A DNA stretch of 32,041 bases, from contig CAIPMW010000116.1 in NCBI GenBank assembly GCA_903866255.1, positions 1-32,041 of the forward strand, read 5' to 3'. Below the pieces are notes generated by a model. The model did no database searches, was not told where the DNA came from, and was given only the letters and a program-made list of their open reading frames with translations. Positions 1 to 32,041 of this stretch are shown here, piece after piece; within the stretch, counting starts at the first letter, position 1; each line of letters starts with the position of its first letter. The position numbers and the translations under genes are program-made. This DNA comes from an uncultured Chlorobiaceae bacterium. GTDB taxonomy: Bacteria > Bacteroidota > Chlorobiia > Chlorobiales > Chlorobiaceae.

Positions 1-138
1 CGAGCTGGAGCTCGGCGTTCCCGGGTATAAGCTCAAAGATTGCAATACATCCTTACCGAATAACCTATAATTCATGGAATTAGAAACATTGCAGTGCTGT
101 TTGGCGCTTCCTCGTTATAATATTATCGGGAAATCAGG
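1..138. repeat. Left copy of terminal inverted repeat
   Basis: These bases match the reverse complement of 31904-32041 at 136 of 138 positions; the differences are at 93 and 105. The match stops sharply after base 138 (inner end AAATCAGG), where the flanks diverge, so this is probably a true element boundary. The inner end holds the perfect palindrome ATAATATTAT. A reading frame starts with ATG at 75-73 on the minus strand and runs open off the contig edge (25 codons, beginning MNYRLFGKDV), as expected if the repeat were the 5' end of an insertion element. I do not recognise this protein start. The outermost 14 bases form a small inverted repeat (CGAGCT, GG, AGCTCG). Confidence 0.9.
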
Positions 139-194
139 ATGCAAGCGATCCGTATCAGTTCTGCAACTGGTTCTGTAAAAGGAAGGAAAATAAC

Positions 195-228
195 ATAAGC
201 ACCATGGGCCAATGCTTTTGGTGCTTAT
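195..228 (-). terminator. Probable intrinsic terminator of the HU gene
   Basis: ATAAGCACCA at 195-204 pairs perfectly with TGGTGCTTAT at 219-228 (10 bp, 14-base loop). On the minus strand the hairpin is followed by a T-rich run (TTATTTTCC, about 193-185). It lies 40 bases past the stop of the minus-strand HU gene, which fits rho-independent termination. The stem is AT-rich, so efficiency is uncertain. Confidence 0.55.
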
Positions 229-267
229 AAGTAAAAGAGTATGAACCGCAATCCTTGTTGAGCTTCT

Positions 268-543
268 TTATCCCTCAACCTCATCTTTTAACGCCTTTCC
301 GGGTTTAAATTTGACAACTTTTTTGGCGGAAATCGAAATAACCTCACCAGTCTTGGGATTACGGCCCTGTCGTTCTGCCCTTTCAACAACAGAAAACGTA
401 CCAAACCCGACAAGCGCCACATCCTCTCCACTCTTCAAAGACTCAGAAACAACGGAAATAAAGGCTTTGAGAGCACGATCGGCATCAACTTTGGTCAGGT
501 TGGCCTGTTCGGCAATTTTTTCTACTAAAACAGTTTTTGACAT
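268..543 (-). CDS. HU/IHF-family DNA-binding protein
   Basis: This is a 91-residue histone-like protein that would bend and compact DNA as a dimer. The length is normal for HU. The sequence opens [16 protein letters not shown], and the arm region has the family signature GRNPKTGE followed by a basic stretch ([15 protein letters not shown]). The start is the ATG at 543, with no obvious Shine-Dalgarno ahead of it. The gene lies downstream of, and on the same strand as, the response regulator, but 279 bases separate them, so it probably has its own promoter. A hairpin (195-228) follows the stop. HU rather than IHF is favoured because nothing indicates a paired partner. Confidence 0.93.
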
Positions 544-606
544 AAAAGAGATGATTTAGATGGTTGAATAAACGTCCGATTCAAGCTGGTGTTGAAAACG
601 ACAATC

Positions 607-627
607 AGGTGCACGCATAATGCACCT
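607..627. other. Small perfect inverted repeat upstream of HU
   Basis: AGGTGCA (607-613) and TGCACCT (621-627) form a perfect 7-bp inverted repeat with a 7-base spacer. It lies in the 279-base gap between the response regulator stop and the HU start. It could be an operator for the HU promoter or a weak terminator for the regulator. No U-tract follows on the minus strand, so neither role is established. I see nothing else of note in 544-822. Confidence 0.3.
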
Positions 628-822
628 CTTCATATGATCAGAAGTTATCAGATGTTCGCCAAATGAGCTTGACTAATTTTCCATAAAAAACGCAATATTT
701 TCACCTTTTCCAAGCATATCCATTGAGTTCTGCCAGGAGAAAGCTCTGACGCTGCTCATCATAATCCCCTGCCTGTGCGTAAAACAGGACTTGATCATCT
801 CTCTCAATCGTTAGTTATCCTC

Positions 823-1509
823 TTATTCCTCAAGCTTGTAGCCAAGCCCCCTCACTGTTTTGATGATACTCCCCGTCTCTCCCAGCTTTTCACGGATTCT
901 CGTTATGTGCGTGTCGATGGTTCTTGTACTGATGTTTTTGTCGATATCCCATACGTCACTGAGCAGCAGCTCGCGTGACTGGGCCTCTCCCCTTCTTTTA
1001 AGAAGCGCAACAAGAAGTTTGAACTCCATCAGGGTAAGCACAAGCTCTCTGCCATCAAGAGTAGCAATGTGACGAGCGAGATCAATTTCAAGACCTGCGG
1101 TTTTAAGAATTTCCTGCATTTTACCCCCTTGACGGCGACCGCGTTTGAGAATTGCGCGGATCCGGAGGTTCAGCTCACGAAAACTGAACGGCTTGACGAC
1201 ATAGTCATCAATACCGAGTTCAAATCCGAGAATTCGGTCGATCTCCTCCCCTTTTGCGGTAACCATGATAATCGGAATATCCCTGTAAAGCTGATGCTGC
1301 CTGATTTGCCGACAGAGTTCAAACCCGTCTATCCCCGGCAGCATGATATCGAGCAGCACAAGATCAAAACTCTTTCGGGAAAGTTCTTTGAGAGCATCTT
1401 CAGCGCTTCCTGAAATATGGCATTTATACCCGGAACGATTGAGATTGTACTCCTCCAGAAGCGCAAGATCCTGGTCATCCTCGACAACAAGCAATATGGG
1501 ATCTGACAT
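823..1509 (-). CDS. phoB: PhoB-like OmpR-family response regulator
   Basis: This is a 228-residue two-component regulator. The receiver domain (about 1-120) has the acidic pair near D11/D12, the phospho-acceptor D54 in LVLLDIMLPG, T84 and K106 in DDYVVKPF. The winged-helix domain (about 135-228) has the typical ending TRTIDTHITRIREKLG...IKTVRGLGYKLE. It would bind direct-repeat sites when phosphorylated. No histidine kinase gene is nearby. Calling it PhoB is an inference from the phosphate genes around it and from the 11-bp-phased array about 125 bases upstream (1634-1672). Other OmpR-type regulators look alike, so the subfamily is less certain than the family. The start is the ATG at 1509, preceded by AAAGAG. 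Confidence 0.85.
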   Translation of the reverse strand: MSDPILLVVEDDQDLALLEEYNLNRSGYKCHISGSAEDALKELSRKSFDLVLLDIMLPGIDGFELCRQIRQHQLYRDIPIIMVTAKGEEIDRILGFELGIDDYVVKPFSFRELNLRIRAILKRGRRQGGKMQEILKTAGLEIDLARHIATLDGRELVLTLMEFKLLVALLKRRGEAQSRELLLSDVWDIDKNISTRTIDTHITRIREKLGETGSIIKTVRGLGYKLEE

Positions 1510-1832
1510 AACTATCTCTTTTAAAATTGGATACGATCAATTACAATCCATTCGAACAGGGCCATCGAATGTACATAAAATTCCGGGAACATCTTCTGAA
1601 AAGAGCCGCTGTCAACTCTCAGTCCAGTAATTTGTTGCAGTTTCTTAACATACATTTAACACACCCTATACAATTTTTGTTCCAGGTTTTCATATAAATA
1701 TAGAAAAACTCTTTTCATCCCTGTCAGCACTGTAAAAAAAGTTAGATTTTTATTCCAGAATGATGAAAAATAATAATATCCATTTTAATTAATGATATAA
1801 ACAATACGACTGAGTGTCGTTGTCCTTTTGGC
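1510..1832. other. Divergent intergenic region
   Basis: This 323-base AT-rich gap separates the minus-strand response regulator from the plus-strand gene at 1833. It holds the phased hexamer array at 1634-1672 and a TATAAA at 1693-1698 on the plus strand, exactly 20 bases beyond the array. I see no gene in it. Confidence 0.6.
1634..1672 (+). promoter_or_regulatory. Putative Pho box array (four half-sites)
   Basis: Four hexamers lie exactly 11 bp apart: GTTGCA (1634), TTAACA (1645), TTAACA (1656) and TATACA (1667). An 11-bp direct-repeat period is what PhoB/PhoP dimers recognise. A TATAAA at 1693-1698 would serve as a -10 for plus-strand transcription towards 1833. The same DNA lies about 125 bases upstream of the minus-strand response regulator, so it could also autoregulate that gene. 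The same pattern recurs before four other phosphate-related transcription units in the window. Binding is inferred from spacing and sequence only. Confidence 0.6.
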
Positions 1833-2696
1833 TTGGCGATCAACAAAAAAAAGCTTCAAACCTTTCAAATTATTGCGATCTTTATTATTGTTACAGGTTT
1901 CCAACCTTGGGAAAAAATTATGGGGATACTATTCAGTAAATGGCTCTATCACACCTATTATATAATGACCGAATATCTTTTCTCTTTCCAAGAGTTTCTT
2001 AAAGTCGTTCCTGGTCTCCTCATTTTTCCAATTTCCCTCTATCTTGGATTGCAAAAAATTGGCACAAAAGTAAGTGCAAGAATATCGTTTGGGAGTAATC
2101 CAATTTCACCCTTTTGCATAAGATATGTTGATCTGAGAAATATGAAGGATCGCACCATCGTCATCTACTCAATATTTGCATCTATCGATAATGATGAATA
2201 TTTATTAGAATTAAAAAAGTGTAACCCCCCTTTAATACTCAAGGCACATCAATCAATTGTTGCAGAGATTCCGCCCTATTCTTTTTTGCTTTTAGAGGGG
2301 AAAAGATTTGATCTTGATGATTCAATGATGAAAAAAACAACAATCTTTCTTGAGTTGGCACACAAGACCGTCAAATGCGATACATTAAATTATCATAAAC
2401 CTATAAGCAAGAAGCTGAGTAAGCATCGCATTTTACAAAATGTTACCAATAATTTTAATGGTATTATATACGATAAACATGCAGTGTATGCCATAACATA
2501 CGGATCAGAATTGCGAGTAAAAACTGCAATAATCAATGACGCAGGAATATTCAGTGGTGATTGGAATTTCCCTGTCTTACAAATCACTATGCAATCAATG
2601 CGGAGTAAAGAGGCAATTGAAGCTGAACTTAATGCTATGAATTTTAAAAATCAGGTGGACTGGTTTAAGGTCTATCTGCTTCGTGAGTATGCGTAA
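1833..2696 (+). CDS. Membrane-anchored protein of unknown function
   Basis: I cannot name a function for this 287-residue protein. The N-terminus has two hydrophobic segments (about 11-25 and 58-74), with the rest predicted soluble. After the second segment comes a beta-rich stretch beginning NPISPFCIRYVDLRNMKDRT, which resembles the middle of uncharacterised membrane-anchored proteins in other bacteria. The gene is clearly more AT-rich than its neighbours, suggesting transfer. The start chosen is TTG at 1833, because the first in-frame ATG (1920) would lose the first hydrophobic segment; this start is uncertain. A phased Pho-box-like array and a TATAAA lie upstream, hinting at phosphate control. 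It is probably transcribed apart from phoU, which starts 206 bases later. Confidence 0.7.
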   Translation: MAINKKKLQTFQIIAIFIIVTGFQPWEKIMGILFSKWLYHTYYIMTEYLFSFQEFLKVVPGLLIFPISLYLGLQKIGTKVSARISFGSNPISPFCIRYVDLRNMKDRTIVIYSIFASIDNDEYLLELKKCNPPLILKAHQSIVAEIPPYSFLLLEGKRFDLDDSMMKKTTIFLELAHKTVKCDTLNYHKPISKKLSKHRILQNVTNNFNGIIYDKHAVYAITYGSELRVKTAIINDAGIFSGDWNFPVLQITMQSMRSKEAIEAELNAMNFKNQVDWFKVYLLREYA

Positions 2697-2760
2697 CCAA
2701 TAATGGTGTGTATCGCCAGCAGGAATAGCCACTCCAAAGGAAGCCAAAATATGGCGAAAT

Positions 2761-2777
2761 GTTTCATACTTGTAACA
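2761..2777 (+). promoter_or_regulatory. Weak two-half-site Pho-box-like sequence before phoU
   Basis: GTTTCA (2761) and GTAACA (2772) are 11 bp apart, about 125 bases upstream of phoU. The hexamers at the next phased positions do not match, so this is much weaker than the arrays elsewhere. It may be chance. Confidence 0.25.
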
Positions 2778-2902
2778 CAACCCCCATTGCCTGTTAATGT
2801 TAAAGTCTGTAACTTGCGGTACATTTAAAAGTAAGTCACAGAAAAGTTGCACTCTACTCTATCCGATTTACCTGAAAATAACGATAAAAAAAATGTCATG
2901 TT

Positions 2903-3589
2903 ATGCCAGACCGGCCTGTTCATCTTCTTATAAAAGAACTCTCACAGATTCTTGTTCAACTCTCCGAAAAGGTTGTTGAAAATTTTCTTGCCGCCCTTCA
3001 TGCTGTTAAAGAGCATGATGAGCAGGGGGCATACCAAATCAGGATGGCAGAAAATAAGATCGACGTGGTTGAGGTAAATCTTGAGGAACGTTGTCTGGCA
3101 TTTCTTGCCACACAGCAGCCGGTAGCAAGGGATCTTCGGGCTATTGTCTCCATCATAAAGATCAATGATGATTTAAAACATATCGGAGCTTTGAGTCTGC
3201 ATATTATTGACCGTATACCGGCAATCAGCCCTGAGATGCTCGAATCGTTTGAATTTGAAAATATTGCCATACACGCTGGTGAGATGGTTAACAAGTCTAT
3301 TGAAGCCTTTATCGCCAAAGACCACATTCTTGCCGGGCGTGTCAGCGAAATGGATGAAGTTATTGATTCTATTCACCGGAAGGTGTTCAAAAGGGTTACC
3401 TCACTTATGAAATGCCCGAATTCGGATGTTGATGAGCTCATAGCAGCTTTGAGCATCTCAAGGTATATTGAGCGTATGGCTGATCATGCTGCCCGAATAG
3501 CCAATGAAGTAGTTTTTCTTGTAACAGGAGAAATTATAAGACATAAGGAATTGGCCTACGAGTACCTGATAACTTACTCTCATGATTGA
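2903..3589 (+). CDS. phoU: PhoU-family phosphate regulator (first copy)
   Basis: This 228-residue all-helical protein belongs to the PhoU family, which links the Pst transporter to the sensor kinase and restrains phosphate uptake. It has two similar three-helix halves. The first contains the characteristic ARDLRAIVSIIKINDDLKHIG, the second the matching YIERMADHAARIANEVVFLVTGE. It is cytosolic with no membrane segment. It lies just upstream of ppk1 (about 40 bases) and probably forms a transcription unit with ppk1 and the phosphoesterase. A second phoU (13794) ends the pst operon, so this copy may be tied more to polyphosphate metabolism; that is inference. The start is the ATG at 2903, without a clear Shine-Dalgarno. 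Confidence 0.92.
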   Translation: MPDRPVHLLIKELSQILVQLSEKVVENFLAALHAVKEHDEQGAYQIRMAENKIDVVEVNLEERCLAFLATQQPVARDLRAIVSIIKINDDLKHIGALSLHIIDRIPAISPEMLESFEFENIAIHAGEMVNKSIEAFIAKDHILAGRVSEMDEVIDSIHRKVFKRVTSLMKCPNSDVDELIAALSISRYIERMADHAARIANEVVFLVTGEIIRHKELAYEYLITYSHD

Positions 3590-3631
3590 GATTTACACAC
3601 CACAAAAAGATAGGATAATCTGGAATTTTTG

Positions 3632-5752
3632 ATGATTGTTATGAAGACAGAAGATGAGACTACCATAAATCGTCAGGCTCCTCAGAATTTTACTGACACA
3701 TCCCTCTATGTGAACAGGGAGCTAAGCTGGCTCAATTTCAATCAACGTGTGCTGGATGAGGCGCTTGATCATGACGCACATCCTCTCCTGGAACGGGTAA
3801 AATTCATCTCGATTTTCAGTTCTAACCTTGACGAATATTTTATGACCCGTGTTGCCGGGATTGAAGAGCAATATGAGGCCGGAATTCAGGAACGCACGAT
3901 TGATGGCTATACTCCTGCCGAACAGCTCGACAAGATTCGCACCTTGGTGCAGCAGCAACTCATCCAGAGAAACGAATGCTTTTATCACGATCTTCAGCCT
4001 GCGCTGCAACGAGAGGGTATAGAGTTCCTTCGTATCTCCGAACTCTCAACAACACAACAGAGGGCGTTAAGTCTCTATTTCCGCAAGGATATCTATCCAA
4101 TACTGACCCCGCTGGCTTTTGATACTGGCCATCCCTTTCCCTTTATGTCGAATCTTTCTCTCAACCTTGCCATTGAGCTGGAAGATGAAGAGAGCAAGCT
4201 ATTGAAATTTGCCCGCGTGAAGGTACCGGGCATTCTGCCAAGACTTCTGAGGCTGAACGATATCAAGGGCTTTCAGGTTGATAACGGAATTATCCGATAT
4301 ATCTGGATAGAAGATCTCATTGAGAGTAATCTTGCGCCCCTGTTTCCCAAAATGAGGATTGTACAATCGCACCTCTTCAGGCTGATTCGGAATGCTGATA
4401 TTGAAATTGAGGAGGATGAGGCTGGCGATCTGCTGAAAACCATCGAGCGGGGAATTCGGTCTCGCCGCTATGGAAGTGTTGTCCGGCTTGACATCACACC
4501 GGCTATGCCGCTTTATGTGAGAGTGCTACTCATTAAAAATCTTGGCGTCGCTCCCCGAAATGTCTATGAGATCAATGGAGCGCTTGGATTCGGCTGCCTC
4601 ATCGATCTCTTGAAAATAGAACGGCCAACACTTAAAGATGAACCTTTTGTGCCCTCGAATCGGATTGAAGAGGAATTTGGAGCGGATATTTTCAGAGCGA
4701 TACGCACGAAAGATCGCCTTCTCTACCACCCTTATGACTCATTTCAGCCTGTTGTCGATTTTATTCACCAGGCAGCTCTTGATCCTGATGTTCTCTCTAT
4801 AAAACAGACACTTTATAGAGTGGGAAGCAACTCCCCTATTGTCAAGGCCTTGATGAAAGCCGCCGAAGCTGGAAAACAGGCGGCTGTGCTGGTGGAACTC
4901 AAGGCCCGATTTGACGAAGGAAACAACATTTTATGGGCACGGGCACTTGAAGATGTCGGTGTCCATGTGGCTTACGGCCTGCCGGGAGTAAAAACCCACG
5001 CAAAGCTTACCCTGATTGTGCGCCGTGAACAGCAGAAGCTGAAGCGGTATCTCCATCTTGGCACGGGCAACTATAACCCCTCAACGGGCAAGCTCTATAC
5101 CGATTACAGTTTGTTCACCACCAACGAACAGCTTGCCAACGATGTTGCAGAGGTTTTCAACGCTTTAACCGGCTATTCAAAACATACTGCATACAGAAAA
5201 CTGCTTGTCTCACCAATCAACACTCGCCTGAGGATTATTGAGATGGTTGAGCGTGAGGCCAAATGGAGTCGACAGGAAAAAAGCGGAAGAATAATCATGA
5301 AAATGAACTCTCTCGTTGATCCAAAAACCATCCGCGCACTCTACAGCGCATCTTGTGAAGGGGTGAAAATCGACCTTATTGTACGGGGAATATGCTGCCT
5401 GAAACCGGGCATTCCCGGGGTGAGCGACAACATTCGGGTGATCAGCGTCATCGGGCGTTTTCTTGAACACAGCAGAGCGTACTACTTTTATAACGGAGGA
5501 AAAGAGGAGCTTTATCTTGGCAGTGCTGATATGATGCCGAGAAATCTTGATGATCGGATTGAAACACTTTTTCCGGTGCTCGACAAAGCACTGATAAAAA
5601 TTGTTCTGTCAGATGTTGAACTCCTTTTGAGCGATAATGTCAAGGCATGGCAGATGAATGATCTGGGCGCATACTCAAAAATTAATAATGACTCCCCGCC
5701 AGTAAACAGTCAGGCTCTTTTTCTTAAGCGATCCGCTCTAAAGAAATTTTGA
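3632..5752 (+). CDS. ppk1: Polyphosphate kinase 1
   Basis: This enzyme of about 706 residues reversibly transfers the gamma phosphate of ATP to inorganic polyphosphate. Its length is normal for Ppk1. The N-terminal domain begins with the hallmark [17 protein letters not shown]. The catalytic core has the segment VKTHAKL, whose His (near residue 456) matches the autophosphorylated His of E. coli Ppk, and LEHSRAYYF with the second essential His (near 613). HLGTGNYNP lies between them. The start could be the TTG at 3629, or the ATGs at 3632 or 3641; GGAA shortly upstream favours 3632. The stop overlaps a possible TTG start of the next gene, so the two are probably co-transcribed and perhaps translationally coupled. 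Confidence 0.96.
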
Positions 5753-5763
5753 AATATTCGCTC

Positions 5764-6882
5764 ATGCATAGACTCTCAAACAGCGCGTTCTGCTTTGGAA
5801 ATAACCTGATGTGGCTGCATAAACGAAAGCACCCCTCTCTTGAACGCCTGCTTGATACCGCCAAAACGGTTACTCTTGATCACTCCTCAAAAGTTCTTGT
5901 CCTCAGCGATCTGCATATGGGCAATGGTGGTCGGCTCGATGAGTTCCGAAGGAATGCCGAACTGGTAAAAAGTATACTCGAACGTTATTATCGCCCTCAA
6001 CAATATAGTCTCGTACTGAATGGTGATATTGAAGAGTTGCTGAAGTTTCCACTGCAAAGCATTGAGTCGCAATGGAGAGATTTTTATAATCTGTTTAAGA
6101 CATTCGAGCAGAACGGCTTTTTCTGGAAAACCTGTGGAAACCATGATGCACCGTTGCTTCATGAGAAAAATTACAGGCTTGCATCATCACTGGCAGAATC
6201 AGTGAAATTCAAGTATGGCGAGGAGACTCTCCTGCTTTTTCACGGTCATCAGGCATCGGTGTTTATGTGGGAGACATTTCCTGTTGTCAGCCGTGCAGCA
6301 ATCTTTTTTCTCCGCTACATTGCCAAGCCTGCAGGTATCAAGAACTTTTCAGTCGCCCACAACAGCCGACGACGGTTCGCGGTTGAAAAATCGATTTATG
6401 AGTTTTCCAACCAGGCAAAAATTGTCTCCATCATAGGCCATACTCATCGTCCCCTGTTTGAATCTCTTTCCAAAGTCGATTATCTGAACTACAAGATCGA
6501 AGATCTTTGCCGGATGTATCCTGCGGCTAAAGGCGAACATCGAACAGCAATCAAGGAGCAGATGGAGTCAATCAAAATCGAACTTGCCGCCTGCTACAGG
6601 AAAGGAAAAAAAATCGGTCTCCGCAGTGGCATTTATCACAACCTCACTATCCCAAGTCTCTTCAACTCCGGTTGCGCTATCGGAAAACGTGGCATCACAG
6701 CCCTTGAAATCGGGGGAAACACCATAAGGCTTGTCGGCTGGTATAATGGCAAAGAGAGTCAAAAATTCGAGAGTGACCGGGATAATCGGCCAATGGAGCT
6801 CAGCTCAACTGGCTTTTCCAGGATTGTTCTGAATGAAGACTCTCTTGACTATGTTTTTTCCCGTCTTCATCTGCTGGCCTGA
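5764..6882 (+). CDS. Calcineurin-like metallophosphoesterase
   Basis: This is a binuclear-metal phosphoesterase of about 372 residues. All family motifs are visible in order: SDLHMG (D-x-H), NGDIEE (GD), GNHDAP (GNHD), then HGH and GHTHRP (GH-x-H). No signal peptide is evident, so it is probably cytosolic. The substrate is unknown. The gene directly follows ppk1 and overlaps it by four bases if the TTG at 5749 is used. That placement suggests a role near polyphosphate or nucleotide metabolism, but this is inference only. The ATG at 5764 is chosen; 5749 (TTG) and 5809 (ATG preceded by GGA) are alternatives. The C-terminal part after about residue 250 matches no domain I recognise. Confidence 0.88.
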   Translation: MHRLSNSAFCFGNNLMWLHKRKHPSLERLLDTAKTVTLDHSSKVLVLSDLHMGNGGRLDEFRRNAELVKSILERYYRPQQYSLVLNGDIEELLKFPLQSIESQWRDFYNLFKTFEQNGFFWKTCGNHDAPLLHEKNYRLASSLAESVKFKYGEETLLLFHGHQASVFMWETFPVVSRAAIFFLRYIAKPAGIKNFSVAHNSRRRFAVEKSIYEFSNQAKIVSIIGHTHRPLFESLSKVDYLNYKIEDLCRMYPAAKGEHRTAIKEQMESIKIELAACYRKGKKIGLRSGIYHNLTIPSLFNSGCAIGKRGITALEIGGNTIRLVGWYNGKESQKFESDRDNRPMELSSTGFSRIVLNEDSLDYVFSRLHLLA

Positions 6883-7202
6883 AAGTCAAAGCTTCTCTAT
6901 TAAATGGCCAGGGCAGAAAGCGAAACTGATGACCTGCTCTTATAAGCCACCTTTGTCTTGTTCTTTTTCAGTTTACACTTCTCAGAAACAATAATCCGAT
7001 TCTTAACAAAGATGTAACATTGGGCATATTTTAAAGGGTCAAGTATTGTTGTATCATCAAGTATGCAAGAATTAATAGCAACAGCAATTTTTGAGTCGCT
7101 CTCATCGGGTGTGAGGGATGCTTTATTTCTTTACTCGCTTAATACTTTGAAACTGTTTTTCATTTAACCATTCATTATAACCCTAAAGGGAGTATACAAA
7201 AC
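6883..7202. other. Intergenic region carrying the predicted pst promoter
   Basis: These 320 bases contain no convincing gene. They hold a two-to-three half-site Pho-box-like array (6992-7019), a nearby TATTTT (7027-7032), and a strong Shine-Dalgarno (AAGGGAG) 11 bases before the pstS-like start. The leader from the array to the start codon is about 180 bases. Confidence 0.6.
6992..7019 (+). promoter_or_regulatory. Putative Pho box of the pst operon
   Basis: TTAACA (7003-7008) and GTAACA (7014-7019) are phased by 11 bp, with a poorer third match TAATCC at 6992. TATTTT at 7027-7032 could act as a -10. The array is oriented towards the pst operon, as expected for PhoB activation. The match is weaker than at 15768 or 23448. 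Confidence 0.55.
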
Positions 7203-8183
7203 ATGATTCACAAAAAAATTATAGCCGCACTTGTTTTCGTTGCTGCTTCATTACTCAGTCAGAGTGCATTCTCTGCAGCCGTTCCGGTTGATCCGAAATT
7301 GCCGACTTATCAGAAAGCAAGCGGAGTTTCCGGCAACTTTACCAGTATTGGCTCCGATACCCTGAACAATCTGATGACGCTATGGGCCGAAGAGTTCAAG
7401 CGAGCCTACCCGAATGTCAACATTCAGATTCAGGGGGCCGGTTCAGCAACTGCACCTCCTGCACTGGCCGAAGGTACTTCAAACTTTGGTCCTATGAGCC
7501 GCGTGATGAACGACAAGGAAATCGAAGCGTTCGAGCGTAAACATGGTTATAAACCAACCGCTGTTCCAGTAGCAATGGACGCTCTGGCAATTTACGTTAA
7601 TAAGGATAACCCAGTCAAAGGCTTGACCCTGACGCAGGTCGATGCGATTTTTTCATCCACACGTAAATCAGGCGCATCATCCGACATCACTCTATGGGGT
7701 CAAGTTGGTTTGACCGGTCAGTGGAGTAATCGTGCCATTTCGCTTTATGGCCGTAATTCCGTCTCGGGTACTTATGGCTACTTCAAGGAGCATGCTCTCA
7801 GTAAAGGTGATATGAAAAAAACCGTTGCCGAACAGCCAGGATCAGCATCAGTGGTTCAGAGTGTAACAGGTCAGTTGAACGCAATCGGCTACTCTGGAAT
7901 CGGTTACAAGACCTCAGGTGTTCGCGCAGTACCGCTCGCCAAAAAAGATGGAACGCCCTATGTTGAGGCAGATGCAAAACACGCTCTTGATGGCACTTAT
8001 CCGCTTGCCCGCATCCTGTACGTTTATGTGAACAAAAAACCAAATCAGCCATTGCGCCCTCTGGAACGTGAATTCTTCAAGATGGTCCTCTCCAAACAGG
8101 GTCAGACTGTTGTTGTAAAAGATGGCTTTGTTCCCCTTCCATCAAAATTGGCAGCAAAAGCATTGGCTGAAATCCTGAAATAA
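7203..8183 (+). CDS. pstS: PstS-family phosphate-binding protein of the pst operon
   Basis: This is a 326-residue periplasmic substrate-binding protein. A signal peptide ([20 protein letters not shown]..., cleavage near AFSA) is followed by the PstS-like core. GSDTLNNL and [23 protein letters not shown] are in the phosphate-loop positions, and [17 protein letters not shown] contributes the second lobe. It would deliver phosphate to the PstCA permease. It is only distantly similar to the other binding protein in the window (24900). A strong Shine-Dalgarno (AAGGGAG) precedes the ATG, unlike the pigment genes here, supporting a foreign origin for this operon. It is the first gene of the pst operon. 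Confidence 0.9.
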
Positions 8184-8262
8184 ACCTCTTCATGCTCATT
8201 AACGCATTGGGTTCCGGTCACGTATTGGACGGAATCCATGCCCCTTAAAACAAAGGAATTTT

Positions 8263-8859
8263 ATGCAAAACAAACACCTTCTCATCACCTCGCTGGTCGT
8301 TGCCATGGGTTTTGGTGGTCCGATGGCAAATTCCGAAGCGCAGGATGCTGTTCCGCAAAATGCAACTCCTGTTGTTGCGGCTGAAAAAAAAGAGGTTCCT
8401 GAACAGAATTTCTATATGACATTTTTGGACAAGAGAGTCTACGTTTTGGGCGATTTCAACTTACAGAAGCTTTTTGCAGAGACGAAAGAGGTGGCCCTGA
8501 GGCGCACTCGTATCAGCGAAGGCCCTGATGGCGCAACGCTTGTTTTTGGCATGACCAAGGATGATGTCAAACGTGGTGGACCTACTGATGCCGAGTTGCT
8601 GTACGATGGCAAGCTACAACCTGCCGGTTCGTTCTACGGTGAAGTCTTCAAAAATGGTCGATACTATGTTTTTGTGACATGGGCTGATATGCATGCTTAT
8701 CTCAAGCAGGGTGACGTTTCGCTGACCTTTACCGAGATTGGTGCCGGGCCGAAAGGTGAAACCGTGATCTATGCTCTCAACAAGGAATCAGCAAAATCAG
8801 GCAAGCCGGTTGCCGCAATTGAGCGTTTTCATAACCAGCATTCCGCCAGTGCAAAATAA
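8263..8859 (+). CDS. Periplasmic protein of unknown function in the pst operon
   Basis: This 198-residue protein has an N-terminal signal peptide (MQNKHLLITSLVVAMGFGG..., probable cleavage before QDAV) and no other membrane segment. The mature part is mixed alpha/beta (for example FYMTFLDKRVYVLGDFNLQKLF and GRYYVFVTWADMHAYL). I do not recognise a domain. Lying between the binding protein and pstC, with a good Shine-Dalgarno (AAAGGAA), it is likely an accessory factor for phosphate capture or transporter docking; this is inferred from position only. A strong terminator hairpin follows its stop, so it is probably made in larger amounts than the permease. Confidence 0.8.
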   Translation: MQNKHLLITSLVVAMGFGGPMANSEAQDAVPQNATPVVAAEKKEVPEQNFYMTFLDKRVYVLGDFNLQKLFAETKEVALRRTRISEGPDGATLVFGMTKDDVKRGGPTDAELLYDGKLQPAGSFYGEVFKNGRYYVFVTWADMHAYLKQGDVSLTFTEIGAGPKGETVIYALNKESAKSGKPVAAIERFHNQHSASAK

Positions 8860-8875
8860 GAGGAACAAAGAGTAT

Positions 8876-8907
8876 CCGGGTCAGACGGCACTGTTGACCC
8901 GGTTTTT
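8876..8907 (+). terminator. Intrinsic terminator/attenuator inside the pst operon
   Basis: CCGGGTCA (8876-8883) pairs perfectly with TGACCCGG (8895-8902), and five T follow (8903-8907). This is a classic rho-independent terminator placed between the periplasmic genes and pstC. Partial read-through would give high levels of binding protein and lower levels of permease. Confidence 0.75.
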
Positions 8908-8946
8908 ATAATCATTGTATTATCGACCAAGTGACTGGCCTGCATT

Positions 8947-11205
8947 ATGGATGAAACCAAATCAAATCTGCATACGATTACCGGTGCTATGCGTGGTCGT
9001 TTGTTGATAGACAGCCTTGTGAAGTATGTGATGACATTTGGGGGTATCAGTGTCATCGTTGCTATCAGTCTGATTTTTTTCTATTTGGCGAGTGTCTCAT
9101 ATCCGCTTTTTAAGCCTGTGGAAGTCAGTGACTGGACATCTTATAAGATGCCTGGTGGAATATCTGCGAATACGGTTCATATCTCGTCAGAAGAACAGCG
9201 CGAAATTGGCGCACGTTTTACTGATAACGGAGTGGTGCACTTCTTCAATATGCACAATGGAAAGCCCTTCGGGGAGATTAACATCAAAATCCCTGATGGT
9301 GTTGCCGTAACCAGTTTTGGAGCAGGGGACCCTTCTGATTACACCGCTATTTATGGACTCTCTGACGGGCGTGCGGTCGTTGTCAAACAAACCTATACGG
9401 TTACGTTTGATGCCGCCAACAAACGAGTTATTCAGCCTGCGATTGAGTACCCCCTTGGTGAAACGCCTCTTGTGCTTGACAAAACCGGTTCTGCGATTCA
9501 GAAAATCGCCATACAAGGCAAGGGTGATGCAACTACCATGGTGGCATTGACCAAGGATGGTCGGTTGCTTCTGAAGGGATTGACTTCGACAAAAAATCTT
9601 TTGACTGACGAAAATCAGGTCGAAAGTGTTTCGAGCACTCTTACAGGGGTCTCCGGTGATATACAGGATATCATTATTGAGGTCAAACAACGCGAGTTAT
9701 ATATAGGGCACGGTGGTCAGTTTGTCACCCATTTTGATATATCGGATAAATCGCAGCCGCGATTAGTGCAGAAACAGAAAGTTGTTGCTGATGGCGAAAA
9801 ATTGACAGCCCTCAATATCCTCAGCGGAGGGTTTTCGCTCATAGTGGGTACCGACAAAGGTAATCTTGGTCAATGGTTTCTCGTCCGGGATGCAAACAAC
9901 AATTATACGCTGACTCACATTCGCGACTTCAAGCCAATGAAAGGGAAAGTCACAACCCTTGTCCCTGAATATTTTCGTAAAGGTTTTGTTGTGGCTGACA
10001 ACCAGGGTTCGGTCGGCCTCTATTACGCCACCTCTCAAAAATTGTTATGGCAAGATTTGGTAGGCAAGGGTGAAATTAAAGCTGCAGAAATAACACCACG
10101 AGCCAATGGTCTTGCAATCCAAAGCGCGGACGGGAAACTTTACGTTGCTAACGTGCATAACGAGTTCCCTGAGGTCTCATTTTCCTCCCTGTGGCAAAAA
10201 GTGTGGTATGAGAGTTACGACAAGCCTGAATTTATATGGCAATCTGCAGCCTCTACAAATGATTTTGAGCCAAAGTTCAGCCTTTCGCCCTTGACTTTGG
10301 GAACACTCAAGGCCGCTTTCTACGCTATGCTCCTTGCTACTCCGTTAGCTCTTCTTTCTGCCATATATGGCGGCTACTTTATGTCACCAAAAATGCGTGG
10401 CTGGGCCAAGCCATCCATCGAAATAATGGAGGCGCTTCCAACGGTTATTCTCGGTTTTCTGGCAGGATTATGGCTCGCGCCACTGGTCGAAAACAATTTG
10501 GCGGGTATTCTCCTCTCGTTTGTTTTGGTACCCGCCATAATAATGCTGGCCGCGTTGTTCTGGCATTATCTCCCTGAAAACCTTACCAACCGCGTTCGTC
10601 CTGGTTGGGAAGCAGCCCTGCTTATGCCTGTGGTCATTTTTGGCATCTGGATGGCTTATGATTTGGGACATCCGATAGAAGCATATCTCTTTGGCGGCGA
10701 CATGCCCCACTGGCTGACAACCGAGATGGGGATCCGCTATGAACAGCGCAATTCACTGGTAGTTGGCATTGCCATGGGATTTGCTGTAACACCCACTATC
10801 TTTTCAATTGCTGAAGACGCAATATTCAGTGTCCCAAAACATCTTACCACCGGATCATTGGCATTGGGAGCTACTCCCTGGCAGACTCTCAAAAACGTCG
10901 TACTGCTCACCGCAAGTCCCGGCATTTTTTCAGGTGTTATGATTGGCATGGGGCGTGCAGTTGGCGAAACGATGATTGTGCTTATGGCCACCGGCAATAC
11001 TGCGGTGATGGATTTGAGTATCTTTACCGGATTTCGCACGCTTGCGGCCAACGTCGGTGTGGAAATGCCTGAGGCGGCGGTAGGCACAACCCATTTTCGT
11101 CTGCTGTTCGTTTGCGCGCTTGTTCTCTTCGCCTTTACCTTTATTGTTAATACGCTTGCAGAACTGATACGCGAGCGGCTTCGTACCAAATACAAGAGCA
11201 TTTAA
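8947..11205 (+). CDS. pstC: Phosphate ABC transporter permease PstC, large form
   Basis: This 752-residue inner-membrane permease is more than twice the size of E. coli PstC. After one N-terminal membrane segment (about 27-50) comes a roughly 390-residue periplasmic region with repeated beta-strand patterns, possibly propeller-like. The MetI-type permease domain (about 450-750) follows, with its EAA loop around 630-690 ([16 protein letters not shown], then GRAVGETM). Large PstC proteins of this kind are typical of Pseudomonas, Vibrio and relatives, which supports acquisition from Gammaproteobacteria. It pairs with the similarly enlarged PstA, 14 bases downstream. The role of the extra domain is unknown. 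Confidence 0.92.
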   Translation: MDETKSNLHTITGAMRGRLLIDSLVKYVMTFGGISVIVAISLIFFYLASVSYPLFKPVEVSDWTSYKMPGGISANTVHISSEEQREIGARFTDNGVVHFFNMHNGKPFGEINIKIPDGVAVTSFGAGDPSDYTAIYGLSDGRAVVVKQTYTVTFDAANKRVIQPAIEYPLGETPLVLDKTGSAIQKIAIQGKGDATTMVALTKDGRLLLKGLTSTKNLLTDENQVESVSSTLTGVSGDIQDIIIEVKQRELYIGHGGQFVTHFDISDKSQPRLVQKQKVVADGEKLTALNILSGGFSLIVGTDKGNLGQWFLVRDANNNYTLTHIRDFKPMKGKVTTLVPEYFRKGFVVADNQGSVGLYYATSQKLLWQDLVGKGEIKAAEITPRANGLAIQSADGKLYVANVHNEFPEVSFSSLWQKVWYESYDKPEFIWQSAASTNDFEPKFSLSPLTLGTLKAAFYAMLLATPLALLSAIYGGYFMSPKMRGWAKPSIEIMEALPTVILGFLAGLWLAPLVENNLAGILLSFVLVPAIIMLAALFWHYLPENLTNRVRPGWEAALLMPVVIFGIWMAYDLGHPIEAYLFGGDMPHWLTTEMGIRYEQRNSLVVGIAMGFAVTPTIFSIAEDAIFSVPKHLTTGSLALGATPWQTLKNVVLLTASPGIFSGVMIGMGRAVGETMIVLMATGNTAVMDLSIFTGFRTLAANVGVEMPEAAVGTTHFRLLFVCALVLFAFTFIVNTLAELIRERLRTKYKSI

Positions 11206-11219
11206 AGAGAGAGTAGTAC

Positions 11220-12875
11220 ATGAAAGAGTGGATCAAATCAGGTACCCCATGGATATGGAGTACGGCAGGTGGACTTGCCGTCGCCCTGGTGATGGTGTTC
11301 GGTGTGTTATGGATGACCGCAGCTCGAGGGCTCCCCTATTTCTGGCCATCGCAGGTAGTCGAGACAGCATTTATCGAAAAAGATGGCAGCAAAATCCGTC
11401 TTATTGGTGAAATCAGAGAACGCGAAGAAGTTGCCGTTCGGCGTCTCGTTGAGTCGGGGTTCACCATTCCCGGTAATGAGAAATTTACCACTCGTTATCT
11501 GCTTAAATCAGGCAATCGCGACGTAGCCGGATTTGACTTCAAATGGTACCCTGCGCCATTGTTGAGCAAGTTTACCTATCCTGATAATGTTCTGACTGTT
11601 GAGCGTCGTGAATGGGGTAATTTTTATGGTCACCTCAAATCAGTCAAAGAAAATGGTGTCGTTGTCGCCAACGGCGATTTCGCTCTGCCGGAGTTGCAAA
11701 AGCGGGTTGAACGTGCTCGAAAGCTGTTTGACGAAATATTTCGTATCGAGAAACAGGAGATCGGTGATGTCAATTTCGAACTTGAGAAACTGCGGTTGAA
11801 AGAGCGCAAGTTGCAGTTAGCTGGTAAACTCGACGAAGCAGCAAACCAATCTATTCAGAATCAGCGTCTTGAAACTAACGGACGATTTGCTGAAATCCAG
11901 TCGCGTCTCGATAAATTGCGAGCGGAAATCGGGCGTGACACTCTGAGTGCTGAAGTGATGGATGGCAAGGTTGTTGATGTGCCTCTCTCTAAAGTCTCAG
12001 AAGTATATCGCGCCAATAGCTTGAACATCGGCGACAAAATCGGATTCTACTTCCGTAAGCTTTACGCCTTCGGAACAGAGGATCCTCGTGAAGCCAATAC
12101 CGAGGGTGGAATATTTCCTGCAATTTTCGGTACGGTAATGCTGGTCATCATGATGTCGATTCTCGTTATGCCGCTTGGGGTGATCGCTGCGGTTTACATG
12201 CGTGAGTATGCTGGCCACGGTATGTTTATCCGAGTCATTCGCATTGCGGTTAATAATCTGGCCGGAGTGCCCTCTATCGTCTATGGCGTGTTTGGCCTTG
12301 GTTTCTTCGTCTACTCGCTGGGAGGCACTATAGATCAACTCTTTTTTTCTGAAGCCTTGCCGGCTCCAACGTTTGGAAGTCCAGGTATCTTGTGGTCATC
12401 TCTTACGTTAGCCATTCTGACCTTGCCGGTTGTTATTGTATCTACTGAGGAGGGATTGGCACGGGTGCCGCGCAGTCTTCGCGAAGGCAGTCTGGCACTG
12501 GGTGCAACCAAGGCGGAAACCCTGTGGCGTACTGTATTGCCCATGGCCAGCCCAGCCATGATGACCGGTCTGATTCTTGCCATAGCTCGCGCAGCAGGAG
12601 AGACCGCACCATTGATGCTGGTTGGTGTGGTGAAATTGGCCCCAAGTCTTCCACTCGATGGACATTTCCCTTATTTTCACCTGGAGCGGCAGTTCATGCA
12701 CTTGGGCTTCCATATCTATGATGTTGGTTTCCAGAGCCCTAACATAGAAGCAGCGCGGCCTTTGGTCTATGCTACAGCCTTTTTGCTTGTCCTGGTCATC
12801 GTGGTGCTCAACCTTGCAGCGGTTTCACTCCGTAATAAGTTACGCGAGAATTATCGTGTTCTGGAAGGTATATGA
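11220..12875 (+). CDS. pstA: Phosphate ABC transporter permease PstA, large form
   Basis: This is the 551-residue partner permease. One membrane segment (about 13-33) is followed by a roughly 260-residue periplasmic region containing a charged, coiled-coil-like stretch (about 160-240, rich in E, K, R and L). The permease domain (about 300-545) has the EAA-type loop [22 protein letters not shown] and ARAAGETAP. It is nearly twice the usual PstA length and matches the gammaproteobacterial large form. A purine-rich AGAGAGAG lies before the ATG. pstB follows about 40 bases later. The extra domains of PstC and PstA may contact each other or the periplasmic proteins; this is inference. Confidence 0.92.
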
Positions 12876-12915
12876 TGTACAATTCAAACCAACCTACAAA
12901 CCGGATACCCAATTG

Positions 12916-13770
12916 ATGAGTACGCCAGAAGCGAATACGATACAACCGAAAACCTCAACACTGGACATGAGTAACTTACTTGGGCGGATGAGTGGTTCTC
13001 AAACCAGTGCTCCGTTTACTGTTTGCCTCGAAGCAAAGAATCTCAACCTTTACTATGGCACAACCCGCGCATTGATTGATGTGAACGTCCAGATTCCCAA
13101 ACAGCAGGTCACTGCGTTCATCGGCCCCAGTGGCTGTGGTAAATCCACCTTGCTGCGCTGTTTCAACCGCATGAACGATCTGGTTGATAATTGCAGCATC
13201 AAGGGCCAGGTACTCCTCGATAATGACGATATTTATCATCAAGCAGTCAAGGTTCCATTGCTGCGTCGTCGCGTCGGGATGGTGTTCCAGAAGCCAAATC
13301 CTTTCCCCAAATCGATTTTCGAAAACGTTGCCTATGGATTGCGAACCATGGGGGTGAAAAACAAGAAAATATTGAGCGAATCCGTCGAACGTGCACTTAA
13401 CGGAGCTGCGTTGTGGGACGAAGTCAAAGATCGGCTCGATTCAAATGGTTTAAGCCTGTCAGGCGGCCAGCAGCAGCGACTTGTTATTGCCCGGGCCATT
13501 GCGCTGGAACCCGAAGTATTGCTCCTTGATGAACCATGTTCAGCTCTTGATCCTATCGCGACGGCTAAAATTGAAGAACTCCTGGTTGAACTCAAAGATC
13601 GTTTTACCATTGTTATTGTTACGCATAACATGCAACAGGCTGCTCGGGTTTCAAATTTCACAGCATTCATGCATCTTGGTGAGATGGTAGAATTTTCTGA
13701 CACAACGACACTTTTTACTACACCAAAATCTGAACGCACGAACGACTATATCACTGGTCGATTTGGCTGA
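12916..13770 (+). CDS. pstB: Phosphate ABC transporter ATPase PstB
   Basis: This 284-residue ATPase powers PstCA. It has Walker A (GPSGCGKST), the Q-loop region ([13 protein letters not shown], typical of PstB), the signature LSGGQQQR, Walker B with the catalytic Glu ([13 protein letters not shown]) and the H-loop (VTHNMQQA). About 40 extra N-terminal residues precede the core. The frame is open well upstream (to 12769), but that part overlaps pstA and looks non-coding, so the ATG at 12916 (MSTPEANT) is chosen. It completes the pump in the same operon. Confidence 0.96.
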
Positions 13771-13793
13771 TCATAAACAAGGAGAAGATTGCT

Positions 13794-14480
13794 ATGCCGG
13801 AAAAACATACCCTGGGAAGTTTCGATCAGGATCTGGACTTGCTGCGAGATGCGGTTCAGCATCTTGCCGATCTTACCCAAAATGCAATTAAGAATGCTAT
13901 GCAGGCACTGCTGAGTAGCGATCATGATTTGGCACAGGTCGTTATCGACAGTGACCTTGTCATCAATCAGCTCCAACAGCAGATACTTTTCCAGATGAAC
14001 ATTGTTCTGGCTCGACAGCAGGCTATGGCGCAGGATCTTCGTGAAATTATGGCCGCTGGCCGTATAGCCGCACATCTGGAACGAGTAGCCGCTCATGCAA
14101 AAAATATTGCCCGCCGTACTCTGGAGCTGGATAGAACCGTGGATGAGGAGATCGGCAGCCAGCTCATTTGGATGAATGAACGAATAAGCTCCATGCTTCA
14201 GCAGGTAATGGGCGCCTACCAGAGACGCAATGTTGAAGAATCAATAATAGCGTGGAGCAGCGACGATGAATTGGATCGTGTATACAGTAAACTTTTTTTA
14301 CATTTACTCGATAGGATGCAACATAATCCTGATTCAATTAAAACAGCAATACTCCTTTTATTTATTGCCAAAGGGCTTGAGCGGGAAGGCGATCATGTCA
14401 TCAATATTGCAGAAGAAATTCACTTTATGGTTACAGGAACCCCATTGCGGAGCCTTGGTTCCACATTGGATTCTCATTAA
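13794..14480 (+). CDS. phoU: PhoU-family phosphate regulator (second copy, pst operon)
   Basis: This 228-residue PhoU protein has two three-helix repeats: MAQDLREIMAAGRIAAHLERVAAHAKNIARR in the first and KGLEREGDHVINIAEEIHFMVTG in the second. It lies 23 bases after pstB with a strong Shine-Dalgarno (AAGGAG), the standard position at the end of a pst operon. It differs substantially from the copy at 2903, so the two are unlikely to be a recent duplication; this one probably came with the operon. It would couple Pst flux to the sensor kinase. Confidence 0.94.
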   Translation: MPEKHTLGSFDQDLDLLRDAVQHLADLTQNAIKNAMQALLSSDHDLAQVVIDSDLVINQLQQQILFQMNIVLARQQAMAQDLREIMAAGRIAAHLERVAAHAKNIARRTLELDRTVDEEIGSQLIWMNERISSMLQQVMGAYQRRNVEESIIAWSSDDELDRVYSKLFLHLLDRMQHNPDSIKTAILLLFIAKGLEREGDHVINIAEEIHFMVTGTPLRSLGSTLDSH

Positions 14481-14597
14481 ATTTTTTGCATTAGCTGCGT
14501 ATTGTGTGTCCAATTCGAAAATCGCACTCTGGGTTAGAGGCAAATATTTTGGTGAAACAACAGGATCATGAGGTAAACAAATTAATCAACATTCTCT

Positions 14598-15053
14598 ATG
14601 CAAAAAAAACAAAACGTGCTTTTTCTCTGTACCGGCAACTCCTGTCGGAGCCAGATGGCCGAAGGGATACTTCGCCACCTGGCTGGTGAGCGTTTCGAAG
14701 CGTTGAGCGCAGGACTTGAGCCTGGTAATCAAGTCCATCCTTTTGCGATACAGGTTATGAAGGAAATTGGTATTGATATCAGTTCTCAACAACCCAAGGC
14801 TGTAGATCTCTACCTTGGAAAAAAAATGATTCATTACATGATGATTGTATGTAACAAGGCACAATCAACCTGCCCGAGGGTCTGGCCAGGGCTTCCAAAT
14901 GAAAAACGTTATTACTGGCCAGTCAATGATCCTGCGGTGATTTCCGGTTCAATAGAAGAGCAGTTGATGGTTTTCCGTGATGTGCGTGACGAACTGGAGG
15001 AAAAAATAACCTCCTGGATTAACAAAATTCCATCGCTTGATTCTTTATGCTGA
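14598..15053 (+). CDS. arsC: Thioredoxin-coupled arsenate reductase
   Basis: This 151-residue cytosolic enzyme would reduce arsenate to arsenite. It has the low-molecular-weight phosphatase fold with the P-loop CTGNSCRS (C11 nucleophile, R17, S18). It also carries C85 and C92 seven residues apart, the same spacing as the redox pair C82/C89 of Staphylococcus pI258 ArsC. NDPA supplies the general-acid Asp (D111). These extra cysteines favour arsenate reductase over a tyrosine phosphatase. No arsenite exporter or ArsR is nearby. Its place after the pst operon makes sense because Pst pumps also admit arsenate. No Shine-Dalgarno is apparent. It overlaps the converging gene by nine bases. Confidence 0.9.
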   Translation: MQKKQNVLFLCTGNSCRSQMAEGILRHLAGERFEALSAGLEPGNQVHPFAIQVMKEIGIDISSQQPKAVDLYLGKKMIHYMMIVCNKAQSTCPRVWPGLPNEKRYYWPVNDPAVISGSIEEQLMVFRDVRDELEEKITSWINKIPSLDSLC

Positions 15054-15707
15054 ACCATCATGCTGGTCTGAAAGTGGTTCCGAGGGCTGCTGAAACTGCA
15101 CCGGAGCTTCGGCAATTTTCCTGAAAAGCCTCATCTGGAACAAATGTGGGAGCCAGTTCAGCAACAACGTAGCAAGCGACTCCCACAACGAAACCCACGC
15201 TACAATGGTCAGCCCTTCGGCAAAAAACTTGTCAAGAAAGGATGGATTACCCTCTTCCAAAAACAGATGATTTACCCAGAGTGAGAGCCCGAGAATAACA
15301 ATGCCAATAGTGAGGAGAATTACTGAAGTTCTCAACATTTTATTCATTGCCGCATGCTCTCGCTCTCGCTGATACATAAAGAATTTATGGACGCTGGTAC
15401 GTACTCGCAGCATAAATTCTTCGGATGGAAAATGCTCAAACATAAACCTGACAACAAAGTCGGTACGACCAATTTCAGTCACGCAATCGGTCAGATAATA
15501 CACCAAATCTTCATCAAGATCCTTTTTATGGTACGGTGCTATCTTGTCGAAGTTTTCATACAGATCCTCAACACGCCGTGCAGAGACATCAATAATAACG
15601 ATACCATCGGCCGTATGTTCGTACCGATCCAATATTCTTTTTTTCACACGTTTTTTTCCTGCTTCAGATTTTTTTGCAATATTAATCATGCAAAATATAG
15701 AGATCAT
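15045..15707 (-). CDS. Two-pass membrane protein of unknown function
   Basis: This is a 220-residue protein. The first 120 residues are charged and predicted cytosolic (beginning after a basic AKKSEAGKKRVKKRILDRYEH). Two hydrophobic segments follow (about 126-146 and 166-188), ending in a short polar tail. I do not recognise a domain. It converges on arsC with a nine-base overlap and diverges from the acid phosphatase. The phased array at 15768-15806 begins about 60 bases upstream of its start and could influence it. The start may be 15707 or the second Met at 15689. Confidence 0.75.
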   Translation of the reverse strand: MISIFCMINIAKKSEAGKKRVKKRILDRYEHTADGIVIIDVSARRVEDLYENFDKIAPYHKKDLDEDLVYYLTDCVTEIGRTDFVVRFMFEHFPSEEFMLRVRTSVHKFFMYQREREHAAMNKMLRTSVILLTIGIVILGLSLWVNHLFLEEGNPSFLDKFFAEGLTIVAWVSLWESLATLLLNWLPHLFQMRLFRKIAEAPVQFQQPSEPLSDQHDGSA

Positions 15708-16011
15708 CTTTGCTGTGATTCATAATTGCCTGCAATATAGCTCGCGGAGAGCCATGCAATTGCTGAGTTCACATGATCGTAACAATTTCTCAACACTATT
15801 TTGTTTTTGTTACTTGTCATTGCTCAGAGAACAACTGACGACGCAGAAAGAGCAAAAAATATACGTCAAGCAGCATTCGGTAACAAAAAAGTGGCTCTTC
15901 GCATCAAGCAAACAGCTTTAACTTTGGAGTAATTTTCAATATCAACAACCTCTTCTGGTACACGAGATACTCAAATATGACACAATTTAACACAACACAA
16001 AAAACAAATAT
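15708..16011. other. Divergent intergenic region
   Basis: These 304 bases lie between the minus-strand membrane protein and the acid phosphatase. They contain the phased array at 15768-15806 and nothing that looks like a gene. Confidence 0.5.
15768..15806 (+). promoter_or_regulatory. Putative Pho box array upstream of acid phosphatase
   Basis: Hexamers at 11-bp steps are TTCACA (15768), GTAACA (15779), TCAACA (15790) and a poor TTGTTT (15801). The 17 bases 15779-15795 match 23470-23486 before the porin at 16 positions. Two unrelated upstream regions sharing this block strongly suggests a common regulator. It lies about 200 bases from the phosphatase start and 60 from the divergent membrane protein, so the target promoter is not certain. 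No good -10 was found. Confidence 0.6.
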
Positions 16012-17547
16012 ATGATGAGAAAAAACCTACCCGGGATTAAATGGCAATTGCCGATCATGATTGCCTTTCTCATGTTTTCAGCATGGAGCGATTCCGTTGG
16101 TGCCAGAAAAAATGAAGCGCCTTTGCTTCGGAAAATTGAAACGATAGTGGTGATTTATGCAGAAAACCGAAGTTTTGATAATCTGTATGGGCTGTTTCCT
16201 GGGGCAAATGGCATTATAAAAAATGCTCATGGAAACCATACGGATGGTAACGATTTCAAACAACTCGACAGGGATGGAGTTACTCCTTTTGGAAAGCTTC
16301 CGTCAGTGTGGAATTCTTTGCCCACATCTGGCAGTAATAACCTGAGCTTTATCAAGGAGTTGCCAAATGAGCCATTCCGAATTGATGCTCAACCTGGCGA
16401 TGTCCCTGGAGGCATAATGCCAGACAAAGCCACGCCGGATTTAGTGCACCGGTTTTATAATAACCAGATGCAGATAAATAATGGTAAAAATAACATGTTT
16501 GCAGCATGGTCGGATGCTGGTGGCTTGTCAATGGGTTATTATGATGGTTCTGTTATGCAACTATGGAAATTAGCGCAGAAATACACATTAGCAGATAATT
16601 TTTTCATGGGCGCTTTTGGAGGATCATTTCTGAACCATTTCTGGCTGATTGCGGCATCTACTCCCTTCTACCCTGGTGCGCCAGACAACCTCAAAAGTCA
16701 ACTTGACAAAAGTAGGGTCAAGCTCACTCTTGCTGCAAACTCTCCACTCAGTGGGACAACAGGCAAGGCTGTTTACGTTGCCGACCAAGCACTGACTGAT
16801 GATGGTTATGCGGTGAATACCTTGCAGCCGACCTATCAACCAAGTGGCATCCCGCCAGCTCCAAACGGAAACTCACAACTTGCTGACTTGACCAAAAACC
16901 CTCTCCCTCCTCAAGAGTTCAAGACTATCGGCGATGCCTTGAGCGCAAAGGGAGTAAATTGGGTTTGGTACGCTGGAGCCTGGACTGAGGCATTGAATAA
17001 TCGTAGCATGATCTATAACAGTAAAAGCTCAAATTTTCAGCCGCACCACCAACCATTCAATTATTTTAAAAGATTTGACCCAACAACAACGGAGGGCTCA
17101 CTTGAACGAAAAATGCATCTGAAGGATTATTCGGATTTGCAGAAAGATATTGCAGCAGGTACGCTGCCCGCTGTTGTTTTTTACAAGCCTCAGGGTAATC
17201 TAAATCAGCATCCTGGCTATACTGATGTGATGTCAGGAGATGCCCATATAGCACAAGTGATCCATGAGTTACAGAACAGTCCACAGTGGAAAAAAATGGC
17301 AATCATTGTAACTTATGATGAAAACGGTGGTTTTTGGGATCATGTTGCACCACCGAAAGCAGATCGATGGGGGCCAGGCACACGTATTCCAGCCATTATC
17401 ATATCACCTTATGTCAAGGCTCATTTTGTTGATCATACCTTGTACGATACAACATCTATCCTGAAATTTATAACAAAGCGGTTTGAGCTTGAGCCGTTAC
17501 CGGGAGTTCGCCCTCAAGTGGGTGATTTGACCAACGCCTTTCAATAG
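16012..17547 (+). CDS. AcpA/phospholipase C-family acid phosphatase
   Basis: This is a 511-residue secreted phosphoesterase. A signal-like N-terminus (MMRKNLPGIKWQLPIMIAFL) is followed by the phosphoesterase fold of the AcpA/phospholipase C family. IVVIYAENRSFDNLYGLFPG holds the metal-binding Glu-Asn and the FDN motif near residue 55. MGYYDGSVMQLWKLAQKYTLADN is nearly diagnostic of the AcpA branch, and IVTYDENGGFWDHVAPP provides later metal ligands. Acid phosphatase is more likely than phospholipase C, but the substrate is not proven. An upstream phased array suggests phosphate-starvation control. The start is the first of two ATGs; no Shine-Dalgarno is visible. Confidence 0.88.
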   Translation: MMRKNLPGIKWQLPIMIAFLMFSAWSDSVGARKNEAPLLRKIETIVVIYAENRSFDNLYGLFPGANGIIKNAHGNHTDGNDFKQLDRDGVTPFGKLPSVWNSLPTSGSNNLSFIKELPNEPFRIDAQPGDVPGGIMPDKATPDLVHRFYNNQMQINNGKNNMFAAWSDAGGLSMGYYDGSVMQLWKLAQKYTLADNFFMGAFGGSFLNHFWLIAASTPFYPGAPDNLKSQLDKSRVKLTLAANSPLSGTTGKAVYVADQALTDDGYAVNTLQPTYQPSGIPPAPNGNSQLADLTKNPLPPQEFKTIGDALSAKGVNWVWYAGAWTEALNNRSMIYNSKSSNFQPHHQPFNYFKRFDPTTTEGSLERKMHLKDYSDLQKDIAAGTLPAVVFYKPQGNLNQHPGYTDVMSGDAHIAQVIHELQNSPQWKKMAIIVTYDENGGFWDHVAPPKADRWGPGTRIPAIIISPYVKAHFVDHTLYDTTSILKFITKRFELEPLPGVRPQVGDLTNAFQ

Positions 17548-17683
17548 AACACCTCACCAACAAACATGAGGCTGTCTCATAAGTCACATTATGGTGCAGC
17601 TTTTTTATTTGTGCCATACTTCAGTCATACCAGTAAAAACAATTTTACTATTCTACAATAATGAGTTAATGGTATTCTCAAAA

Positions 17684-17716
17684 CAGAAAGGGCTTTCTTT
17701 TCAGATAGCCCTTCTG
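17684..17716 (-). terminator. Possible terminator of the repeat-protein gene
   Basis: Bases 17684-17694 pair with 17707-17716 (CAGAA/TTCTG and GGGCT/AGCCC) with one bulged A. On the minus strand a T-rich stretch follows. It lies about 75 bases past the stop of the minus-strand repeat protein. The gap 17548-17683 also holds GGCTGTCTCATAAGT (from 17572), which resembles common insertion-sequence ends but has no transposase or partner. Confidence 0.35.
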
Positions 17717-17790
17717 CGGAATTTTCACCCTGTTGATAGTGTCTCGCGTTTACATCGCAAGAGATGAATCTGGGTGACGTGGATGTGAGA

Positions 17791-18843
17791 TCATGAAATG
17801 CAGTTCCCTTTAACATTGTAAGCCGCTCGTACTTGCGCATCATCAAACGGCTGGCCATTTTTACCACAAATAAAGTCACCTCCAACTTTTTTCAGAGTCC
17901 CGTCCAGTGCGGATAATTGATTCCCTGCACAGTTGAAGTTTCCTTTAACTTTCTTGGGAGCCCCCTCAAGTGAAATCAACTGATTTCCTGAGCAATCAAA
18001 ATGCCCCCTGACTTTTTCAGGTGCCCACTTGAGTGATGTCAGTTGATTACCATAACAGAGAAAAGCATTAACCTCTTCTGGAGCGCCCTTGAGTGAAGTC
18101 AGCCGATTCCCAGAACAGTCAAAAAAACCATGAATCTTTTTCTGGCTCCATAAAAGAGAGTTCAATTGATTGCCCGAGCAGTCAACGTTTCCAGAAACAT
18201 CTCGAGGCCCACCTTTCAGTGATGTCAACTGATTCCCTGAGCAATCAAAATCACCTGTTATGCAACAAGGGGCACCATCGAGAGAAATCAGTTGATTGTT
18301 TGAGCAATAAAAATCGCCATGAATTTTTTTGGGTACGCCTGTGAGGGTATCAAGCTGGTTATCTGAACAATCAAAATTTCCGCCAACAATATGAGGAGCG
18401 CCATCAAGTGTTGTCAATTTGTTCCTTGAACAAATAAAATCTCCCTCAACAACATCAGGGGATCCTGAAAGTTCTGCATCACTCTTCTCCCCTCTGAGCG
18501 ATGTCAACTGGTTTCCGGCACATGAAAAATCACCCATAATAAAAACGGGGCTACCATCCAGAGTGGTCAGCCGATTATCTGAACAGTCAAAATCACCATG
18601 TACCTCTTCAGGAGCACCGATGAGTGATTGCAAGAGATTCCCTGAGCAATTAAAATTACCTTTAATTTTTTTTGGTGCCCCCTCAAGCGTGGTGAGTTGG
18701 TTCCCTGAACAGTTGAAATCCTTTACTTTTTCCGGGCAGCCTGATAGTGACGTTAATCCCTTGTTTGAACAATCGATATGCTCTTTCGCATCACAATTAC
18801 CCATAACATCTGCAAACGTCACTTGTACTATTTTTTTCCCCAT
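17791..18843 (-). CDS. Leucine-rich-repeat-like protein with cysteine ladder
   Basis: This 350-residue protein consists almost wholly of about 14 repeats of 21 residues, pattern F-x-C-S-G-N-Q-L-T-S-L-x-G-A-P-x-x-V-x-G-D, with a short divergent C-terminal cap. Only one repeat (about 110-138) carries an insertion. The spacing suggests a solenoid with one Cys per turn at a fixed position, giving a stacked ladder of Cys and Asn. There is no signal peptide or membrane segment, so it is probably cytosolic. Function is unknown; such solenoids usually bind proteins. A strong Shine-Dalgarno (AAAGGAG) precedes the ATG at 18843. It lies between two phosphatase genes on the opposite strand, so its link to phosphate is unclear. 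Confidence 0.85.
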   Translation of the reverse strand: MGKKIVQVTFADVMGNCDAKEHIDCSNKGLTSLSGCPEKVKDFNCSGNQLTTLEGAPKKIKGNFNCSGNLLQSLIGAPEEVHGDFDCSDNRLTTLDGSPVFIMGDFSCAGNQLTSLRGEKSDAELSGSPDVVEGDFICSRNKLTTLDGAPHIVGGNFDCSDNQLDTLTGVPKKIHGDFYCSNNQLISLDGAPCCITGDFDCSGNQLTSLKGGPRDVSGNVDCSGNQLNSLLWSQKKIHGFFDCSGNRLTSLKGAPEEVNAFLCYGNQLTSLKWAPEKVRGHFDCSGNQLISLEGAPKKVKGNFNCAGNQLSALDGTLKKVGGDFICGKNGQPFDDAQVRAAYNVKGNCIS

Positions 18844-19345
18844 GATGAATATCTCCTTTGTAAAACTCAGTTATCAAACAATAAAGCAATTTTGTCTATT
18901 TAATTATCCTGTTGCCGTTATGGCAGCAGAACTGCACATGAAATGACTGTTGTCCAAAGACCGTTTTTGCCCTCTGCTGTTGCTGAAACAAATAACAATG
19001 GTGTATCTCCTGATTAATCTTGTTTTTTTAAAGAATAATAGATGTATAAAACCATAGAGAAAAGAACAATTTGCATTAAAAAAGATAGAAAACCCGAGCA
19101 AAGGTATTGTTACAATTATGTTAAATCGCCATAACGAGAGCAATAAAATCAAGCCATCAGGATATCACATCTATCCTGCTAAATGATAGCCATTTGCTTA
19201 TTAATGCGGATACCAGGCTATAAGAGAAGTTTTCATTATCTCAACCAAAACGTTACAGCGTCGTAATAATTATGCTTTTGATGAGTTGTATAATTCTTGG
19301 GATGAAATTGTTCTACGACTCCTAATAAACCATAAAGATACCATA
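18844..19345. other. Long AT-rich intergenic region
   Basis: These 502 bases separate the divergent repeat-protein and giant phosphatase genes. They contain the three-half-site array at 19241-19268 and a perfect TATAAT at 19289-19294. A second phased pair, GTTACA (19109) and GTTAAA (19120), lies further upstream. No convincing gene is present. Confidence 0.55.
19241..19294 (+). promoter_or_regulatory. Putative Pho-regulated promoter of giant phosphatase
   Basis: TCAACC (19241), GTTACA (19252) and GTAATA (19263) are phased by 11 bp. Exactly 20 bases after the last one lies TATAAT (19289-19294), the same spacing as at 1634-1698. Transcription from this -10 would start near 19300. That rules out the TTG at 19286 as a start codon and supports the ATG at 19346. 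Confidence 0.6.
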
Positions 19346-22300
19346 ATGGCAATAAAACTTTTTGATGGCATTGACTCCGCACTCATCAATTCGAGTGTGG
19401 ATGGCTTGGGTAATGTTGTAACCTTGTATTTTGATGCTCCACTTGATACAGTAAATATACCATCAGTCGGTCAGTTTGTTGTAAGCAACGGAGGCACCGC
19501 CCAGACAATCAGCAGTCTGCAAGTGGTCAATAACCAGATTATTCTGCAACTTGCAGCAACTCTTGATCAGAGCAAGGCAGTCAAGGTTTCCTATGCAGAT
19601 GTCACTTTAGGTAACGATGTCAACGCTGTTCAGGATCACAACGGTAATGATGCGCCATCGTTTCAGGATATCGAAGTGGGTAAAGCACCTGGATTGACAC
19701 CGAGTGGAGCTGAATCTTTCGCTTTTGCCTCTACAATCTCTCTCGCTGGAGCTGAAATTTCAGCGTTTGATGCAGCAAGCGGACGACTTTTCGTCACCTC
19801 AGCCTCAGGACTGGGCTTACAGGTTGTCAGCGTGGATGCTCAACTCAAGATGACTCTTCTGGGGACTATCCCACTTGGGAGTAACGATTTGAACAGTGTC
19901 TCCGTCAAGAACGGCATTGTTGCTGTGGCAGTGGCTGATGCAGACAAGACTTTGCCGGGGAAAGTCTTCTTTCTTGATGCTGATGGTGATGTAACTTCCG
20001 CCTTGATGACGTTGGGCAACGTCCCTGTTGGAGCTAATCCCGACATGTTGACCTTCAGTGCTGATGGCAAGACGGTTCTTGTTGCCAACGAAGGTGAAAT
20101 GGCCAGTCTGGCGAGTAACCCGGAAGGTTCGGTCAGCATCATTGATCTCAGCAATGGCGCTGCTGCAGCAACAGTTAAAACGGCCTCTTTTACAGCATTC
20201 AACGATAAATTTGCAGAATTGCGAGCAGAAGGTGTACGCCTCTTCGATGGAGTTACGGTGGCCAATGACCTCGAACCAGAATACCTCAGCATCTCTCCTG
20301 ACGGGAAAACAGCGTTCGTGACTCTGCAGGAAAACAACGCCATCGGCATTCTTGATATAGCAACTGGCACAATTACCGATATCGTTCCTCTCGGCCTGAA
20401 AAGCTGGCTTGGTCTTCCATTGGACGGCGCTGACAATGGCAGCTATAACCCATCGACAACCCTCCCTGTTTTTGGTCAGTATATGCCTGATGGAATCGGC
20501 TCTTTCACCGGCAGTGATGGTAAAACGTATTATATCATCGCCAATGAAGGAGATGACCGTAATGACTTTATGTCACCTGATGCCGTCAAGCTTAAAGATA
20601 TAGGCAAGTCTGTAGATCCGGTCAGCGGGAAAAACTTTTCCCTGGACCCGGAGTTGATTGCAAAGTATGGCAATCTGCTGAGTACCACAGCAATAGGTAA
20701 CCTGAGAATCTCTCTTGCACCTGGTAACAGCGGAGACATTGACGGCGATGGAGTTATCGAACAAATTCAGGCTTATGGTGCCCGATCCTTCAGCATTCTT
20801 AACGCTGATGGCACACTGGTTTTCGAGAGCGGATCGCAAATCGAGCAGTTTGCAGCTTCGACAGGCTCTTTCAATTCGGCTGATCCCTCGACCTCCGGCA
20901 TTTTCGTCGACACACGTTCCGACAACAAAGGCCCTGAACCTGAAGGCATTGCTATCGGTAAAATAGGAGGAAAAACCCTTGCCTTCGTCGGTTTGGAGCG
21001 TGCTGGAGGCGCTGTTATGGTTTATGACGTAACCGATCCACAACATGTCAGTTTTGTCCAAACTCTGCACAATCCAGATGATTCCAAAGCTCTCACCGGT
21101 GATGGGGCTGAGTCCGGGGGTGGCCCCGAAGGGCTGACCTTCGTTTCGAGTGATGGCAGCCCCAATGGAAAAAATCTGCTTTTTGTTGCCAACGAATATG
21201 CAAAAACGATCAGTCTGTTCACCTTGACAAATCTGAACGATGCGCCTGCTGTGGCACATCCTGTCGGTAATGTATCGACAGCAGAAAACAAGCCATTCAA
21301 TTTGCTGGTGCCAGTGGGAACATTTCACGATCTGGATACCGGTGACAACCTCACCTATACTGCAACTCTGGCCGATGGCAGCCCACTGCCGTCATGGCTG
21401 AAATTCGACAGTGAGCTTCAGGGTACGCTGAAATATGTAGGGGCTGCAAGAGATGCCTATTTTGCTCTTTCTGATGCGTGGCCATCAACAGACTCTGCAT
21501 CTGCCGGTACAGCCATTGGCTCCGGAGTAAAGACCGATGGCGGCAATGTTGCATGGCAGAGTGGCGATCCTGTTGGTGGCGAAATTACGACCATTGCCGA
21601 AACCCTGAGAGCCGATCTTGGTTTCGCCATAGGTGTGGTCAGCACTGTGCCGTTTTCTCATGCAACACCAGCCTCTTTTGTCAGCCATAATATCAACCGC
21701 AATAACTATCAGGATATTGCCCACGAAATTCTCTTTGATACACAGCCTGAGGTGGTGATTGGGGGCGGACTCGACAGCCTGTTTGCAAAGGCAGTCACCA
21801 ATTCGGCAAAGGCCAGTACAGATATTAATCTCAATGGCTATAATGACGACTACGATGCGTTCAAGGCGGGTACCAGTGGAACACCCTATACGTTTGTTGA
21901 GCGAGCTACCGGCGTGGACGGAGGAACTCTCCTGGCTACTGCCGCATCCGCAGTTGACATTACAGCAGGCGGAAAGCTTTTTGGACTGTTCGGCACTTCG
22001 GGCGGAAATTTTGAATACTACAATGTCGCGGACACTCCCGGAACACCTACCATTACCCGAAGCACAACCGATTCGACACCAGGAGTGGATGAAGACCCAA
22101 CATTGTCAGAAATGACCTTCACCACTCTGTCGGTGCTGAACAAGGATCCTCAAGGTTTCTTTGTGATGTTCGAGCAGGGTGATATTGACTGGAGCAACCA
22201 TGCCAATGGCTACGAAAATATGGTTGGCGGGGTTTATGACCTCGAACAGGCAGTCACCACAGCAGAGACTGTGCTGGACGCAGGCAAGAACGGAATGGAT

Positions 22301-23419
22301 TGGTCAAATACACTGATGATCGTCACCAGCGATCACTCGAACAGCTATCTGCGCCTTCAGGAAGAGCCGGGTAAAGGTAATTTGCCTCTTGAGGTTGTGG
22401 GTGCAAGCAAATCCACCTATCCCAACGGTGAGGTAACCTACGGCACAACTGGCCACACAAATGAACTGGTGACGCTTCAGGCAAGAGGCGCTGGCGCTCA
22501 ACTGTTCAGCCAGTATGCCGGGCTCTGGTATCCCGGTACGAATATTGTAGATGACACACAGATTTATCAGGTGATGACCTCGGCGGCAAAAGATCTTGGT
22601 GTCAAGCACATCATCCTCTTTATCGGCGATGGCATGAACATCGAACATGAGATAGCCGCCAGCCAGTATCTGTACGGCAAGGATTTCGGCTTGACCTGGC
22701 AGGACTGGGGGCAGTTGAACAATGGATGGGCCGGCTATTCAAGCACCTGGGATGTTACCGCCTACAATGCCTATGCAAAAGCTGCGGGGGTGGCCAATTA
22801 TAGTGCAAGCACCTTCGACCCCACAATCGGTTACGATCCATCGAAGGGCGGCCAGACTCCGCTGCCGGTTGGTATGACCTTAAGTGGCACACCAGATCAC
22901 GCCAATGTTGGTTCGATCGATGTAAAAATAACTGCTACGGACAAAAGCAGCGCCACGGCCAGCGATACGTTTACTCTGACTGTGGATGATACAACTCCAC
23001 CTGCAGTCGTAACATTCAGCCCGGGAGATGGTGCAACAGGAGTCGCCATCGGCAGTAATATTGAGCTCATGTTCAGCGAAGTGATTCAGAAAGGTACCGG
23101 CACCATAGAGATCCACAGCGGTTCACCAGGCGGCACCGTTGTGGAGAGCTACAATGCGGCAACAAGCACCAATCTGGCAATTTCTGGCTCAACATTGATC
23201 ATCAACCCAACGGCCAACCTGAATTACCAAACGCAATATTTTGTCACGTTCGGGGAAGGATCAATCCATGACAGCTCAGGAAATCACTACGCCGGAAGCA
23301 CAGCTTATGACTTTACCACTGGCGCTGATCCCTATGCTGGCAACGATAGCGCTGTAAGTACTGAGACGGCGCTGGCAGGAGTTGGAACACTCGGGCTCCT
23401 TGCCTGGCTGCTTCTTTAG
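19346..23419 (+). CDS. Giant multidomain alkaline phosphatase, apparently circularly permuted
   Basis: This 1357-residue protein has, in order: a SwmB-like beta domain (about 1-115); a long beta-propeller-like region of the choice-of-anchor I type (about 120-635); the first half of an Ig-like He_PIG domain (about 640-693); an alkaline phosphatase domain (about 694-1176); the second half of the Ig domain (SGTPDHANVG..., about 1177-1212); an SbsA-like Ig domain (about 1213-1325); and a hydrophobic C-terminal tail. Phosphatase residues, matched by motif to E. coli PhoA, are S717 (TDSAS), T774 (SHATPA), E943/D948/H952, D996/H997, H1037 and D1095 (GDGM). GDGM normally comes first but is last here. 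No classical signal peptide is seen, so export is uncertain. It lies under a putative Pho promoter. Confidence 0.85.
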   Translation: MAIKLFDGIDSALINSSVDGLGNVVTLYFDAPLDTVNIPSVGQFVVSNGGTAQTISSLQVVNNQIILQLAATLDQSKAVKVSYADVTLGNDVNAVQDHNGNDAPSFQDIEVGKAPGLTPSGAESFAFASTISLAGAEISAFDAASGRLFVTSASGLGLQVVSVDAQLKMTLLGTIPLGSNDLNSVSVKNGIVAVAVADADKTLPGKVFFLDADGDVTSALMTLGNVPVGANPDMLTFSADGKTVLVANEGEMASLASNPEGSVSIIDLSNGAAAATVKTASFTAFNDKFAELRAEGVRLFDGVTVANDLEPEYLSISPDGKTAFVTLQENNAIGILDIATGTITDIVPLGLKSWLGLPLDGADNGSYNPSTTLPVFGQYMPDGIGSFTGSDGKTYYIIANEGDDRNDFMSPDAVKLKDIGKSVDPVSGKNFSLDPELIAKYGNLLSTTAIGNLRISLAPGNSGDIDGDGVIEQIQAYGARSFSILNADGTLVFESGSQIEQFAASTGSFNSADPSTSGIFVDTRSDNKGPEPEGIAIGKIGGKTLAFVGLERAGGAVMVYDVTDPQHVSFVQTLHNPDDSKALTGDGAESGGGPEGLTFVSSDGSPNGKNLLFVANEYAKTISLFTLTNLNDAPAVAHPVGNVSTAENKPFNLLVPVGTFHDLDTGDNLTYTATLADGSPLPSWLKFDSELQGTLKYVGAARDAYFALSDAWPSTDSASAGTAIGSGVKTDGGNVAWQSGDPVGGEITTIAETLRADLGFAIGVVSTVPFSHATPASFVSHNINRNNYQDIAHEILFDTQPEVVIGGGLDSLFAKAVTNSAKASTDINLNGYNDDYDAFKAGTSGTPYTFVERATGVDGGTLLATAASAVDITAGGKLFGLFGTSGGNFEYYNVADTPGTPTITRSTTDSTPGVDEDPTLSEMTFTTLSVLNKDPQGFFVMFEQGDIDWSNHANGYENMVGGVYDLEQAVTTAETVLDAGKNGMDWSNTLMIVTSDHSNSYLRLQEEPGKGNLPLEVVGASKSTYPNGEVTYGTTGHTNELVTLQARGAGAQLFSQYAGLWYPGTNIVDDTQIYQVMTSAAKDLGVKHIILFIGDGMNIEHEIAASQYLYGKDFGLTWQDWGQLNNGWAGYSSTWDVTAYNAYAKAAGVANYSASTFDPTIGYDPSKGGQTPLPVGMTLSGTPDHANVGSIDVKITATDKSSATASDTFTLTVDDTTPPAVVTFSPGDGATGVAIGSNIELMFSEVIQKGTGTIEIHSGSPGGTVVESYNAATSTNLAISGSTLIINPTANLNYQTQYFVTFGEGSIHDSSGNHYAGSTAYDFTTGADPYAGNDSAVSTETALAGVGTLGLLAWLLL

Positions 23420-23447
23420 CTGTTCGGCGGCACTCCTCTGCCATTTG

Positions 23448-23486
23448 TTCACAGGCTTGTTGCACTGCTGTAACAATTCCTCAACA
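23448..23486 (+). promoter_or_regulatory. Putative Pho box array of the porin
   Basis: Four hexamers at exact 11-bp steps are TTCACA (23448), GTTGCA (23459), GTAACA (23470) and TCAACA (23481). This is the clearest array in the window, shares a 16-of-17 block with the one at 15779, and shares GTTGCA with the one at 1634. It ends about 95 bases before the porin start. No strong -10 is evident at the spacing seen elsewhere. Confidence 0.65.
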
Positions 23487-23580
23487 GAATGAATGGTACC
23501 TTGTGTTGCGGATAGAGATGTTATTCAATCTGAATAATGAAATGAAACTGAAAGTCAAAAAAATAAACCAAATAGTTGTT

Positions 23581-24762
23581 ATGAAAAAAGTTGCATTGAT
23601 AGTCGGTCTGGCCGCTGCCCTCGGGTTCAACCATGCAGAGGCGGCAGACTGGAACTGGAAGGGAGATGTAAGAGAGCGTTGGGAGTACCAGCGCACCGAT
23701 AAAACGACGGATATAACCCCTGCCGCAAGCTCAAGCCGCGCCCGAACCCGTGTTCGGCTTGGTGTCTATCCATGGATCAATGATGAGCTTTCCGCCGGTG
23801 TGCAACTTGCGACTGGCAGCGATACCCCGGGAGAGACCATATCCCGCAACCAGAACTTCGGGAGTCTGTTCCAGCCTAAAAGCATTTATCTTAATGAGGA
23901 GTTCATTGATTACCACCCGAGATCGTACGGCCTTGACGGAAAAATAAATATTATCGTCGGAAAAAGAGATATCACCAATACAATTGTCAGAGTAGATAAT
24001 CTGGTTTATGATGGAGATCTCACCATTGAGGGCGCAACACTTCAGTATGGTAAAGATTCTGAAGGCAAGGAAAAAGAGGGGTTGATTGCCATTGCCGGTT
24101 ACTACCTTCTTAACTCATGGTCATCAAACACGACAGGTGATCCCGTCCTTTACGTTTTTCAGGGTGCGTACAAAGGCGAAATCAATGATATAGGCTACAC
24201 TTTTGGTGCAGGATACAATAACTATTCACGAATCAACAATCTGAGTACATCGGGAGACAAGGGTTCAGTTGGTATCAACCCGTCTGCGGGAACTTACTAC
24301 TCTGCTCCACCAGTCGCTCTCTATCCAAACTCGGGATACAGGATTGTTGAGCTGTTTGGAAAAGTTGGCGGCCAGATTACCGAAACACTTCCCTGGAAAA
24401 TCTACGCTCAGTATGCCTTCAACAGTGCAAGTCATGCAACATATTCGAGTATAGATGACAACCAGAGAAAAGCCTGGCTTGCCGGAGTTACTATTGGCGA
24501 TGCTAAGCAGGTTGGTGACTGGGCGATTGACCTGAAATACGACCGTATTGAAAGAGATGCCGTTTTCCCGCTGTTTACTGATTCTGACAGGAAAGTCAAT
24601 GGCACCATCTATAACGTTCAGGGCCTTGAAATTGCAGGTACCTATCATCTGGTACAGAATATGAATATCGGAGCCAGGTATTACCGTTACAAAAATATTG
24701 TGCCTGCACCTGGTGACCCGACCCTTAATCAGCTTCAGCTTGATGCCGTCGTCAAGTTCTGA
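23581..24762 (+). CDS. Outer-membrane porin
   Basis: This is a 393-residue predicted beta-barrel. The ATG at 23581 gives a clean signal peptide (MKKVALIVGLAAALGFNHAEA, cleavage before ADWNW), so longer in-frame starts upstream are rejected. The mature protein has alternating aromatic and polar strands (for example ARTRVRLGVYPWINDELSAGVQLATGS) and ends in VVKF, the C-terminal Phe recognised by the BAM machinery. It resembles the 'putative porin' family. A four-half-site Pho box upstream and a phosphate-binding protein downstream suggest it admits phosphate or small organophosphates. That is inference; no similarity to OprP was established. Confidence 0.82.
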   Translation: MKKVALIVGLAAALGFNHAEAADWNWKGDVRERWEYQRTDKTTDITPAASSSRARTRVRLGVYPWINDELSAGVQLATGSDTPGETISRNQNFGSLFQPKSIYLNEEFIDYHPRSYGLDGKINIIVGKRDITNTIVRVDNLVYDGDLTIEGATLQYGKDSEGKEKEGLIAIAGYYLLNSWSSNTTGDPVLYVFQGAYKGEINDIGYTFGAGYNNYSRINNLSTSGDKGSVGINPSAGTYYSAPPVALYPNSGYRIVELFGKVGGQITETLPWKIYAQYAFNSASHATYSSIDDNQRKAWLAGVTIGDAKQVGDWAIDLKYDRIERDAVFPLFTDSDRKVNGTIYNVQGLEIAGTYHLVQNMNIGARYYRYKNIVPAPGDPTLNQLQLDAVVKF

Positions 24763-24807
24763 AAAGTATATGTATATTGTTCTTTCTTTGTGTTGTGTGG
24801 CTGGTTT

Positions 24808-24842
24808 GCAAGGTTGTTCCTGCATCTTAAGGAGCACCTTGC
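24808..24842 (+). other. Imperfect hairpin between porin and pstS
   Basis: GCAAGGT (24808-24814) pairs with ACCTTGC (24836-24842), and the stem continues inward for about six more pairs with one bulge and a G-T pair. No U-tract follows, so it is more likely an mRNA-stabilising or processing element than a terminator. It lies in the 137-base gap between porin and pstS, where no Pho box was found, hinting that both are on one transcript. Confidence 0.4.
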
Positions 24843-24899
24843 CAAGCCGGTTTATCATCAACAACCGATGATTTATTTATCAAATTCTTTAACCCAATT

Positions 24900-25730
24900 A
24901 TGTCAATCAACATGAACTTATTCAAAAAAATACTTTTAGGCGCCACAGTTTTCAGCGTTATGTCTTCTGGAACGGCCGGTGCCGCAGGTAAAATAGTTAT
25001 TGACGGTTCAACGACCGTTGGACCTGTCGCCAAAGCATTTGCAGACCACTTTACCAAAGCCACCGGCGTACAGGTCTCGGTGAGCGAATCCGGATCTGGC
25101 AACGGAGCAAAAAGCCTGATCAACAAAACCTGTGATATTGCTACCATGTCACGTGCGATGAAAGACAAGGAAGAGGCCTCTGCAAAAAGCAGGGGTGTCA
25201 ATCCTGTTGAGCACCTTGTCTGCCTTGATGGTCTCTCTGTTGTTGTTCATCCGAGCAACCGCATCAACGCGCTTTCAAAAGCGCAGATCCGGGGTATTTA
25301 CATGGGAAAATACACCAACTGGAATCAGCTTGGGGGATCAAACTCGGCTATTGTGGTTATTCAGCGGGAATCGAACAGCGGCACTGCAGACTCCTTTAAA
25401 GAGCTGGTCATGGGCAAGGATAACCCGATTTCCAAACGGGCAGAAACACAGGCAAGCAATGGTGCCATAAAGAGCCGCGTGGCAACGACACCGTCTGCAA
25501 TCAGCTATATCGGTATGGGTTTTGTTGACGGTTCAGTAAAGCCGCTTCTGGTTGATGGTGTGGAGGCAGACGTGAAGACGGTCAAAAATGGCACCTACCC
25601 GCTCCACCGCCCCCTCTTTATGTATACCAACGGTCAACCAACCGGCGCTATCAAGCAGTTTATTGATCTGCCAAAAACGGCGGAAGGAAAACGTATCATC
25701 AGCGAGACCGGGTTTGTCAATAATTATTGA
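24900..25730 (+). CDS. pstS: Orphan PstS phosphate-binding protein
   Basis: This is a 276-residue periplasmic phosphate-binding protein. A signal peptide (LFKKILLGATVFSVM..., cleavage near GAAG) precedes the classic phosphate-contacting segments DGSTTVGPVAKAFADHF, SESGSGNGAKSLINKTCDIATMSR and RESNSGTADSFKE. It follows the short bacterial PstS type and is distant from the operon copy at 7203. No permease or ATPase genes accompany it, so it must use the pst operon pump or one elsewhere. It is likely co-transcribed with the porin and ends at a strong terminator. ATGs at 24900 and 24912 are both possible starts. Confidence 0.92.
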   Translation: MSINMNLFKKILLGATVFSVMSSGTAGAAGKIVIDGSTTVGPVAKAFADHFTKATGVQVSVSESGSGNGAKSLINKTCDIATMSRAMKDKEEASAKSRGVNPVEHLVCLDGLSVVVHPSNRINALSKAQIRGIYMGKYTNWNQLGGSNSAIVVIQRESNSGTADSFKELVMGKDNPISKRAETQASNGAIKSRVATTPSAISYIGMGFVDGSVKPLLVDGVEADVKTVKNGTYPLHRPLFMYTNGQPTGAIKQFIDLPKTAEGKRIISETGFVNNY

Positions 25731-25777
25731 TTGCTGACTGCACAGGGAATATCCCTGACAACGATTACACACAAAAC

Positions 25778-25810
25778 AAAAAAGCCGTCTTACCATAAGG
25801 CGGCTTTTTT
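25778..25810. terminator. Strong bidirectional intrinsic terminator after pstS
   Basis: A 14-bp stem (25778-25791 with 25797-25810, one G-T pair) has a 5-base loop. Its core is GCCG/CGGC, flanked by six A on the left and six T on the right, so it works as a terminator in either direction. It closes the porin-pstS unit. Confidence 0.85.
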
Positions 25811-25889
25811 GCGTATGACAACATTGGCCATTATCCATTGTTTTCCCTACTTTGTCCTGGAAACATCTTTAACCTCAAATGACAACGGA

Positions 25890-27584
25890 ATGAGACACAA
25901 TCTCCTGCAACGCCTTGTTATTGCAACTGCAATGGTGATGATGCTTCTCAGTACCTCTTCATGCCGTCAGAATAGTGATGAGTTGCGGAGTGATCGGGTT
26001 GTTACGGCTATTTCGGCCGATTTCGACTATCTCAACCCCCTGCTAATCCAGTTCTCCATGTCGCGGGAAGTGTGCAAGTTGCTCTATCCTTCGCTGGTAA
26101 AACCAGCTTATGACAAAAATAATGGTGGAATCATTTTTCTTCCTGGTACAGCAAAAAGCTGGGAGTTTGCTCATGATGGCAAAACGGTGACCTTCCACTT
26201 GCGAAACAACGCTCTCTGGGAAGATGGGAAAAAGGTGACCTCTTCCGATTTCAAGTTCTCCTACAGCTTGTACAAAAACCCGAAGATTGCCAGTACTCGC
26301 CAGCACTATCTTAATGATCTGCTGCTGCTGCCGGATGGAACTGCTGATATTCAGCGTGCAGTTGAAACTCCTGATGATTCGACGCTGGTGCTTCATTTCA
26401 ACAAACCAATGGCTGCCGAAATTGTGCTTGACCATTTCAATGATCTGATGCCGGTTGCCATGCATATTTTCAAAGCATTTTCTCCTGATCAAATCCGTTC
26501 CCGTGCAGGTGAAATACCAGTTGTCAGCGCAGGTCCCTATGCAATTAAAAAGTGGATCCGCCAGCAAAGTCTCGAACTGGTATCAAACCACACTTCAACG
26601 CTGCCCCACCCGGCACTTGTTCATAACCTGACATTTCTGGTGATACCTGAATATACCACACGGCTGGCCATGCTGAAATCAGGCCAGATAGATGCCATGC
26701 TTTCAGCGGGCGGCATCAATCCCAAGGATCTCAAAGAGCTTGCAAGAAGCTCCCCTTCTTTGATGATCAAACCGGTCAAAAACCGCTATTTCGACAGTAT
26801 CGTCTGGCTTACTATTGATGGGGCATCATACCGCAACAACCATCAGATAAAACCGCATAGCCTTTTCGGTGACCGAGTGGTGCGACGTGCGCTGACCCTT
26901 GCTATCGACCGGCAGTCAATAATTGACGGTTTTATGGGGCCAGATCACGCCATCATTGTCAACACATCTCTTTCGCCTGCCTACCGGGAGCTTACCGATG
27001 CTTCACTTGATCCTTATGACTATGACCCAAAAAAAGCATCAGCGCTGCTGCGTGAAGCTGGATGGCTGCCGGGCCCTGACGGCATTCTGCAAAAGAGTGG
27101 CAAGAAATTCTCTTTTGAACTGGCAGCTCCGGTCGGCAACCCACGGCGCAACTATGCGGCAACCATAATTCAGCAGAACCTCAGGGAGATCGGTATTGAG
27201 TGCCGTCTGAAATTTGATGAGGGGCTGGTGTTCAATAAAAACCAGAATGAGTACCGCTACGATGCCGCACTGTCGGGGATGGCAGCCGAAACACTCCCCT
27301 TCCAGCTCATTATCTGGGGCTCAAATTTTGCCGAGCGCCCCTTTAATTCATCAGCCTTTCAGCATCAGGAGCTTGATACTGTTATAGCAGAACTCAGTGG
27401 CCCACTTTCACGTGAACGCTCGGTGGAGCTCTGGAAGAGATACCAGAAGATCCTGCATGACGAACAACCAAGAACCTTTCTCTACTACTATGATGAACTT
27501 GAGGGATTCAGCAACCGAATCCAGAATGCAGATGTCAACATGATCTCGACACTCTACAATGTATACGACTGGGGTATCAAATGA
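25890..27584 (+). CDS. Family 5 (peptide-type) ABC solute-binding protein
   Basis: This is a roughly 564-residue extracytoplasmic binding protein. The ATG at 25890 gives a signal sequence ending at Cys25 (LLSTSSC), perhaps a lipoprotein site, although the lipobox is not canonical. The family 5 region TVTFHLRNNALWEDGKKVTSSDFKFSY is clear, with ALTLAIDRQSIIDGF later. Substrates of the family include peptides, nickel and sugars; none can be assigned here. No permease or ATPase genes adjoin it. It sits between the phosphate island and the bch genes, close upstream of bchF. The open frame extends further upstream but overlaps the terminator. Confidence 0.88.
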   Translation: MRHNLLQRLVIATAMVMMLLSTSSCRQNSDELRSDRVVTAISADFDYLNPLLIQFSMSREVCKLLYPSLVKPAYDKNNGGIIFLPGTAKSWEFAHDGKTVTFHLRNNALWEDGKKVTSSDFKFSYSLYKNPKIASTRQHYLNDLLLLPDGTADIQRAVETPDDSTLVLHFNKPMAAEIVLDHFNDLMPVAMHIFKAFSPDQIRSRAGEIPVVSAGPYAIKKWIRQQSLELVSNHTSTLPHPALVHNLTFLVIPEYTTRLAMLKSGQIDAMLSAGGINPKDLKELARSSPSLMIKPVKNRYFDSIVWLTIDGASYRNNHQIKPHSLFGDRVVRRALTLAIDRQSIIDGFMGPDHAIIVNTSLSPAYRELTDASLDPYDYDPKKASALLREAGWLPGPDGILQKSGKKFSFELAAPVGNPRRNYAATIIQQNLREIGIECRLKFDEGLVFNKNQNEYRYDAALSGMAAETLPFQLIIWGSNFAERPFNSSAFQHQELDTVIAELSGPLSRERSVELWKRYQKILHDEQPRTFLYYYDELEGFSNRIQNADVNMISTLYNVYDWGIK

Positions 27585-27675
27585 GGCTATTGCCGGGTTT
27601 GCCGCCTGCATCGTTTTTACTATATTCAGCCACCTTTTTACACAGCGGTTCATCAAAAATCCTCCTCCAACTTTT

Positions 27676-28149
27676 ATGCCTCGTTACACACCAGAACAAC
27701 TTGAACGCAGAAACGCATCAGTCTGGACAAAAGTGCAGGGCATCCTTGCCCCAATCCAGTTTGTCATGTTTCTTGCCGGCCTGACGGTCACCTGGCTCTA
27801 TCAGTCCCACAACGGGATCGACAACTTTGCCTGGATCACCTTTTTTGTCACCCTGAAAACCCTCATGCTTGTCCTTATTTTTGTGACAGGGGGATTTTTT
27901 GAACAGGAGGTCTTTGGCCAATTTGCCTTTGCGCCAGAATTTTTCTGGGAAGATTTTGGCAGCGCCATCGCCATGGTGGTGCATCTCTCCTACTTTCTTC
28001 TCTTCTTTATGGGCCTTGATGAGGCTACACTGATATGGACAGCTCTGCTTGCCTATTTGAGCTACCTCGTCAATGCGGCACAATTCGTCATTCGCCTGCT
28101 TCTTGAAAAGCATAATGAGAAAAAACTCAAGCGAGGCCAGACGGCATGA
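27676..28149 (+). CDS. bchF: Bacteriochlorophyllide 3-vinyl hydratase BchF
   Basis: This 157-residue membrane protein would hydrate the C3-vinyl group to 1-hydroxyethyl during bacteriochlorophyll synthesis. The start MPRYTPEQLERRNASVWTKVQ and the four hydrophobic segments match BchF in order and length. An upstream in-frame extension to 27559 overlaps the previous gene and is not typical, so 27676 is chosen. Green sulfur bacteria also have the paralogue BchV. The adjacent bchC and bchX, both of the bacteriochlorophyll a branch, favour BchF. There is no Shine-Dalgarno. Confidence 0.9.
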   Translation: MPRYTPEQLERRNASVWTKVQGILAPIQFVMFLAGLTVTWLYQSHNGIDNFAWITFFVTLKTLMLVLIFVTGGFFEQEVFGQFAFAPEFFWEDFGSAIAMVVHLSYFLLFFMGLDEATLIWTALLAYLSYLVNAAQFVIRLLLEKHNEKKLKRGQTA

Positions 28150-28175
28150 TCATCTTTTTGTAGAATAACAGAGTT

Positions 28176-29210
28176 ATGAAAGCAAAAGCAATAGTATTCA
28201 CCGGCATCCGGCAGATTGAACTCTGTGATGTCACCCTGAAACCACTCTCTTCGACCGATGTGCTTGTTGAAACCTTCTGGTCGTCTATCAGCACCGGTAC
28301 GGAAAAGATGGCCTGGAACGGCCTGATTCCGTCATGGCCTTTTATCTTTCCCTTTATTCCCGGCTATGAATCTGTTGGGAAAATAATTCAGGTTGGAGAA
28401 CATGTCAACGAGAGCCTGATCGGCAAGTTTGCCTACGTTGCGGGTTCATTCGGTTATGAGGGAGTCAATGCTGCTTTTGGTGGTGCTTCGGAGTTTATCG
28501 TCTGCCCGGTCGAGAGTATTACGGTACTGGAAAATATTGAGCATCCAGAGTCGGGCATTGCGCTGCCGCTTGGGGCAACGGCCTTACATATTGTTGATCT
28601 TGCAGAGGTGGAAAACAAGAAGGTGCTGGTACTCGGCCAGGGCGCGGTCGGCATTCTTGCCGCAGAACTGGCTCAGCTTATGGGCGCCAAACTGGTTGCG
28701 GCAACCGAACCCAACAAGAACAGGCTGAACCTCTCAACTGCTGAGCTGAAGGTTGACCCTGAGACAGAGGATGTTTCGGCAGCGCTGGCCGGTCATGAGT
28801 TCGACGTTATGATTGACAGCACCGGCATCATGAGCGCCATTGATACAGGTCTGCGCTTTCTGAAATTCCACGGGAAGGTGATTTTCGGTGGCTATTACCA
28901 GCGAATCAATATCGACTACTCCCAGGCCTTTCAGAAAGAGCTCTCTTTTATGGCGGCAAAACAGTGGGCCAAGGGAGATCTGGAAAGGGTGAGAGAGCTT
29001 ATCGGCCGCCACAAACTTAATGCTGAGAGGATTTTTACCCACCAGCGCTCTGTGGGAAAAGATATCACTGATGCCTACCAGAAAGCATTCACCGATCCCG
29101 ACTGCCTGAAGATGATACTGCTCTGGAAAACTGGTACGGAGCAGGAGGGAACGCACTTCCCCTGTCACAGCACAACCATAAGCAGCACACAATGGCAGCA
29201 AGAACCATAG
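28176..29210 (+). CDS. bchC: Bacteriochlorophyllide a dehydrogenase BchC
   Basis: This 344-residue member of the zinc-less alcohol dehydrogenase type would oxidise the 3-(1-hydroxyethyl) group to 3-acetyl for bacteriochlorophyll a. The catalytic-like N-terminal half contains STGTEKMAWNG and IPGYESVGKI, typical of BchC. The Rossmann half has VLVLGQGAVGILAAELAQLMGA. It lies 26 bases after bchF and overlaps bchX by 19 bases, so the three are an operon. The last 20 or so residues (after LWKTGTEQ) are poorly conserved in appearance. Confidence 0.94.
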   Translation: MKAKAIVFTGIRQIELCDVTLKPLSSTDVLVETFWSSISTGTEKMAWNGLIPSWPFIFPFIPGYESVGKIIQVGEHVNESLIGKFAYVAGSFGYEGVNAAFGGASEFIVCPVESITVLENIEHPESGIALPLGATALHIVDLAEVENKKVLVLGQGAVGILAAELAQLMGAKLVAATEPNKNRLNLSTAELKVDPETEDVSAALAGHEFDVMIDSTGIMSAIDTGLRFLKFHGKVIFGGYYQRINIDYSQAFQKELSFMAAKQWAKGDLERVRELIGRHKLNAERIFTHQRSVGKDITDAYQKAFTDPDCLKMILLWKTGTEQEGTHFPCHSTTISSTQWQQEP

Positions 29211-30295
29211 CTATATACGGCAAGGGCGGCATCGGCAAGAGCTTTACCACAACAAACCTTAGCGCCACCTTTGCCATGATGAACAAACGGGTGCTGCAAC
29301 TTGGTTGCGACCCAAAGCACGACTCCACCACATCCCTCTTTGGCGGCATTCCACTACCGACACTGACCGATGTGTTCGCAGAGAAAAACGGACTAAACCA
29401 GCAGGTTGCCATCAGCGATATTGTCTTTCGCAGGGATATAGCAGATTTTCCGCAGCCAATTTACGGCATTGAGCTTGGAGGCCCGCAGGTTGGCCGGGGA
29501 TGCGGCGGCAGGGGCATTATCTCGGGGTTTGATGTGCTCGAAAAGCTCGGCATCTTCAAATGGGAGCTTGATGTCATCCTCATGGACTTTCTTGGCGACG
29601 TTGTCTGCGGAGGATTCGCCACGCCACTCGCCCGCTCACTCAGTGAGGAGGTTATTCTTGTCACCAACAATGATCGCCAGTCTATTTTTACGGCAAATAA
29701 TATCTGCCAGGCCAATAACTATTTCAGAACCATAGGAGGTCAATCAAGGCTGCTCGGCTTGATCATCAACCGCGATGACGGGAGCGGGATTGCCGAAAGA
29801 TACGCCGAGGCTGCCGGTATCACCGTGCTGATGAAGGTGCCCTACAGTGCTGATGCCCGCGACAAGGATGACAGCTTCGACTTTGCCGTCCGGCTGCCTG
29901 AGTTACAGCAGAAGTTCAGAACACTTGCCAGCGATATTCTTGAAAACCGTATCACCCCCTGCGAAGCTGTTGGGCTTGACTTTATGGGCTTTGTTCGGCT
30001 TTTTGGTGACGTGAGTAATGATGCACCTCTCGCAGCAACCGCCGATGAGCTGTTTGGACGCTTAAACAATCTTCCCATTGCTGAGAAAAATAGCGCTCTC
30101 GACAGTGACAATCTGAGGATGCTGCAATGTATTGAAAAGCTTGGGGCTGAAGAGCAGGAGGTTTACCAAATGGTAGAGCAGGAAAAGAGAGCAATCAGTG
30201 AAGTGGCTGAACTGACTCGCAGGGAAGAATCTGCGGTGCGTGAGCTGCTTGTTCGTGCACGAAAAGAGCTGGCGAAGCTTTTTTTTGAGCTATAA
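29192..30295 (+). CDS. bchX: Chlorophyllide reductase iron protein BchX with extended C-terminus
   Basis: This 367-residue protein is the ATP-dependent electron donor to BchYZ, reducing the C7-C8 bond of chlorophyllide. It is nitrogenase-Fe-protein-like, with P-loop GKGGIGKS (10-17) and cluster ligands C104 (GRGCGGRG) and C139 (GDVVCGG), forming a 4Fe-4S cluster across the dimer. The core ends near residue 300. The last 60 or so residues are helical and charged (EEQEVYQMVEQEKRAISEVA..., ending RARKELAKLF) and resemble a sigma region 4 helix-turn-helix. bchY and bchZ are not in the window. The start lies within bchC, suggesting translational coupling. Confidence 0.95.
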   Translation: MAARTIAIYGKGGIGKSFTTTNLSATFAMMNKRVLQLGCDPKHDSTTSLFGGIPLPTLTDVFAEKNGLNQQVAISDIVFRRDIADFPQPIYGIELGGPQVGRGCGGRGIISGFDVLEKLGIFKWELDVILMDFLGDVVCGGFATPLARSLSEEVILVTNNDRQSIFTANNICQANNYFRTIGGQSRLLGLIINRDDGSGIAERYAEAAGITVLMKVPYSADARDKDDSFDFAVRLPELQQKFRTLASDILENRITPCEAVGLDFMGFVRLFGDVSNDAPLAATADELFGRLNNLPIAEKNSALDSDNLRMLQCIEKLGAEEQEVYQMVEQEKRAISEVAELTRREESAVRELLVRARKELAKLFFEL

Positions 30296-30442
30296 GCACT
30301 TCCTGTACCTTGACCATTTCAATTGCAAATCTCTTCTGTCACAAGTTTTTTGAAATGGCGGACAAGTGGTTTACCTTTCTTTTGATCCAGATTCTATGAG
30401 GTCATTATTTCAATAGCGAAAGCATTTTTCGGGCCACCAGAT

Positions 30443-31651
30443 ATGCCTTGGACAGAAAAAAGGCTATGCAGCTCATGCGGACTCTGCTCAATTCAGGCCT
30501 GGCCGGTTGAAGAGAGTATCAGTAGCTGTGTTTTTACAAACGGATGGCTCGGCGAAAGGGAAAAAAACCTCTTTGGCCGTGAAAGAAGTTTTGAGGATCC
30601 CATAGAGTTGCGTTTTGGGATCACGACTGAACGTTTTACAGCACAACTGAAACAACCGATTGCTGGTTCGCAATGGAGCGGCATCATCACACGCATGGCC
30701 ACAAGAGCTTATGAAGAGAAGCTTGTAGAGGGTGTTGTTACACTGCATTGCGATCCTGACCATCACTTTTACTCTCTCCCTGTTCTGGCAAAAAATAGTG
30801 CCGAAATTTTTGCGAGCAGAGGTAATAAACCTGTGCTCTCCCCTGTTTTACAATCTCTTGAGAGTGCATGGCATCTTGGAATGAAAAAAATCCTTGTCAT
30901 TGGGGCAGCTTGTCACCTGCATACACTCAAAGATTTTCAGAAAAGGTTTGCATACCTTCAAGACATGGAGATCCTCACAATCGGTATTCCCTGCGTTGAC
31001 AATATCTCCCGTTCAAAATGGCCCTGGATTCTTGAAAGAATATCGCAATCGCCAGCAACGGCTCTCTCCATGGAGTTCATGCAGGATTTCAGGATTCATA
31101 TTTGGCACAAAAACGGCAACGTTGAAAAAGTCCCCTTTTTCAGCCTTCCTGAAGAATTGGCTGACCCGGGGATTTTTCCTCCTTCCTGTATGAGCTGTTT
31201 TGACTATCTCAATGCTCTTGCGGATATTACCGTCGGTTATCTGGGGGCTGAACTGCTGCCGAAGGAGAAGCGCCAGTGGGTACTGGTAAGAACAGAAACG
31301 GGGAAAAAACTACTGCAACTGATAGACGGTGAACTTGAACGTTTTGCCGAATCGGGCAACTGGGAGTGCCGATCTTTTGTGCAAAAGACATCGAAAAGGA
31401 TCATTGAGAGCATGAAGGTGAGACAAAAAGAGTACTCTGTCAAGAGAAATATTCCCCTCTGGCTCGGACAAATTCTTTCGACCTTTCTTTGCACTATTGG
31501 TCCAAAAGGAGAAGGATTTGCTCACTATTCAGTTGATTATCATCTGATCCGCCATTACTACTACGTAAAATTCCGCTATCCGGAGTTACTCGAAAGAGTG
31601 GTGCCAAAATATGTTCCGGTAATTCTTGAAGAGTATGGATTGCCACTCTGA
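30443..31651 (+). CDS. bciB: BciB/HCAR-type flavin iron-sulfur reductase
   Basis: This 402-residue protein is of the F420-hydrogenase beta-subunit family. In photosynthetic organisms the group includes 8-vinyl reductase (BciB) and 7-hydroxymethyl chlorophyll a reductase (HCAR). It has CSSCGLC (C9, C12, C15) plus C29 near the N-terminus, and [21 protein letters not shown] (C249, C252), typical of the pair. The late segment [20 protein letters not shown] is also characteristic. BciB is preferred because green sulfur bacteria need an 8-vinyl reductase, but the adjacent chlorophyll-b-reductase-like fragment leaves HCAR-like activity open. It probably has its own promoter in the 147-base gap after bchX, and ends 13 bases from the converging fragment. 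Confidence 0.85.
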
Positions 31652-31664
31652 ACAAAGGCGCTGT

Positions 31665-31903
31665 TCAGTCAAAAAAGTTGCGCTTGTTGAATGGTGCCAT
31701 CGCGATTTTGGCAACCATTCGAGGTTTTGTGAGCCAGCGGATTTTTGGCGATTGATCGGTTGACGAAAGTATTTTATTGCAAAGAAAAGCAGAAACAGTC
31801 TCGACATCATCTGCCATAACATTGAAAAACTTTCTTTTTTTAAGGCTTTCCTGAGAACCATCGCTGACCATGGAACAAAGCATGTCGGTAACCACCATAC
31901 CAG
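31665..31903 (-). pseudogene. C-terminal fragment of NOL/NYC1-like short-chain dehydrogenase
   Basis: About 80 codons on the minus strand read (P)GMVVTDML...KFFNVMADDVETV...IRWLTKPRMVAK...FNKRNFFD. They match in order the C-terminus of NOL/NYC1 chlorophyll b reductases, including the conserved PGM-x-TD loop. Homology begins exactly where the terminal repeat ends (31903/31904). The codon split there would restore the family's Pro (CCT) if its first base were C rather than the repeat's G. Upstream, within the repeat, the frame reaches a stop after about 16 unrelated codons. So the gene has lost its Rossmann and catalytic part, most simply by insertion of the repeat element. Confidence 0.75.
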
Positions 31904-32041
31904 CCTGATTTCCCGATAATATTATAACGAGGAAGCACCAAACAGCACAGCAATGTTTCTAATTCCATGAATTATAGGTTATTCGGTAAGGATGTATTGC
32001 AATCTTTGAGCTTATACCCGGGAACGCCGAGCTCCAGCTCG
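31904..32041. repeat. Right copy of terminal inverted repeat
   Basis: This is the inverted partner of 1-138 (136 of 138 identical). The inner edge truncates the dehydrogenase. An outward frame starts at ATG 31967 and runs open to the end (25 codons, MNYRLFGKDV...), mirroring the left copy. The outer 92 bases of the two copies are identical, while the two mismatches lie further in. That is the pattern expected when an assembler stops where two repeat copies become indistinguishable. Confidence 0.9.

Follow-up and report, generated by a model that had tools for sequence, protein, structure and literature searches.

Alkaline phosphatase is among the most studied of enzymes, and the PhoA enzymes are dimers. 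An engineered circularly permuted form of the E. coli enzyme was described by Kojima et al. in 2005 (cited in PMC2395249, PMC8513176 and PMC3281007), and the title of that paper indicates that permuting the PhoA fold can preserve high activity. In the open-licence papers searched, alkaline phosphatase permutants were found only as laboratory constructs and no natural permutation of this enzyme was found, so the novelty of a natural case is provisional. Here we describe a protein encoded in a window of 32,041 nucleotides (the whole stretch of DNA analysed) from an uncultured Chlorobiaceae bacterium, and confirm that it contains a PhoA-type alkaline phosphatase in which the C-half precedes the N-half. 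The permutant of Kojima et al. was, by its title, made in the laboratory whereas that of the window is natural.

The window protein has the same Ser in a TDSA motif, the same Thr and Arg and the same metal ligands as the E. coli PhoA, Vibrio, TAB5 and Shewanella enzymes, and solved phosphatases were its top matches, with a C-half of similar predicted fold. It differs from these enzymes in that the GDGM-bearing N-half follows the C-half, the termini of the unit lie just before the Ser helix and the unit is embedded in an Ig-like domain. Unpermuted single-unit proteins of Lamprocystis, Rubrivivax, Thiobacillaceae, Aminicenantes and Desulfobacterota are ~47-54% identical to it, have common motifs and share its long 'GYDPxxGGxxPYPL' linker, but they have the usual order, are mostly stand-alone proteins of ~500-590 aa and lack the Ig insertion. 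We consider it highly probable that the window encodes a natural circularly permuted PhoA-type phosphatase that is inserted into a hairpin at the surface of a He_PIG domain, as part of a multi-domain protein that is secreted or located at the cell surface.

The open frame spans positions 19286-23419 (1377 residues), reaching back to a TTG at 19286, and the features of the gene are collected in Table 1. Residue numbers refer to this whole frame; those of the initial annotation were counted from the ATG at 19346 and are converted by adding 20. Pfam detected He_PIG at residues 654-716 and Alk_phosphatase at residues 734-1041 of the open frame. No N-terminal signal peptide is evident in the protein of this gene, and its hydrophobic C-terminal tail is a possible anchor or sorting signal. 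Close relatives keep this tail, and in other relatives RTX repeats or dockerin-like tails take its place. Because the tails differ in this way, the part responsible for anchoring or export seems to have been swapped among relatives.

Table 1. Features of the permuted phosphatase gene, in positions of the window
Feature	Position	Strand	Basis
Whole gene, likely ATG	19346..23419	+	Start region common to relatives
SWM_repeat-like N-terminal domain, residues 32-106	19379..19603	+	Pfam 4.3e-07
choice_anch_I beta-propeller-like domain, residues 154-645	19745..21220	+	Pfam 3.6e-79, NCBIfam 9.2e-137
Split He_PIG Ig-like domain, first part, ending SWLKFDSELQ	21245..21421	+	He_PIG 2-57, 37 bits
Circularly permuted alkaline phosphatase unit, residues 713-1197	21422..22876	+	Profile order, structure model
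Phosphatase C-half (Ser to last His and C-terminal helix), residues 713-1105	21422..22600	+	Profile 90-448
Catalytic Ser737 (E. coli Ser102)	21494..21496	+	Motif position, conservation
Metal ligands E963/D968/H972 (E. coli E322, D327, H331)	22172..22201	+	Motif position, conservation
Metal ligands D1016-H1017 (E. coli D369-H370)	22331..22336	+	Motif position, conservation
Metal ligand H1057 (E. coli H412)	22454..22456	+	Motif position, conservation
Phosphatase N-half (HIILFIGDGMN strand and following part), residues 1106-1197	22601..22876	+	Profile 3-84
IGDGM ligand D1115 (E. coli D51), at the end of the motif order	22628..22630	+	Motif position, conservation
Split Ig-like domain, second part, TLSGTPDHANVG to TLTVDDT	22877..22993	+	He_PIG 60-95, 32 bits
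Big_5 bacterial Ig-like domain, residues 1235-1345	22988..23320	+	Pfam 3.8e-24
C-terminal tail, short hydrophobic end (AGVGTLGLLAWLLL; GVGTLGLLAWLLL)	23321..23416	+	Common to close relatives

The initial annotation had read a permutation from the order of the motifs, with the serine (S717 in its numbering) first and the GDGM aspartate (D1095) last, and this order is borne out: Ser737 leads and Asp1115 closes the unit. Each motif occurs once in the window, as had been stated, and every ligand that it placed was located (E963/D968/H972, D1016/H1017, H1057 and D1115), with Thr794 and Arg805, the counterparts of E. coli T155 and R166, lying between Ser737 and Glu963. The match to Alk_phosphatase (PF00245) was strong (9.7e-37, 127 bits against a cut-off of 24.4) and covered profile positions 57-336 only. 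Against a family profile built from twelve unpermuted relatives, the native chain matched in reversed order, first at 90-448 (447 bits) and then at 3-84 (98 bits), and placing the N-half ahead of the C-half in silico gave a single collinear match over 3-448 with 556 bits, in agreement with the claim that the two phosphatase ends rejoin into the usual order. Solved alkaline phosphatases likewise matched from the Ser motif through the DH motif, and a separate, non-collinear IILFIGDGM stretch matched their N-terminus. Relative to its homologues the unit is thus a circular permutation, with two parts exchanged and each motif in single copy. It holds the residues expected of PF00245, namely the nucleophile Ser and the counterparts of D51, T155, E322, D327, H331, D369, H370, H412 and R166; the linear motif order usual in PF00245 is absent, as the GDGM half comes last, and that order is typical of members but is neither required for homology nor counted as defining. 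Chance similarity is excluded by the Pfam value and the three family-profile scores. The presence of two full phosphatase copies with an overlooked second GDGM was also considered, and was rejected on the single copy of each motif in the window.

The Ig-like domain that surrounds the phosphatase gave 37 bits (He_PIG 2-57) and 32 bits (60-95) when its two parts were scored alone, and became a complete He_PIG domain (PF05345) in one match over 2-95 with 75 bits once the insert was left out, as the initial annotation had predicted. The single-contig genome G214 encodes one protein with two interrupted Ig domains and an intact Ig domain between them (FNAGTRTFSGTP; LPGWLSFNAGTRTFSGTPDNDEVG). Compared with the Ig domain obtained by joining the two parts in the window, this intact domain shows 56% identity and aligns across the junction, which places the insert in the hairpin that leads into the SGTP strand. 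An empty site, in the form of a choice_anch_I protein without the insert, was not found among the relatives, where only intact sister Ig domains occur. The motif order, the profile scores, the conserved ligands, and the selection and structure model described below all support the view that the permuted phosphatase is nested within a split Ig-like domain.

Some match to the protein was found in 27 of 61 near genomes, about nine of which contain the permuted form over a long stretch. Within a phylum sample of 296 genomes, 20 matched at E 1e-20, all belonging to the window's family (Chlorobiaceae), and two of these (G117 and G214) are single-contig assemblies. All Chlorobiaceae loci that hold both halves have the C-N order, with Ig-C-N-Ig units doubled in L012, L016 and G214. 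The search for homologues with either order, which had been suggested at the outset, also recovered single N-C proteins in other phyla (Pseudomonadota, Desulfobacterota, Acidobacteriota and Aminicenantes); these unpermuted relatives (~50% identity) keep the usual order, the reversed order is absent from them, and the permutation reading therefore stands. Two further arrangements belong to the same subfamily and have the same direct C-to-N fusion between units as the window protein. Deferribacterota (L026, L109 and L110) have a lipoprotein-like tandem N-C-N-C phosphatase with normal ends, whereas a protein of the Chloroflexota genome L023 has shifted ends and runs C-N-C-N-C-N, followed by choice_anch_I, without Ig domains around its units; so far, a single metagenome bin of the Chloroflexota is the sole source of this array. 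The L023 protein (L023:5806-12084) has a signal-peptide-like start and can be read as two normal-order units preceded by an orphan C-half and followed by an orphan N-half; these two end pieces might complete each other. The tandem phosphatase frame of a fourth Deferribacterota genome (L108) is broken at several places. A second Chloroflexota locus, L118, was considered as a C-only form and rejected, a divergent N-half being present in front. On plasmids, only ordinary PhoA matches were seen, none of them covering 80% of the query.

Trees were used to examine the origin of the permutation. The concatenated halves were analysed because the N-half tree has too few columns to resolve, and in this tree, rooted by midpoint, the Chloroflexota array is sister to the Chlorobiaceae form (100/99), with the tandem group joining next at lower support (92/89) and then the singles. 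A C-half tree with an outgroup recovered the Chlorobiaceae form as one clade (98/100), and its deeper branching is not settled. Tandem and permuted proteins also resemble each other in how the C-terminal helix is fused directly to the IGDGM strand. Tandem duplication, followed by a shifted reading of the repeat and then Ig capture, fits these observations better than insertion of a circularized segment, and is favoured by the existence of N-C-N-C and C-N-C-N-C-N relatives, the second of which is the sister group. Under this history, in which the order of steps is itself provisional, a single N-C enzyme would have been duplicated in tandem, a shift in phase would then have turned the tandem repeat into C-N units, and within the Chlorobiaceae lineage an Ig domain would have captured one such unit. 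This path is consistent with the duplication model described for circular permutation in PMC2213659. We think it probable that living relatives represent each of these steps, as a single enzyme, a tandem pair, an out-of-phase array and a permuted unit with an Ig clamp near the Ser.

The initial annotation had instead proposed that phosphatase DNA was excised, circularized and inserted into the Ig-coding region with no tandem array. Such an event would yield the same final product, and the insert junctions, at which no direct or inverted repeats were found, are compatible with either route. However, the sister of the Chlorobiaceae form is an Ig-free C-N-C-N-C-N array, the N-C-N-C proteins adjoin it in the tree and duplication needs no circular intermediate. 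We therefore regard the circularized insertion as unlikely and retain the tandem-duplication origin.

How the reordered chain would fold was approached by structure prediction. An AlphaFold2 model of the C-N unit alone (54 rows) reached a pTM of 0.93 and a mean pLDDT of 89.9, with N-half blocks mostly at 93-96, and a model of Ig plus phosphatase (55 rows) a pTM of 0.85 and a pLDDT of 85.7; both used a shallow alignment (~55 rows) of permuted, tandem and array proteins, with unpermuted C and N pieces entered as separate rows. Foldseek and VIA-align found that the folds closest to the model were all alkaline phosphatases, the best VIA-align match (Z 31.2) spanning model residues 88-461 and thus the C-half only, as the alignment is sequential. 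The new fold topology that had been claimed is better described as a new connectivity of what is predicted to be the known phosphatase fold, and not as a new fold. In the predicted arrangement the old termini, the C-terminal helix and the IGDGM strand, would be fused directly, as they are in the tandem relatives. The break in the chain would fall in the loop immediately preceding the catalytic Ser helix, where the Ig domain would hold the two new ends together, and the chain would refold into an ordinary phosphatase containing two zinc sites and a single magnesium-type site. Alternatively, the halves could complete each other between chains in a domain-swapped dimer or fibre, as PhoA enzymes are dimeric and several relatives have two or three units per chain, which would make exchange between units possible. 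The C-to-N junction is short, however, and resembles the junction between the copies of the tandem proteins. The pTM of the unit suggests that a loose N-half is unlikely, and a single-chain model of this confidence makes domain swapping very unlikely when compared with the refolded single chain.

Because the order is unusual, the domain might also derive from two broken phosphatases and persist in a purely structural or binding, non-catalytic role. The pattern of conservation stands against this reading: the metal ligands together with the Ser, Thr and Arg are kept in the window and 19 further Chlorobiaceae rows (20 of 20 for the permuted form), in the three L023 units and in the tandem rows. 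Both phosphatase halves evolve under purifying selection, with dN/dS values of ~0.05-0.14 between the window and relatives where dS is unsaturated, a strong constraint on each half. The gene, which is the only PF00245 match found in its genome, also sits among phosphate genes. Upstream is a phosphate island (2903-17547) of phoU, ppk1, a metallophosphoesterase, pstS, pstC, pstA, pstB and phoU, continuing with a low-molecular-weight phosphatase and a PF04185 phosphoesterase. Directly downstream (23503-25730) are Porin_5 and a PstS-like binding protein, which may form a phosphate uptake pair with the phosphatase, and bacteriochlorophyll genes lie beyond them. Two ORFs beside and inside the island (1833-2696, 287 aa; 8263-8859, 198 aa) had no Pfam match, and no Pho-box-like sites above chance were found near the phosphatase gene. 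A non-catalytic remnant is very unlikely given the conserved residues, the constraint on both halves and the setting among phosphate genes. Judging from sequence and gene neighbourhood, the role of the permuted enzyme is likely to be extracytoplasmic phosphate release, in which phosphate monoesters would be hydrolysed outside the cytoplasm and the product would feed the neighbouring Pst importer. Finally, although the assembly that contains the window consists of 117 contigs and a contig end falls inside the gene in L009, L020, L022 and L025, an assembly or binning artefact has a negligible probability and assembly error is rejected because the same architecture recurs in ~20 genomes at 92% down to ~64% identity, including the single-contig genomes G117 and G214.

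The permuted phosphatase represents a rare natural case of protein rewiring, in green sulfur bacteria. A conserved natural permutant, accompanied by relatives that preserve the proposed duplication steps, makes the duplication model testable on a real enzyme with simple assays. If the Ig domain controls the loop before the catalytic Ser, the protein would also be a naturally occurring counterpart of the insertion design behind protein switches. Such permuted proteins look truncated in annotation, as the standard profile sees the C-half only.

Some relatives carry additional parts, namely RTX repeats, a phytase-like plus 5'-nucleotidase domain or an N-terminal metallophosphoesterase, and these additions are in line with a secreted, phosphorus-scavenging role. 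The L005 protein (L005:686-6118) has an extra N-terminal calcineurin-like phosphoesterase before choice_anch_I and the permuted phosphatase. A 2950-aa fragment in L016 (L016:1-8850) combines phytase-like and 5'-nucleotidase domains with two nearly identical Ig-C-N-Ig units, making it a multi-phosphatase protein.

Follow-up and report, generated by a model that had tools for sequence, protein, structure and literature searches.

In the window analysed here, which is the entire 32,041-bp contig C116 of a green sulfur bacterial genome (G000; 2.80 Mb in 117 contigs), a reductase gene of the BciB/HCAR family (FrhB1) and the 3′ end of an SDR-class dehydrogenase gene (SDR1) are arranged tail to tail. 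FrhB1 forms a distinct clade with residue changes of its own, is redundant with BciA, and co-occurs with SDR1 in the genomes compared. Judging from these sequence comparisons, the two enzymes may well constitute a two-step reductive module for a (bacterio)chlorophyll-type tetrapyrrole, similar to the half-cycle of NOL/NYC1 and HCAR. SDR1 was broken by an ordinary transposition, which hit a redundant copy.

Gene Context of the Window

The right end of the window carries, in order, bchF, bchC, bchX, FrhB1, and the 3′ end of SDR1:

27559..28149 (+), bchF (TIGR02020), context
28176..29210 (+), bchC (TIGR01202), context
29192..30295 (+), bchX (TIGR02016), context
30443..31651 (+), FrhB1, intact BciB/HCAR-family reductase of 402 aa (Pfam FrhB_FdhB_N and FrhB_FdhB_C; PDB 5DQR; own clade, support 100/97; W307, G358, H361, H371)
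31665..31903 (−), SDR1, C-terminal 78 codons and stop; contig C45 carries the 5′ part at its 3′ end (from 57378)
31897..31903 (no strand), 7-bp target-site duplication, window copy (CTGGTAT when read on the minus strand), matched by a second copy on C45
31904..32041 (+), initial 138 bp of the inserted repeat, with 135/138 identities to the full 280-bp copy of contig C58

The tail-to-tail arrangement of an SDR gene and a BciB/HCAR-family gene in a green sulfur bacterium, noticed in an earlier sequence-only reading, was confirmed at 30443–31903, with the stop codons 13 bp apart; the matches behind this exceed chance by a wide margin. The BchX protein (29192–30295) has a C-terminal extension (approximately residues 300–367) with a weak likeness to sigma-70 region 4 (E 5e-5, just below the Pfam cut-off). 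In ten of ten relatives examined, including the Chloroherpeton-like G038, the alignment extends to the C terminus (residue 366 or 367).

Transposition into SDR1

The SDR1 fragment is read in frame 31904–31668 (−) with a stop codon at 31665–31667 and encodes 79 residues (AGMVVTDML...NKRNFFD). It is 70% identical to residues 184–260 of an intact 261-aa SDR on contig C106 of the same genome. The intact copy was assigned to adh_short (Pfam, E 7e-40), and no Pfam domain was found with the fragment alone. The coding sequence ends at 31903/31904, and the insert explains why the first residue is read as A, not P. The repeat boundary is at 31904; the same start, CCTGATTTCCCG, followed variable flanks in six of the seven other copies examined, and the exact-word search did not show it in the seventh (L007). 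Matches of at least 82 bases to the repeat occur at 27 places in the genome, including two in the window. The latter, at 1–138 and 31904–32041, are copies of one element end and are 136/138 identical as reverse complements.

With the C106 SDR as query, the missing 5′ part of SDR1 was located at the 3′ end of contig C45, where it abuts the other end of the element. The C45 end reads ...CAGCCCTGGTAT against one element end, and the window side starts with CTGGTATGGTGG. Merging the two 7-bp copies (CTGGTAT) gives a 261-aa frame with a terminal stop only and SPGMVVTD as in the intact SDR. The element parts of 138 bp (window) and 137 bp (C45) account for 275 of 280 bp, and the C45 part matches the other end of the C58 copy at 133/137 positions. 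SDR1 was thus, almost certainly, truncated by a repeat element that transposed into the PGM loop with a 7-bp duplication. The earlier reading had placed the truncation at this loop, next to a contig-end repeat, and had proposed a check across the repeat for the N-terminal part; the boundary at 31904, the restored frame, and the half found on C45 with its matching duplication bear out this truncation. An assembly artefact at the repeat, as the repeat copies at both contig ends of the window might suggest, is extremely improbable given the exact 7-bp duplication, the matching gene halves, and the synteny past the break.

Beyond the break, C45 continues with HmaC- and HmaB-like genes; these anti-phage defence genes (L142:5819-12160) lie directly past the broken SDR. 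The same HmaC-like gene, matched by sequence start and length, stands directly after bchX in G028, and four of the ten relatives examined (G003, G021, G016, and G036) have in this place a GTPase gene, which we take to be typA-like. From this comparison of bchX neighbours, the FrhB1-SDR1 pair lies in an island inserted after bchX, with bchX on one side and an Hma-type defence island on the other.

The insert is most simply a 280-bp ORF-less element with short inverted ends. Its length, the lack of an ORF (judged from the 280-bp length alone), the inverted ends, the target duplication, and the many near-identical copies are those of miniature inverted-repeat transposable elements. The duplication is exact at the SDR1 insertion; at the C58 copy, one of six flanking positions is mismatched. 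Unlike such elements, one copy (on contig C6) encodes the reverse transcriptase of a group II intron. Since this intron-bearing long form exists, the insert length at SDR1 could differ from 280 bp. The C6 copy (L256:780-2922) is split by ~1.9 kb with the reverse transcriptase/maturase beside a palindrome. An Rfam search of the repeat flanks found nothing useful.

Second Copy of the Pair

An intact pair is located on contig C106 (SDR at 5421–6206 and FrhB1 at 6222–7415), which also carries a type IIG restriction enzyme. In the FrhB1 tree, the C106 copy groups with copies of other species and the window copy diverges close to the base of the main clade; in the SDR tree, the N-terminal part of the window SDR is separated from the C106 copy, but weakly supported there. 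These positions are better explained by an old or transferred copy than by recent duplication, and the window pair is probably a second copy of the module acquired by transfer. Between the two copies, dN and dS were 0.155 and 1.66 for FrhB1 and 0.206 and 1.51 for the SDR N-terminal part, with dS near saturation. Both window genes were formerly under purifying selection, and the break is therefore probably recent. The loss of a pigment-modifying step, considered possible in the sequence-only reading, is not supported genome-wide because the C106 pair is intact.

Phylogeny and Specific Residues of FrhB1

FrhB1 is a complete protein with N- and C-terminal FrhB_FdhB domains. Its best PDB match is the plant 7-hydroxymethyl chlorophyll a reductase, HCAR (5DQR; E 2e-71, residues 6–398), a homologue within the family; however, the BciB-type protein of G038 gives a better score with HCAR (E 3e-83), so that the match does not single out the HCAR function. 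In the tree with BciB and HCAR that had been proposed as a check, the 38 FrhB1 sequences were monophyletic and formed their own clade (100/97; midpoint root, long HCAR branch) beside the known 8-vinyl reductases. The window FrhB1 is 53% identical to the G038 protein, taken as BciB of Chloroherpeton thalassium (Ctha_1208), and shares with it the FrhB_FdhB domains and the iron-sulfur cysteines; all eight family cysteines are invariant in the 38 FrhB1 and 11 BciB sequences. Nevertheless, FrhB1 does not fall among the BciB proteins of Chlorobiales without BciA. The two groups differ at eight positions that are conserved to at least 90% inside either group, and at every one of the eight plant HCAR has the BciB residue. 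In particular, W307, G358, H361, and H371 were present in 38/38 FrhB1 sequences, whereas G, E, R/K, and N, respectively, were found in 17/17 others (11 BciB, 4 FrhB2, one from Thiodictyon, and HCAR). The gene for the Thiodictyon BciB-like protein lies among bch genes. With its four specific residues, FrhB1 may catalyse an altogether different reaction.

FrhB1 also differs from BciB in coexisting with BciA, and always with SDR1. BciA, identified by its sequence pattern and NmrA-type domains, was recognized in 36 of the 37 genomes of the genus (with a stop in the G001 copy and a partial copy in G013) and in 0 of the 24 others. All 12 Chlorobiales genomes of other families encode a BciB-type protein in place of BciA.

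Co-Occurrence and Layout of the Pair

A set of 61 genomes, including 37 of the genus, was searched with identity thresholds of at least 60% for FrhB1 and at least 47% for SDR1. FrhB1 was found in 22 of the 37 (~60%), and SDR1 in exactly those 22. For independent genes in unrelated genomes, the odds of such exact agreement would be 1 in 9.4 billion; as the genomes are related, the real value is far less extreme. The pair is compact and convergent in 18 of the 22 genomes, and the genes are ~5 kb apart in G007, G015, G017, and G027. A scan of named MAGs gave 28 FrhB1 loci, 23 with and 5 without an adjacent SDR1. Eleven of these loci are contigs already in the set; in the 17 further genomes, SDR1 is adjacent in 12 and elsewhere in 5. 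The absence of SDR from some FrhB1 genomes was considered and rejected, the five MAGs without an adjacent gene holding an SDR1 relative (47–49%) elsewhere. Adjacent or unlinked, SDR1 accompanies FrhB1 in 39 of 39 genomes, and the suspected tie between reductase and dehydrogenase is thereby upheld. In G032, a broken SDR1 lies beside an FrhB remnant, both decaying side by side; G001 has an SDR1 fragment without FrhB1 nearby.

In the SDR1b clade, SDR heads TolC-, MacA-, and MacB-like genes in line in all seven loci examined (L251–L255, L071, and L072). Domains were tested in L254, and L251 ends within the TolC-like gene; the clade members L073 and L111 are outside the seven loci annotated gene by gene. 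FrhB1 is tail to tail with the MacB end in L071 and L072, and the compact pair may have arisen from such a pump-type locus through loss of the pump genes. No bch genes were recognized beside the C106 pair or beside the genes of the seven pump-type loci. A scan of viral contigs for SDR relatives found nothing useful.

Comparison of SDR1 with Plant NOL/NYC1

The C106 SDR1 belongs to adh_short and contains TGSSRGIG, NNAG, and YGTTK, which correspond to the classical SDR motifs TGxxxGIG, NNAG, and YxxxK. Like the chlorophyll b reductase NOL/NYC1, it is a classical SDR that partners an HCAR-family enzyme, and its C-terminal pattern appears similar. With plant NYC1 and NOL fragments as queries, however, another SDR of the genome, on contig C44, scored higher (132 and 111) than the C106 SDR1 (105 and 73), and no formyl-bearing pigment is predicted in the source cell. 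The label "chlorophyll-b-reductase-like" given to the gene earlier is therefore only a lead. The C44 SDR (L129:4536-5489) adjoins an NmrA-like gene. A full-length SDR1 relative (38% identity) was found in Nonomuraea, an actinomycete that is not known to make chlorophyll; thus, this type of SDR need not act on pigments.

Relation to Bacteriochlorophyll e

BciD was identified as a 401-aa protein into which two published bciD primers translate (AKVTVN exactly, LAKDHR at 5/6); one comf primer matched it at 4/6 and the other did not match, and Pfam did not recognize the protein. A 475-aa radical-SAM protein (L157:9201-10628) was rejected as BciD, being present in 12/12 other-family Chlorobiales genomes searched; it is presumably BchQ-like, given the bchV-bchQ neighbourhood. 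The source genome contains no bciD, only relatives of 28–29% identity. Six matches to distant BciD relatives of the 400-aa class (28–31% identity) lie within ~12 kb in G027 (L185, G027:C66:3250-15342), and similar groups are present in G005 and G023.

Within the genus, bciD was found in 3 of 37 genomes (G018, G025, and G031, partial at a contig end in the last), none with FrhB1, and in 0 of the 22 genomes with FrhB1. At the thresholds applied, neither FrhB nor an SDR1-type gene was present in two of the three. G025 has a divergent FrhB2-SDR2 operon, with FrhB2 first, located ~0.8 kb from a gene taken to be cruB-like by position (no family model supports the name strongly) and 7.3 kb from bciD, with extra bchF genes near. 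The same operon lies near a cruB-like gene in G032, which has no bciD match; in G036 and G022, SDR2 stands beside a bchF-family gene without FrhB. The bacteriochlorophyll e-type cluster of G025 (L155:14259-16520 and neighbours) includes a broken second bchQ-like gene and a transposase-like ORF. As PMC6639628 describes it, the bacteriochlorophyll e cluster of a brown strain holds bciD, bchF3, and cruB. The neighbourhood of cruB-like, bciD, and bchF genes thus places one family branch at a pigment locus.

The FrhB1 branch of the window does not follow bacteriochlorophyll e. The comparison with brown-type genomes suggested in the sequence-only reading yielded a divergent pair near bciD in G025 and no FrhB1 in the three bciD genomes, and the C7 chemistry of bacteriochlorophyll e that it had envisaged found no support in the source genome. 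Two of the five MAGs with an unlinked SDR1 are the bins GSB_A and GSB_B, which, from their names, we infer to be the green populations GSB-A and GSB-B, reported in PMC8163819 to be without bciD or cruB.

Proposed Function

In the proposed module, SDR1 would use NAD(P)H to reduce a carbonyl to an alcohol on a (bacterio)chlorophyll-type tetrapyrrole, and FrhB1 would perform the next reduction with ferredoxin, FAD, and [4Fe-4S] clusters. Because BciA is present, the substrate should not be the 8-vinyl group, and because bciD is absent, it should not be the C7-formyl group of the cell's own bacteriochlorophyll e.

Studied members of the BciB/HCAR branch act on chlorophyll-type tetrapyrroles, and the position of FrhB1 within it weighs against a role of the module in the synthesis or modification of a quinone, a secondary metabolite, or a similar compound that is no pigment and is perhaps exported. 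That role would suit the SDR-headed TolC-MacA-MacB-type operons (7/7 SDR1b loci examined, one cut by a contig end) and the Nonomuraea relative; MacAB-TolC itself, however, exports protoporphyrin in E. coli, according to PMC4263509, and we regard a non-pigment product as rather unlikely. Slightly less doubtful, though still unlikely, is that FrhB1 is an extra ferredoxin-dependent 8-vinyl reductase, a BciB isoform, with SDR1 unrelated or hitchhiking. The shared family with BciB and the retained eight cysteines agree with this, as does the occurrence of several 8-vinyl reductases in many green sulfur bacteria noted in PMC4214422. Against it stand BciA already present in nearly all genomes of the genus, the separate clade with four unique invariant residues, and SDR1 accompanying FrhB1 in every genome even when unlinked. 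An action, present or past, that resembles the one of NOL and HCAR on chlorophyll b but targets the C7-formyl or hydroxymethyl group of bacteriochlorophyll e seems quite improbable: HCAR as the best PDB match and the FrhB2-SDR2 operons of G025 and G032 speak for it, but none of the three bciD genomes of the genus has FrhB1, two of them lack both gene types at the thresholds applied, and plant HCAR sides with BciB at the eight positions that separate FrhB1 from BciB.

The two-step reduction of a tetrapyrrole thus appears to be the function to consider for FrhB1 and SDR1. More broadly, and with greater doubt, the pair could represent a widespread, undescribed Chlorobium module for tetrapyrrole deoxygenation/reduction, composed of a neofunctionalised BciB and an SDR, which would parallel the plant chlorophyll cycle in bacteria, act on a pigment or a breakdown product, and once have been coupled to a MacAB-TolC-type exporter. 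No description of the FrhB1-SDR1 pair was found in the portions of the literature consulted. The inventory of pigment enzymes in green sulfur bacteria is regarded as complete; PMC6166724 calls its enzyme the last unidentified one for pigments used in photosynthesis. If the proposal is true, a BciB/HCAR-type clade redundant for 8-vinyl reduction, locked to a dehydrogenase, and found in ~60% of the genomes of the genus compared would point to an unrecognised tetrapyrrole reaction or turnover route, and the automatic label "8-vinyl reductase" would be corrected for many genomes.
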